Positions 1 through 64,000 of a DNA stretch of 64,000 nt are shown one piece after another. This DNA is from Luteimonas huabeiensis HB2. GTDB lineage: Bacteria > Pseudomonadota > Gammaproteobacteria > Xanthomonadales > Xanthomonadaceae. The stretch's first letter is position 1. Each line of letters opens with the position of its first letter. Under the pieces are notes generated by a model. It had not been told where the DNA came from and ran no database searches. It saw only the letters and a program-made list of their open reading frames with translations. Both the position numbers and the translations under genes were made by a program. The stretch is from contig NZ_JAAN01000021.1 of the NCBI RefSeq assembly GCF_000559025.1, positions 62,001 to 126,000 on the forward strand, written 5' to 3'.

Positions 1-319
1 CGCGGCCGTAGGCGGCGCGTTCGGCGTCGGGATCGACGCTGTTGCCGTCCAGGCTGGGTTGCGCGGCGGTGCGGGCGACGGCGAACGGCGACTCGGCCGC
101 CGGCAGCGGCAGGTGGCCGGGGTGCGGCTCGGCGGCGGGGCGGCCGGCCTCGCGCGCCTGCGCGGCGGCGCGCAGCGCGGCGTCGAAATCGAGGTCGCGG
201 GCGAGGTAGCCCGGGGTGTCGGCGTTGGCGAGGTTGCTGGCGATCAGCTTCAGCCGCTGCTCGCGCAGCGGCAGCGCGTCGGCCTGCAGGCCGAGGTAGG
301 ACGAGATCGGGTTGGACAT
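1..319 (-). CDS. flgB: Flagellar basal-body rod protein FlgB (partial, runs off the left edge)
   Basis: Proximal rod subunit of the flagellar basal body, exported by the flagellar type III system and assembled between the MS ring and the distal rod. The visible N-terminus starts MSNPISSYLGLQADAL and then carries the rod/hook family signature with LIASNLANADTPGY at about residues 26-39. About 106 codons are in the window; the family is usually 130-140 residues, so only the C-terminal part is missing. It lies 54 bp downstream of cheV on the same strand and is probably co-transcribed with it. The identity is firm from the SNLANADTPGY motif. FlgC could share the motif, but the position as first rod gene next to cheV favours FlgB. 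Confidence 0.9.
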   Translation of the reverse strand, partial: MSNPISSYLGLQADALPLREQRLKLIASNLANADTPGYLARDLDFDAALRAAAQAREAGRPAAEPHPGHLPLPAAESPFAVARTAAQPSLDGNSVDPDAERAAYGR

Positions 320-373
320 CGCAGCGCTCCGGCGGACTCCCGTCGGCAGGCGCTGCAAGCCGTGTGCCAGACG

Positions 374-1321
374 CTACGCCGCGCCGGCGCGCTCGGCGAC
401 CCGCCGCAGCCGCGCGACCACCTGGTCGGCCAGTTCGTGCGGGCTGTACTTGGCGACGAAGGCGTCGGCGCCCACGCGCTGCACCATCGAGGTGTTGAAC
501 ACCCCCGACAGCGAGGTGTGCAGCAGCACGTACAGGTCGGCCAGGCCCGGGTGCCGACGGATTTCCGTCGTCAGCGTGTAGCCGTCCATCGCCGGCATCT
601 CGATGTCGGAGACCACCATCGCGTAGCGCTGGGCCGGCGGTTCGCCGGCGGCGTGCAGCTGCAGCAGGTGGTCGAGCGCCTGGCGGCCGTCGGAGAGCAG
701 GGTGACGCCGACCCCGAGCTGGTCGAGCACGCTGCGGATCTGCTGCCGCGCCACCCGCGAATCGTCCACCACCAGCACCTGCATCGGCGGCGCGCCCGGC
801 GGCAGCGCGTACTCGGGCGGCAGCTCGGCGTCCATGCGCGCCTGCGAGATGTCGGCCAGCACGCTCTCGACGTCGATGACCTGGATCAGCTCGCCCTGGT
901 AGCGGGTGACCGCGGTCAGGTAGCCGCCTTCCGCGCCCAGGTCCGGCGGCGGCTGGATCTCGGCCACCGCGATGTTGACGATGCGCTCCACCTCGCCGAC
1001 CAGGAAGCCCTGCACCGAGCGGTTGAACTCGGTCACCACCAGGTAGCCGGGCGACTGCTCGTCGCGCCGTTCCGGGTGGCCGATCGCCAGGCCCAGGTCC
1101 AGCACCGGCACGCTGCGTCCGCGCACGTCGGCCACGCCGGAAAACTGCGCCGGCAGCCCGGGCACGCGGAACAGCGGCGGGCGCCGCAGCACTTCCTGCA
1201 CCTTGAACACGTTGACGCCAAAAAGCTGGCGGCCGCCGAGGCGGAACAGCAGCAGCGCCAGCCGGTTGTGGCCGGCCAGGCGGGTGCGCTGGTCGATGCG
1301 GTCGAGCAGATCCTGCGACAT
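374..1321 (-). CDS. cheV: Chemotaxis coupling protein CheV (CheW-receiver fusion)
   Basis: Adaptor that couples chemoreceptors to the kinase CheA; its receiver is phosphorylated by CheA and tunes adaptation. The 315-residue protein has a CheW-like domain at about residues 15-165 and a receiver at about 181-305. Receiver residues seen are the acidic pair D186-D187, the phospho-acceptor D239 in VVSDIEMP, and a lysine in FVAKYSP. ATG at 1321 is chosen because MSQDLLDRIDQRT begins the CheW domain cleanly. Reading the frame further upstream gives only low-complexity sequence antisense to flgA. It is followed by flgB. A FliA-type promoter ends only 7 nt before this ATG, so the mRNA may have almost no leader. 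Confidence 0.93.
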   Translation of the reverse strand: MSQDLLDRIDQRTRLAGHNRLALLLFRLGGRQLFGVNVFKVQEVLRRPPLFRVPGLPAQFSGVADVRGRSVPVLDLGLAIGHPERRDEQSPGYLVVTEFNRSVQGFLVGEVERIVNIAVAEIQPPPDLGAEGGYLTAVTRYQGELIQVIDVESVLADISQARMDAELPPEYALPPGAPPMQVLVVDDSRVARQQIRSVLDQLGVGVTLLSDGRQALDHLLQLHAAGEPPAQRYAMVVSDIEMPAMDGYTLTTEIRRHPGLADLYVLLHTSLSGVFNTSMVQRVGADAFVAKYSPHELADQVVARLRRVAERAGAA

Positions 1322-1328
1322 GCCGCCG

Positions 1329-1355
1329 GTATCGGCCCGGCGCGCGCGCCCTTGA
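1329..1355 (-). promoter_or_regulatory. FliA (sigma-28) promoter for cheV-flgB
   Basis: On the minus strand TCAAG is followed after exactly 14 nt by GCCGATAC, the spacing of the FliA consensus (TAAAG, 14 nt, GCCGATAA). The -10 element ends 7 nt before the cheV ATG, so transcription would begin at or next to the start codon. The -35 differs from consensus at one base. Confidence 0.65.
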
Positions 1356-1365
1356 GCGCGCGGCC

Positions 1366-1381
1366 CGGCACGGGCCTTGCA
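1366..1381 (+). promoter_or_regulatory. Sigma-54 (RpoN) promoter for flgA
   Basis: The sequence CGGCACGGGCCTTGCA has the invariant GG (1367-1368) and GC (1379-1380) separated by 10 nt, plus the GGCACG and TTGCA half-sites of the -24/-12 consensus. The expected transcription start is near 1392, about 23 nt before the flgA ATG. RpoN control of early flagellar operons is known in related bacteria. Confidence 0.7.
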
Positions 1382-1414
1382 CCGGGAAGGGGCAACCCGT
1401 CGCGCCCCGATGCC

Positions 1415-2068
1415 ATGCCGCCCGCCCGCCTGCGCCGCCTGCTGCCCCTGCTCTTCACGCTCGCCCTGCCGGCGGCGGCGCAGGACGGTTTCCAGCCGGT
1501 GGAGACGATCCGCGCCGCCGCGCTGGGCGCGGTGGAGGCGGGCGAGGCCGAGGCCACCCTCGATCTGGCGCTGCGCATGCCGCGCTGCGCGCAGCCGCTG
1601 GAGGCGCAGCGCACCGGCGCCGGCACGGTGGAGGTGAGCTGCCCGGCGGGCTGGCGCCTGTTCGTGCCGGTGCGGGTGCGCCGCAGCCAGACGGTGCTGG
1701 TGCTCTCGCGCGCGGTGGCGGCCGGCGAGCCGGTCGCCGCGGGCATGTTTGCGCTCGAGCGCCGCGATCCCGGGCGCATCGCCGGCGTCGCCCTGGCCGA
1801 TCCGGCCGAGGCCGAGGGCCGCGTGGCGCGGCGCACCCTGGTCGCCGGCAGCGTGCTCACCGCCAACGACCTGGCCGCGCCGCGGCTGGTGCGCCGCGGC
1901 GATACCGTCGCCCTGGTCTCGCGCCGCGGCGGCGTCGAGGTGCGCATGGCCGGCCGTGCGCTGGGCGATGCCGGCGAGCGCGAGCGGGTCAGCGCCGAGA
2001 ACCTGTCCTCGCGCCGGGTGGTGCAGGGCGTGGTCGGCGCCGACGGCGATATCCTGGTGGGGCGCTGA
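1415..2068 (+). CDS. flgA: Flagellar P-ring assembly chaperone FlgA
   Basis: Periplasmic chaperone needed to build the P ring (FlgI) of the basal body. The 217-residue protein starts with a Sec signal peptide (about residues 1-22, hydrophobic LLPLLFTLALPAAAQ). It ends in a SAF/ChapFlgA domain with AVAAGEPVAAG, TLVAGSVLTANDL and the typical end region LSSRRVVQGVV followed by GDILVGR. ATG at 1415 is chosen because it is directly followed by the signal peptide; the open frame continues upstream only as antisense to cheV. It heads flgA-flgM-flgN, divergent from cheV-flgB, and sits just downstream of a sigma-54 promoter. Confidence 0.92.
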   Translation: MPPARLRRLLPLLFTLALPAAAQDGFQPVETIRAAALGAVEAGEAEATLDLALRMPRCAQPLEAQRTGAGTVEVSCPAGWRLFVPVRVRRSQTVLVLSRAVAAGEPVAAGMFALERRDPGRIAGVALADPAEAEGRVARRTLVAGSVLTANDLAAPRLVRRGDTVALVSRRGGVEVRMAGRALGDAGERERVSAENLSSRRVVQGVVGADGDILVGR

Positions 2069-2098
2069 GCCGCATGGCCGGCCTCTCCACGTTCGCCC

Positions 2099-2125
2099 TA
2101 AAGACCTCGCCGGATCGGCCGATAC
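2099..2125 (+). promoter_or_regulatory. FliA (sigma-28) promoter for flgM-flgN
   Basis: TAAAG at 2099-2103 is followed after 14 nt by GCCGATAC at 2118-2125, matching the FliA consensus at all -35 positions and seven of eight -10 positions. It lies 43 nt before flgM. This implies that FlgM, the inhibitor of FliA, is made from a FliA promoter as a feedback loop, in addition to read-through from flgA. Confidence 0.85.
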
Positions 2126-2168
2126 CGGCAACGTCCCCTTTCACGGCTTGCATGCGAGGACCCCTGCC

Positions 2169-2483
2169 ATGAGCCACAAGATCGAAGGCCTGCCGCCGCC
2201 GGCCGCGCTGCGCGGCGCCGCTGCGCTCGGCGGCCAGGTCGCCCGCGCGGGCGATGCCCGCCAGGCGCCGGTCGAGGCCGCCGCCGCCGGCGACAGCCTG
2301 CGCCTGACCGGCGAGGCCGCCGGCCTGCGGGCGATGCAGCGCGAGGCGTCGGCGCAGCCGGCGATCGACCCGACGCGGGTCCAGGCCGCGCGCGAGGCGC
2401 TGGCGGCCGGCACCTACCGCGTCGATGCCGAGGCCATCGCCGCGGCCATGCTCGACCTCGACGCCCGGCTCGGCGGCCGATGA
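2169..2483 (+). CDS. flgM: Anti-sigma-28 factor FlgM
   Basis: Binds and inhibits FliA until the hook is complete, when FlgM is exported. The 104-residue protein has the family layout: a disordered Ala/Gly-rich N-terminal half and a C-terminal FliA-binding helical region (VQAAREALAAGTYRVDAEAI, about residues 73-92, then AAAMLDLDARL). The motif GTYRVDAEAIA is close to the conserved G-x-Y-x-VD-xxxIA of the family. It lies between flgA and flgN and overlaps flgN by 4 nt (ATGA), so the two are translationally coupled. A FliA promoter lies just upstream. Confidence 0.93.
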   Translation: MSHKIEGLPPPAALRGAAALGGQVARAGDARQAPVEAAAAGDSLRLTGEAAGLRAMQREASAQPAIDPTRVQAAREALAAGTYRVDAEAIAAAMLDLDARLGGR

Positions 2484-2827
2484 GCGATCTCGCCGCCAGC
2501 CTGGAGCGCCTGGCCGGGGCGCTGGCCGACGAGCGCGAGGCCCTGCTGGGCCGCGACGCCGAGGCGCTGATGCGCTCGACCCAGGCCAAGCTGGCCGCCC
2601 TGCGCGAGCTGGAGGGCCGCGCGGCCGACGGCGACGGCGGCGATCTCGCCGGTCCGCTGGCGGAACTGGCCGAGCGCAACCGCGCCAACGGCGCGTTGCT
2701 GGCGCGCCGGCGGCGCGAGATCAACTGGGCGCTGCGCCACCTGGGCCGCAGCGAGAGCGCGCCCGCCTACGACGCCAGCGGCCGCGCCGAACGCGGCCCG
2801 GGGCCGCGCCGGCTGGCGGTGGCCTGA
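2480..2827 (+). CDS. flgN: Flagellar export chaperone FlgN-like protein
   Basis: Small helical chaperone expected to escort the hook-junction proteins FlgK and FlgL to the export gate. The 115-residue product is almost wholly alpha-helical and charged (SLERLAGALADEREALLGRD, then AEALMRSTQAKLAALRELE). It ends with a helix carrying NRANGALLARRRREINWAL, the best-conserved part of the family, where an N-G/N pair precedes the last helix. The start overlaps the flgM stop (ATGA). FlgN proteins diverge strongly, so the assignment rests on the helix pattern and the flgM-flgN gene order. Confidence 0.85.
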   Translation: MSDLAASLERLAGALADEREALLGRDAEALMRSTQAKLAALRELEGRAADGDGGDLAGPLAELAERNRANGALLARRRREINWALRHLGRSESAPAYDASGRAERGPGPRRLAVA

Positions 2828-2858
2828 GCGCCGTGGCCTGCGCGCGATGCCGGCCCCG

Positions 2859-2864
2859 TAGAAT
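2859..2864 (+). promoter_or_regulatory. -10 element (TAGAAT) ahead of the kinase gene, with an 8-codon mini-ORF
   Basis: TAGAAT lies 7 nt before an ATG at 2872 that opens an 8-codon reading frame (MPTSRRPP). Its TGA stop overlaps the GTG start of the histidine kinase at 2895 (GTGA). A transcript from this promoter would be leaderless at the mini-ORF and could couple it to the kinase. No good -35 is visible. Confidence 0.45.
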
Positions 2865-2894
2865 GCGGCCGATGCCCACGTCCCGCCGCCCGCC

Positions 2895-4106
2895 GTGACG
2901 CCTTCGTTCCAGGATTCCGCGTCGCTGCCGCCCGACCTGCTCGCCGCCGTACTGTGCCGCCTGCAGGAAGGCGTGCTGCTCTACGCCGACGACGGCCGCC
3001 TCGTCTACGCCAATCCCGCGGCTCAGGTGCTGTGCCGGGCGCACCCGCTGTGGTCGGAAACCCATGCCCGGATCGAGGACCTGCTGCCGCCGCACGCGCT
3101 GCCGCAGGCGCGCGACGAGGGCCGCTGGAGCGATTACCTGCCGTTCGGCGAGGGCCGCATGCTCGCCGCGCGCCTGTACGTGCTCGACGAGCACGAGGGC
3201 CGCTTCCTGCTGCTGCTGCAGGACCCGGGACTGGTGCGCGAGGGCGAGCAGGAGCTGCTGCGCCGGCACGAGGAGCTCAACGTGCGCCTGACCGCGGCGC
3301 AGGCCAAGCTGCTGCAGGCCGAGAAGCTGGCCTCGATCGGCCAGCTCGCCGCCGGCGTCGCGCACGAGATCAACAACCCGATCGGCTACGTGCACTCCAA
3401 CCTGGCCAGCCTGCAGGAATACCTGAGCAGCCTGTTCGCGCTGATCGACGTCTACGAGCGCGCGCTGCACTCGCCGGACCCGCAGGCCATGCAGGCGGAG
3501 ATCGACACCACCCGCGAACGCCTGGACATCGACTTCATCAGCCGCGACCTGCCGCAGCTGATGACCGAGTCGCGGCAGGGCATCGAGCGGGTGACCCGGA
3601 TCGTGCGCGACCTCAAGGACTTCTCGCGCACCGACCGCGACAGCGCGTGGAAGCTGGCCGACCTGCACGCCGGCCTGGAATCCACCCTCAACATCGTCTG
3701 GAACGAGCTGCGCTACAAGGTCACCCTGGAGCGCGAGTACGGCACCCTGCCGATGGTCGAGTGCCTGCAGTCGGAACTCAACCAGGTGTTCATGAACCTG
3801 CTGCTCAACGCCGGCCAGGCGATCGAGGAGCGCGGCACGATCGGGCTGCGCACCGGGCACGCCGACGGCATGGTCTGGGTCGAGATCTCCGACGACGGCC
3901 CGGGCATTCCCGCCGACATGCAGCAGCGCATCTTCGATCCCTTCTTCACCACCAAGCCGGTGGGCACCGGCACCGGGCTGGGGCTGTCGATCTCCTACGG
4001 CATCGTCGCCAAGCACCACGGCCGCATCGAGGTCGACAGCGCGCCGGGCCGGGGCAGCCGCTTCAAGGTGGTGCTGCCGGTGCGCCAGCCCGCGCGCGCG
4101 GGCTGA
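2895..4106 (+). CDS. PAS-domain soluble sensor histidine kinase
   Basis: A 403-residue cytoplasmic two-component kinase without transmembrane segments. A PAS domain fills about residues 12-112 (GVLLYADDGRLVYANPAA), followed by a short coiled coil (113-145). The HisKA helix has phospho-acceptor H157 in GVAHEINNPIGYV. The ATPase domain has an N box (NQVFMNLLLNAGQAI), G1 (DDGPGIP), an F box (FDPFFTTKPVG) and G2 (GTGLGLSI). The INNPIGY H-box is typical of NtrB-like kinases. GTG at 2895 is the likely start; no internal ATG precedes the PAS domain. No response regulator is adjacent on this strand, but a receiver-containing c-di-GMP-type protein lies next to it on the opposite strand and could be the partner. 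Confidence 0.85.
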   Translation: MTPSFQDSASLPPDLLAAVLCRLQEGVLLYADDGRLVYANPAAQVLCRAHPLWSETHARIEDLLPPHALPQARDEGRWSDYLPFGEGRMLAARLYVLDEHEGRFLLLLQDPGLVREGEQELLRRHEELNVRLTAAQAKLLQAEKLASIGQLAAGVAHEINNPIGYVHSNLASLQEYLSSLFALIDVYERALHSPDPQAMQAEIDTTRERLDIDFISRDLPQLMTESRQGIERVTRIVRDLKDFSRTDRDSAWKLADLHAGLESTLNIVWNELRYKVTLEREYGTLPMVECLQSELNQVFMNLLLNAGQAIEERGTIGLRTGHADGMVWVEISDDGPGIPADMQQRIFDPFFTTKPVGTGTGLGLSISYGIVAKHHGRIEVDSAPGRGSRFKVVLPVRQPARAG

Positions 4107-4121
4107 CCCGCCGGCGCGGCG

Positions 4122-5852
4122 CTACAACGCGGGTTCGCGCGCGCGCTGGCCGTCGTAGGTGCGGAACGCCTGGCGGATGTGCTCGCGCAGTTCGTGGTCG
4201 TCCCAGGGCTTGGTCAGGAAGCGGTAGATCGCGCCGCGGTTGATCGCGTCGGTCACCGTGGCCAGGTCGGTATAGCCCGACAGCACCAGGCGGATGGTGT
4301 CGGGGTAGAGCATCTTGACCCGGCCGAGGAACTCGGTGCCGTCCATCTCCGACATCCGCTGGTCGGACAGGATCACCTGCACCTCGTTGGTGGCCAGCAG
4401 GCCGAAGGCGTCGCGGACGTTGCCCGCGGCCAGGATCCGGTAGCCGTCGCGGCGGAACAGGCGCACCAGCGAGCGCAGCACGTTCTCCTCGTCGTCGACC
4501 AGCAGCAGCGTGCGGTCGGGCTTGCTGGCGGCGAACAGCTCCGGCCGCAGGTAGCGCCGGCGCAGCGCCTGGCCGGCGCCCTCGGCGCTCATCGGCTCGC
4601 CGAACAGGTAGCCCTGGAAGCAGTCGCAGTCGGCGCGGCGCAAAAAGCCCAGCTGCGCCTCGGTCTCCACGCCGTTGGCGATCACCTTCATGCCCAGCTG
4701 GTGGCCCATGGCGATCATCGCGCGCACGATCGCGGTCTCGCGGCTGCCGTCGTGGGCGGCGTTGATGAAGCTGCGGTCGATCTTGAGCATGTCGGCGGGG
4801 TAGCGCACCAGCGCGCCCAGGCTGGCATCGCCGGTGCCGAAGTTGTCCAGGGTCAGGCCGATGCCCTCGTGGCGCAGCGCGCTGATCGCCTGGAACACCG
4901 CCTGCGCGTTGTTGTTGAGCGCGCTCTCGTTGACTTCCAGCACGATCGCCGACATCGGCAGGCCCGCCTGCTGCATCTGCCCGAGCAGCCGGTCGACGAA
5001 GTTCGGCTGCAGCAGCTGCAGGGTGGAGACGTTGACCGCGACGAAGAAGTCGTCGAAGCCCTGCTCGCGCCAGTGCCGGACCTGGGCGATCACCCGTTCC
5101 AGCATCCAGTCGCCGATCTGCACGATCACGCCCAGCCGCTCGGCGGTGGGCAGGAAGCGCTCGGGCAGCAGCAGGCCCAGCACCGGCGACTGCCAGCGCA
5201 CCAGCGCCTCCATGCCGACCACGCGGCCGTCGCGGGCGCTGATCTTGGGCTGGTAGCGCAGGCGCAGCTCGCCGTTGGGCAGCGCGTCCACGATCTGGCG
5301 GGCGATCGCGCTCTCGCTCTGCACCCGCTCGCTGGCGGCCCCGGTGTGCACGTGCACCGGCTCGTGCATCAGGTGCGAGGCGTGGCGCACCGCGTTCTCG
5401 GCCAGGTGCAGCAGGTCGCTCGGATCGGTGCCGTGCTGCGGGCACAGGCTGATCCCGACCTTCGCGCCGAGGAACAGGGTGTAGGGCAGCACGGTGAGCG
5501 GCTGCTCGATCTCCGCGACCAGCGACTGCGCCAACGCCTGCGCCTGCGCCTGCGCGGGTTCGGCGCCGTCCTCGAGCGTGGCCACCGCCACGAACTCGTC
5601 GCTGCCGTGCCGCCAGACCCGGCCGCGGCCGCGCAGGCGGCCGGCCAGGCGCTGGCCGACGGTGCGCAGGGCGGCGTTGCCGACCTCCACGCCCATGTTC
5701 TGGTTGATCGAGGCGAAGTGCTCGATGTCGATGTGCAGCAGCACCAGCGGCGGTCCGCCCTCCGCGGCCGCGCGCACCCTGGCGGCGATTTCCGGATGCC
5801 CGGCGCCGAGGCGGGGCAGGGGCGGCGGAATGTCCGGATCGGCGTGCAGCAT
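4122..5852 (-). CDS. GGDEF-EAL-receiver protein with degenerate catalytic sites
   Basis: A 576-residue protein with the order GGDEF-like (about 30-165), EAL-like (about 180-435) and C-terminal receiver (about 447-565). The GGDEF signature is GSDEF (83-87), and the metal/substrate motif around INQNMG lacks the usual ND and GH, so cyclase activity is unlikely. In the EAL domain the EAL triad (215-217), LEVNES and K357 are present, but the DD pair is DN (336-337) and the essential EGVE is NGVE (393-396), which should abolish hydrolysis. The receiver looks competent: D453-D454, acceptor D497 in LSDQRM, and K in FLTKPW. It is probably a phosphorylation-gated c-di-GMP-binding or scaffold protein. 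It follows a histidine kinase gene by 39 bp on the same strand. Confidence 0.85.
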   Translation of the reverse strand: MLHADPDIPPPLPRLGAGHPEIAARVRAAAEGGPPLVLLHIDIEHFASINQNMGVEVGNAALRTVGQRLAGRLRGRGRVWRHGSDEFVAVATLEDGAEPAQAQAQALAQSLVAEIEQPLTVLPYTLFLGAKVGISLCPQHGTDPSDLLHLAENAVRHASHLMHEPVHVHTGAASERVQSESAIARQIVDALPNGELRLRYQPKISARDGRVVGMEALVRWQSPVLGLLLPERFLPTAERLGVIVQIGDWMLERVIAQVRHWREQGFDDFFVAVNVSTLQLLQPNFVDRLLGQMQQAGLPMSAIVLEVNESALNNNAQAVFQAISALRHEGIGLTLDNFGTGDASLGALVRYPADMLKIDRSFINAAHDGSRETAIVRAMIAMGHQLGMKVIANGVETEAQLGFLRRADCDCFQGYLFGEPMSAEGAGQALRRRYLRPELFAASKPDRTLLLVDDEENVLRSLVRLFRRDGYRILAAGNVRDAFGLLATNEVQVILSDQRMSEMDGTEFLGRVKMLYPDTIRLVLSGYTDLATVTDAINRGAIYRFLTKPWDDHELREHIRQAFRTYDGQRAREPAL

Positions 5853-5891
5853 GACGACATTCTAAGCGGCCGCGCGCGCCGCGCCGCGCGC

Positions 5892-6671
5892 TCAGCTGAC
5901 GGCGGGCGGCTCGTAGGGCAACGCGGCCGACACGCGCGTGCCGCGCCGCGGTGCCGATTCGATCCGCAGCGCGCCGCCGGCCAGCCGCGCGCGCTCGCGC
6001 ATGAGCGCCAGCCCCGGCGTCCCGGCCCGCGCCGGGTCGAAGCCCGTGCCGTCGTCCTCCACGTGCAGGTCCAGCCCGTGCGCATGCGCCCGCAACCGCA
6101 GCGCCACCCGGCCGGCGCCGGCATGGCGCAGCGCGTTGTCCAGCGCCTCCTGCGCGATGCGGAAGCCGGCCTGCTCGATCTCCCGCGCCGGCCGCCGCGG
6201 CAGCGCGGCGATGTCCAGCTCCAGCGTCGTCGCGGTACCGCGGAACAGGCGCTCGGCATGCCAGCGCAGCGCCGCCTCCAGGCCCAGCGCGTCGAGCTGC
6301 GGCGGGCGCAGCAGGGTGGAGAGGTCGCGCAGGCGGGCGAGGGTGGCGTCGGCCAGGACCAGGATGTCCTCCAGGTCGTCGCGCCGCCGCGCGGGATCGG
6401 CCTCGTCCATCGCCGCGGCCGCCGACATGCGGATGGCGGTGATCGACTGGCCGACGTCGTCGTGCAGCGCGCGCGAGACCGTGCGGCGCTCGTCCTCCTG
6501 CACGGTGAGGATGCGCGCGGCCAGCGCCCGCAGCTCGCGGCTGTCGGCGGGCGGCGCCTCCGCCGACGCCAGCGGCGGCCGGGCCAGGCGCTGGCGCGAT
6601 TCGGTATCGGGCTTCGGATCGGTGCCGTCGTCGGTGCGGCCGGGTCCCATGCGCGGCGCCCTCGTCTCCAC
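5892..6671 (-). CDS. NarL-type sensor histidine kinase (HisKA_3), soluble
   Basis: A 259-residue cytoplasmic kinase core. The dimerisation domain carries the HisKA_3 signature ERRTVSRALHDDVGQSITAI (about residues 77-96), whose phospho-acceptor is the His in ALHDDVG. The ATPase domain has RIAQEALDNALRHAGA, EDDGTGFD and a late TPGLALMRERARLAGG, where GLGL-type glycine motifs are reduced to GLAL. No membrane segment or sensory domain is visible; the first 40 residues are Pro/Arg-rich and probably disordered. The start is a GTG, and an in-frame ATG seven codons later is equally possible. It precedes the GGDEF-EAL-receiver gene, so the two likely form an operon and perhaps a phosphorelay. Confidence 0.82.
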   Translation of the reverse strand: METRAPRMGPGRTDDGTDPKPDTESRQRLARPPLASAEAPPADSRELRALAARILTVQEDERRTVSRALHDDVGQSITAIRMSAAAAMDEADPARRRDDLEDILVLADATLARLRDLSTLLRPPQLDALGLEAALRWHAERLFRGTATTLELDIAALPRRPAREIEQAGFRIAQEALDNALRHAGAGRVALRLRAHAHGLDLHVEDDGTGFDPARAGTPGLALMRERARLAGGALRIESAPRRGTRVSAALPYEPPAVS

Positions 6672-6808
6672 TTCGCCGGCCAGTCTAGGGCCTGCGAAAG
6701 CGCGGGAACAGGCGCCGGCGCGCTCAATTTCGCCGCCGCGCCGCCGCTATGGGGTTGATGGGTACGCAGGCGACGACGCGACGCGCAGCGAGGGGAGTGG
6801 ACGGCTCG

Positions 6809-9583
6809 ATGGATTCCGGCGTCATCGCCAGCCTGTTGCAGCATCCGCTGCCCAGCGCGCTGCTGCTGCTCGACCGGGACGGGCGCTGCCTTGCGGCCAA
6901 TGCCGCGGCGCGCGCGCTCGGCCTGGACCGGACCGTGCAGCGGCATGCCGGCGCATTGGCCGATGCCCGCCGGCGGCTGCGCGAGGGCGCGGCCGCGGTC
7001 GAGTGCCTGCTGCCGGGGCCGGATGGCCTGCTGCAGGCATGCATGCGCGCGATCGGCATCGGCGGCGAGGCCGGCGCCGCGTTTTCGCTGAGCGTGCCGG
7101 AGCCCGAGCCCGCCGGGCGCTGGCATGACGCCATCCACCACGCCGGCCACGGCCTGTGGGTGTGGGACGTGGGCCGGGACGCGCTGCAGCGCTCGGCGTC
7201 CTGGCGCAGCATGCTCGGCTACGCGCCGGACGAGCCCTTGCCCGGCTCGCTGGCCGACAGTCTCGAGGGCGTGCATGGCGAGGACCGCGAGCGCGTGCGC
7301 GCCAGCCTGCAGGCGCACCTGGCCGGGCGCTCGCCCAGCTACCAGTGCGAGTACCGCATCCGCCACCGCGACGGCAGCTGGCGCTGGATCCGCGACAGCG
7401 GCCGCGTGGTCGCGCGCGACGCGGCGGGCGCGCCGTTGCGCATGGCCGGCACCCACACCGAGATCGGCACCCAGAAGCAGCTGGAGCAGGGGCTGCGCGA
7501 GCATCGCGCGCTGCTGGAGGAGACCCAGCGCATCGCCGGCATGGGCAGCTGGACCTGGGACGTGCACAGCGACGTGGTCTGGTGCTCGGCACCACTGCGC
7601 GCGCTGGTGGGCCTGGGCGAGGGCCTGCGCATGCGCGACTGGCTGCGGCGCTGCGCCCGGCCGGGCCGCGACGCCCTGCGCCGAGCCTGGCGCAGGCTGC
7701 GCCGCTGCGAGGAACTGGCGCGCTTCGAGCTGGCGCTCGACGACCCGGATGGCGACCGGCTGCACCTGCTGGTCTGGGCGGAGTCCCGCCTGGACGCGCG
7801 CGGGGCGCCGCAGCGGGTGCTGGCGCAGGTACAGGACGTTAGCGCGCAGCGCCGCGCCGACGCGCTGATCCGGCACCGCACCGAACTGTTGCGGCGGGTC
7901 TCGCGGCTCGGCCGCATCGGCGGCTGCGAGATCGACGCCGCCACCCGCGCCCTGCAGTGGACCGAGGAATGCGCGCGCCTGCACGGGCGCGACGCGGCGC
8001 CGCCGGCGCTCGACGCGCTGCTCGGCCAGTACGCCAGCGACTCCCGCCAGGCGCTGGAGGCGGCGCTGTTGCGCACCGCCGACGGGGCGCCGCCGCAGAC
8101 GCTGGAGCTGTGCTTCTACCGTCCCGACGGGCGCCAGGTCTGGGTGCAGGCGGTGGTCGATTTCGAGCGGCCGGGCGACGCCCGTCCGCGCCACCTGGTG
8201 CTGTTTCGCGACGTCACCGGCGAACGTGCGGCCAGCGAGCGCATCGAGCTGCTTTCGCACTACGACCTGGTGACCGGCCTGCCCAACCGGGCGCTGCTGC
8301 GGCGCGAGGTGGAGACCGCGCTGCAGGCCGCCGCGGCGCCTCCGGCGCTGCTGCTGATCGATCTCGACGGCTTCGCCGGGATCAACGAATCGCTCGGCCA
8401 CGCCACCGGCGATGCCGTGCTCAAGGCCTGCGCCGCGCGGCTGCACGCCCACGTCGATGCCGGCGACCCGTTCGGGCGCTTCGGCGCCGACGAGTTCCTG
8501 GTGCTGCTGCGCCAGGCCGGGGATCGATCCGGCGCGTTCGCGGCCGCCCAGCGCATCGCCGCGGCGCTGGCCGCGCCACTGACGGTGGGCGGCGAATCGC
8601 TGCGGCTGGGCGCCAGCGTCGGCATCGCCATGCTGCCCGCAGGCGCCGGCTTCGACGACCTGCTGCGCGCGGCGGGCAGCGCCCTGCACGCGGCCAAGCG
8701 CGGCGGCCGCAACCGCATCGAGTTCCATTCCGCCGACGGCTGCAGCCGCGCGCGCCGGCGCATCGACATCGAGCAGGCGCTGCGCGTGGCGCTGGAGCGC
8801 GAGGAGTTCTCGCTGGCCTACCAGCCGCTGATCTCGCTGGCCGACGACCGCCCGCCGTCGATCGAGGCGCTGCTGCGCTGGCACCGGCCCGGCCTGGGCC
8901 ACTGCCCGCCGGACGAGTTCGTGCCGATCGCCGAGGCCAGCGGCGACATCGTCGCGATCGGCGACTGGGTGCTGCGCGAGGCCTGCCGGCAGGCCGCCGC
9001 CTGGCACCGGGCGGGCCTGGCCTTCGGCCGCATCTCGGTCAACGTCTCGGCCATGCAGCTGCGCGACCCGGGTTTCGCCGAGCGCGCGGTGGCGCACTGC
9101 GCCGCCGCCGGCTGGCCGCCTGCGCGGCTCGAGCTGGAACTGACCGAATCGGCCCTGCTGCGCGACACCCAGGCCCTGCGCGCGTGCTTCGACGTGCTGG
9201 CCGAGGCGGGGATCGCGCTGGCGATCGACGACTTCGGCACCGGCTTCTCCAACCTGAGCTACCTGAGCCGCTTTCCGGTGGGGCGCCTGAAGATCGACCG
9301 CAGCTTCATCTCGGCGCTGTGCCAGGGGCGGGGCGCCGGCGAGGTCACCCGCGCGATCATCGGCCTCGGCCAGTCGCTGCGCATGCAGGTCGTGGCCGAG
9401 GGCGTGGAGCAGCCGGAGGACGAGCGGCTGCTGCGCGAGCACGGCTGCGACGAGGTGCAGGGCTATCTGTACTCGCGTCCGCTGGCCGCGCGCGACATGG
9501 CCGACTGGCTGCGCCTGCGCGGGCGCGACCGCCACCCGGCGGCCGCCGGGTGCGGCTGCGGCGCGAACGCGCTGCGCGCCTGA
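6809..9583 (+). CDS. PAS-GGDEF-EAL signalling protein, probable c-di-GMP phosphodiesterase
   Basis: A roughly 924-residue protein with no clear membrane segments. The N-terminal half holds at least three PAS modules, one with a PAC-type YRHRDGSWRWIRDSGR-like segment. A GGDEF-like domain reads GADEF in the signature and is probably non-catalytic. The C-terminal EAL domain keeps every catalytic motif seen in active enzymes: EALLRW, VNVSAMQL, LELTES, IDDFGTGFS, LKIDRSF, AEGVE and VQGY. The likely reaction is hydrolysis of c-di-GMP to pGpG. Start 6809 is preferred because AGGGGAG lies 11 nt upstream; an in-frame ATG at 6749 has no ribosome-binding site. It is divergent from the kinase gene ending the leftward pair. 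Confidence 0.88.
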   Translation: MDSGVIASLLQHPLPSALLLLDRDGRCLAANAAARALGLDRTVQRHAGALADARRRLREGAAAVECLLPGPDGLLQACMRAIGIGGEAGAAFSLSVPEPEPAGRWHDAIHHAGHGLWVWDVGRDALQRSASWRSMLGYAPDEPLPGSLADSLEGVHGEDRERVRASLQAHLAGRSPSYQCEYRIRHRDGSWRWIRDSGRVVARDAAGAPLRMAGTHTEIGTQKQLEQGLREHRALLEETQRIAGMGSWTWDVHSDVVWCSAPLRALVGLGEGLRMRDWLRRCARPGRDALRRAWRRLRRCEELARFELALDDPDGDRLHLLVWAESRLDARGAPQRVLAQVQDVSAQRRADALIRHRTELLRRVSRLGRIGGCEIDAATRALQWTEECARLHGRDAAPPALDALLGQYASDSRQALEAALLRTADGAPPQTLELCFYRPDGRQVWVQAVVDFERPGDARPRHLVLFRDVTGERAASERIELLSHYDLVTGLPNRALLRREVETALQAAAAPPALLLIDLDGFAGINESLGHATGDAVLKACAARLHAHVDAGDPFGRFGADEFLVLLRQAGDRSGAFAAAQRIAAALAAPLTVGGESLRLGASVGIAMLPAGAGFDDLLRAAGSALHAAKRGGRNRIEFHSADGCSRARRRIDIEQALRVALEREEFSLAYQPLISLADDRPPSIEALLRWHRPGLGHCPPDEFVPIAEASGDIVAIGDWVLREACRQAAAWHRAGLAFGRISVNVSAMQLRDPGFAERAVAHCAAAGWPPARLELELTESALLRDTQALRACFDVLAEAGIALAIDDFGTGFSNLSYLSRFPVGRLKIDRSFISALCQGRGAGEVTRAIIGLGQSLRMQVVAEGVEQPEDERLLREHGCDEVQGYLYSRPLAARDMADWLRLRGRDRHPAAAGCGCGANALRA

Positions 9584-9785
9584 GCGCGCCGGCTGCCGGC
9601 GGCTCCTGCGGCGCGCGAGCGCCTGGCCCCGTGCCGCGTCCCGGCGCGGGCATTCGGAAAAGAGCCCGAACGCCGGCGGAACGATGCGGCGCGCTGGCGG
9701 CGTTACGGCCTGGCGACGTGGAGCCCGGGCGACGGCAACGTTCGAGGTGAACGGCGTGCCGGGCGAGGGGGGTTCGTGTCGCTTC

Positions 9786-9873
9786 GCCGGCCTGTCGTCG
9801 GCCTGCAGGCCAAGACGCGGCGCGGAAATGGACGCGCGGGGCGCCGTGCCGCCCGGACGGCGTCCGCCGGCCA
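9786..9873 (-). repeat. Degenerate copy of the TAGGAGCG-family intergenic repeat
   Basis: Read on the minus strand, this stretch contains GCCGTCCGGGC, CGTCCATTTCCGCGCCGC and TCTTGGCCTG in the same order as the copy at 42607-42690, but lacks the TAGGAGCG end. It abuts the palindromic element at 9874. Short open frames here are products of the repeat and are not called as genes. Confidence 0.6.
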
Positions 9874-10039
9874 TAGGAGCGTGGGCGGCAGAAATCGTCC
9901 GGGCTGCAAAGCCACCTGCGCGGTCCATATTTCCGCCGATTCTGGGCCTGTAGCACCACTACAGGCCGGCGAATCGTCGAAAATCTGTCCTCGCGCAGTC
10001 GCCTTTTCGCCTCGAACATTTCTGCCGCCCACGCTCCTA
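9874..10039. repeat. 166-bp palindromic element with 22-bp perfect inverted ends
   Basis: The ends (9874-9895 and 10018-10039) are perfect inverted repeats of 22 bp beginning TAGGAGCGTGGGCGGC. The interior is a nested imperfect palindrome centred on GGCCTGTAG-CACCA-CTACAGGCC (about 9946-9968), so the whole element can fold into one long hairpin. There is no coding capacity and no clear target duplication. With the preceding repeat it fills most of the 450-bp gap between 9583 and 10037. Its right-hand TAG is the stop codon of the small gene on the minus strand. Confidence 0.8.
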
Positions 10040-10252
10040 GCCGGCGATGCCCAGGTCCCAGTCGATGCAGCCGCCGAGCGGGTCGCCGGGCGCGGCCGGG
10101 GCTTCGTGCGCGCGCGCCAGGCGCCGGAGCTCCTCGGCCGCCAGGTCTTCCAGCCGCTGCAGCGCCTCGTCGTGCCGGCGGCGCGCCGGGGCGGCGGGCG
10201 GCGGGTGCGGCGCCCGCGGCGCGGAGGCCGCGGGCGCACCGGTCCGGCGCAT
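10037..10252 (-). CDS. Small Pro/Ala-rich protein coupled to the methyl-accepting protein
   Basis: A 71-residue frame whose ATG overlaps the stop of the methyl-accepting protein (TGATG), implying translational coupling. The N-terminal third is a Pro/Ala/Arg-rich tail, followed by a charged helix (DEALQRLEDLAAEELRRLAR, about residues 28-47) and a C-terminal GGCIDWDLGIAG. I do not recognise a family. The helix and position suggest a partner or modulator of the receptor, but that is inference. The stop codon TAG is supplied by the first bases of the palindromic repeat at 9874-10039, so the C-terminus may have been set by repeat insertion. Confidence 0.5.
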   Translation of the reverse strand: MRRTGAPAASAPRAPHPPPAAPARRRHDEALQRLEDLAAEELRRLARAHEAPAAPGDPLGGCIDWDLGIAG

Positions 10253-11445
10253 CAGAACAGTTCGACGGTACCGGCGCCCATGCCTTCCTGGGTCACCGGC
10301 TTGTGCGGCGGCTTCTCCCAGGTCCGGCGCATCTCGCGCAGGCGCTGGCCGATGCGCTGCAGCGCGCGCAGCAGCTCCTCGTCGAGCGCGCCGCCGTTGC
10401 GGCGCAGCAGGTCCTGCAGCTCGATGGCCTCGCGGTTGATCGCGTTCAACCGCTCCAGGTGCGCATGCACGCCGCCCAGCGCCTGGGTGGCGATGTCCTC
10501 GAACTGCAGCGCGCGCACCGCCTCGGCGACGTTGCCGTCGATGGCGCGCCCGCACTCGGAGATCTCGCGCATGCCCTCGCTGAGCGAGCGGTTGATCGCC
10601 GCGACCTGGTCGAGCATGCCGGCGGCCTCGGCGCGCGCCTCGCGCGAGCGGTCGAGGTCGCGCGAGGCCATGCCGGACACGGTGTCGCGGACCTTGGCGA
10701 TGGACTCCTTGGAGCTGTGGGCGAGCTTTCGGATCTGCTCGTTGAAGGCGGTGGAGCGCTCGGACAGGTTGCGCACCTCGTCGGCCACCACCGCGAAGCC
10801 GCGCCCGGCCTCGCCGGCGCGCGCGGCCTCGATGGCGGCGTTGAGCGCGAGCAGGTTGGTCTGGTCGGCGATCGATTTCACGTCCTCGAGCAGGGCGAAG
10901 ATGCCGTCCAGGTGCCCGGCCATCTCGTCGATGTGGGCCACGGTGACCGTGCTCTGGCCGCTGACCTGCTCCAGCGCCTCGACCAGCTGCCCCATGCGCT
11001 GGCTGGCGTGCTGGGCGAAGCGGGCGACGTCGGCGCCGCCGGCGCCCTCGGCATCGCCGGTGCGGTCGAGGATGCGCGACATCGCCTGCGCCTGCTGCCG
11101 CGACTTGCGGTTCATCGCCTCGAAGCTGCTGCCCAGGCCGCTGACCGCCTGGCGGATCAGCTCGCGCGCGCGCTCCACCTCCATCCGCGAGCCCTCGATC
11201 TCGGCGCCCACGAACTGCCGCAGCTCGCCGAGCAGCTCGTCCTGCTCCTGCAGGATGCGCGCGTGCTCGGGCGAGCGCCCGGTCTCGCGGCGCACCAGCC
11301 AGAAGCCCAGCACCAGCCAGCTCGCGGCCAGGGTCAGCAGGATCGCCCAGCGCACGGGCGCGGGCCAGCCCAGCGCGAACGCGACCGGCAGCAGCAGGGT
11401 CAGCGACAGCGGCGCTGCGAGACGGATCATGAGGCGTGCGTACAT
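10252..11445 (-). CDS. Methyl-accepting chemotaxis protein with minimal sensor
   Basis: A 397-residue transducer with two adjacent N-terminal transmembrane helices (about residues 8-28 and 32-50) and essentially no periplasmic domain, so it must sense within the membrane or cytoplasm. The signalling hairpin is clear: [20 protein letters not shown] (about 192-211), then [20 protein letters not shown], the CheA/CheW-binding tip. After the hairpin come [18 protein letters not shown] and a C-terminal tail ending [12 protein letters not shown] 71-residue gene starts within its stop codon. It is the only chemoreceptor in the window; CheV at the left edge is a plausible coupling partner. Confidence 0.9.
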
Positions 11446-11523
11446 GGGCGCTCCGGGAGGTTCTACGATCCCGGTATCGGCCCCGGCGCGGCGGGCTTTA
11501 GCCCGGCCTCGCGCGGGGCGCGC

Positions 11524-12135
11524 TCAGGGCAGCAGGCGCTGCAGCGACTCCAGCATGCGTCCGCGCGAGAACAGCAGGTCCCACTGGCTGCCGCCGAGCT
11601 GGCGCCACAGCACCGCCGCGCGCACCGCGGCCAGCAGCAGCGCGCGGATCTCAGCCACCACCGCCGCCTGGCCCAGGTAGTGCGGCGAGCCCTGCACCAT
11701 GACCCGCGGCCGCAGCTGGCTGATGGTCTCGGCGTACAGCGCGCCCAGCGCGTTGAGCACCTCGGGGTGGGTGCTGCCCTGGGCCCGGGCCTGCGGCGCG
11801 ATCCGCTGCAGGCCGGCGGCGACCGCCTCGATCGCGCCGGGCTCGGCGCTGAAGCGCCGCTCCAGGCGCATGACCGCCAGCGCCAGCCGCGGGATCGATT
11901 CGTCCTGGGCCTGGCGGAGCAGGGAGTCGCGCAGCAGGCGCAGCCCGGGGTGCAGGCGCGGCACGCCGCCGTAGACGTCGGCGACGGAATCGGCGTCGAT
12001 GCGGAACACGCTGTCGAGCACCGCCTCGGCGGCGTCGCTGCGCGACTGCCCGGTCTCGGCGGTGGAACGGACCTGCTGCAGGGACTGGGCCAGCGCGCCC
12101 AGCGCCAGCACGCGATCGTCGAAGGATGCACTCAT
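11524..12135 (-). CDS. hflD: High-frequency lysogenization protein HflD homolog
   Basis: A 203-residue helical protein of the HflD/YcfC family, which in E. coli binds the lambda CII regulator at the membrane; its housekeeping role is unclear. Family features seen are the start region RVLALGALAQSLQQVRSTAE, GVPRLHPGLRLLRD, the central RLERRFS and the end QWDLLFSRGRMLESLQRLLP. It lies immediately downstream (9 bp) of mnmA on the same strand. mnmA-hflD is a conserved pair across gammaproteobacteria, which supports both assignments. The length matches the usual 205-213 residues. Confidence 0.92.
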   Translation of the reverse strand: MSASFDDRVLALGALAQSLQQVRSTAETGQSRSDAAEAVLDSVFRIDADSVADVYGGVPRLHPGLRLLRDSLLRQAQDESIPRLALAVMRLERRFSAEPGAIEAVAAGLQRIAPQARAQGSTHPEVLNALGALYAETISQLRPRVMVQGSPHYLGQAAVVAEIRALLLAAVRAAVLWRQLGGSQWDLLFSRGRMLESLQRLLP

Positions 12136-12144
12136 CCCGCTAGT

Positions 12145-13260
12145 TTAGAGCGTGTCGCCTGCGACCGCCCGCCCCGCGGGCGCATCCGTGCGCGCGATCA
12201 CCGCCCCGCCCAGGCAGACCTCGCCGTCGTAGAGCACCAGCGACTGCCCCGGCGTCACCGCGCGCTGCGGCCGCGCGAAGCGCACCTCCAGCGCGCCGTC
12301 GTCGCCGATGCGCACGCTGCAGGGCTCGGCCGCCTGCCGGTAGCGGGTCTGCGCCAGGGCCTCGAAGCGCGCCGCCGGCGGCGCGCCGGCGATCCAGTGC
12401 GCGGCCTCGGTCCAGGTCGTGCGCGACATCAGCCAGGGGCTGTCGCGGTCCTGGTCGACCACCAGCACGTTGCCGGGCACGTCCTTGCCGACCACGTACC
12501 AGGGCGCGGCCGCGAACCCGCGCACGCCGCCCAGCTGCAGGCCCTCGCGCTGGCCGAGGGTGAAGAAGAACACCCCGGGGTGGGTGCCGACCGCGCGCCC
12601 GTCGGGGGTGCGGATCTCGCCGGGCCGCGCCGGCAGGTAGCGGCCGAGGAAGGCGCGGAAGTCGCGCTCGCCGATGAAGCAGATGCCGGTGGAGTCCTTC
12701 TTCGCCGCGGTCGGCAGGCCGGCGGCCTCGGCGCGCGCGCGCACCTCGCGCTTGGGCAGGTCGCCCAGCGGGAAGCGGGTGGCCGCCAGTTGCGCCTGGC
12801 CGAGCTGGTGCAGGAAGTAGCTCTGGTCCTTGCCGGCATCGCGCGCGCGCAGCAGCCGCCAGGCGCCGCGGCTGCGGTCGATGCGCGCGTAGTGGCCGGT
12901 GGCGATGCGCTCGGCGCCCAGCGCATGGGCGGCGTCGAGGAAGTGCCGGAACTTGATCTCGCGGTTGCACAGCACGTCCGGGTTGGGGGTGCGCCCGGCG
13001 GCGTACTCGGCCAGGAAGTGCTCGAACACGCCCTGCCAGTACTCGGTGGAGAAGTCGCGGAAGTGGATCGGGATGCCGAGCCGCCCGCACACCGCCACCG
13101 CGTCGCGGCGGTCGTCCTCGGCGCGGCAGTCGCCGCTGCCGTCGTCGGCCCAGTTCTGCATGAACAGCCCGGCGATCGGCTCCCCGGCCTCGCGCAGCAG
13201 CAGCGCGGCCACCGACGAATCCACGCCGCCTGAAACACCGACGATGATCCTCGCTGTCAT
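12145..13260 (-). CDS. mnmA: tRNA 2-thiouridylase MnmA
   Basis: Adds sulfur at position 2 of the wobble uridine in tRNA-Lys, -Glu and -Gln using ATP and a persulfide relay. The 371-residue protein has the PP-loop [10 protein letters not shown] (8-17). The catalytic cysteines are C98 in [12 protein letters not shown] and C194 in [11 protein letters not shown], with the conserved [11 protein letters not shown] between them and a beta-barrel domain at the C-terminus. ATG at 13260 begins the family N-terminus [12 protein letters not shown]; an in-frame ATG 13 codons upstream lacks homology. A tRNA-Glu(UUC) gene, one substrate, lies elsewhere in the window at 36.4 kb. Confidence 0.96.
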
Positions 13261-13308
13261 GTTCGGGGAATTGGCATGTACTCGTGGCCGATTGCGCACG
13301 GCACGCGT

Positions 13309-13335
13309 TCACCTCCCGCGCTTGCGGGGGAGGAT
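13309..13335. repeat. Single CCCGC-type palindrome between mnmA and the Nudix gene
   Basis: CTCCCGCGCTTGCGGGGGAG is one copy of the CCCGCnnGCGGG palindrome that forms arrays at 27.6 and 42.7 kb, lying upstream of mnmA and at the end of the leftward Nudix gene. It could act as a terminator-like hairpin but lacks a T-run. Confidence 0.5.
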
Positions 13336-13372
13336 GGGAGGGGGCGAGCGCCGGCCATGATCGCAGGCGCGC

Positions 13373-13831
13373 TCACGGCAGCCGCGCGGCCAGGTCGAGC
13401 GGGTAGCGGCGACCGGCCAGGTAGTCGGCCGCCGCGCGCCACACCAGCGGGCTGCGGTGGCGCGCGCGGGCGGCCAGCAGCTCGGCCGGCGTGAGCCACA
13501 GCGCGCGCTGGATGCCGGCATCCAGCGGCCGCTGCGGATCGTGCGCCAGCGGCTGCGCGGCGAAGGCGAAGCGCAGGAAGTGGCGGCCGCCCGGCGCGGT
13601 CCACTGGTAGGCGCCGACGAAGTGGGTCGCGCGCACCGTCCAGCCGGTCTCTTCCAGGGTCTCGCGCACCGCCGCCTCCACCAGCCCTTCGTCGGGCTCC
13701 AGGTGCCCGGCGGGCTGGTTCAGCACCAGCCCCTCGCCGATCGATTCCTCCACGCACAGCAGCCGGCCGCCGTCGGCGACCAGGGCGGCCACGGTCACGT
13801 CGGGCTGCCAGCGCGCCTCGCCGCCGCTCAC
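13373..13831 (-). CDS. Nudix hydrolase (NudJ-like phosphatase)
   Basis: A 152-residue Nudix protein with a perfect box: [20 protein letters not shown] followed by TGW, i.e. G-x5-E-x7-REUXEEXGU. The residues [10 protein letters not shown] and FVGAYQW match the NudJ/YmfB group, which hydrolyses nucleoside di- and triphosphates and, in some bacteria, hydroxymethyl-pyrimidine pyrophosphate. The usual genome partner of NudJ is mnmA, which lies directly downstream here (112 bp), supporting the subgroup. The start is GTG at 13831, overlapping the stop of the preceding gene (GTGA). Confidence 0.87.
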
Positions 13832-14313
13832 AGCGCGTCCTGCCCGCCGGTCAGTTCCAGCTCCTTGTCGTCGGCGATCTCGGCCGCCGCCGACATCGCC
13901 AGCTCCAGCAGCGCCGCGTCCGACGCCTCCGGCAGCTTGATCACGTAGTAGAGGATGTCGCCGGAGACCTCCCAGGCGCCCAGCTTGCGGGTCTGGCTGT
14001 CGCGCAGCAGGCCGTTGGCGGCGGCGGCGTCGAGGTCGCCGGTCAGGCGTGCGGCGGGCGAGAACACCTGGCGGATGCGCTGGCCGGCGATTTCCTCGGC
14101 GCGCCCGGACACGAACACCAGCTGGCTGCGTTCCTCGCGCGCCCAGGAATAGACCACCCGGTAGTCGCCGTCGCGGTCGATCTCGTAGTCGATCCCGCGC
14201 TCGGCCAGCCGCGCGGCGACCGGGTCGTCGGGCTGCGGCGCGGGCATCGCCGCCTCCTGCGCGAGGGCGGGGGTGCAGAGCAGGGCGAGGAGCGTGGCGA
14301 GGGCGGGGCGCAT
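13828..14313 (-). CDS. Exported protein of unknown function
   Basis: A 161-residue protein with a Sec signal peptide ([20 protein letters not shown], cleavage after about residue 18). The mature part has an alpha/beta pattern ([20 protein letters not shown], then [19 protein letters not shown]) and ends in an acidic helix. The layout resembles small YbjN/type III chaperone-like folds, but I cannot assign a family from sequence alone. It overlaps the Nudix gene by 4 nt and so is translationally coupled to it. The divergent neighbour is clpS. Confidence 0.75.
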
Positions 14314-14390
14314 GCGGAAATCCCGGGAAACAGCGTTCCATTCTGCGCTCCGGGGCCCGGCGACGTCCATGCGGCGACGCCGGCGGAACG

Positions 14391-14396
14391 TATAAT
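14391..14396 (+). promoter_or_regulatory. -10 element (TATAAT) placing the clpS transcript start at its ATG
   Basis: A perfect TATAAT ends 7 nt before the clpS ATG at 14404, so the predicted +1 coincides with the start codon. There is no room for a ribosome-binding site, which points to a leaderless mRNA. The -35 region is GC-rich and not recognisable. Confidence 0.6.
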
Positions 14397-14403
14397 TGCG
14401 CCC

Positions 14404-14730
14404 ATGCCACGCGATCCCGCACACCCGCACGACCACGAGCACGGCGTCGCCGTCGAGACCGGCCGCCCGGAGCTGGCGCGGCCGCCCCTGTACTCGGTCG
14501 TCCTGCTCAACGACGACTACACGCCGATGGACTTCGTCATCGACGTGCTGGTGCGCTTTTTCGCCATGAACATGGAAAAGGCCACCCAGATCATGCTCCA
14601 CGTGCATACACGCGGCCGTGGCGTGTGCGGGGTCTACAGTCGCGAGGTGGCCGAATCCAAGGTGGCGCAGGTGAACGAATACTCCCGTCTCAACCAGCAT
14701 CCCTTGCTGTGCACCATGGAAAGGGCCTAA
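14404..14730 (+). CDS. clpS: ATP-dependent Clp protease adaptor ClpS
   Basis: N-recognin that delivers N-end-rule substrates to ClpA. The 108-residue protein has a His/Asp-rich flexible N-terminal tail (about 1-28) and the folded core with [20 protein letters not shown]. This includes the NDDYTPM residues that line the N-degron pocket, followed by [20 protein letters not shown] and the conserved HPLLCTME end. It is separated from clpA by 117 bp on the same strand, the normal pairing. The start lies directly at a TATAAT-derived transcription start, suggesting leaderless translation. Confidence 0.96.
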
Positions 14731-14847
14731 AAGGACGGGGAGCCTCCGGAGCGCTGAGGTTCCGCAACGCGGGTGGCGGTCACGCCGGATGGAATTGCGG
14801 CGGACCGACCCCACATCGGCCGTAGACTTTCCGGAGGCATCCGCCCC

Positions 14848-17127
<2,280 letters not shown>

Positions 17128-17158
17128 CGGGCGGTCCGGTCCGGAACCGGCGCAACGA

Positions 17159-17184
17159 AAAGGCGGCCTTCGGGCCGCCTTCTT
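17159..17184. terminator. Bidirectional terminator between clpA and infA
   Basis: AAGGCGGCC-TTCG-GGCCGCCTT is a 9-bp perfect stem with a UUCG tetraloop, flanked by A/T-rich runs on both sides. It serves the convergent genes clpA (+) and infA (-). Confidence 0.85.
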
Positions 17185-17201
17185 CGCGTCCGGGCCGGAG
17201 C

Positions 17202-17420
17202 CTACTTCATGCGGTAGGTGATGCGGCCCTTGGTCAGGTCGTAGGGAGTCATCTCCACCTTGACCCGGTCGCCGGTCAGGATGCGGATGTAGTTCTTGCG
17301 CATCCGCCCCGAGATGTGGGCGATGATCTCGTGGCCGTTCTCCAGCTTGACCCGGAACATCGTGTTCGGGAGGGTCTCGGAAACGGTGCCTTCGAATTCA
17401 ATGACGTCGTCTTTCGCCAT
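17202..17420 (-). CDS. infA: Translation initiation factor IF-1
   Basis: Binds the ribosomal A site during initiation. The 72-residue OB-fold protein ([19 protein letters not shown] at the start, [16 protein letters not shown] near the end) is nearly identical in length and sequence to E. coli IF-1. It is convergent with clpA and lies upstream of aat in reverse order, the common clpA-infA-aat cluster of gammaproteobacteria. Confidence 0.98.
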
Positions 17421-17516
17421 GCGTCCTGGTTGTCGCTCTGGGTATGTCGGGCGCGGGTTCGCGGCCCGGAAAACGCGCCATTCTCACACGTCCGGGCCGT
17501 CGAGGCAAAAGTTCCG

Positions 17517-18266
17517 TTAAGCCGCACCGTCGCGCGCGCCCAGCGAGGCGGCCGCCGGCGCGCCGAACCAGCCGGTCCAGGGGCCCGGCACGCCGTCCTG
17601 GGCCGCCAATCGCCCGACCGCCTCGACGAAGCGCGGGCGCGGCCACGCCTGCGCGCCCAGGCGGGTCAGGTGCGGATTCTCCACCTGGGCGTCGATCAGC
17701 GGCCAGCCGTGCGCGGCCAGGTGGCGGGCCAGCCCGGCCAGTGCCACCTTGGAGCCGCCGGATTCGGCGCTGAACATGCTTTCGCCGAAGAACATCCGCC
17801 CGAGCGCGACGCCGTAGATCCCGCCGACCAGGCGCTCGCCGTCGAGGACCTCGATGCTGTGGGCATGGCCCAGCGCGTGCAGGCGCGCGTAGGCGGCCTG
17901 CATCTCCCGGGTGATCCAGGTGCCGCCCTGGCCGCGGCGCGGCGCCCGGGCGCAGGCGCGCACCACCTCCTCGAAGCGGGTGTCCGCGCGCAGGGTCCAG
18001 CGGCTGCGGCGCAGCGTGCGGCGGAAACGCGAACCCAGGCGCACGCCGTCGCTGGCGAACACCGCGCGCGGGTCCGGCGACCACCACAGGATCGGCTGGC
18101 CCGGCGAGTACCAGGGAAAGATGCCGTGGCGGTAGGCGTTGAGCAGCCGCGCCGGCGTCAGGTCGCCGCCCATCGCCAGCAGGCCGTCGGGCTCGCGCAG
18201 GGCGAAGGCCACCGGCGGGAACGGCGAATCGGGATCGGGATCGAGCAGGAACGGGCGCGGGTGCAT
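17517..18266 (-). CDS. aat: Leucyl/phenylalanyl-tRNA-protein transferase Aat
   Basis: Transfers Leu or Phe from charged tRNA to proteins with N-terminal Lys or Arg, creating the degrons that ClpS recognises. The 249-residue protein has the family marks FPPVAFALREPDGLLAMGGD, YRHGIFPWYSPGQPILWWSPDPR (split at about residues 45-67), GGTWITREMQAAY and GRMFFGESMFS. It neighbours clpS-clpA and infA, so the whole N-end-rule route (Aat, ClpS, ClpA) is encoded within 4 kb. It is followed on the same strand by infA, 96 bp away. Confidence 0.96.
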   Translation of the reverse strand: MHPRPFLLDPDPDSPFPPVAFALREPDGLLAMGGDLTPARLLNAYRHGIFPWYSPGQPILWWSPDPRAVFASDGVRLGSRFRRTLRRSRWTLRADTRFEEVVRACARAPRRGQGGTWITREMQAAYARLHALGHAHSIEVLDGERLVGGIYGVALGRMFFGESMFSAESGGSKVALAGLARHLAAHGWPLIDAQVENPHLTRLGAQAWPRPRFVEAVGRLAAQDGVPGPWTGWFGAPAAASLGARDGAA

Positions 18267-18278
18267 CGCCGGCGGCCG

Positions 18279-19418
18279 CTACCCGGCCGCGACCGGCTTG
18301 AACGGCGAGTGCGCGTCCAGCATCGCCTTGTAGGCGCGCACCGAGGCGGCCTCCTCGGCGCACCAGGGCCGCAGCGCCGCGGCGAAGCCCGCGTCGGCGA
18401 TCCAGTGCCGGCTGCGCACGAAGGTCGGCAGGAAGCCGCGCGCGATCTTGTGCTCGCCCTGCGCGCCGGGCTCGAACGTCGTCAGCCCCTCGCGCAGGCA
18501 GTACTCGATGCCCTGGTAGTAGCAGGTCTCGAAGTGCAGGCCGGGCAGGGCGCGGTCGGCGCCCCAGTAGCGGCCGTACAGGGTGTCGGCGCCGCGCAGG
18601 CACAGGGCGCCGGCGATCGGCGCCGGCTCGCCGTCCAGGTCGGCCAGCACCAGTACCAGTTGCCGGGGCATGGCGCGGGCGAGGTGGCGCAGGAAGCCCG
18701 GCGTCAGCGCCGGCGAGTTGCCGTATTCGGCGAAGGTGCGCAGGTAGAAGCCGTAGATCGCGTCGAGGTCGTCGTCGCCGGCCTCGTCGCCGTGCAGCAC
18801 GCGGAAACGCACCCCGGCGCGCGCCACCCGCGCGCGCTCCTGGCGGATGTTCTTGCGGTGCTTGTGGTCCATCGCCGCCAGGTAGTCGTCGAAGCAGGTC
18901 CAGCCGCCCGGGTTGCGCCAGTGGTACTGCACGTCCACGCGCGGCAGCCAGTCCGGGCCGAACGCGGCGTCCTCGGCCTCGGTGTGGAAGTTGACGTGCG
19001 CCGAGGACAGGCCGCCGGCCCGAGCGTGCGCCACGATCGCCGCCAGCAGCGCGCGGCGGGCGTCGTCGTCGACCGCCAGCAGGCGCGGCCCGGTGACCGG
19101 CGAGTAGGGCACCGCGCCCAGCCATTTCGGGAAGTAATGCTGCCCGTGGCGGGCGTAGGCGTGCGCCCAGGCGTGGTCGAAGACGAACTCGCCGTGGGAA
19201 TTGGTCTTCAGGTAGCCCGGCGCCGCCGCCAGCAGGCGGTCGCCATCGCGCAGCAGGATATGGCGCGGCGTCCAGCCCCAGCCCGCGCGCAGGCAGCCCT
19301 CGCGTTCCAGCCCGTGCAGGAAGGCATGGCCGACGAAGGGATTGCGGCCGTCGTGCAGCGCGTCCCAGGCGTCGGCGGGAATCTCCGCGAGTGAGGCGGC
19401 CTCGAACGCTTGCGTCAT
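18279..19418 (-). CDS. GNAT/FemAB-like acyltransferase family protein (DUF482 type)
   Basis: A 379-residue cytosolic protein of the family often annotated as peptidogalycan biosynthesis/recognition protein (COG3146; FemAB-like double GNAT fold). Conserved segments seen include NPFVGHAFLHGLE, WAHAYARHGQHYFPK, MDHKHRKNIRQER, GRYWGADRALPGLHFETCYYQ (about 280-300) and GEHKIARGF. The substrate is unknown; aminoacyl or acyl transfer is inferred from the fold. It lies 12 bp upstream of aat and is probably co-transcribed with aat and infA; proximity to an aminoacyl-tRNA-dependent transferase is suggestive only. Confidence 0.82.
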   Translation of the reverse strand: MTQAFEAASLAEIPADAWDALHDGRNPFVGHAFLHGLEREGCLRAGWGWTPRHILLRDGDRLLAAAPGYLKTNSHGEFVFDHAWAHAYARHGQHYFPKWLGAVPYSPVTGPRLLAVDDDARRALLAAIVAHARAGGLSSAHVNFHTEAEDAAFGPDWLPRVDVQYHWRNPGGWTCFDDYLAAMDHKHRKNIRQERARVARAGVRFRVLHGDEAGDDDLDAIYGFYLRTFAEYGNSPALTPGFLRHLARAMPRQLVLVLADLDGEPAPIAGALCLRGADTLYGRYWGADRALPGLHFETCYYQGIEYCLREGLTTFEPGAQGEHKIARGFLPTFVRSRHWIADAGFAAALRPWCAEEAASVRAYKAMLDAHSPFKPVAAG

Positions 19419-19467
19419 CGGTGCAGGTTAGCCGAAGCCCCGCGGCGCTGGCGCCGCGTGATCCGCG

Positions 19468-21774
<2,307 letters not shown>

Positions 21775-21791
21775 TCAGGTAATCGCGCACG

Positions 21792-24158
21792 GTGGCACGG
21801 CCTCTCCAGGAACGCAGCAGCAAACGTCCCCGCGGCGGCGCGGGCGCCGCCGAGCCGTCGGCGCCCAACCCGCGCCGGCAGCGGCTGTGGCGCGACATCG
21901 CGATGATCCTGATCGCGCCGCTGCTGCTGTACCTGTTCGCCAGCCTGCTGACCTTCTCGCCCGAGGACCCGGGCTGGTCGCGTTCGGGCAGCGTCACCGC
22001 GCCGCTGCACAACGTCGGCGGGCCGGTGGGGGCGTGGATCGCCGACGTGCTGCTGCACCTGTTCGGCTTCGTCGCCTACCTGCTGCCGCTGATGCTGGCG
22101 GCGATCGCGTGGATCGCGATGTTCGGCATGGACCACGACGGCGACGGCAAGGCCGACCTGGGCCCGGCGCTGCGGCTGGTGGGCATCGTCGGCTTCCTGG
22201 TCTCGGCCACCGGCCTGCTGGCCCTGCGCATTCCCAACGCCGCCGACCTGTCGGCCGGTGGCGGCGGCATCCTCGGGCGGCTGGTGGGCAACTCGCTCTA
22301 CGGCGGCTTCGGCCCGGTGGGCGGCAACCTGTTCCTGCTGGCGCTGGTGCTGGTCTCGGTGACCCTGGCCACCGGGCTGTCCTGGTTCCGGGTGATGGAC
22401 CGCATCGGCGCCTGGGCGATGAAGGTGCCCGACCTGCTGCGGCGGGGCACGCGGCAGGCTAGCGAATGGCAGCAGGCCCGCGAGCTGCGCGGCGAGCGCG
22501 AGGAAGTGCGCCGCAGCGAGACCGAGAAGCGCGCCAAGCGCACCCCCGTGCGGATCGAGCCGCCGGTCGCGCCGCCGGTGGTGGAGCGCAGCGAGCGCGC
22601 CAAGCGCGAGCAGCAGATCCCGCTGTTCAAGGGCACCGGCGGCGACGCCTCCGGGCTGCCGCCGCTGTCGCTGCTCGACGACCCGAAGCCGCAGCCCAAG
22701 GGTTACGACGAGGAGACGCTGGAGACGCTGTCGCGGCAGATCGAGTTCAAGCTCAAGGACTTCCGCATCGACGTGGAGGTCAAGGAAGCGCAGCCCGGGC
22801 CGGTCATCACCCGCTTCGAGATGGAGCCGGCGCCGGGCATCAAGGTCAGCCAGATCAGCTCGCTGGACAAGGACATCGCCCGCGGCCTGTCGGTGAAGTC
22901 GGTGCGCGTGGTGGACGTGATCCCGGGCAAGTCGGTGATCGGCCTGGAGATCCCCAACACCCGCCGGGAGATGATCTATCTCTCCGAGCTGCTGCGCTCG
23001 CGCGAGTACGACAAGTCGCCCAGCGTGCTGACGCTGGCGCTCGGCAAGGGCATCAGCGGGCAGTCGGTGGTCGCCGACCTGGCGCGCATGCCGCACCTGC
23101 TGGTGGCCGGCACCACCGGCTCGGGCAAGTCGGTGGCGGTCAACGCGATGGTGCTGAGCCTGCTGTTCAAGGCGACGCCGCAGGAGCTGCGGATGCTGAT
23201 GATCGACCCGAAGATGCTGGAGCTCAGCGTCTACGAGGGCATCCCGCACCTGCTGGCGCCGGTGGTCACCGACATGAAGGAGGCCGCCAACGGCCTGCGC
23301 TGGTGCGTGGCGGAGATGGAACGCCGCTACAAGCTGATGAGCGCGGTCGGGGTGCGCAACCTGGCCGGCTTCAACAAGAAGGTCAAGGACGCGCAGGACG
23401 CCGGCCAGCCGCTGCTCGACCCGCTGTTCCGGCCCAATCCGGAGACCGAGGAGGTGGCCCAGCCGCTGGAGCCGCTGCCCTACATCGTCATCTTCATCGA
23501 CGAATTCGCCGACATGATGATGATCGTCGGCAAGAAGGTGGAGGAGCTGATCGCGCGGCTGGCGCAGAAGGCGCGCGCGGCCGGCATCCACCTGATCCTG
23601 GCCACCCAGCGGCCGTCGGTGGACGTGATCACCGGCCTGATCAAGGCCAACATCCCGACCCGCATCGCGTTCCAGGTCAGCTCCAAGATCGACTCGCGCA
23701 CGATCCTCGACCAGTCCGGCGCCGAGACCCTGCTGGGGCACGGCGACATGCTGTACCTGCCGCCCGGCACCGCGCTGCCCGAGCGCGTGCACGGCGCCTT
23801 CGTCAGCGACGAGGAAGTGCACCGCGTCGTCGAGCACCTCAAGCAGAGCGGCAAGGCCGAGTACATCGAGGGCGTGCTGGACGAGGTGCAGACCATGGGC
23901 GACGGTACCGTGATCGGCGCCACCGGTCTGCCGGAGTCCGGCGGCGGGGCGGGGGACGAGAGCGACCCGCTGTACGACGAGGCGGTCAAGATCGTCACCG
24001 AGACCCGCCGCGCCTCGATCTCAGGCGTGCAGCGCCGGTTGAAGATCGGCTACAACCGCGCCGCGCGCCTGGTGGAGGCGATGGAGGCCGCGGGCGTGGT
24101 CAGCGCGCCCGAGCACAACGGCGACCGCTCGGTGCTGGCGCCGCCGCCGCCGAAGTAG
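21792..24158 (+). CDS. ftsK: DNA translocase FtsK
   Basis: Septal DNA pump that clears chromosome ends and activates XerCD at dif. The 788-residue protein has four transmembrane helices (about residues 38-190), a short charged linker rather than the long E. coli linker, and a motor with Walker [15 protein letters not shown] and Walker [14 protein letters not shown]. The C-terminal gamma winged helix (about 720-780, with [19 protein letters not shown]) recognises KOPS. The start is GTG at 21792 ([15 protein letters not shown]). It heads the ftsK-lolA-rarA block. A dif-like site lies only about 9 kb downstream. Confidence 0.97.
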
Positions 24159-24245
24159 GCCGCGCAGGCGGTTTTCCGCGGCCGGCTCGCGCTGCGGCGA
24201 GCTACCATCGGCCCATCGCCGGCGCGCCGGCTCCGTGAAAAGACC

Positions 24246-25373
24246 ATGCGCTCGAAGATCGCGTCGTGGCTGGCCTGCGCCGTGCTGGCCTGGATGGTGC
24301 CGCCTGCGGCTGCGGCCGAGCCGCCGGACCTGCCCGCGTTGCTGGCCCGGTGGGACCGCGACCCGCATCCCGACTTGCGCGGCGTGGTCGTGCTCCACCG
24401 CGGCCGCCGCGTCGCCGAGCGCTACTACCACGGCGCCGGCGCCGACGAGCTCCACGACGTCCGCTCGGCCGGCAAGAGCGTGACCGCGCTGATGGTCGGC
24501 ATCGCCATCGACCGCGGCGCCATCGGCTCGGTGGACGATCCGGTCCAGCGCTACTGGGCCGCGGCGGCGGGCCGCCCGGTCGGTGCGGTGGCGCTGCGCG
24601 ATCTGCTCGCGATGCGCTCCGGCCTCGACGCCTTCGACGAGGACCCGGATTCGCCCGGCCACGAGGACCGGATGGACGCCGCCGCCGATCCGCAGGCCTT
24701 CGTCCTCGGCCTGCCGCAGGCGGATCCGCCGGGCACGCGCTACCGCTACAACTCGGCGACCGCCTACGTCGCCGGGCTGGCGGTGGCCTACGCCACCGGC
24801 GAGACGATGGCCGCGCTCGCGGGCCGCGCGCTGTTCGCGCCGCTCGGGATCGCGGACTGGCGCTGGGATGCGGACGCATCGGGCGCGACCAAGGGGCAGG
24901 GCAACCTGCGGCTGACCACGCGCGGGCTCGCCGCCATCGGCGAGCTGGTGCGCAACGACGGTCGCGCCGGCGACCGCCAGGTGGTCGGCGAGGACTGGAT
25001 CCGACGGATGCTGGCGCCGCGGGTGGCCATCGGCGACGTCGACCCCTATGCCGACGATTACGGCTGGTTCTGGTACCGGAAGGACCACCGGATCGGCGAT
25101 GCGCTGGTCCCGGTCTGGTTCGCCTCCGGCAACGGCGGCAACAAGATCTACGTGGCCCCGGCCTGCGAGCTGGTCGTGGCGATCACGTCCGCGGCCTACG
25201 GCCGCGGCTATGGCCAGCGCCGTTCCGAGGCGATCCTGGCCGCGATTCTCGCCGCGCAGGTCGAGGCCGGCGACTGCCGGACCGGGGCCGGCCGCGCATC
25301 GCAGGCCCAGGCCGAGGCGGCGGGCCGGCGCGACGCGGCACGCGGCCCGCAGCCGCAGCGCAACCGGAGCTGA
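24246..25373 (+). CDS. Exported serine hydrolase of the class C beta-lactamase family
   Basis: A 375-residue protein with a Sec signal peptide (about residues 1-24, ending AAAAE). The penicillin-binding/transpeptidase-like fold shows the SxxK motif as SAGK (RSAGKSVTALMVG), the YxN motif as YNS (TRYRYNSATAY) and DLLAMRSGLDAFDED, which is typical of esterase/beta-lactamase family members. The late HxG-type motif is replaced by SGNGGNKIYV. The substrate is unknown and could be an ester, D-amino-acid peptide or beta-lactam. It lies between ftsK and lolA, a position empty in most relatives, so it looks like an insertion into a conserved block. The C-terminal 40 residues are Ala/Arg-rich and probably disordered. 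Confidence 0.85.
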   Translation: MRSKIASWLACAVLAWMVPPAAAAEPPDLPALLARWDRDPHPDLRGVVVLHRGRRVAERYYHGAGADELHDVRSAGKSVTALMVGIAIDRGAIGSVDDPVQRYWAAAAGRPVGAVALRDLLAMRSGLDAFDEDPDSPGHEDRMDAAADPQAFVLGLPQADPPGTRYRYNSATAYVAGLAVAYATGETMAALAGRALFAPLGIADWRWDADASGATKGQGNLRLTTRGLAAIGELVRNDGRAGDRQVVGEDWIRRMLAPRVAIGDVDPYADDYGWFWYRKDHRIGDALVPVWFASGNGGNKIYVAPACELVVAITSAAYGRGYGQRRSEAILAAILAAQVEAGDCRTGAGRASQAQAEAAGRRDAARGPQPQRNRS

Positions 25374-25475
25374 GCGCTGCCGCGGCGCGGCCGATCGCCC
25401 GCGCCGGAGGGCTGGCCCGTTCAGGCCGCTGCGGTCACACTGCGCGCCATCCGAATCCTGACCTGGAGACCCGCC

Positions 25476-26102
25476 ATGCGTCGTGTCCTGCTGGCCGCCG
25501 CCTTCGCCACCGCCCTGCTGCTGCCCGCCGGCGCGTTCGCCGGCGCGCGCGACACGCTGCAGGCCTTCACCCGCGACCTGCGCGGGCTGGACGGCCAGTT
25601 CACCCAACGCGTCTTCGACGGCAACGGCCGGGTCAAGGAGACCTCGAGCGGGCGGGTGGCGCTGGCGGCGCCGCGGCTGTTCCGCTGGGAGTACGTCGAG
25701 CCCTACCCGCAACTGATCGTCGCCGACGGCGAGAAGGTCTGGGTCTACGATCCCGACCTGGAGCAGGTGACCGTGCGGCCGCAGGGCGCCGAGGAGCAGA
25801 ACAGCCCGCTGGCCACGCTGACCGATCCGGCCCGGCTCGACCGCGACTTCGATGTCAGCGAGGAAGCGGCGCCGGCCGACGGCCTGCACTGGATGACGCT
25901 CACCCCCAAGCGCGAGCAGGAGGCGAGCTTCCAGTCCGCGCGGCTGGGCTTCGACGGCCAGGGACTGGCGCGGATGGAGGTGATCGACGCGCTGGGGCAG
26001 CGGACCGAGATCGCCTTCTCCGGCTGGCGCCGCAACCCCGCCTTCGCCGCCGACACCTTCCGCTATACGCCGCCGGCCGGTGTGGACGTGATCGGCGAGT
26101 AA
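25476..26102 (+). CDS. lolA: Outer-membrane lipoprotein carrier protein LolA
   Basis: Periplasmic chaperone that ferries lipoproteins from LolCDE to LolB. The 208-residue precursor has a Sec signal (about residues 1-22, ending AGAFA). The mature part has the half-barrel signature: LDGQFTQRVFDGNGRVKETS, the central PRLFRWEYVEPYPQLIVADG, and VWVYDPDLEQVTVRPQ. The length and order match LolA. It stands upstream of rarA with 43 bp between, as in E. coli. Confidence 0.95.
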   Translation: MRRVLLAAAFATALLLPAGAFAGARDTLQAFTRDLRGLDGQFTQRVFDGNGRVKETSSGRVALAAPRLFRWEYVEPYPQLIVADGEKVWVYDPDLEQVTVRPQGAEEQNSPLATLTDPARLDRDFDVSEEAAPADGLHWMTLTPKREQEASFQSARLGFDGQGLARMEVIDALGQRTEIAFSGWRRNPAFAADTFRYTPPAGVDVIGE

Positions 26103-26133
26103 CGCGCGTCTCATGGGTCGCGACGCGCGCCGG

Positions 26134-26139
26134 TAGAAT
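26134..26139 (+). promoter_or_regulatory. -10 element (TAGAAT) just before the rarA start
   Basis: TAGAAT lies 6 nt before the GTG start of rarA at 26146, so a transcript from it would be leaderless. Read-through from lolA is also possible. No clear -35 is visible. Confidence 0.45.
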
Positions 26140-26145
26140 GCGCGG

Positions 26146-27525
26146 GTGGCCCGGAAACCTTCCCGCCCGCCGCAAGGCGAGGACCTGCTGAGCGTGGATC
26201 GCAGCGCGCTGCGGCCGCTGGCCGAGCGCATGCGGCCGCGCAGCCTGGACGAGATGGTCGGGCAGCGGCGGCTGCTCGCGCCGGGTTCGGCGCTGCGGCG
26301 CGCGGTGGAATCGGGCCGCGTGCACTCGATGGTGCTCTGGGGCCCGCCCGGCTGCGGCAAGACCACCCTGGCGCTGCTGCTGGCGCAGTACGCCGATGCC
26401 GAATTCCGCGCCGTCTCCGCGGTGCTGTCCGGGCTGCCCGAGGTCCGCCAGGTCCTGGCCGAGGCCGGTCACCGCTTCGACGAAGGCCGCCGCACGGTCC
26501 TGTTCGTGGACGAGGTCCACCGCTTCAACAAGGCCCAGCAGGACGCCTTCCTGCCGCACATCGAGCGCGGCACCATCGTCTTCGTCGGCGCCACCACCGA
26601 GAACCCGTCGTTCGAGCTCAACTCCGCGCTGCTGTCGCGCTGCCGGGTGCACGTGATGGAGGCGGTGTCCGCCGACGACATCCAGGACGCGTTGCGCCGC
26701 GCGCTGGCCGACGACGAGCGCGGCCTGGGCGGGCAGGGCGTGCGCATCGAGGACAGCGCCCTGCGCGAGATCGCCGGCGCCGCCGACGGCGACGTGCGCC
26801 GCGCGCTGACCCTGCTGGAGATCGCCGCCGAGCTGGCCCAGGACGAGGGCGGGCGGATCACCGAGCAGACCCTGCTGCAGGTGCTGGCCGACCGCACGCG
26901 GCGCTTCGACAAGGGCGGCGAGCAGTTCTACGACCAGATCTCGGCATTGCACAAGTCGGTGCGCAGCAGCAATCCCGATGCCGCCCTGTACTGGCTGGCG
27001 CGCATGCTCGACGGCGGCTGCGACGCCGCCTACCTGGCGCGGCGGTTGACCCGCATGGCCGTCGAGGACATCGGCCTGGCCGACCCGCGCGCGCTGCAGA
27101 TGGCCATCGACGCCTGGGACACCTACGATCGCCTCGGCAGCCCGGAAGGCGAACTGGCGCTGGCCCAGCTCACCCTTTACCTGGCCAGCACCGCCAAGTC
27201 GAACGCCGGTTACATGGCCTGGAACCAGGCCCGCGCCGACGTGCGCGAGTACGGCACCCAGGAGGTGCCGATGCACATCCGCAACGCCCCGACCAAGCTG
27301 ATGAAGACGCTGGGCTACGGCCGCGGCTACCAGTACGACCACGATGCCGAGGGCGGCATCGCGCTGGACCAGACCGGTTTCCCCGACGCGATGGGCGAAC
27401 GCATCTACTACCGGCCGGTGCAGCGCGGGCTGGAACTCAAGCTCGGCGAGAAGCTCGCGCAACTGCGCGCAGCGCGCGCGCAGGCGCGGGGCGAGCGCGG
27501 GGAGGGGGAGGGCGCGGGTCCTTAG
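26146..27525 (+). CDS. rarA: Replication-associated recombination protein RarA (MgsA)
   Basis: AAA+ ATPase of the WRNIP1/Mgs1 family acting at stalled replication forks. The 459-residue protein has Walker A GPPGCGKTT (about 67-75), Walker B FVDEVHRFNKAQQDAFLPH (about 117-135), sensor 1 GATTENPSFELNSALLSRC, and the tetramerisation domain with YWLARMLDGGCDAAYLARRL. The N-terminal LAERMRPRSLDEMVGQ is conserved. The start is GTG at 26146, next to a -10 element. The last 20 residues are a charged low-complexity tail. A repeat array begins 65 bp downstream. Confidence 0.95.
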   Translation: MARKPSRPPQGEDLLSVDRSALRPLAERMRPRSLDEMVGQRRLLAPGSALRRAVESGRVHSMVLWGPPGCGKTTLALLLAQYADAEFRAVSAVLSGLPEVRQVLAEAGHRFDEGRRTVLFVDEVHRFNKAQQDAFLPHIERGTIVFVGATTENPSFELNSALLSRCRVHVMEAVSADDIQDALRRALADDERGLGGQGVRIEDSALREIAGAADGDVRRALTLLEIAAELAQDEGGRITEQTLLQVLADRTRRFDKGGEQFYDQISALHKSVRSSNPDAALYWLARMLDGGCDAAYLARRLTRMAVEDIGLADPRALQMAIDAWDTYDRLGSPEGELALAQLTLYLASTAKSNAGYMAWNQARADVREYGTQEVPMHIRNAPTKLMKTLGYGRGYQYDHDAEGGIALDQTGFPDAMGERIYYRPVQRGLELKLGEKLAQLRAARAQARGERGEGEGAGP

Positions 27526-27589
27526 GGCCCGAATCGGCCTCCACGGTGCGAAAAGGCACCCCGCCCCCGCCAGCGAGGCCATGTCGTCT

Positions 27590-27747
27590 TTTCCTTCCCC
27601 CGCAAGCGGGCGCCATCTTGTTTTTCCCTTCCCCCGCAAGCGGGGAGCATCTTGTTTTTCCTTCCCCCCGCTTGCGGGAGAAGGACGATATGCACCCGCT
27701 CGCGGGAGAAGGAACGACATGACCCGCTTGCGGGAGGGGGGGCAGGG
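27590..27747. repeat. Array of five CCCGC palindromes with two spacer types
   Basis: Five copies of a CCCGCnnGCGGG palindrome, extended with CTTCC/GGAAG arms, lie about 33 bp apart. The first two are followed by CATCTTGTTTTTC; the last three are separated by GGACGATATGCA- and GGAACGACATGA-type spacers. It sits in the 348-bp gap after rarA, which otherwise holds nothing recognisable except the short gene at 27874. The same two spacer types occur, in the same order but inverted, in the array at 42691-42840. Confidence 0.8.
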
Positions 27748-27873
27748 GGGAAACGTCCACAATGAACGAGTCAGCCGACGGGCCGGAGCCGGCGACGAAC
27801 GGCGCCCGCCGCCGGCCGGCAGGGGCCATACTGCCGGGACAGGGGGCCATCCGAACCGCAGGAGGGCCGTTCG

Positions 27874-28080
27874 ATGAACCGTCACGACGCACCCGCACCG
27901 CCCGCGGTGATCACCGGGCCGCAGCTGTATGCGCTCTACGCGCGCGAACTCCGCGACCTGTACCCGGGCCGCGCCTGGCACGAGGTCGAGCCGATCCTGT
28001 ATCGGGTCTGGCAGCGCCGCCCGGGCAACGACTGGGCCAGCGCCCGCGCCCAGGTGCGGGAGTTCTGGCGCCGCGGCTGA
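27874..28080 (+). CDS. Small conserved-looking hypothetical protein
   Basis: A 68-residue frame with a strong ribosome-binding site (CAGGAGGGC about 9 nt before the ATG). After a short Pro-rich start, the product is a compact amphipathic unit: GPQLYALYARELRDLYPGRA, then WHEVEPILYRVWQRRPGNDW and AQVREFWRRG. The aromatic/charged spacing suggests a helical DNA- or protein-binding module, but I do not recognise a family. It is 91 bp upstream of the UbiB-type gene on the same strand. Confidence 0.65.
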   Translation: MNRHDAPAPPAVITGPQLYALYARELRDLYPGRAWHEVEPILYRVWQRRPGNDWASARAQVREFWRRG

Positions 28081-28171
28081 TCGCGGGCCCGGGCGCCGGC
28101 ACGTCCTGTTCACGAATCCGCTGAGACGCTCTCCGCTCCGGCCCCGGGCCGGCAGATGGGAGAGAACAGGC

Positions 28172-29839
28172 ATGAGTCCACTGCAGCACACCGGCGCGCT
28201 GGACCGCTCGTCGCGGATCATGCGCTTCGCGCTGAAGTACTACCGCGCCGGCGTGTTCGACAGCGCGGTCGGGCGCATGCGGCCCGGCGAGCGCGAGCGG
28301 GCCGCCGCGTTCGCCGACGACATCGAGAAGCTCGGCCCGACCTTCGTCAAGATCGGGCAGTTGCTGTCCACCCGCACCGATCTGGTCGCGCCCGCGTACC
28401 TGGAAGCGCTCGAGCGCATGCAGGACGACGTGCAGCCGCTGCCGTTCGCCGAGCTGAAGCCGGTCCTGGAGGCCTCGCTCGGCGTGCGCCTGAGCAAGGC
28501 CTTCGCCGCCTTCGACGAACAGCCGCTGGGCTCGGCCTCGCTCGCCCAGGTGCATCGCGCCGCCTTGCACGACGGCCGCGAGGTCGCGGTCAAGATCCAG
28601 CGGCCGGGCGTGGCGGAACTCATCCGCGCGGACATTTCCGTCCTCGACCGCTTCGCCCGCGGCGCCGATCGCTTCACCTCGATCGGCCAGCGCATGCGCT
28701 TCGCCGAGATCGTGGCCGAGATGCAGCGCACCCTGCTGGCCGAGCTCGACTATGTCGACGAGGCGGAGAGCCTGGAGCGCTTCCGCGAGCGGCTCGCGGT
28801 CTATCCCGAACTGCTGGTGCCGGCCCCGATCTGGGACTACACCTCGCGCCACGTACTGACGATGGAGTACGTGCCGGGGACCAAGGTGACCGACATCGGC
28901 GGGCTGCGGCGCACCGAGCACGCCTACGGTCCGGTGGCCACCGCGCTGCTGAAAGGCTATCTCGACCAGGTGTTCGTGCACGGCGAGATCCACGCCGATC
29001 CGCATCCGGGCAACGTGCTGCTGACCGACGACGACCGGATCGCGCTGCTGGATTTCGGCATGGTGGCCCACGTCCCGCCGCGCCAGCGCGAGCGGTTGCT
29101 GAAGCTGGTGCTGGCGGCGGTGGACGGCCGCGGCGAGGACGTGGCGGCCGAATCGATGGCCATCAGCGCGCGGCTGGAGGGCTTCGACGAGGCGCGCTAC
29201 GTGCACGAGGTCTCGCAACTGGTGGCGCGCTACGCGGTGCGCTCCGAGCGCGCCGGCCTGTCGGAAGGCCGGCTGCTGCTGGAGTTGGCGCGGATCGGCA
29301 CCGCGTGCCGGCTGCGCCTGCCGGCGGCCACCACGCTGCTGGGCAAGACCATGCTCAACCTGGAGGCGGTGGCCGGCGCGCTGGAGCCGGGGCTCGACGT
29401 CAAGGCGGCGGTGGAGGACCACGCCTACCGCATCATGCGCGAGCGCCTGCGCTCCTCGCTGTCGCCGCAGCGGCTGGGCATGGAGGCGCTGGAGACTCAG
29501 CAGCTGCTGCGCGCGGCGCCGCGCAAGGTCTCCGACATCCTCTCGCTGGTGGCCGACAACAAGCTGCGCGTGCGCCTGGCCGGGCTCGAGGAATCGCACC
29601 TCATGGAGAGCCTGCAGAAGATCGCCAACCGCATCTCCACCGGGGTCATCACCGCCTCGCTGGTGGTGGGCGCGGCCATGCTCGCGCGGGTCGACACCCC
29701 GCACACCCTGTTCGGCTATCCCGCCTTCGCGCTGGTGCTGTTCCTGCTGGCCGCCGCGCTCGGGGTGACCCTGGTGGTCTCGGCGCTGCTGTCCGACCGC
29801 AAGGTACGCCCGCGCGAGGAGCGCGGGCCGCTGGATTGA
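28172..29839 (+). CDS. UbiB/AarF/ABC1 atypical kinase family protein
   Basis: A 555-residue membrane-anchored protein of the ABC1/ADCK/UbiB family, linked to ubiquinone biosynthesis. The family hallmarks are present: KxGQ motif (FVKIGQLLSTRTDLV), an ATP-binding region with GSASLAQVHRAALHDG and the lysine in VAVKIQRPG, the catalytic EIHADPHPGNVLL and the metal-binding LLDFGMV. Two C-terminal transmembrane helices (about 495-515 and 520-542) fit UbiB. ATG at 28172 follows a GGGAGAGAAC site. There are no other ubi genes nearby, so ubiB itself is possible but unproven; other bacteria keep extra AarF-type paralogues. Confidence 0.87.
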   Translation: MSPLQHTGALDRSSRIMRFALKYYRAGVFDSAVGRMRPGERERAAAFADDIEKLGPTFVKIGQLLSTRTDLVAPAYLEALERMQDDVQPLPFAELKPVLEASLGVRLSKAFAAFDEQPLGSASLAQVHRAALHDGREVAVKIQRPGVAELIRADISVLDRFARGADRFTSIGQRMRFAEIVAEMQRTLLAELDYVDEAESLERFRERLAVYPELLVPAPIWDYTSRHVLTMEYVPGTKVTDIGGLRRTEHAYGPVATALLKGYLDQVFVHGEIHADPHPGNVLLTDDDRIALLDFGMVAHVPPRQRERLLKLVLAAVDGRGEDVAAESMAISARLEGFDEARYVHEVSQLVARYAVRSERAGLSEGRLLLELARIGTACRLRLPAATTLLGKTMLNLEAVAGALEPGLDVKAAVEDHAYRIMRERLRSSLSPQRLGMEALETQQLLRAAPRKVSDILSLVADNKLRVRLAGLEESHLMESLQKIANRISTGVITASLVVGAAMLARVDTPHTLFGYPAFALVLFLLAAALGVTLVVSALLSDRKVRPREERGPLD

Positions 29840-29943
29840 GCAATGTCGCCGCGGCCGGCGTTCGACGCCGCATCGACGGCTGCCGGCGCAGCATCCGACA
29901 GCGCCGCGCGCGGCGCTTCCATTGCCAACCAGAGGAGAGCGCC

Positions 29944-31080
29944 ATGCTCCCACGTCGTCGTTTTCTGTCCCAGGCCGCTCTCGGGACCGCGGCCATCGCC
30001 GCCGCGCCGTTGTTCGCACAGCCGTCCGCGCCCGGCAGCGTGCTGCCCACCCGGGGCCGCCTCTCGCGCGAGCCGGCGCAGGCGATGCGGCCGCGCGACG
30101 GACGCTACCGGCCGCCGTTCCGGCTCGGCCTGGGCGGGGTGGCGATCGGCAACGGCTTCGCCCCGACGACCGACGCGCAGGCTCGGGAGACCCTGGATGC
30201 CGCCTACGATACCGGCGCCCGCTACTTCGACACCTCGCCCTGGTACGGCCTGGGCCTGAGCGAGCGCCGCTTCGGCCACGCGCTGCACGCGCGCGAGCGC
30301 GACAGCTACGTGCTCTCGACCAAGGTCGGGCGCCTGCTCACCGCCACCGACGCGCCGCCCGAGACCATGTGGCAGCAGCCGTCGCCGTTCGACTACCGCT
30401 ACGACTACAGTGCCGCCGGCACCCGGCGCTCGATCGAGGACAGCCTGCAGCGGCTGGGCATCGAACGGATCGACATCGTCTTCATCCACGATCTCTCGCC
30501 CGACAACGAGCAGGACCTGGGCATGCCCTGGGAGCAGCGCTTCGCCGAGGCCGCCAAGGGCGCGATGCCGGAGCTGACCCGCATGCGCGAGGAGGGCCTG
30601 ATCCGCGCCTGGGGCTTCGGCGTCAATCGCCCGGAGCCGGCGCTGCGCGCGTTGCAGGAGGCCGATCCCGACATCTTCCTGCTGGCCTGCCAGTACTCGC
30701 TGCTCGACCACGAGCAGGCCCTGCGCGAGACCTTCCCCAAGATCGCCGAGCGCGGCGCCTCGGTCGTGGTCGGCTCGCCGCTGCTGGCCGGCTATCTCGC
30801 CGGCCGCGACCGTTACCTCTACGACGGCCGCCTGCCCGAGTGGGCGCCCGGCAAGCGCGCCCGCGCCCAGGCGGTCGCCGACGCCCACGGTATCGACCTG
30901 CGCACCGCCGCCCTGCAGTTCGCCGCCGCCCCGGAGGTGGTGTCGGCGGTGATCCCGGGCGCGCGCACCGCGGCGCAGGCGAGGGCGAACGCCGAATCGA
31001 TGCGCGTCGCGATCCCGGACGGCTTCTGGCGCGATCTCAAGCACGAGGGGATCGTGGCCGAGGACGCGCCGGTGCCGTGA
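29944..31080 (+). CDS. Aldo/keto reductase with a twin-arginine export signal
   Basis: A 378-residue aldo/keto reductase. The first 26 residues form a Tat-like signal (PRRRFLSQAALGTAAIAAAP), so the enzyme is predicted to be folded with its cofactor and exported. The barrel follows, with the catalytic tetrad positions visible: D and Y in YFDTSPWYGLGLSERRFG, K in LSTKVGR and H in VFIHDLSPDN. The late GSPLLAGYLAGRD and VVSAVIPGARTAAQ bind the nucleotide. It resembles D-threo-aldose (fucose) dehydrogenases. ATG at 29944 follows AGGAGAGCG. No sugar operon is adjacent, so the substrate is open. Confidence 0.88.
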   Translation: MLPRRRFLSQAALGTAAIAAAPLFAQPSAPGSVLPTRGRLSREPAQAMRPRDGRYRPPFRLGLGGVAIGNGFAPTTDAQARETLDAAYDTGARYFDTSPWYGLGLSERRFGHALHARERDSYVLSTKVGRLLTATDAPPETMWQQPSPFDYRYDYSAAGTRRSIEDSLQRLGIERIDIVFIHDLSPDNEQDLGMPWEQRFAEAAKGAMPELTRMREEGLIRAWGFGVNRPEPALRALQEADPDIFLLACQYSLLDHEQALRETFPKIAERGASVVVGSPLLAGYLAGRDRYLYDGRLPEWAPGKRARAQAVADAHGIDLRTAALQFAAAPEVVSAVIPGARTAAQARANAESMRVAIPDGFWRDLKHEGIVAEDAPVP

Positions 31081-31127
31081 ATGCGCCGCAGGGCGGAGCG
31101 GCACGGCGCCGCCCCGCCCGACGGGGT

Positions 31128-31598
31128 TCATCGCATGGTGAGCTTGCCGTCGTTGCCGTCCGGCCCCGGGTTGCGGGTCCATTGATGGCTGTAGCACCAG
31201 GCGAGCACGATGACCGCGTTGGGCCCGCGCTCGTCCAGTTCGCGCCAGCGGTTCGGTGCGGTCAGGTGGTAATCGCGGATGTGGATGTGGGACCGGGTGA
31301 TGCGGGCGCTGTCGAGATCCTCGGCCTTGAACCGGATCTCGGCGCAGTCGCCCGTGACCGTGCCGTCCGGATTGCCGTGGGTGCCGGTGACGACGTAGAT
31401 CTGGCGATGCGTGCCGGCGTTCGCGTCCTCGGCGACCAGCCGGCGCAGGGTGCGGAAGACTTCGGCCTGGTCGGTCGGTGCGTCGTAGGCGTAGACGCTG
31501 GCGCCGGCGACGGTCCGGGAGGCCCGTTCCGCGGCGGAGGCCAGCGATGCGGCGAGCGCGAGGCAGGCGAACAGGGCGATCGTTCTTGCGGTCTGCAT
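31128..31598 (-). CDS. Secreted protein with caspase-like His/Cys pattern, unknown function
   Basis: A 156-residue protein with a Sec signal peptide (about residues 1-22, ending SLASA). The mature part shows strand-TGTHG (IYVVTGTHGNPDG, H74) and, 60 residues later, strand-AWCYS (AVIVLAWCYSHQW, C135). A His-Gly after one hydrophobic strand and a Cys after the next is the arrangement of caspase/CHAT-type cysteine peptidases. That fold is my inference; no family was recognised. Other cysteines are C12 in the signal and C85. It is the last gene of a leftward group, 26 bp after the 317-residue protein gene, and is convergent with the aldo/keto reductase gene. Confidence 0.7.
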   Translation of the reverse strand: MQTARTIALFACLALAASLASAAERASRTVAGASVYAYDAPTDQAEVFRTLRRLVAEDANAGTHRQIYVVTGTHGNPDGTVTGDCAEIRFKAEDLDSARITRSHIHIRDYHLTAPNRWRELDERGPNAVIVLAWCYSHQWTRNPGPDGNDGKLTMR

Positions 31599-31624
31599 GA
31601 TGTCTTCTCCGGGTGGCGGGTTCG

Positions 31625-32578
31625 TTACTTCGAGGCGGCGTGGGCGAAGTCGCGGGCGGCGAGGGCGGTCTCGAACCGCGACCGGACGCGCGCGACGATC
31701 GCCCAGCGCTCGCTGGCCAGGGCCGCGGCCGTGCCCAGCGATGGGGACGCCGGAATGCGCGCCTTGGCCGCGAGCGCGGCGGCCTTCGCGGGCGGACGCA
31801 GGGCCTGCAGCTTCTGGTCGATCAGTTCGAGCCGGGCGTTGAGGGTGTCGGCGATGCCGCTGTAGCGCGCCAGCTGGGTCAGGTAGTCGTCCTGGGTGGG
31901 ATCGAGATCCATGACGATGTCGTCGATCTTGCGCAGCTGTTCGCGGAAGGACTGCTTCTGGTCCTCGTAGGCGCGCAGATCGTTGAACTGCGACACCGTC
32001 TGGCCTTCCTTGATCGAGAAACGCGCATCGAACACGAAGAAGTTCTGCACGATCGTCTTGTTGCGGAAGAAGTCCTTGCGGCTGAAGCTGTTCTCCACGA
32101 CCGCGATGAACAGCGTCAGCCCGGGGGCGAGGGGACGCACGTCGGACTTGGCGAAGACGCTGGTCTCGGTCCGGCTGCCGGCGCTGCGCAGCAGCGACTG
32201 CACCGCGTCGAATGCGGCGTTGGCGATCAGCAGGTCCAGGTTGGCCATCGCCTTGATCGCCGCGCTCGCCTCAGGGGTGGGCGTGTCGCGGGTGGCGCCG
32301 TCGGGCAGCTGCCCGCCGAAGATGGCCGTCTTGCAACGCGAGATCGCCGCGTTGACCGAATCCAGCGACCACTCGTCGACGGTGGTCAGGTGCTGATACG
32401 TGCTGGCGATCAGCGAGTTGTCGTCCCGGTAGTTGCGGTAATGCGCCTCGATGCGGCCGGCGAGCGCCTTCTGCTCCTTCGCCAGCTGCTCGTCCAGATC
32501 GCGACGCATCTTCTCGACATAATCGTTGAAGGCCTGGTTCTCGCGTTGCTGCTGCTCGATCGAATTCGACTTGCCCAT
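31625..32578 (-). CDS. Unknown 317-residue helical protein
   Basis: The product has no signal peptide. The N-terminal half is helical and highly charged (QQQRENQAFNDYVEKMRRD, LDEQLAKEQKALAGRIEAHY). A central predicted beta segment follows (about residues 165-200, with LTLFIAVVENSF and NFFVFDARFSIKEG), then two long helices (RAYEDQKQSFREQLRKIDD; LNARLELIDQKLQALR) and an Ala-rich tail. Helix-beta-helix with long coiled arms resembles some alpha pore-forming toxins, but there is no motif to prove it. It precedes the secreted caspase-like gene by 26 bp and follows the double-HTH regulator by 116 bp. Codon use is less extreme in GC than the neighbours. Confidence 0.72.
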   Translation of the reverse strand: MGKSNSIEQQQRENQAFNDYVEKMRRDLDEQLAKEQKALAGRIEAHYRNYRDDNSLIASTYQHLTTVDEWSLDSVNAAISRCKTAIFGGQLPDGATRDTPTPEASAAIKAMANLDLLIANAAFDAVQSLLRSAGSRTETSVFAKSDVRPLAPGLTLFIAVVENSFSRKDFFRNKTIVQNFFVFDARFSIKEGQTVSQFNDLRAYEDQKQSFREQLRKIDDIVMDLDPTQDDYLTQLARYSGIADTLNARLELIDQKLQALRPPAKAAALAAKARIPASPSLGTAAALASERWAIVARVRSRFETALAARDFAHAASK

Positions 32579-32694
32579 TTCGCATGCTCCTTGGCTGGGG
32601 TACGGGCCATTCGGCGGCCGGTCGCCGGGCCCGCGTTCGTCCTCATCTGCCGCTCCGGCCCGGCCACGATCCCGCCGCGGATGGCGGCGGTAAA

Positions 32695-33132
32695 TCACTC
32701 GTTTGCCGTATGCCCGCCGCCGCCCGGGTCCAGCCGCCTCGCATAGCCGATCAGCGCCGACAGCGAGCGCAGGCCGAGGCGGGTGGCGATGTGTTCCCGG
32801 TGCTTGCGCACGGTAGCCGGGCTGAGGCCCAGCACCCGGGCGATCTGCTTGCTGGTGAGCCCGCGCCCCACGAGCAGGACGATCTCGCGCTGGCGCGGTG
32901 TGAGCCCGTGGGCGCTCGCCGGTGGCGCCGGCCGGCTGGCAGCGCTGGCGTGCTCGATGGCGTAGGCGGTCAATTGCGCCGCGCTGTGCAGGTCGAGCTT
33001 ATCCAGCAGGTGTCGCCGATGGGTGCGCGCGGTGAAATAGGCGATGCCGAGTTCGCGGGCGATCTCGGCGGTCGTACGGCCGCGTGCGATCGATCGGAGG
33101 ACGTCCCATTCCCTGGACGTGAGTCTGGCCAT
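32695..33132 (-). CDS. Regulator made of two tandem LuxR-type HTH domains
   Basis: A 145-residue protein with two complete GerE/LuxR helix-turn-helix units and nothing else. The first (about 4-61) contains LTSREWDVLRSIARGRTTAEIARELGIAYFTARTHRRHLLDKLDL, of which TAEIARELGI is the core. The second (about 77-135) contains LTPRQREIVLLVGRGLTSKQ and IARVLGLSPATVRKHREHI. Ordinary family members carry one such domain after a sensor or receiver. The linker is Ser/Ala/Pro-rich (about 62-75). It lies upstream of the two unknown genes on the same strand and may control them; its upstream gap holds a dif-like site. Confidence 0.83.
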   Translation of the reverse strand: MARLTSREWDVLRSIARGRTTAEIARELGIAYFTARTHRRHLLDKLDLHSAAQLTAYAIEHASAASRPAPPASAHGLTPRQREIVLLVGRGLTSKQIARVLGLSPATVRKHREHIATRLGLRSLSALIGYARRLDPGGGGHTANE

Positions 33133-33290
33133 GTGCCTGGTCCGCGAGCGCGACGTTCGGTGTGACGCGCCGGCGCCGGCCGTGGATTTGCCTGCGCAGC
33201 GCCGACCGGGCGGCCGACGAGCAGAGCTAGCACGGTGTCGGCCGCGTGCGAGCCGACGGCCATCGCGGGTGGTTCCGGGCGATATCCTTA

Positions 33291-33318
33291 ATTTCGCATA
33301 ATGTAGATTATGTAAAAC
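33291..33318. other. dif: dif-like XerC/XerD recombination site (probable chromosome dif)
   Basis: The 28 bp divide into an 11-bp XerC arm ATTTCGCATAA, a 6-bp centre TGTAGA and an 11-bp XerD arm TTATGTAAAAC. From memory of the E. coli site this matches at about 22 of 28 positions, including the CGCATAA and TTATGT cores. It lies in an AT-rich island within very GC-rich DNA, between divergent genes. KOPS-like octamers converge on it from both sides (see findings). An element-borne dif-like site is the alternative, but no second copy was seen. Confidence 0.85.
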
Positions 33319-33329
33319 AAGGGGCTGGC

Positions 33330-33361
33330 TTGACCCTGGACCAGACTCCAGGGTCTAAGCT
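33330..33361 (+). promoter_or_regulatory. MerR-family operator-promoter with 20-bp spacer
   Basis: TTGACC (33330-33335) and TAAGCT (33356-33361) are separated by 20 bp, the overlong spacing that MerR-type activators correct by DNA distortion. Within it ACCCTGGA and TCCAGGGT form a perfect dyad around a 6-bp centre (33333-33354), 22 bp overall, the layout of the E. coli zntA operator. It drives the adjacent regulator-ATPase operon. Confidence 0.85.
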
Positions 33362-33390
33362 GGCCCCGCTTCCAACGACGGGCTTCTCCC

Positions 33391-33826
33391 ATGCAGATCG
33401 GCGAACTCTCGCGCCTGTCCGGCGTATCCATCGACACCGTGCGCTATTACGAGCGGCACGGCGTGCTGCCCGCGCCGGCGCGGCAGCCTTCCGGCTACCG
33501 GCGCTATGGCGCGTCGGACGTCCAGCGGTTGCGCTTCGTCGCGCGCGCCAAGGCGCTGGGCTTCACCCTGGCCGAGATCCGGGAGCTGCTGGCGCTGTCG
33601 GACCGGGCCGGCGCCCGCCCGGATGCGGATCGCGACATCACCGCGCTGCGCGAGCTGGCCCGGGCGCGGCTGCAGGCGCTGGAGCGCAAGCTGGCCGAAC
33701 TGGGCCGGGTGCGCGACGCCCTGGCCGGGCTGGTCGAAGCCTGTCCGGGCCATGGGCCGGCGGCGGCCTGCCCGATCCTGGGGGCGCTGACCACGCAATC
33801 CCTTGCCCTGGACCGGGAGACCTCCC

Positions 33827-33837
<11 letters not shown>
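33391..33837 (+). CDS. MerR-family heavy-metal-responsive regulator
   Basis: A 148-residue activator/repressor with the MerR helix-turn-helix ([20 protein letters not shown], residues 1-20, then [11 protein letters not shown]), a long dimerisation helix (about 80-112) and a metal loop. The loop contains [13 protein letters not shown], two cysteines eight residues apart, compared with seven in CueR. It overlaps the ATPase gene by 11 bp and both follow the MerR-type operator, so the regulator controls its own operon. Metal: copper is suggested by the ATPase, while the operator resembles that of ZntR; the loop does not settle it. Confidence 0.9.
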
Positions 33838-36145
<2,308 letters not shown>

Positions 36146-36186
36146 GCGGGCGTTCGCGCGCGGAGCGCATCGCGCGAAAAAAGCGG

Positions 36187-36215
36187 TTGCGCTCTCCCGA
36201 AGGCGTCATTACAAT
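36187..36215 (+). promoter_or_regulatory. Sigma-70 promoter for the tRNA pair
   Basis: TTGCGC and TACAAT are separated by 17 bp, with the -10 ending 19 nt before the mature 5' end of tRNA-Ala. This is the best sigma-70-like promoter in the window. Confidence 0.75.
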
Positions 36216-36234
36216 CTCGCGCTCCCGACACATT

Positions 36235-36310
36235 GGGGCCATAGCTCAGCTGGGAGAGCGCCTGCATGGCATGCAGGAGGTCGGCGGTTCGATCCCGCCT
36301 GGCTCCACCA
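36235..36310 (+). tRNA. tRNA-Ala (GGC anticodon)
   Basis: A full cloverleaf: acceptor GGGGCCA/TGGCTCC with encoded CCA, D arm AGCTCAGCTGGGAGAGC, anticodon stem CCTGC/GCAGG with loop ATGGCAT (anticodon GGC), and T arm with GGTTCGATCC. It is 76 nt long and is transcribed with the following tRNA-Glu. Confidence 0.97.
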
Positions 36311-36356
36311 CGGTTTCCGCACCAAAGGCCGGTGCGGTGTCCGCTTCGCGAACCGC

Positions 36357-36432
36357 GTCCCCATCGTCTAGAGGCCTAGGACACCACCCTTTCACGGTGG
36401 CGACCGGGGTTCGAATCCCCGTGGGGACGCCA
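36357..36432 (+). tRNA. tRNA-Glu (TTC anticodon)
   Basis: Acceptor GTCCCCA/TGGGGAC, discriminator G and encoded CCA. The anticodon stem CCACC/GGTGG has loop CTTTCAC (anticodon TTC), and the T arm has GGTTCGAATCC. It lies 46 bp after tRNA-Ala and is followed by a terminator. It is a substrate of MnmA. Confidence 0.97.
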
Positions 36433-36450
36433 CGCACCAGGACGCACGAC

Positions 36451-36476
36451 GAACGCCCGCTCTCGCGGGCGTTTTT
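36451..36476 (+). terminator. Terminator of the tRNA operon
   Basis: AACGCCCGC-TCTC-GCGGGCGTT followed by a T-run: a 9-bp perfect stem directly after tRNA-Glu. Confidence 0.88.
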
Positions 36477-36642
36477 CGTTTCGGGCGCGGCTGGAGCGCA
36501 GGCGATGGAAACGTTCGAGTCGCGCCGCCCGGGGCCTGGGCGTTGCCCTGCGTTCACGTTGCGCGAATGCGCCCCCTGCTCCAATCGGACGCGGACCTGC
36601 GCGGTGCGTTCCGGCGCATCGCCCCGCGATCACCGGAGCCTC

Positions 36643-38010
36643 ATGGATTCTCGAGTCGCCCGCGCCACGATCGACGCCGAGGCCCTAGAGCCGCGTCCCA
36701 TCCTCCATCCCGCCGCGGCGTTCGCGATCACCATCGGCATCGTCGTGGGCGCCGGCATCTTCCGCACGCCTTCGCTGGTCGCCGGCGCCTCGTCCAGCGG
36801 TTTCATGATGCTGCTGGCCTGGGCGGTCGGCGGCGCGCTGTCGGTGGTGGGGGCGCTGTGCTATGCCGAGCTCGCCACCGCCTATCCGCAGTCGGGCGGC
36901 GACTACAGCTACCTGCGCCGCGCCTACGGCGTGCGGCCGGCGTTCCTGTACGCGTGGGCGCGGCTGACCGTCATCCAGACCGGCTCGATCGTGCTGATGG
37001 CCTACGTGGCCGGCGACTACCTGACCCAGCTGTTCGCGCTGGGCCCGGCGTCGTCGTCGCTCTACGCGGCCGCGATCGTCGCGGTGCTGACGCTGGTCAA
37101 CTGGCTCGGCGTGCGCCAGGGCACCGCGGTGCAGAACGCGCTGACCGCGATCGAGGTGGCCGGGGTGTGCCTGATCATCGTCGCCGGCCTGCTGTTCGCC
37201 CCGGACGGCGCGGCCCTGCCCGGCACCGGCGCCGGCGGCGAGGGCGCGCTGGGCCTGGTGCTGGTCTTCGTGCTGCTGACCTACGGCGGCTGGAACGAGG
37301 CGGTCTACATCACCGCCGAGGTGCGCGATGCGCGGCGGCTGATGCCGCGCATCCTGGTGCTGAGCCTGATCGCGATCGCCGCGCTGTACGTGCTGGTCAA
37401 CCTGGCCTTCCTGCGCGTGCTGGGGCTGGGCGGCATGGCCGCCTCGGAGGCGGTGGCCGCCGACGCCATGCGCGCGGTGTTCGGCCCCACCGGCTCGGCG
37501 CTGATGAGCGCGATCGTGGTCGCCGCGGCGCTGACCTCGGCCAACGCCACCATGATCACCGGCGCGCGCAGCGTCTACGCGGTGGGCCGCGACTATCCCG
37601 CGCTGGGTTTCATCGGCCGCTGGGACCAGGCCCGCGGCACGCCGCGCGCGGCGATGCTGGCCCAGGGCGGACTGTCGCTGGCGCTGGTCGCGGTGGCGGC
37701 GAACGCGATGGACGGATTCCGCACCGCGGTCGAGTACACCGCGCCGGTGTTCTGGCTGTTCTTCCTGCTGGTCGGCGTCTCGCTGTTCGTCCTGCGCCGG
37801 CGCGATCCGGCGCGTCCGCGCCCGTTCCGGGTGCCGCTCTACCCCGCCCTGCCCCTGCTGTTCTGCGCCACCAGCGCCTATCTGCTGTACTCGAGCCTGG
37901 TCTACACCGGCATCGGCGCCCTGTTCGGCATCGCGGTCCTGGCGCTCGGCGCGATGCTGCTGCTGTTCCTGCGACCCGTACCGAGCCAACGAAAGGAGTC
38001 CTCGCCATGA
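36643..38010 (+). CDS. APC-superfamily amino acid permease
   Basis: A 455-residue membrane protein with about 12 predicted helices. The N-terminal GIVVGAGIFRTPSLVAG (about residues 26-42) is the broken helix 1 motif of the amino acid-polyamine-organocation superfamily, and CYAELATAYPQSGGDYSYLRR (about 67-87) is the second signature. The late ARSVYAVGRDYPALGFIGRWD is helix 8 with its loop. The substrate cannot be read from sequence. ATG at 36643 follows CCGGAGCC. Its stop overlaps the start of a lipoprotein methyltransferase gene (ATGA), so the two are translationally coupled. Confidence 0.88.
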   Translation: MDSRVARATIDAEALEPRPILHPAAAFAITIGIVVGAGIFRTPSLVAGASSSGFMMLLAWAVGGALSVVGALCYAELATAYPQSGGDYSYLRRAYGVRPAFLYAWARLTVIQTGSIVLMAYVAGDYLTQLFALGPASSSLYAAAIVAVLTLVNWLGVRQGTAVQNALTAIEVAGVCLIIVAGLLFAPDGAALPGTGAGGEGALGLVLVFVLLTYGGWNEAVYITAEVRDARRLMPRILVLSLIAIAALYVLVNLAFLRVLGLGGMAASEAVAADAMRAVFGPTGSALMSAIVVAAALTSANATMITGARSVYAVGRDYPALGFIGRWDQARGTPRAAMLAQGGLSLALVAVAANAMDGFRTAVEYTAPVFWLFFLLVGVSLFVLRRRDPARPRPFRVPLYPALPLLFCATSAYLLYSSLVYTGIGALFGIAVLALGAMLLLFLRPVPSQRKESSP

Positions 38011-38675
38011 GATTTCCGAAGACGTTCGCCTGCCTGCTGCTGTGCGTGCCCCTGCTTGCGTCCTGCGCCGAGGACGCGATCAATGCCTACAAGCCGGTCC
38101 AGCAGGCGGAAGAGCCGCAGGCGGAGGCCGACGCGCAGGCGATGCCGGCGGTTTCCGCGGCCACCGAGCCGCGTTCGCCCTACGCCGAGGAGGAGCTGCC
38201 CAAGCCGGCGCGCGAGCCGGACGTGATCTACGTCCCCACACCGCAGCCGGTGGTGGATGCCATGCTGAAGCTCGCGCGGGTGAACGAGCACGACGTCCTC
38301 TACGACCTCGGCTCGGGCGACGGCCGCATTCCGGTCACCGCCGCGCGCGAGTTCGGCATTCGCGCGGTCGGCATCGACATCAACCCGGTGCGCATCCGCG
38401 AGGCCAACGCCAACGCGCAGCGCGCCGGGGTGACGGACCTGGTGAGCTTCCGCGAGGAAGACCTGTTCGAGGCCGACATCAGCGAGGCCACGGTGGTCAC
38501 CCTGTACCTGCTGCAGAGCCTCAACGTGAAGCTGCGGCCGAAGCTGCTGAGCGAGCTGCGCCCGGGCACCCGCATCGTCAGCCACGCGTTCGACATGGCC
38601 AACGAGTGGGAGCCGGAGCAGACCCAGCAGGTCGGCGACAGCACGATCTACCTGTGGACGGTGCCGGAGCGCTGA
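38007..38675 (+). CDS. Lipoprotein-type class I SAM methyltransferase
   Basis: A 222-residue protein with a lipoprotein signal (MRFPKTFACLLLCVPLLASC, lipobox LASC, lipidated C20). About 45 disordered Ala/Glu/Pro-rich residues follow, then a Rossmann methyltransferase domain: DLGSGDG (100-106) and GIDINPVRI bind S-adenosylmethionine, and TLYLLQSLNVKLRPKLLSEL ends the core. Secreted or anchored methyltransferases of this kind exist in several phyla, but how they get SAM outside the cytoplasm is unknown. It overlaps the permease stop (ATGA), so a functional link, such as modifying a transported compound, is possible. Confidence 0.83.
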   Translation: MRFPKTFACLLLCVPLLASCAEDAINAYKPVQQAEEPQAEADAQAMPAVSAATEPRSPYAEEELPKPAREPDVIYVPTPQPVVDAMLKLARVNEHDVLYDLGSGDGRIPVTAAREFGIRAVGIDINPVRIREANANAQRAGVTDLVSFREEDLFEADISEATVVTLYLLQSLNVKLRPKLLSELRPGTRIVSHAFDMANEWEPEQTQQVGDSTIYLWTVPER

Positions 38676-38705
38676 ACGCCCCGGCGCCCCGCGCCGACCG
38701 CGCGC

Positions 38706-39194
38706 CTACGCCTCGGCCAGGCGCGCGGCCTCGGCGCCCGGCGCCAGCGTGGCCACGCCGTGGCCGCGCTCGCCGAGGTACTGCAGCCATTTGCCCAGGA
38801 AGGTGTTCATGCGCATGCGGTGGCCCACCACTTCCGCCGGCGGCGGGAACATGCCGATCACGTCCTGCCAGCGCCGGCCCACGTAGCAGTGGGTCGCTTC
38901 CACCTGCCGCGCGTCGCGGTACAGGCGCAGGTAGGCCGACGGGTCGGGCTCGCCGGTCACGGGATCGGTCATGGCGTAGGACAGGCGCAGCTCGGTCGTG
39001 TAGCGGTGCTGGTCGAGGACGTCGAGGCGCACGTCGAGGCCGTCTCCGACCGAGGACACGTAGCCGCCCACCGCCAGGTGGCCGGGATCGAACAACGCGA
39101 CCAGGCGCGCGTGGTTCTCCGCGTACAGCCCCATCAGCCAGCCGAAGCGGCCGATCCTGGGGATGCGCGTGGCGGGGGACGGGACCTGCGACAT
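38706..39194 (-). CDS. DUF1249 (YqiB-type) family protein
   Basis: A 162-residue cytosolic protein. RFGWLMGLYAENHARLVALF (about residues 16-35) and the mid part LDVLDQHRYTTELRLSY, then YLRLYRDARQVEATHCY, match the YqiB/DUF1249 family of gammaproteobacteria. FLGKWLQYLGERGHG near the end is also conserved. The function is unknown; in E. coli it sits next to nudF and cpdA. Here it stands alone, convergent with the methyltransferase and upstream of nothing on its strand for 98 bp. Confidence 0.82.
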   Translation of the reverse strand: MSQVPSPATRIPRIGRFGWLMGLYAENHARLVALFDPGHLAVGGYVSSVGDGLDVRLDVLDQHRYTTELRLSYAMTDPVTGEPDPSAYLRLYRDARQVEATHCYVGRRWQDVIGMFPPPAEVVGHRMRMNTFLGKWLQYLGERGHGVATLAPGAEAARLAEA

Positions 39195-39292
39195 GTCCCG
39201 ATCCTACACGTTGCCCGCAGCCCGGGGCAGCCTCGGCGCCGGCGCGCGGCGGCCACGGGGTTCAGGATCGATCCGGAACGCGCCCGCGTCGC

Positions 39293-40132
39293 TCAGAACA
39301 TCACGCGGTTGATCCCGAGGTCTTCCAGGATGCGGCTGGAGATCTCCTCGATCGAGGCGTTGGTGGTGCTGAGCATGGGGATGCCTTCCATCCGCAGCAG
39401 CGTTTCGGCGGCCGCGACCTCCCGCCGGCAGGTCTCCAGCTCGGCGTAGCGCGAGTTCGGGCGCCGTTCCTGCCGGATCTGGTGCAGGCGCTGCGGGTCG
39501 ATGGTCAACCCGAACAGCTTGCGGCGGTACGGGCGCAGGCGCGGCGGCAGGCGGTCGGATTCCAGGTCTTCCTCGGTCAGCGGGTAGTTGGCCGCGCGCA
39601 CGCCGTAATGCAGCGCCAGGTAGACGCAGGTCGGGGTCTTGCCCGCGCGCGAGACCGCCACCAGGATCACGTCCGCCTCGTCGTAGTTCACCGCCATGCC
39701 GTCGTCGTGGGCCAGCGCGAAGTTCATCGCGTTGATGCGCCGGTGGTAGGTGTCGAAATCGACCATGCCGTGGGCCTGGCCGATCCGCGACTGCCGGGAG
39801 ACGCCGAGCTCGCCCTCCATCGGCGCGATGAAGGGCGCGAAGACGTCGAGGATGAGCGCCCCGCTCTGCGCCAGCACCCCGTTCAGCGCCGGGTCCACGC
39901 AGGAACTGACCACGATCGGGCGATGGCCGTGCACCTCGCCGGCGCGCACGATCTCGGCGACCGCCTCGCGGGCCTTCTCGGGCGTGTCGACGAACGGGAT
40001 GCGGTCGGTGACGAAGCGGAAGCCGACGAACTGGGTCAGCAGGCTGTGGCCGATGGTCTCGGCGGTGATCCCGGTGCCGTCGGAGACGTAGAAGACCGGG
40101 CGGACGGGGGCGTGGTCGGGGACCTGGGACAT
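39293..40132 (-). CDS. ppsR: PEP synthetase regulatory protein PpsR (DUF299)
   Basis: Bifunctional serine/threonine kinase and pyrophosphorylase that inactivates and reactivates PEP synthase using ADP and phosphate. The 279-residue protein has [20 protein letters not shown] (about residues 13-32) and the P-loop-like [20 protein letters not shown] (about 155-174), followed by [20 protein letters not shown]. All of these are family marks. It is divergent from its target gene ppsA with about 100 bp between, the usual arrangement. Confidence 0.95.
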
Positions 40133-40161
40133 GCGGTTCGGCGCGCTGGCATCGGGAACGC

Positions 40162-40167
40162 TAAAAT
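40162..40167 (+). promoter_or_regulatory. -10 element (TAAAAT) ahead of ppsA
   Basis: TAAAAT lies in an otherwise GC-rich divergent region, 66 nt before the ppsA start. The -35 is not recognisable, so the call rests on base composition and position. Confidence 0.4.
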
Positions 40168-40233
40168 AGCCGCTTCCGCCGGGACGCGCCCTGCGGGCCG
40201 CATGTTCCCGTTTTCCTCCAGGAGAGCCCCCCT

Positions 40234-42609
40234 TTGAGCGCCAACATCCTCTGGCTGCACGATCTGCGACTCGACGACCTCGCCCAGGTCGGCGGCAAGA
40301 ACTCCTCGCTCGGCGAGATGATCGGCAACCTGGCCCAGCTGGGCGTGTCCGTGCCGGGCGGCTTCGCCACCACCGCCGACGCGTTCAAGGCATTCATCGC
40401 CCACAACGACCTGCACCAGCGCATCTTCGACCGCCTGGCCGCCCTGGACGTCGAGGACGTCGGTGCGCTGACCGCCGCCGGCCGCGAGATCCGCGGCTGG
40501 GTGGTCGAGGCGCCGCTGCACCCCGAGCTCGAGCGCGACATCCGCAATGCCTACGCCCGCCTCTGCGAGGAGAACGGCGGCGGCGACGTGGCGGTGGCGG
40601 TGCGCTCATCGGCCACCGCCGAGGACCTGCCCGACGCCTCCTTCGCCGGCCAGCAGGAGACCTTCCTCAACGTCGTCGGCGCCGACGACGTGGCGCGCAA
40701 GGTCAAGGAGGTCTTCGCCAGCCTCTACAACGACCGCGCCATCGCCTACCGCGTGCACCACGGCTTCAAGCACGAGGACGTGTTCCTGTCGGCCGGCGTG
40801 CAGCTGATGGTGCGTTCCGACGTCGGCGCCTCGGGCGTGCTGTTCACCCTCGACACCGAGTCCGGCTTCCGCGACGTGGTGTTCGTGACCGCCAGCTACG
40901 GCCTGGGCGAGAACGTCGTGCAGGGCGCGGTCAACCCCGACGAGTTCTACGTCTACAAGCCCACCCTCGAGCAGGGCAAGCCGGCGATCCTGCGCCGCTC
41001 GCTGGGCGCCAAGCAGATCCGCATGGTGTATTCCGACCAGCCCGGCGAGCGCGTGCGCAACGAGGACACCCCCGCCGAGCTGCGCGGCCGCTTCTCGGTC
41101 TCCGACGAGGACGTCCACGAGCTGGCCCGGCAGGCGCTCGTCATCGAGAAGCACTACGGCCGGCCGATGGACATCGAGTGGGCGAAGGACGGCGTCAGCG
41201 GCAAGCTGTTCATCGTGCAGGCGCGCCCGGAGACGGTGAAGTCGCGCGGCAAGGCCACCCAGATCGAGCGCTACGCGCTGGAGCAGCGCGGCAAGGTGAT
41301 CGCCGAGGGCCGCGCGATCGGCCAGAAGATCGGCTCCGGCGTGGCGCGCGTGGTGCGCTCGCTCGACGACATGAGCAAGGTCCAGCCCGGCGACGTGCTG
41401 GTCGCGGACATGACCGACCCCGACTGGGAGCCGGTGATGAAGCGCTCGGCGGCGATCGTGACCAACCGCGGCGGGCGGACCTGCCACGCGGCGATCATCG
41501 CCCGCGAGCTGGGCGTGCCGGCGGTGGTCGGCACCGGCAACGCGCTGGAGGCGATCGAGGACGGCGCGGAGGTCACCGTCAGCTGCGCCGAGGGCGATAC
41601 CGGCTTCATCTACGAGGGGCGGCTGCCGTTCGAGCGCACCACCACCGACCTGTCCTCGATGCCCGAGGCGCCGCTCAAGATCATGATGAACGTCGCCAAC
41701 CCGGAGCGCGCGTTCGATTTCGGCCAGCTGCCCAACGCCGGCATCGGGCTGGCGCGGCTGGAGATGATCATCGCCAGCCACATCGGTGTGCACCCGAAGG
41801 CGCTGCTCGAATACGACCAGCAGGACGCGGCCACGAAGAAGGCCATCGACGCGCGCACCGCCGGCTACGCCGATCCGGTGTCGTTCTACGTCGATCGTCT
41901 CGCCGAGGGCATCGCCACCCTCACCGCCTCGGTCGCGCCGAACCCGGTCATCGTGCGGCTGTCGGACTTCAAGTCGAACGAGTACGCCAACCTCATCGGC
42001 GGCCAGCGCTACGAGCCGGAGGAGGAGAACCCGATGATCGGCTTCCGCGGCGCCAGCCGCTACGTCGATCCCTCCTTCGCCGACGCGTTCGCGCTGGAGT
42101 GCCGCGCGGTGCTGAAGGTCCGCAACGAGATGGGCCTGGACAACCTCTGGGTGATGATCCCGTTCGTGCGCACCCTCGACGAAGGCCGCAAGGTGGTCGA
42201 GGTGCTGGCCGCCAACGGCCTGCGCCAGGGCGAGGACGGCCTGAAGATCATCATGATGTGCGAGGTCCCGTCCAACGCGCTGATGGCCGACGAGTTCCTC
42301 GACATCTTCGACGGCTTCTCGATCGGCTCCAACGACATGACCCAGCTGACCCTGGGCCTGGACCGCGATTCCTCGGTGGTGGCGCACCTGTTCGACGAGC
42401 GCGATCCGGCGGTCAAGAAGATGCTCTCGATGGCGATCCAGGCCGCGCGCGCCCGGGGCAAGTACGTCGGCATCTGCGGCCAGGGCCCCAGCGACCATCC
42501 GGATCTGGCCGAGTGGCTGATGCAGGAAGGCATCGAGTCGGTCTCGCTCAACCCGGACACCGTCGTCGACACCTGGCTGCGCCTGGCCAAGCTCAAGGCC
42601 CGCGGCTAG
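40234..42609 (+). CDS. ppsA: Phosphoenolpyruvate synthase
   Basis: Makes PEP from pyruvate and ATP for gluconeogenesis. The 791-residue protein has an N-terminal ATP-grasp ([34 protein letters not shown]). The swivelling phosphohistidine domain has catalytic H418 in [15 protein letters not shown], and a PEP/pyruvate barrel ends the protein with [12 protein letters not shown]. The start is TTG at 40234, supported by CCAGGAGAG about 8 nt upstream and by the family N-terminus. The stop codon TAG is also the first three bases of a TAGGAGCG repeat. Regulated by PpsR, encoded divergently. Confidence 0.96.
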
Positions 42610-42690
42610 GAGCGCGGGCGGCGGAAGCCGTCCGGGCTGCGCGCCTCGCCGAGCGGTCCATTTCCGCGCCGCTTCTTGGCCTGTACGGCA
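42607..42690 (+). repeat. Half-copy of the TAGGAGCG-family repeat fused to the ppsA stop
   Basis: Beginning at the ppsA stop, TAGGAGCG-C/T-GGGCGGC, GTCCGGGCTGC, GGTCCAT-TTCCGC and TTCT-GGCCTGTA align in order with the left half of the element at 9874-10039. The right half is missing and is replaced by the palindrome array that starts at 42691. Confidence 0.75.
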
Positions 42691-42840
42691 CGTCGTTCCT
42701 TCTCCCGCGAGCGGGTGCATGTCGTCCCTTCTCCCGCGAGCGGGTGCATGTCGTCCCTTCTCCCGCGAGCAGGAAAAACAAGATGCCCCCCCGCTTGCGG
42801 GGGAAGGCAAAAACAGGATGCTCCCGCTTGCGGGGAAGGC
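42691..42840. repeat. Array of five CCCGC palindromes, inverted relative to the 27.6-kb array
   Basis: Three copies of CTTCTCCCGCGAGCGGG or a one-base variant are separated by TGCATGTCGTCC, then two CCCCGCTTGCGGGG-type palindromes follow after AAAAACAAGATGC and AAAAACAGGATGC. Reverse-complemented, this is the same order of spacers (CATCTTGTTTTT twice, then GACGACATGCA) as at 27590-27747. With the half-element it fills the 260-bp gap between ppsA and orn. Confidence 0.8.
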
Positions 42841-42870
42841 GCCTTCGCGCCGGCTGCCCGCAGGTCCCGC

Positions 42871-43437
42871 TCAGTCGGCGATGGCGAAGTCCGCCAGGTG
42901 CCGGCGGTAGTGCCGCAGTTCCTCGATGGAATCGCGCACGTCGCTGAGCGCGGTATGCGCCGACTGCTTGCGCACGCCCTGCAGCACGGCCGGCGCCCAG
43001 CGCCGCGCCAGTTCCTTCAGGGTGCTGACGTCGAGGTTGCGATAGTGGAAGTAGCGCTCCAGCTCCGGCATCTGCCGGTGCAGGAAACGCCGGTCCTGGC
43101 AGATCGAGTTGCCGCACATCGGCGAGGCCCGCGGCGGCACCCATTCGCGCAGGAAGGCCAGCGTGCGCGCCTGCGCCTCGGCCATCGGCACGCCTTCCTC
43201 CAGCACCCGGCGCCACAGGCCGGAGCGGCCGTGCTGGTTGCGGTTCCACTCATCCATCGCTTCCAGCGCGTCGAGCGGATGGGCGATCGCGAATTCGGGG
43301 CCTTCGGCCAGCACCCGGAGCTGCGAATCGGTCACCACCGTGGCGATCTCCAGGATCGAGTCGCGGTCGGTGTCCAGCCCCGTCATTTCCAGGTCGATCC
43401 AGACCAGCCGGCCTTCGCCCTCGTGCTCCACTGACAT
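42871..43437 (-). CDS. orn: Oligoribonuclease Orn
   Basis: Degrades 2-5 nt RNA to mononucleotides, including pGpG, the product of c-di-GMP hydrolysis, so it completes the pathway of the phosphodiesterases in this window. The 188-residue DEDDh exonuclease has [12 protein letters not shown] (D and E), [18 protein letters not shown] (D) and [18 protein letters not shown] (H, D). The ATG at 43437 touches its GAGGAG site with no spacer. A GTG two codons later (43431) has ideal spacing and may be the true start. Confidence 0.95.
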
Positions 43438-43528
43438 CTCCTCGGGATCCGTGCGTTCGCACCGGCGGACGCGACGGCGCATGATATCGCAGCCCTTTCC
43501 CGCCATACGCCCGCGCCGCGCCCGCCCG

Positions 43529-44020
43529 ATGCCCCTGACGACCGAGCCGAACCACTACGCCATCCTCACCGCGATGCTGGCGCCCGCGTTTTTCCTGACC
43601 GCCACCGCCGGCCTGCTGACCTCGGCCAACGCGCGCCTGGCCCGGGTCATCGACCGCAGCCGCGCGCTGCTGCGCGAGCTGGAGGAAAGCGAGGACGCCG
43701 AAGACCGCGCGATCATCGAGCAGCGCATCCGCCTGCAGCGCACGCGCAGCCGGATGATCCTGCGCGCCAGCCAGCTGCTGTACGTGGCGATCAGCTGCTT
43801 CGTGGGCACCAGCCTGAGCGTGGCCGGCGATTCCTTCCTCGGCCACCGCGTGGCCCAGCTGCCCACGGTGCTGGCGGTGTTCGGCGTGCTGTCGATGCTG
43901 GCCGCCAGTGTGCTGCTCGCCAGCGAGGCCTCGCACGCCGTGGCCGCGGTCAACCACGAGATGGACGACGCCTACGTCAAGGCCAACCGCAGGAACCGGG
44001 CGCGGCAGGCGGATCGGTAG
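43529..44020 (+). CDS. DUF2721 family membrane protein
   Basis: A 163-residue protein with three predicted transmembrane helices: about residues 10-32 ([20 protein letters not shown]), 80-100 ([20 protein letters not shown]) and 108-132. Between the first two is a charged coiled loop ([20 protein letters not shown]) and [20 protein letters not shown]. This matches the DUF2721 family of unknown function. It is divergent from orn and convergent with tadA. Confidence 0.83.
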
Positions 44021-44029
44021 AGCGGCCGC

Positions 44030-44524
44030 CTACGGCAGCGGCGCGCGGCCGCGCTTGCGGCGGAAATAGTTGCTCAGCCGCGTGCCTGCCTCGTGCGCCA
44101 GCACGCCGCCGGAAACCGCCACGCGGTGGTTGTGGCGCGGATCCAGCAGCAGGTCGAACACGCTGCCGGCCGCGCCGGTCTTGGGATCGGCCGCGCCGTA
44201 GACCAGCCGCGCCACCCGCGCGTGCACCACCGCCATCGCGCACATGGCGCAGGGCTCCAGGGTGACGTAGAGCGTGGTGCCGAGCAGGCGGTGGTTGCCC
44301 AGGCGCCGCCCGGCCGCGCGCAAGGCCACGATCTCGGCATGCGCGCTGGGATCGGACTCGCCGATGTTGCGGTTCCAGCCCTCGCCCAGCACCTCGCCCG
44401 CGGCCGACACCAGCACCGCGCCGACCGGGATCTCGTCGTCCTCGCGCTCGGCGCGTTCGGCCAGCGCCAGCGCATGGCGCATCCAGCGTTCGTCGTCGTC
44501 GGCAGGTTCCGGAGGCGGGATCAA
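44030..44524 (-). CDS. tadA: tRNA-specific adenosine deaminase TadA
   Basis: Deaminates the wobble adenosine of tRNA-Arg(ACG) to inosine. The 164-residue zinc enzyme has DPSAHAEIVALRAAG (H62, E64) and TLEPCAMCAMAVVHAR (C92, C95), plus DPKTGAAGSVFDLL and a C-terminal LSNYFRRKRG. The fold requires the helix ERWMRHALALAERAE at the N-terminus, so the TTG at 44524 is used as start. An ATG at 44482 would cut into that helix, and no strong ribosome-binding site marks either. A short frame MSLSFAVRA overlaps the region upstream. Confidence 0.92.
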   Translation of the reverse strand: MIPPPEPADDDERWMRHALALAERAEREDDEIPVGAVLVSAAGEVLGEGWNRNIGESDPSAHAEIVALRAAGRRLGNHRLLGTTLYVTLEPCAMCAMAVVHARVARLVYGAADPKTGAAGSVFDLLLDPRHNHRVAVSGGVLAHEAGTRLSNYFRRKRGRAPLP

Positions 44525-44559
44525 GCGCGCACGGCGAAAGACAGGCTCATGCGGCCATT

Positions 44560-45081
44560 CTAGCCCGTGCCCTCGCCCGCCTCCCAGGCGCCCGGCAAGG
44601 GCCCCGCCCCGCCGTGCGCCGGATCCGCCGCCGGCATCGGCACCGCTTCGATGCGGGCCAGGATCGCCGGCGTGGGCGGCTGCGTGCGCAGGTCGTAGTC
44701 CTGGCCCCGCGGGTAGGCGCCCACGACCAGGAAATCCGGCGAGGCCCGCACGCGCCGGTGACCGGTGCCGGCGGGCAGCACGAGCACGTCGCCCGCGCGC
44801 AGCGCCACGATTTCGCCGCCCGGCCCGCCGAGCTGCACGCGCGCCTCGCCGCCGGCCACGCCCAGGGCCTCGTGGGCAGTGGAATGGTAGTGGTGGTAGC
44901 CGAAGATGCCGTCGCGCCACCGCGGCGGCCAGGCGTTGGCGGCGAACAGGCGCTCGAACGCCGAAGCCGTGCCCTCGCGCCCGGCGCCGGCCAGGACGCG
45001 GCGATGGATCACCACCGGCAGGCGCGGATGGGTCATGCGCCCGCTGCCGGGTTCGAGCCGAAGGATGTCGGGAGATCGCAT
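44560..45081 (-). CDS. Cupin-domain protein
   Basis: A 173-residue protein with a single cupin barrel: motif 1 around GYHHYHSTAHEALGVAGGEA (about residues 61-80) and motif 2 GDVLVLPAGTGHRRV (about 99-113). The His residues HxH and the late H could bind a metal. It belongs to the group annotated as cupin or YjlB-like. Function unknown; a small-molecule isomerase or dioxygenase role is possible. It is 35 bp upstream of tadA on the same strand. Confidence 0.8.
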   Translation of the reverse strand: MRSPDILRLEPGSGRMTHPRLPVVIHRRVLAGAGREGTASAFERLFAANAWPPRWRDGIFGYHHYHSTAHEALGVAGGEARVQLGGPGGEIVALRAGDVLVLPAGTGHRRVRASPDFLVVGAYPRGQDYDLRTQPPTPAILARIEAVPMPAADPAHGGAGPLPGAWEAGEGTG

Positions 45082-45219
45082 GGGCGTGCCTCGCGCAGAT
45101 GCCTCGCGGCGATTCTGGCGGCGCCGGCATGAAGGCGCGGACACGTCCCCGCAGGCGGCCGGCAGGGACCTCGCGGGGGAGTACGATGTTCCGACCTTCC
45201 CACCTCTTCGGAGCCGGCC

Positions 45220-45621
45220 ATGCGCGCCTTCCGTGTTCTTTCCTTCCTGTTCCTGGCGTGCCTGGCGCTGGGCCTGTCCGCCTGTTCGTCTTCCAAGCCG
45301 GAGGCGACGGTGGAGGCGTTCTACCGTGCCGCCGCCAAGGGCGACGTCGAGCGCGCCACCGCGCAGATCTCCTTCGCCGATGTCCCGGCCAACCAGATGG
45401 TGCAGGCCAAGGGCAAGGTGCAGATGATCGTCGGCGAGATGCAGAGCCGGGTCGAGGCCAACGACGGCCTGGACGCGATCGAGGTGGTCGAGTCCGAGAT
45501 CGACGAGGCCGGCGACACCGCGCGCGTGCGTACCCGCCTGGTCTTCGGCAACGGCAAGGATACGAGCGAGACCCACCGGCTGGTCCGCGAGGACGGCGAC
45601 TGGAAGATCGTCCTGCGGTGA
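45220..45621 (+). CDS. DUF4878-like lipoprotein
   Basis: A 133-residue lipoprotein: signal MRAFRVLSFLFLACLALGLS, lipobox LSAC with C22 lipidated. The mature part has KPEATVEAFYRAAAKGDVER and ends VREDGDWKIVLR, the NTF2-like layout of DUF4878 proteins. The role is unknown; such domains often bind small ligands in the periplasm. Its stop overlaps the GTG start of the next gene (GTGA), so the two are coupled. Confidence 0.82.
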   Translation: MRAFRVLSFLFLACLALGLSACSSSKPEATVEAFYRAAAKGDVERATAQISFADVPANQMVQAKGKVQMIVGEMQSRVEANDGLDAIEVVESEIDEAGDTARVRTRLVFGNGKDTSETHRLVREDGDWKIVLR

Positions 45622-46193
45622 GCGCGACGCGCCGCCTCGGGGCGTGGCTGGCGGCGCTGCTGCTCGCGCCGCTAGCCGCGCTTGCCGCGGCGGACCCGCT
45701 GCCGCCCGGCGCGCGGGCCGGCGACCTGATCTTCCGCGAGGGCACCGAGGCGGTCAGCGCCGCGGTGATCGCCGTGGACCGGTCGGGCTACAGCCACGTC
45801 GGCATGCTGCTGGGCGGCCCGGGCCGCTGGCAGGTCCTGCACGCCACGCCGTCCGAAGTCCCGGGACGGCCGGACGGGGTGGTGATCGATCCGCTCGCGT
45901 TCTTCCTCGACCCGCAGCGCGCCCGGCGCCACGTCGTCTACGCGGTGCGCGCCGATGAGGAGCAGCGCGCCCGCGCGCTGGCGCATGCGCGCGAGCGCGT
46001 CGGCCGCCGCTTCCGGCTGGCGGACCCGTCCGGCACCTACTGCACCGCGCTGGTCTGGGACGCGTGGCGGGCTGCCGGCGTCGATCTCGACGTGCGCTTC
46101 GTGCGCCTGGCGTTGCCGCTGATGCAGGGCGATTACCTGCTGCCGGGCGAGCTGATGGCGTCGCCCCGGCTGCGCCGCCTGCCGCTGCGCTGA
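45618..46193 (+). CDS. Exported YiiX/YebB-like NlpC/P60-family cysteine hydrolase
   Basis: A 191-residue protein with a signal peptide (about 1-25) and a permuted papain-like fold. GDLIFREGTEAVSAAVIAVD leads to RSGYSHVGMLL with H60, and the catalytic cysteine is C142 in SGTYCTALVWDAW. The His-before-Cys order marks the circularly permuted YiiX/YaeF/LRAT group. A role in cell-wall peptide or lipid amide/ester hydrolysis is inferred. It is translationally coupled to the upstream lipoprotein gene. Confidence 0.83.
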   Translation: MSATRRLGAWLAALLLAPLAALAAADPLPPGARAGDLIFREGTEAVSAAVIAVDRSGYSHVGMLLGGPGRWQVLHATPSEVPGRPDGVVIDPLAFFLDPQRARRHVVYAVRADEEQRARALAHARERVGRRFRLADPSGTYCTALVWDAWRAAGVDLDVRFVRLALPLMQGDYLLPGELMASPRLRRLPLR

Positions 46194-46225
46194 GGCCGCG
46201 GTACGCGGCCGCTGTGCTACCATGC

Positions 46226-46340
46226 GCGTCCCCTTGGGGAGTAGCCTGCTTCCGGCTCTCGGAAGCGCCCGCGTCAACATGCTCGGCCTGTCCTGGCCGT
46301 GGCGCGGGCAACCAGTCCGGGTTGGCGAGACCAGCGGTTC
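46226..46340 (+). ncRNA. yybP-ykoY manganese riboswitch
   Basis: The conserved core is present: CCCCTTGGGGAGTAGCC at 46230-46246, the paired arms around GCCCGCGTCAACATGCTCGG (46266-46285), then GGGTTGGCGAGACC at 46319-46332. This is the Mn(II)-sensing yybP-ykoY aptamer. It lies 70-180 nt before mntP; no terminator is visible in between, so control is probably at translation. Confidence 0.92.
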
Positions 46341-46409
46341 GCGGATGCACGAGCGGTCGGGCGTGTCCGTGGCCGCGCCTGCGTCCGCCCGGCCGCCGAT
46401 CCCTCCCCC

Positions 46410-47000
46410 ATGCACCCATTCTCCATCCTGCTCATCGGCATCGCGATGTCGACGGACGCCTTCGCGGCCGCCATCGGCAAGGGCGCGGCGATGCGCAAGC
46501 CGCGCCTGCGCGATGCGCTGCGCGCCGGTCTCATCTTCGGCGTCATCGAAGCGCTGACCCCGGTCATCGGCTGGTGGCTCGGCCGCAGCGCGCTGCCGCT
46601 GGTCGATGCCTTCGACCACTGGATCGCCTTCGGCCTGCTGGTGCTGCTGGGCGGTCGCATGATCCACGCCGGCCTCGCCGGCGCCGACGAACACGAGGCC
46701 GAGGCCGATCCGGCCTCGCCGGGGCGCCGGCACGGTTTCTGGACGCTGGCCGCGACCGGCTTCGCCACCAGCATCGACGCGCTGGCGGTCGGCGTCGGCC
46801 TGGCCTTCCTCGACGTCAACATCGCCGTGGTGGCGACGATCATCGGCCTGTGCACGCTGGCGATGGTGACCGCGGGCGTGATGCTGGGCCGCGTGCTCGG
46901 CACGATCGTCGGCAAGCGGGCAGAGATCGTCGGCGGCGCGATCCTGATCCTGATCGGCGCCACCATCGTCTATGAACACGTCTACGGCGCGGCCGGCTGA
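46410..47000 (+). CDS. mntP: Manganese efflux pump MntP
   Basis: Exports excess Mn(II). The 196-residue protein has six predicted helices. The two half-repeats carry [19 protein letters not shown] (about residues 10-28) and [20 protein letters not shown] (about 111-130), whose Asp residues are essential in the family, and end with [15 protein letters not shown]. It is controlled by the yybP-ykoY riboswitch directly upstream. No SD sequence is obvious before the ATG at 46410. Confidence 0.95.
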
Positions 47001-47022
47001 CGACCCCGGCGCGGGCGCCGGA

Positions 47023-47466
47023 TCAGCGCAGCGTCGGCGTCCACTCGGCGCTGGTCAGGCGCCACTCGTCGCCTTCCAGCCGCCAGCCGCTGCGGACCTG
47101 GTACACCTGCGCGCGGTCGGGCAGCAGGCGCCCGCTGCCGCCGGTCGCGGCGGCGGCGAAGCGTACCGTCGCGTGCCCCTGCCCCATCTCGATCGTCAAC
47201 GGCCCGGTCTCCAGCCCGATGCGGGCGTGCTGCAGGAAGTACAGGGCCGCGGTGCGCCGCGCGGCGTCGCGGTCCATGCCGCCCGGTCCGACGAAGTCGT
47301 CGGCCAGGTACGCCGAGAACGCGGCGGCGTCGCGCGCGGTCGCCGCCTCCTGCATCGCGTCCAGGGTCCGCCGCAGCGCCTGCTCGGGCGGCGTGCGCGC
47401 GCAGGCCGCCAGCAGCGCGCAAGCCGCCAGAATCACGGCGGCGCGGCGTCGGATGGTGCGTTGCAA
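47023..47466 (-). CDS. Putative NTF2-like lipoprotein
   Basis: A 147-residue protein with a lipoprotein signal ([17 protein letters not shown]; lipobox LAAC, C22). The mature part [20 protein letters not shown], then [18 protein letters not shown] and [20 protein letters not shown], fits a nuclear-transport-factor-2-like fold. The TTG at 47466 is preferred because GGAGAG lies 6 nt upstream and gives a normal-length signal. An ATG at 47502 would add 12 charged residues. It is convergent with mntP and divergent from rpfB. Confidence 0.75.
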
Positions 47467-47620
47467 CGTCGTCTCTCCGTTCGCGACCCGTTCGCGGTGC
47501 ATTCGCAGCATATCGGCGCCATCCGGCGCGCGCACGCTTTGCCAGCCCCCGGGAGCTGTGCGACGATCCCGTCCACGTGAGAGGGCGCGCGCGAGCGCAG
47601 ACAGAAGGGAGAGATTCCGC

Positions 47621-49309
47621 ATGAGCCACGACCGGCCCTGGCTGGCGCAGTACCCTGCCGGCGTACCCGCCGAGATCGACGTCGACGAGTTTCCCTCGAT
47701 CCCCGCCGTGCTGCAGGGCGCGATCGAGAAGTTCCGCGACCGCGCCGCGTTCTCCAACATGGGCAAGGCGATCACCTATGCCGAGCTCGACGAGGCCAGC
47801 CGCCAGTTCGCCGCCTATCTGCTCGGCGAGCTGAAGCTCAAGAAGGGCGATCGCGTGGCGATCATGATGCCCAACTGCCTGCAGTACCCGATCGCCACCT
47901 TCGGCATCCTGCGCGCCGGGCTGGTGGTGGTGAATGTCAACCCGATGTACACGGTGCGCGAGTTCAAGCACCAGATGGCCGACTCCGGCACGACCGCGAT
48001 CCTGGTGCTGGACAACTTCGCCCACACCGTGCAGAAGGCGCTGCCCGACACCGCCATCCGCCACGTGATCACCACCGGGCTCGGCGACCTGCTGGGCTTC
48101 CCCAAGGGCCCCATCGTGAACTTCGTGCTCAAGCACGTGAAGAAGATGGTGCCCGACTACGACATCCCGGGCGCGGTGCGCTTCCGCGACGCGCTCGCCG
48201 CCGGCCGCCGGCACCCGCTGCCGGAAGTCGCCATCGACGCCCAGGACATCGCCTTCCTGCAGTACACCGGCGGCACCACCGGCGTGGCCAAGGGCGCGAT
48301 CCTGACCCACCGCAACCTGGTGGCGAACATGCAGCAGGCCTCGGCCTGGATCGGCCAGGTCGTCAGGCCGGGCGAGGAAACCATCGTCACCGCGCTGCCG
48401 CTCTATCACATCTTCGCGTTGACGGCCAACGGCCTGGTCTTCATGAAGCTCGGCGGCAAGAACCTGCTGATCACCAACCCGCGCGACATGCCCGGCTTCG
48501 TCAAGGAGCTCAATCGCGAGCGCTTCACCGCGATCACCGGCGTCAACACGCTGTTCAACGGCCTGCTCAACACGCCCGGCTTCGACCGGGTGGACTTCTC
48601 CTCGCTGCGCCTGACCCTGGGCGGCGGCATGGCCGTGCAGCGGGCGGTGGCCGAGCGCTGGAAGCAGGTCACCGGCTGCACCCTGATCGAGGCGTACGGC
48701 CTGACCGAGACCTCGCCGGCGGCCTGCATCAACCCGATGACCCTGGCCGAGTACAACGGCTCGATCGGCTTGCCGATCCCCTCCACCGACGCCTGCATCA
48801 AGAGCGAGGACGGCCGCATGCTGCCCGTGGGCGAGGTCGGCGAACTCTGCATCAAGGGACCGCAAGTCATGCCCGGCTACTGGCAGAGGCCCGAGGAGAC
48901 CGCCAAGGCGATCGACGCCGAGGGCTGGCTGCACACCGGCGACATGGCCAGGATGGACGAGCAGGGCTTCTTCTACGTCGTCGACCGCAAGAAGGACATG
49001 ATCCTGGTGTCCGGCTTCAACGTGTACCCCAACGAGGTCGAGGACGTCATCGCGATGATGCCCGGGGTGCTCGAGGTCGCCGCGGTCGGCGTGCCCGACG
49101 AGAAGTCCGGCGAAGTGGTGAAGGTGTTCATCGTCAAGAAGGATCCCTCGCTCACCGAGGCCCAGGTCAAGGCCTATGCGCGCGAGAACCTCACCGGCTA
49201 CAAGCAGCCTCGCCACGTGGAGTTCCGCAAGGAACTGCCCAAGACCAACGTCGGCAAGATCCTGCGCCGCGAGCTGAAGGAAGAGGCCCGGGCGTCGTCT
49301 CCCGGTTGA
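47621..49309 (+). CDS. rpfB: Long-chain fatty acyl-CoA ligase RpfB (FadD)
   Basis: AMP-forming acyl-CoA synthetase; in Xanthomonas RpfB counters DSF accumulation by activating the fatty-acid signal. The 562-residue protein has the P-loop [18 protein letters not shown] (about residues 212-229), the substrate-adenylate motif AYGLTETSP, the hinge [20 protein letters not shown] and the C-terminal lysine in [17 protein letters not shown] at 47621 follows AAGGGAGAG. It stands upstream of rpfF as in Xanthomonas, but a strong terminator separates the two. Confidence 0.93.
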
Positions 49310-49332
49310 CCGCCGCGGCTTCGCCGAGTCGG

Positions 49333-49361
49333 AAAAAGGCCCCGCGCGCGGGGCCTTTTTC
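49333..49361 (+). terminator. Terminator between rpfB and rpfF
   Basis: AAAAAGGCCCCGC-GC-GCGGGGCCTTTTT is an 11-bp stem with flanking A and T runs, 24 bp after the rpfB stop. It implies that rpfF has its own promoter in the 126 bp that follow. Confidence 0.88.
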
Positions 49362-49487
49362 GTGGCCGTTGCGCGCTTTCGCGGCCGACGCGGTCGGCTC
49401 TTGCGCCAGGTGTAGCATCGTGCGGGCAGCGCGGCCCGCCCCCGCCTGCGGTCCGTCTCCAGGGCGGCACCCAGCCGAGAACAACCC

Positions 49488-50369
49488 ATGAACAACGTCG
49501 AGAAGCTTCACCGCCCGCGTACCTACTCCACCCTCCGAATCGAATCGGACGCTTCCGATACCGTGCACTGGATGTTCATGCATGCAGGATTGCAGCCCGG
49601 CGAGCGCCCCTGCTTCCGGCCGGCGCTGATGGCCGACATGTGGGGCTTCCTCAGCGCGATCACGCTGCGCGAAGGCCAGCGCGTGCCGGGGCGCTTGCGC
49701 CACGTCGTGCTGGCGTCCGACAGCGACGCCTTCAATCTCGGAGGCGATCTGGAGCTGTTTTCCCGCCTGATCCGCAGCGCCGATCGCCAGAGCCTGCTCG
49801 ACTACGCCCGCAAGTGCGTGGAAGGCGTGCACCACATCAACAACGGTCTCGGCGGCGACGTGCGCACCATCGCCCTGGTGCAGGGCGACGCGCTCGGCGG
49901 CGGCTTCGAGCTCGCGCTCTCCTGCCAGACCATCGTGGCCGAGGAAGACGTCGGCATGGGCCTGCCCGAGGTGCTGTTCGGCCTGTTCCCGGGCATGGGC
50001 GCGTACTCCTTCCTGTGCAAGCGCGTCTCGGCCAAGCTCGCCGAGCAGATCATCCTGGACGGCCGCATCTACAGCAGCCAGGAACTGCACGCCATGGGCA
50101 TCGTCGACGTGCTGGTGCCCCGCGGCCAGGGGATCGCCACGGTCGAAGAACTGGTGCGCAAGCAGCAGCGCGCCGCGTTCGCGCACATCGCGCTCAACAG
50201 CGTGCGCGCGGTGGCGCAGCCGGTCAGCTACGAGGAGCTGATGCGGATCGCCGAGATCTGGGTCGATACCGCGCTGGCGCTGGGCGATCGGTCGCTGCGC
50301 ACGATGGACCGCATCGTCCGCGCGCAGACCCGGCGCGTCGAGGCGACCAGGGCCCGCGCCGGCACCTGA
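49488..50369 (+). CDS. rpfF: DSF synthase RpfF (crotonase family)
   Basis: Makes the cis-2-unsaturated fatty acid signal DSF from 3-hydroxyacyl-ACP by dehydration and thioester cleavage. The 293-residue protein has the oxyanion-hole region QGDALGGGFELAL and the two catalytic glutamates at exactly the positions reported for Xanthomonas RpfF, E141 (GGGFE) and E161 (GLPEVLFG). Length and N-terminus (MNNVEKLHRPRTYSTLR) also match. It is convergent with rpfC, 10 bp away. Confidence 0.97.
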   Translation: MNNVEKLHRPRTYSTLRIESDASDTVHWMFMHAGLQPGERPCFRPALMADMWGFLSAITLREGQRVPGRLRHVVLASDSDAFNLGGDLELFSRLIRSADRQSLLDYARKCVEGVHHINNGLGGDVRTIALVQGDALGGGFELALSCQTIVAEEDVGMGLPEVLFGLFPGMGAYSFLCKRVSAKLAEQIILDGRIYSSQELHAMGIVDVLVPRGQGIATVEELVRKQQRAAFAHIALNSVRAVAQPVSYEELMRIAEIWVDTALALGDRSLRTMDRIVRAQTRRVEATRARAGT

Positions 50370-50379
50370 GGCGACGGGC

Positions 50380-52548
50380 TCACGAGTCGCGCGCGGCGCT
50401 CGCGTGGCCGCGCGCGACCAACAGGCCCCGCCCGCCGGCGAGGTGGCCGCGCAGCGCCTCCAGCCGCCGCGGCCATTCCCGCCGCAGCTGCCATCCGGCG
50501 GTCTTCATCACGTCGCCGGAGGCCGCCGCCAATGCGCTCAGGCCCAGGTTGCTGGCCACGCCCTTGAGCGCGTGCGCATGGTCGCGCACCGCATCCCAGT
50601 CTTCCTCGCGCGCGGCGCGTTCGAGCCGGTCGAGCGAGGCATCGGCGTCCTCGAGGCACTGGCCGACGAACTTCTCGAGGAACCGCTCGCCCATGTCCAG
50701 ACCGGCGAGTTCCTCGAGCACGGATTCGTCGAATGCGCCGGACTCCGGCCCATCGCCTTCCGCGACCGGCGGATCGAAGCCGCTGCCCTGCTTCGCGGCG
50801 GTGCCGCGCGCGCCCGCGGCGGCGATCTCGGCGAGCAGGTCGAGCAGCTTCGTGGCGACTACCGGCTTGGCGAGGAAGGCGTAGGCGCCGGCGCGTTCGC
50901 AGTTCCTGATCGATTCCGGGGTGACGTCCGCGCTCAGCACGATCACCGGCGTCTTCGGCGCGCCCGCCTGCAGGACCCGGAACTCGTTGAGCAGGTCGAG
51001 CCCGCTGACCCCCGGCATGTGCAGGTCCACCACGATCGCGTCGTAGTCGCGTAGCGCCACCGCCTCGAGCACTTCCTCGCCGCCGGCGACGCTGGAGACC
51101 ACGTGTCCGGCCTTCTGCAGCAGGCGCTCGAGCACCATCCGGTTGGCGGCGTGATCGTCGGCGATCAGCACGTGCATGGATCTGACCCGCGCCCGATGGC
51201 GCAGGAACGCATCGCCGAACGCGATCACGTTCTCGCCCGTGGCGGCGCCTTCGGCGCCGCTGCGGCCTGCCGGCGCAGCCCCGGGCACGGCGGCCACGGC
51301 CGCGAACGGCAGCTCGACCCAGAAGCGGCTGCCGAACCGCTCCCGGCTTTCGAAGCCGATGCTGCCGCCCATCGCCTCGGCCAGCCGCTTGGCGATGCTG
51401 GTGCCGAGCCCGGTGCCGCCGAAGCCCCTCGCCAGCGTCGTGTCCACCTGCTCGAACGCCTCGAACAGGCGTTCGCGCGCGGACTCGGGGATGCCGATGC
51501 CGGTATCGGCGACCAGGAACTTCAGCCGCACCAGCGATCCCTCGCCTCCGACCGCTTCCACGCTCAGCCGGACGGAGCCTTCGTGGGTGAACTTGACCGC
51601 ATTGCTGACCAGGTTGAGGAGGATCTGCCGCAGGTGCGCGGCGTCGCCGTTCACCCACTCCGGGACGTCGTCGGCGACCTCGGAACGGTAGTCGAGCCGC
51701 TTCTCCCGCGCGGCCGGCTGCAGGATCAGGTCGATGCTGCGGATCAGCTCCCGGACCGAGAACACGCTGTCCACCAGCTTGACCTTCCCCGCCTCGATCG
51801 CGGAGATGTCGAGCACGTCCTCCACCAGCGCCAGCAGGTTGCTGGTGGAGGCGCGGATCGTGGCCAGGTACTCGCGCTGCTCGGCGTCCAGGCGGGTGGT
51901 GGCCAGCAGTTCCGACACGCCCGCCAGCCCGTTCAACGGGGTGCGGAACTCGTGGCTCATGTTGGCGAGGAAGCGCGACTTGGCCTCGTTGGCGCGCATC
52001 GCCTCGCGCGTGGCCAGGGTCAGATCGCGCAGCAGCTTGGCCAGGTACAGCGGCACCGCGACCAGCCCCACCAGCAGGCCGATGGTCAGCGAGAGATTGT
52101 GGTGCCAGTAGACGTTCAGCGTCGCCGCGCTGCCGAAGCTCAGCAGTGCCAGGATCATGGCGGCGTACAGGTACCGGTTGCCGTAGCGCAGGCCGTTGCC
52201 GACCGTGACCCACTGGATCAGCACGTACACCCAGGCCAGCGGGCCGCCCATGACCGCCATCGCCGCGCCCATCAGGCCGTAGTCCGAGAGCATGCCGACG
52301 ATGCGGCGGAGGTCGGAACGGCCGGGGCGGATCAGGATCGCGCACAGCAGCGCCACGCCGACCGCGAAGCCGATCGCCACCATCGCCATCACCGGGCCGT
52401 ATGCGGGCGGCCTGGAACCGACGAAATCGCTCCAGAGCAGGAACACCAGCACGACCGACAGCAGCCCCAGCCGCACCAGCGCCTGGGCATGCTCCGTATC
52501 CGGCCTCTGCGACAGGCGCGATACGACCCATTTCAGGGGTGGGATCAC
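50380..52548 (-). CDS. rpfC: DSF sensor hybrid histidine kinase RpfC
   Basis: Membrane receptor for DSF that phosphorylates RpfG and, unphosphorylated, binds and restrains RpfF. The 722-residue protein has about five transmembrane helices (residues 25-175) and HisKA with H199 in ANMSHEFRTPLNG. The ATPase has NLVSNAVKFTHEG, DTGIGIP and GGTGLGTSI. The receiver has VVDLHMPG, and a C-terminal HPt has the phosphorylatable His in HAHALKGVASNLG. The domain order and length match Xanthomonas RpfC (H198). rpfG follows upstream on the same strand with only 9 bp between; rpfH is absent. Confidence 0.96.
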   Translation of the reverse strand: MIPPLKWVVSRLSQRPDTEHAQALVRLGLLSVVLVFLLWSDFVGSRPPAYGPVMAMVAIGFAVGVALLCAILIRPGRSDLRRIVGMLSDYGLMGAAMAVMGGPLAWVYVLIQWVTVGNGLRYGNRYLYAAMILALLSFGSAATLNVYWHHNLSLTIGLLVGLVAVPLYLAKLLRDLTLATREAMRANEAKSRFLANMSHEFRTPLNGLAGVSELLATTRLDAEQREYLATIRASTSNLLALVEDVLDISAIEAGKVKLVDSVFSVRELIRSIDLILQPAAREKRLDYRSEVADDVPEWVNGDAAHLRQILLNLVSNAVKFTHEGSVRLSVEAVGGEGSLVRLKFLVADTGIGIPESARERLFEAFEQVDTTLARGFGGTGLGTSIAKRLAEAMGGSIGFESRERFGSRFWVELPFAAVAAVPGAAPAGRSGAEGAATGENVIAFGDAFLRHRARVRSMHVLIADDHAANRMVLERLLQKAGHVVSSVAGGEEVLEAVALRDYDAIVVDLHMPGVSGLDLLNEFRVLQAGAPKTPVIVLSADVTPESIRNCERAGAYAFLAKPVVATKLLDLLAEIAAAGARGTAAKQGSGFDPPVAEGDGPESGAFDESVLEELAGLDMGERFLEKFVGQCLEDADASLDRLERAAREEDWDAVRDHAHALKGVASNLGLSALAAASGDVMKTAGWQLRREWPRRLEALRGHLAGGRGLLVARGHASAARDS

Positions 52549-52557
52549 CGCCGGAAC

Positions 52558-53616
52558 CTACTGCAGATCGGGGCGCGGGCGCGACTTGCCGAAACGGCGC
52601 ACCACCTCGTCGAGGTGGTCGGTATGGCGCAGCAGCGCATCGACGCAGCGCGGGTCGAACAGCACGCCGCGGTTCTCGCGCAGGTAGTCGATCGCCTCGG
52701 TCAGCGACCACGCGCGCTTGTACGGGCGTTCGGAGATCAGGGCGTCGAAGACGTCGGCCACCGCGACGATCCTCGCCTCCAGCGGGATCGACTCGCCCGA
52801 CAGGCCGTCGGGATAGCCGCTGCCGTTCCAGCGTTCCTGGTGGCGCAGCGCGATCTTGGCGCTGAGCTGGATGAAGCGGTTCTGGCTGCCCGAGAGCAGG
52901 TCGTAGCCGATCTGCGGATGCTGGCGCATGAGCGCGGTCTCCTCCGGGGTCAGCGGACCGGGCTTCATCAGCAGCGCGTCGGGAATGGCGATCTTGCCGA
53001 TGTCGTGCAGCGGCGCGGCCAGCTCGATCATCCGCACCTCGTCCTCGAACAGGCCGAGCTCCTCGGCGATGAGTCCGGACAGGTGCGCGACCCGTTCGAG
53101 ATTGGCGCTGGTGCCGGCGTCGCGGTAGGCGATGGCGCGCGCCAGCCGGGTCAGGGTCTCGCGCTCGCGCTCCTCCACCTCGTGCATGCTCGACAGCAGC
53201 CGCTGTTCCAGCGAGAGCGCGCGTTGCTTCACCGATTCCGAATGCTGCCGCAGCTGCAGCAGGTTGCGGCAACGCGCGCGCAGTTCGCGCGGGCGCACCG
53301 GCTTGACCAGGAAGTCGATCACGCCGGCATCGAGCGCCGCCTGCCGGATCGGCTCGTCGCCGACCACGGTCACCAGCACGATGGGCACGTCGCGGTGCAG
53401 CAACGGCTTGCGGAAGCGGCGGGCGAATTCGAGGCCGTCGATGCCCGGCATGCGGTAGTCGAGCAGCAGCAGATCGGGCCGGTTCTCCTGGCACCAGCGC
53501 AACGCGGCTTCGGGATCGCCGAAGTCCAGCACCTCCAGCTCGGGACCGATGTCCTCCAGGATGTGGCGCAGCATGGTGCGGGCGGACGTCTGGTCGTCGA
53601 CGATGACGATGTTCAC
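52558..53616 (-). CDS. rpfG: HD-GYP response regulator RpfG
   Basis: c-di-GMP phosphodiesterase activated by RpfC; links DSF sensing to virulence factor and biofilm control. The 352-residue protein has an N-terminal receiver (acceptor D53 in LLLLDYRMPG; K in FLVKPVRP) and an HD-GYP domain with HDIGK at 204-208, HPQIGYDLL and ALRHQERWNGSGYPDGL. GTG at 53616 is the start, with GAGGAG six nt upstream. It lies first in a leftward rpfG-rpfC unit. Within the GYP motif H-Q-E replaces the commoner H-H-E. Confidence 0.96.
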   Translation of the reverse strand: MNIVIVDDQTSARTMLRHILEDIGPELEVLDFGDPEAALRWCQENRPDLLLLDYRMPGIDGLEFARRFRKPLLHRDVPIVLVTVVGDEPIRQAALDAGVIDFLVKPVRPRELRARCRNLLQLRQHSESVKQRALSLEQRLLSSMHEVEERERETLTRLARAIAYRDAGTSANLERVAHLSGLIAEELGLFEDEVRMIELAAPLHDIGKIAIPDALLMKPGPLTPEETALMRQHPQIGYDLLSGSQNRFIQLSAKIALRHQERWNGSGYPDGLSGESIPLEARIVAVADVFDALISERPYKRAWSLTEAIDYLRENRGVLFDPRCVDALLRHTDHLDEVVRRFGKSRPRPDLQ

Positions 53617-53711
53617 CGGGAACTCCTCGAAGACACGATCCGGACGCCGCGGCCCATGGTCGCCGCGACCGTGCTCGCAGGCAAGTCCCCCCGCCCCCGC
53701 TTTCCCGGCCC

Positions 53712-55238
<1,527 letters not shown>

Positions 55239-55373
55239 GGGTCGGATTTCGGGAAGGCGGGATTCGGCCGCGCATCGGCGCGGAGCGACACGGATTGAAC
55301 GACGAACGAAGCCGATGCCCGGCGAACGCGCCCCTCGCCGGGGCGCGGACCGCGCGGTCCGCGGCTCAGCGCA

Positions 55374-56502
55374 TCATGCGGCGTCCGTGCGTTTGGCGCC
55401 GACCTGCAGGCCCGCCTTCAGGCTGGCCTCGACGAACTCGTCGAGATCGCCGTCGAGCACCTTCTGGGTATCGCTGCGCTCGATGCCGGTGCGCAGGTCC
55501 TTGATCCGCGACTGGTCGAGCACGTAGTTGCGGATCTGGCTGCCCCAGCCGATGTCGGACTTGGTGGCCTCCACCGCGTCGCGCTCGGCGTTGCGCTTCT
55601 GGATCTCCAGCTCGTACAGCTTGGCCGCCAGCATCTTCATCGCGCGGTCGCGGTTGGCGTGCTGGCTGCGCTCGGTCTGGCAGGCCACCACGATGCCGGT
55701 GGGCACGTGGGTGATGCGCACCGCCGACTCGGTCTTGTTGACGTGCTGGCCGCCGGCGCCGGAGGAGCGGTAGACGTCGGTCTTGAGGTCGGCCGGATTG
55801 ATGTCGATGTCGATGTCGTCGTCCACTTCCGGCGAGACGAACACCGAGGTGAAGCTGGTGTGGCGCCGGTTGTCGGAATCGAACGGCGACTTGCGCACCA
55901 GCCGGTGCACGCCGGTCTCGGTCTTCAGCCAGCCGTAGGCGAAGTCGCCCTCGACGCGGAAGGTCGCCGACTTGATGCCCGCGACCTCGCCGCCGGAGAC
56001 CTCCAGCAGCTCGGTCTTCCAGCCGCGGCTCTCGGCCCAGCGCAGGTACATGCGCAGCAGCATCTCGGCCCAGTCCTGCGCCTCGGTGCCGCCGGCGCCG
56101 GCCTGGATATCGACGAACGCGTTCGCGGCATCCATCTCGCCGGAGAACATGCGCTGGAATTCCAGCTTGTCCACGCCCGTGGCGTAGCGCTCCACGTCCT
56201 CGACCACCGCGCGCGCGGTGTCCTCGTCGCCCTCGGCCTCGGCCAGGTCCAGCAGCTCGCCGGCGCCGCGCAGGCCCTCGAGCAGGTCGCGGATGCCGTT
56301 GACGGTCTTGTCCAGCAGGGAGCGTTCCCGGCCCAGCGCCTGCGCGCGATCGGGCTCGTTCCAGACGCTGGGATCTTCCAGCTCCCGCTCTACTTCCTCC
56401 AGGCGCTCGCGCTTGGCATCGTAGTCAAAGAAACCCCCTCAGCGCTTCCAGCCGGCCCTGCAGGTCGGCGATGCGCTGGCGGACGGGATTGAGTTCGATC
56501 AT
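55374..56502 (-). CDS. prfB: Peptide chain release factor 2 with programmed +1 frameshift
   Basis: Recognises UGA and UAA stop codons. The gene is in two frames. Codons 1-25 ([21 protein letters not shown], then RGFL) end at an in-frame TGA, and a +1 shift there joins the 350-residue remainder, giving 375 residues. The rest carries the GGQ motif ([17 protein letters not shown]) and the family end region [14 protein letters not shown]. The shift site AGGGGGTTTCTTTGAC is the standard autoregulatory RF2 signal, so this is not a broken gene. It precedes lysS on the same strand. Confidence 0.96.
56424..56439 (-). promoter_or_regulatory. Programmed +1 frameshift site of prfB
   Basis: Internal SD-like AGGGGG, then TTT, then the slippery CTT TGA C. 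The ribosome pauses at UGA when RF2 is scarce and shifts by +1 onto GAC. TGA is at 56427-56425 on the minus strand. Confidence 0.95.
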
Positions 56503-56619
56503 CGGTGACGGTCGCCGTCGGTGTTGGGCCGCGCATTCTAGCAACCGCACCGGCCGCGGCCCAGCGCGACGGGGCGCGGTCCGGCCGCCGGGGCCGGACC
56601 TGCGCGAACGCGCCCGCGC

Positions 56620-57966
56620 TCAGCGGCGACGGATCACGATGCGATAGGGGCCGCTCTGCGGGCCCACCGCGGAACTGGCCTCGACGACATAGGTGCCGGC
56701 CGGCAGGTTCTGCTCGATGCGCGCGTTGAGCGAGCCGCCGCTGTCGTCGTCGGAGGCCACCTCCTCGTCGCCGCGCTTCAGCCGCAGATAGCTGTCGATC
56801 TCGCCGGAGGTCATCTCGACGATGTAGTCGCCGGCGCGGCGCACGTCCACGGTGTAGCGATCGGTCAGCCCCTCGACCAGATGCGCGTCGCGCGCCTCGC
56901 CCACGGTCAGGCTGCCGCCGCCCGCGCCCTGCGGCACCGGGGCCAGCGTGTAGTCGAGGGTGAACAGGCCGGCGGTGGAGGCGTTGCCGGCGGTGGAGGC
57001 TTCCACCGTGTAGCTGCCCGGCTCCAGGATCGCGGTGATCCGGGCGTTCAGCCCGTCGCCGGAGTCGTCGTCGGACAGCGACACGCCCTGGCCGTTGAGG
57101 CGCAGGTAGGAATCGATCTCGTCGCTGCGCATCTGCAGCGTGACCAGCTGCCGGCTCGGCACCTCGATCCGGAAGGTCTGCGCGCGGCCCTGGTAGAGCG
57201 CCGAGCCCTGGCGCCCGGCGACCAGCGCGCTGCCCTCGGCGAGCAGCGAGCCCTCCGGCACCGTGCGCTCCTCGACGGTCAGGCTGTATTGGCCATCGAT
57301 GTTGCCGCCGTAGCCGTCGGCGACGAGGGTGTAGCGACCGGGCTCCAGGCGCGCGGTGATCAGCGAGTTGCTGGAACCGCCGGCGTCGTCGTTCTCGAGC
57401 GAGAGGCCGTTGCCCTCCAGCTTGAGCAGGGTGTCGAACTCGTCGGAGGCCATGCGGATCGCGTACAGGCCCGCCTGCTCGATCTGCAGCGGGATGCGGC
57501 GGGCGCTGTCGGCCCAGTCGGTGATCGAGGCGCCGGCCCTCAGCGTGCTGCCGTCGTAGACCTCGAGCGCGGTGGCCTTGACCGTGAACGGACCGTAGGA
57601 CGAGGCGTCCTGCCCGCTGACCGCGAGCGTGTAGCGCGCGGTGCTGGGCGCGCGCACGGTCAGCGAGGCGCGTTCCTGGCCCTCGGGCGAGCTGCGGACC
57701 AGATCGCCGTCGCGAAACAGCGCCAGGTGCGCGCGCAGCGCGCCCTCGACGCTGAAGTTCACGCCCTGCCCTTCCTGCAGGTCGATCCGGTAGAGCTTGC
57801 TGCGCGTGCCGTCGCGGTGGTTCACCGCATCGGCGCTGGTGATCTCGCCGCGCACCTGCTGGCCGACCGTCAGCGCGGCCGGCGCTTGCGCGCTGGCCGT
57901 GTTGGCCGCACCGGCGGCCAGGCAGGCGGCCAGCGCCACTGCCATCAATCCCTTCTGGATGCCCAT
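56620..57966 (-). CDS. Secreted protein of repeated PPC-like beta modules
   Basis: A 448-residue protein with a Sec signal (about 1-26, ending NTASAQ) and no enzymatic domain. The mature part is four tandem beta-sandwich modules of about 100 residues resembling the bacterial pre-peptidase C-terminal (PPC) domain. Three share a recurring core: SDEFDTLLKLEGNG, SDEIDSYLRLNGQG and SGEIDSYLRLKRGD, each followed by an Asp-rich turn (ENDDAGG, SDDDSGD, SDDDSGG), then RLEPGRYTL-like strands. The Asp clusters suggest calcium binding. PPC domains normally sit behind secreted proteases; here they stand alone between prfB and recJ, so a binding or adhesion role is possible. Confidence 0.82.
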   Translation of the reverse strand: MGIQKGLMAVALAACLAAGAANTASAQAPAALTVGQQVRGEITSADAVNHRDGTRSKLYRIDLQEGQGVNFSVEGALRAHLALFRDGDLVRSSPEGQERASLTVRAPSTARYTLAVSGQDASSYGPFTVKATALEVYDGSTLRAGASITDWADSARRIPLQIEQAGLYAIRMASDEFDTLLKLEGNGLSLENDDAGGSSNSLITARLEPGRYTLVADGYGGNIDGQYSLTVEERTVPEGSLLAEGSALVAGRQGSALYQGRAQTFRIEVPSRQLVTLQMRSDEIDSYLRLNGQGVSLSDDDSGDGLNARITAILEPGSYTVEASTAGNASTAGLFTLDYTLAPVPQGAGGGSLTVGEARDAHLVEGLTDRYTVDVRRAGDYIVEMTSGEIDSYLRLKRGDEEVASDDDSGGSLNARIEQNLPAGTYVVEASSAVGPQSGPYRIVIRRR

Positions 57967-58101
57967 TTCGTTCTCCGTTGGCGGAGCCGCGGCAGGATGG
58001 CGCGCGACCTTAACAGGGGGATTCTAACGCCCCCGCCTCCCCGGCGACAGCGCGACGCGGTCGGCGACCGGATTCGCCGCGCGTGTGATCCGGTCGTGTC
58101 C

Positions 58102-59835
58102 TTAAGGGGCGGCGTCCTCGCGGTAGTCCACCACCAGCTGCACCGCGTCGCCGCCACGGTAGTCGTCGGGCGCCAGCCGGTAGGCCAGCCGGACCCGGCC
58201 CGGCGGCGCGCGGCCGGCCCAGCCGCCGAAGTGGATCGCGTCCACCGGCTCGCGCCGGCCGTCCACCCGCAGCCGCATGCGCAGGTGGCGCTGGCCGACC
58301 TGGCGCGCGTCGAGCAGCGCGAACTCGCCGTCGAACACCGGCTCCGGGAAGCCCTGCCCCCACGGCCCGCCGTCGCGCAGCGCCTCGGCATGGCGGCGGT
58401 CGAACTCGTGCGGCTCGAGGGCGCCGTCGCTGTCGATCACCGCCTGCAGCAGATCGGGGCCGAGCGCGCGCTCGGCCTGGCCGCAGAACGCGGCCTCGAA
58501 GGCGCCGAAGGCATCGCGGTGCAGGGTCAGCCCGGCGGCCATGGCATGGCCGCCGAAGCGCTCGATCAGGCCGGGTTGCGCGGCGTGTACCGCGGCCAGC
58601 GCGTCGCGCACGTGATAGCCGGGAATCGAGCGCGCCGAGCCGCGCAGCAGGCCGGCGCCGGGCTCGGCCGGGGCGAACGCGACCACCGGGCGGTGCAGGC
58701 GCTCCTTGAGCTTGGAGGCCACCAGCCCGACCACGCCCGGGTGCCAGTCCGGATCGAACAGGCAGACCGCCGCGGGCGCTTCGCCCGAGAACGCCAGCGG
58801 CCGCGCCGCCAGCGCCGCTTCCGCGGCGTCCACCATGGTCTGCTGCACGTCGCGGCGCTCGGCGTTGATGCGGTCGAGCAGCCGCGCCAGTTCCAGCGCG
58901 CGCGCCGGCTCGTCGCACAGCAGGCACTCGATGCCGATCGCCATGTCCTCCAGGCGCCCGGCGGCGTTGAGGCGCGGGCCGATGGCGTAGGCGATGTCGG
59001 TCGCGGTCAGCCGCGCGGCGTCGCGCCCGCAGACCTCGATCAGCGCGCGCAGTCCCGCGCAGCCCTGGCCGGCGCGCAACCGCTGCAGGCCGGCCCCGAC
59101 CAGCGCGCGGTTACCGGCGTCCAGCGCCACCAGGTCGGCGACGGTGCCCACCGCCACCAGGTCCAGCAGCGTGCGCAGGTCGGGCACCTCGCGGCCATCG
59201 AAGGCGCCGCGCGCGCGCAGCACCCCGCGCAGCGCCAGCAGCACGTAGAAGATCACCCCCACCCCGGCCAGGCTCTTGCCGGAGAAGGCGTCGCCGGGCA
59301 GGTTCGGATCGACGATCGCATCGGCCGGCGGCAGCGTCGGCCCGGGCAGGTGGTGATCGGTGACCAGCACCTGCCAGCCGCGCGCCTTGGCCGCGCGCAC
59401 GCCCTCGTGGCAGGCGATGCCGTGGTCCACGGTGACCAGCAACTGCGGACCCAGCGCGGCCAGTTCGTCCACCAGCGCCGGCGACAGCCCGTAGCCGTGG
59501 GCGATGCGGTTGGGGACGGCGTGGACCACGTCGCGCGCGCCCAGCATGCGCAACCCGCGCACCGCGACCGCGCAGGCGGTGGCGCCGTCGCAATCGAAGT
59601 CGCCCACCACCAGGATGCGGCCGCCGCCGGCGATGGCGTCGGCCAGCAGGCGGGCGGCGTCGGCGATGCCGGTGAGCGTATCCGGCGGCGGCAACTGCGC
59701 CAGGCGCGGACGCGCCTGCGCGGGATCGCGCACGCCGCGCGCGGCGTAGACGCGCCGCAGCAGCGGCAGCACGTCGGCGGGCCAGTGGCCGGTATCGCCG
59801 GCCGGGCGCCGGCGGATCTTCCGGCGCGGGCTCAC
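58102..59835 (-). CDS. recJ: Single-stranded-DNA exonuclease RecJ
   Basis: 5'-3' exonuclease for recombination and mismatch repair. The 577-residue protein (same as E. coli) has the DHH-family motifs DFDCDGATA (about residues 79-87), TVDHGI, TDHHLPG and DPN. A DHHA1 domain has GGHAMAAGL, and an OB fold follows near the C-terminus. The start is GTG at 59835, overlapping the rpfE stop by 4 nt (GTGA). The last residues end 135 bp before the PPC-type gene. Confidence 0.96.
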   Translation of the reverse strand: MSPRRKIRRRPAGDTGHWPADVLPLLRRVYAARGVRDPAQARPRLAQLPPPDTLTGIADAARLLADAIAGGGRILVVGDFDCDGATACAVAVRGLRMLGARDVVHAVPNRIAHGYGLSPALVDELAALGPQLLVTVDHGIACHEGVRAAKARGWQVLVTDHHLPGPTLPPADAIVDPNLPGDAFSGKSLAGVGVIFYVLLALRGVLRARGAFDGREVPDLRTLLDLVAVGTVADLVALDAGNRALVGAGLQRLRAGQGCAGLRALIEVCGRDAARLTATDIAYAIGPRLNAAGRLEDMAIGIECLLCDEPARALELARLLDRINAERRDVQQTMVDAAEAALAARPLAFSGEAPAAVCLFDPDWHPGVVGLVASKLKERLHRPVVAFAPAEPGAGLLRGSARSIPGYHVRDALAAVHAAQPGLIERFGGHAMAAGLTLHRDAFGAFEAAFCGQAERALGPDLLQAVIDSDGALEPHEFDRRHAEALRDGGPWGQGFPEPVFDGEFALLDARQVGQRHLRMRLRVDGRREPVDAIHFGGWAGRAPPGRVRLAYRLAPDDYRGGDAVQLVVDYREDAAP

Positions 59836-60782
59836 GGATCAAGGCCGGGCCGCGGGCGCCGCCACACCCGCCAGCGCTGCCGCGCGGCGAGCGCGAAGCC
59901 GCGGCCGTCGGCCAGGTCCAGCCGGAGCGCGGCCAGGCCGCCGCCGCGCAGCGCGTCGAGCGCCGGCTGCAGCCAGTCGCCGGCGAGCGTGCGCAGATCG
60001 CGTTCGGTACGCAGGTCGACCAGGGTGTCGGCCTCCACGGCGGCCAGCGCCGGCGGCGGCGCGGACGCCTGCGCACCGCCGGCGCGGGCGATGGCCGCCA
60101 GCGCCCGGTCGCGGGTCAGCACGCGCGCGGACAGGCTGCGCACGCGCTCGGGCAGCGCGCCGCCGCCCCAGAACCACAGCGAGTTCACCGGCGGCAGGCC
60201 GCGCGCGGCGCGTTCGGCGTTGCGCGGGTGATGGTGCAGCAGGATCTGCGCCTCGTTGAGCAGGGCGCGCCAGCGCCGGCTCTCGGGGCCGGCGTCGGGC
60301 AGGTGCTCGAAGACGTCCGCGCCCAGCGCCTCGTCGGGCGCGGCGAACGCCGGCGGCCGCGCGCCGGGCGCCAGCCGCAGGTACCAGCGCCCGGGCGCCG
60401 GCGCGTCGATCGGCGCGCCGGCATCGCCGAACAGCGGCTTCAGCGGCCGCAGCAGGTCGTCGGCCTCCTCGGCCGCGAGCTGCAGCGCCTCGCCGCTGGC
60501 CAGCAGCCGCGCGCCGTTGAGGTCGGGCCGGATCCAGGCCGGGTCGGCGCGCAGCCAGGTCGCGCCCGCGGCGTCGCCGGCGTCCTCCTGCCGGGTCAGC
60601 GCCGCCACCGGCCAGCCGTGCGGCAGCACCTCGATGTGGCGCCGCAACTGCGCCGGCTCGCCGGGCTCGGCATCGGGCAGGCGGTCGGCGCGGCCCAGCG
60701 CGGCGGCCAGGGGCGCCGGCAGCCGCTGCGCGCCGAAGGCCTCGCCGGCGGGCAGCAGCAGGGTCAACCGCGGTGGGGGCAT
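59832..60782 (-). CDS. rpfE: RpfE family protein (COG4255, phosphoglycerate mutase-like)
   Basis: A 316-residue cytosolic protein of unknown biochemical role; in Xanthomonas it lies in the rpf locus and its loss modestly alters extracellular enzymes. Seen are LTLLLPAGEAFGAQRLPAPL at the start, QILLHHHPRNAERAARGLPP, and NSLWFWGGGALPE, which is the family signature (xNSLWFWGGG). Only distant similarity to phosphatase/mutase proteins exists. It overlaps recJ (GTGA) and follows greA by 42 bp. Confidence 0.88.
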   Translation of the reverse strand: MPPPRLTLLLPAGEAFGAQRLPAPLAAALGRADRLPDAEPGEPAQLRRHIEVLPHGWPVAALTRQEDAGDAAGATWLRADPAWIRPDLNGARLLASGEALQLAAEEADDLLRPLKPLFGDAGAPIDAPAPGRWYLRLAPGARPPAFAAPDEALGADVFEHLPDAGPESRRWRALLNEAQILLHHHPRNAERAARGLPPVNSLWFWGGGALPERVRSLSARVLTRDRALAAIARAGGAQASAPPPALAAVEADTLVDLRTERDLRTLAGDWLQPALDALRGGGLAALRLDLADGRGFALAARQRWRVWRRPRPGLDP

Positions 60783-60824
60783 CGCGGGCGTCGGCTGCGG
60801 GAGGCGGGCATGCGGCTCGCGCGG

Positions 60825-61294
60825 TCAGCCGTAGGCGACCGAGACGATGTCGTACTCGTGGGTGCCGCCGGGCGCCTCGATGGTCACGCTGTCGCCCTCG
60901 TGCTTGCCGATCAGCGCGCGCGCCACCGGCGAGGAGATCGCGATCAGGCCCTGCTTGATGTCGGCCTCCAGGTCGCCGACGATCTGGTAGCGGGTGACCT
61001 CGCCGCTCTCCACGTCCTCCAGCTCCACGCGCGCGCCGAAGACGATCTTCGAGCCCGCGTTCAGCGTGGAGACGTCGATGATCTGCGCATGCGACAGCTC
61101 GCCCTCGAGCTGCTTGATGCGGCCCTCGATGAAGCCCTGCTGCTCGCGCGCGGCGTGGTACTCCGCGTTCTCCTTCAGGTCGCCGTGGGCGCGCGCCTCG
61201 GCGATCGCGTTGATCACCGCGGGGCGCTTCACCGACTTCAGTTCTTCCAGCTCGGCGCGCAAGCGCTGCGCGCCCTGGACGGTGAGGGGGGCTC

Positions 61295-61298
<4 letters not shown>
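60825..61298 (-). CDS. greA: Transcription elongation factor GreA
   Basis: Rescues backtracked RNA polymerase by stimulating transcript cleavage. The 157-residue protein has the N-terminal coiled coil with the acidic tip ([20 protein letters not shown], about residues 38-57), where D and E at the tip are catalytic. The C-terminal FKBP-like domain has [19 protein letters not shown]. Its ATG overlaps the carB stop by 4 nt (ATGA), so it is translationally coupled to carB. Confidence 0.97.

Positions 61299-64000
<2,702 letters not shown>

Follow-up and report, generated by a model that had tools for sequence, protein, structure and literature searches.

We examined a 28-bp sequence in the genome of Luteimonas huabeiensis HB2 and conclude, with a probability of about 97%, that it is the chromosome dimer resolution site (dif). 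It lies at positions 33291-33318 of the window, i.e., the whole 64,000-nucleotide stretch of DNA analysed here, which covers bases 62001-126000 of a 169,344-base contig and places the site at contig position 95291 (95.3 kb). The results computed were the site itself, its uniqueness in the assembly, the convergence of KOPS octamers on it, a turn of the GC skew, an FtsK with a gamma domain, XerD and a second recombinase, together with the position of dnaA in related genomes; binding, activation and recombination at the site would proceed as in E. coli and other studied bacteria. A sequence-only reading of the window had proposed a chromosomal dif, and the unique site, the converging octamers, the skew turn and the location opposite dnaA in all six relatives bore this out. 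The site is an ordinary chromosomal dif, a further example of a long-known arrangement and unsurprising in kind.

The site comprised two 11-bp arms around a 6-bp centre (11+6+11) with an inner palindrome, and its letters matched exactly, on the + strand, the XerC/XerD-type site that had been read by eye. Its parts are given below; assigning XerC to the first arm and XerD to the second is our assumption, by analogy with E. coli dif.

33291..33301, + strand: presumed XerC-binding arm of dif, ATTTCGCATAA; inner part constant among the Luteimonas matches
33302..33307, + strand: central hexamer TGTAGA, read from the sequence
33308..33318, + strand: presumed XerD-binding arm of dif, TTATGTAAAAC; TTATGT (inner) invariant among the Luteimonas matches, which vary in the outer part

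The AT-rich island described earlier around the site was also recovered, the 28-mer overlapping the 40-mer with the highest AT content in the window, which starts at 33282 and is 75% AT. Among the Luteimonas matches listed GCATAA and TTATGT were invariant, and the centre and outer XerD arm varied considerably within the genus: the central hexamers were mostly TGTACA, with TGTAGA, TGCACA, TGTATA, TGCCTA, TGCATC and TGTCTC among the others.

The assembly is a draft: 86 contigs with 4,295,921 bases in all (4.30 Mb), at an estimated completeness of 99.97%, and as judged in this draft dif is present in one copy. A 26-mer pattern allowing up to 3 mismatches matched once in the whole assembly, at the site, and its reversed control gave 0 matches. 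With the looser core pattern, the site was recovered from either strand and two further places were hit at 3 mismatches each; the reversed control of this pattern gave 7 matches. Neither assembly scan produced the better dif match elsewhere in the chromosome that the sequence-only reading had named as evidence against itself. Within the window, the core pattern was found only at the site, on both strands, and each arm 10-mer had a single exact occurrence.

Of 37 Luteimonas genomes, 30 had a single site, the source genome among them, and the remaining 7 gave no match at the thresholds used. Across the family Xanthomonadaceae, one match per genome was obtained in 123 of 140 genomes, representing 42 of 44 genera, and 17 genomes were without a match at the thresholds used; the variable centre and outer arms may be the reason for the missed genomes. 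One genome (G002) was unmatched in the 37-genome Luteimonas scan and matched in the 140-genome family scan. Half of the genomes from other families of the same order (12/24) presented a match, G041 among them with two. In the genome collection, a near-identical core was present in 43 stretches: 11 from Luteimonas, 1 from Lysobacter, 3 from Lysobacteraceae and 28 from others, many of them Pandoraea.

The position of the site relative to the replication terminus was inspected by GC skew and by the location of dnaA. Along the + strand of a chromosome, the terminus corresponds to the maximum of cumulative GC skew. Within the window the skew was weak; over the contig (2-kb bins, + strand) the cumulative skew was highest in the 96-98 kb bin, rising before it and falling after it. 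The sequence-only reading had predicted a skew minimum and was wrong in this, a maximum being found near the site instead; its prediction that skew and KOPS would both turn at the site was correct, both turning at it or within ~3 kb on the contig. In all six complete or nearly complete Luteimonas relatives (G008, G011, G017, G029, G036 and G022, the last in 6 contigs), dif was 49.5-51.8% of the chromosome away from dnaA, these percentages being divided by hand from the main dnaA match, with the gene of G011 split across two frames and weaker second matches in G008, G011 and G029 set aside. The ori-ter axis of the source genome is hidden by the draft, which leaves only the local turn of skew and KOPS to be seen there.

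A full count of the KOPS octamer GGGNAGGG in the window gave 18 occurrences:

1384, 5814, 18543, 24894, 26731, 27499, 27505 and 27740 (span 1384..27747), + strand: KOPS left of the site
25701 and 27626, - strand: KOPS left of the site, on the opposite strand
35142, 37214, 37847, 46401, 47177, 57764, 58352 and 62820 (35142..62827), - strand: KOPS right of the site

Left of the site the octamers were thus distributed 8+/2- and right of it 0+/8- (Fisher p = 0.001), converging on it as had been claimed. Their number was unremarkable (18 vs 12.7 expected; 7 of 100 shuffles reached 18); what stands out is their polarity. All 13 octamers listed in the earlier scan by eye were real and its count of 0 on the + strand to the right stood, but five had been missed (26731, 27499 and 27505 on +, 25701 and 46401 on -). 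The statement that 27626 falls within a repeat was also true: three tandem 34-nt repeats (27578-27679), ~280 bp from a tRNA-Arg gene, contain this one wrong-way KOPS.

The polarity extended beyond the window. On the 169-kb contig the octamer counts were 29+/5- left and 1+/10- right of the site (Fisher p = 9e-6), and the best switch intervals were two that tied, 89740-97142, which contains the site, and 89505-89626. Up to 10 kb from the site in the six relatives, the octamers summed to 24+/0- on the left and 1+/22- on the right. Whole-chromosome polarity was seen in one relative, G017, by samples, the source genome being a draft: twenty 20-kb samples taken round the chromosome gave 25+/5- before dif and 2+/32- after it. 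In each of the six relatives, the sequence GGGCAGGG outnumbered its reversed control (2270 vs 801 summed).

Strand composition by itself accounts for some of the octamer polarity. Convergence was also seen for three control octamers, at 0.50-0.87 vs 0.87-0.98 for GGGNAGGG, and some of these were significant alone; the strongest of them, GGGCNGGG (p = 5e-6, 3e-6 and 1e-11), includes GGGCAGGG. This same, if weaker, lean of the controls is what speaks for the view that the 28-mer is an AT-rich palindrome arisen by chance and that strand composition alone explains the KOPS polarity, an explanation that we hold to be extremely improbable: the site matches the core pattern with 0 mismatches, vs 0.37 matches expected per window by shuffling at up to 3 mismatches, and a like site recurs once per genome across the family (see above) and opposite dnaA in the six relatives. 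Chance composition as the whole cause was ruled out by this recurrence, the weaker lean of the control octamers being conceded.

The source genome also encodes the proteins that a chromosomal dif would need. The translocase gene is located in the window:

21792..24158, + strand: ftsK, DNA translocase with 4TM, motor and gamma (KOPS-reading) domains, by Pfam and by alignment to solved FtsK chains

This gene reads towards dif, 9 kb away, and its product was close to the solved FtsK chains in the alignment. The gamma domain retains the 11-residue recognition helix, which by our own mapping includes the equivalents of R1300, E1303 and E1306, residues given in the available text of PMC2680272 as required for KOPS reading in E. 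coli FtsK. XerD scored above the curated cut-off at G000:C35:9627-10505 of the source genome; a further Xer-type recombinase, on a different contig (C42:13317-14168), was judged with the XerD model, fell under its cut-off and is taken as a putative XerC. In each of the seven genomes searched, XerD scored over the cut-off and was accompanied by a second Xer-type recombinase.

As in E. coli and other studied bacteria, these components would act as follows. Once recombination had joined sister chromosomes into a dimer, FtsK would, at the closing septum, pull the DNA, reading KOPS by its gamma domain, and would be steered from either side to where KOPS converge. There it would reach XerC and XerD bound on two copies of dif and activate XerD, and one strand exchange per recombinase would turn the dimer into two monomers.

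The genes flanking the site both read away from it, and the one on the right is followed by an ATPase gene:

32695..33132, - strand: small regulator with a LuxR-type helix-turn-helix (Pfam GerE), left neighbour
33391..33837, + strand: MerR-family metal regulator (Pfam; NCBIfam matches all below cut-offs), right neighbour
33803..36145, + strand: heavy-metal (copper-type) P-type ATPase (Pfam; TIGR01525 and TIGR01511 above cut-off)

The MerR and ATPase genes probably form one operon. A putative MerR-style promoter was seen by eye at 33330-33361 (TTGACC, a 20-base spacer and TAAGCT); the promoter scan, covering only 16-18-base spacers, did not list it. The genes for tRNA-Ala(GGC) and tRNA-Glu(TTC) are located at 36235-36432, 3 kb right of dif. 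To the left, two - strand ORFs (31128-31598 and 31625-32698) presented a coding-like base composition and no Pfam or NCBIfam match, and a beta-lactamase-fold gene, lolA and rarA lie downstream of ftsK.

Gene content next to dif was compared among Luteimonas genomes. In one other compared genome, G014 (L026, L044), the same place by dif was occupied by a MerR with 92% identity and, after it, the ATPase. In several further Luteimonas, genes for a metal-type ATPase or a MerR-family protein lay no more than 10 kb from dif, as more distant relatives or turned round: L059 had an ATPase with 72% identity at 0.1-2.2 kb, L015, L016 and L054 had MerR-family genes with 38-39% identity at up to 0.8 kb, and G036 had an ATPase and a MerR gene at 7.6-10 kb. 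In the outer frame, where the flank reaches, ftsK, lolA and rarA were left of dif in G008 and G022, and ppsR and ppsA were right of it in G011, G022, G029, L031 and L073 and left of it in L063.

The immediate flanks of dif, then, differ among species, and the MerR gene begins 72 bp beyond the site, in an order shared with G014; moreover, Xer-integrating phages are known in Xanthomonas (PMC2731167, in its available text). These observations would fit a 28-mer that is the attachment scar or boundary of a dif-integrating element, be it a filamentous phage or another user of Xer, that carries the MerR/metal-ATPase operon as cargo, an origin that we nevertheless judge very unlikely. The assembly has a single dif, the arm 10-mers and the core pattern are confined to the site in the window, and no phage protein was present among those named beside the site by family matches, two left ORFs having matched no family; the KOPS polarity and skew turn at the site are those of a chromosomal one. 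Scans of the assembly and the window revealed no second or half dif site that could mark the other border of an element, and an element-borne dif was rejected on these grounds.

With the site read as the chromosomal dif, its distance to ftsK could be followed across the family. Both were on one contig in 94 of the 123 family genomes with dif (on different contigs in 29), with a median distance of 49 kb (range 2.7-359 kb), and ftsK read towards dif in 94/94. The same direction was found in all 16 of 26 further Luteimonas genomes that had ftsK and dif on one contig, i.e., in 110 of 110 genomes altogether. Expressed relative to genome size (sizes rounded), the distance was at most 12%, with a median of 0.9%, in 26 genomes assembled in one contig or nearly so.

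The linkage looked striking, but it is unlikely that selection holds ftsK beside dif and pointing at it in all Xanthomonadaceae, with the protein that acts there then made from the gene copies replicated last before division. The control gene ppsR, from the other side of dif, was on the dif contig in 89 of 123 genomes at a median of 43 kb and read towards dif in 86 of 89; in G091, one of the three exceptions, the positions were near both ends of one 3.1-Mb contig and the distance is probably a wrap. In the ppsR comparison, which included only genomes with a dif match (123/140) and the 94 ftsK rows on the dif contig, ftsK was nearer to dif than ppsR in only 31 of 73 genomes, and dif was not between the two genes in 11 of 73 (G091 included). 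A second control, mnmA, tended to lie close to ftsK in a by-eye reading. Since ppsR keeps a similar distance and direction, no special reason for ftsK is needed; a special ftsK-dif linkage was dropped, and the nearness of ftsK to dif across Xanthomonadaceae is probably general terminus gene order.

The orientation of dif relative to ftsK was variable, ftsK being on the XerC side in 74 of 110 genomes and on the XerD side in 36, which suggests either that the region around dif has been inverted repeatedly or that the site turns freely. According to the available text of PMC3025954, ftsK in many bacteria mostly has xerC, close to dif, on one side and xerD, close to the origin, on the other, and for E. 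coli a figure legend in PMC2958812 puts ftsK in the oriC region; no statement on the location of ftsK in Xanthomonadaceae was found in the literature searched.

The site fixes the terminus of the source chromosome and provides a Luteimonas dif sequence with its KOPS polarity, which can be used for ordering draft contigs and finding dif-integrating elements. The family-wide positions of ftsK, ppsR and dif form a small resource for the study of how terminus genes stay together while dif reorients.

The Luteimonas site resembles dif of E. coli and other Gammaproteobacteria in its 28-bp length, 11+6+11 layout, GCATAA/TTATGT inner palindrome and occurrence once per chromosome at the terminus, and the system is alike in its converging KOPS, its FtsK with a gamma domain and its recombinase genes on other contigs than dif. 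It differs in the outer arm bases and in the centre, TGTAGA here and TGTATA in E. coli. The position of ftsK differs as well: in E. coli it is several hundred kb from dif, whereas in Luteimonas genomes with both on one contig the distance was 4.7-117 kb. A literature search for a Luteimonas dif site found no paper. The Luteimonas site belongs to the same class as the X. campestris dif, for which in vivo evidence is cited in the available text of PMC2731167 and PMC3025954, and as the dif sites predicted by Carnoy and Roten 2009 (PMC2731167) and by Kono et al. 2011 (PMC3025954); those works applied the same tests as here, sequence match and GC-skew turn. The X. campestris dif entry in PMC2731167 differs from the Luteimonas site in its outer arms and centre.
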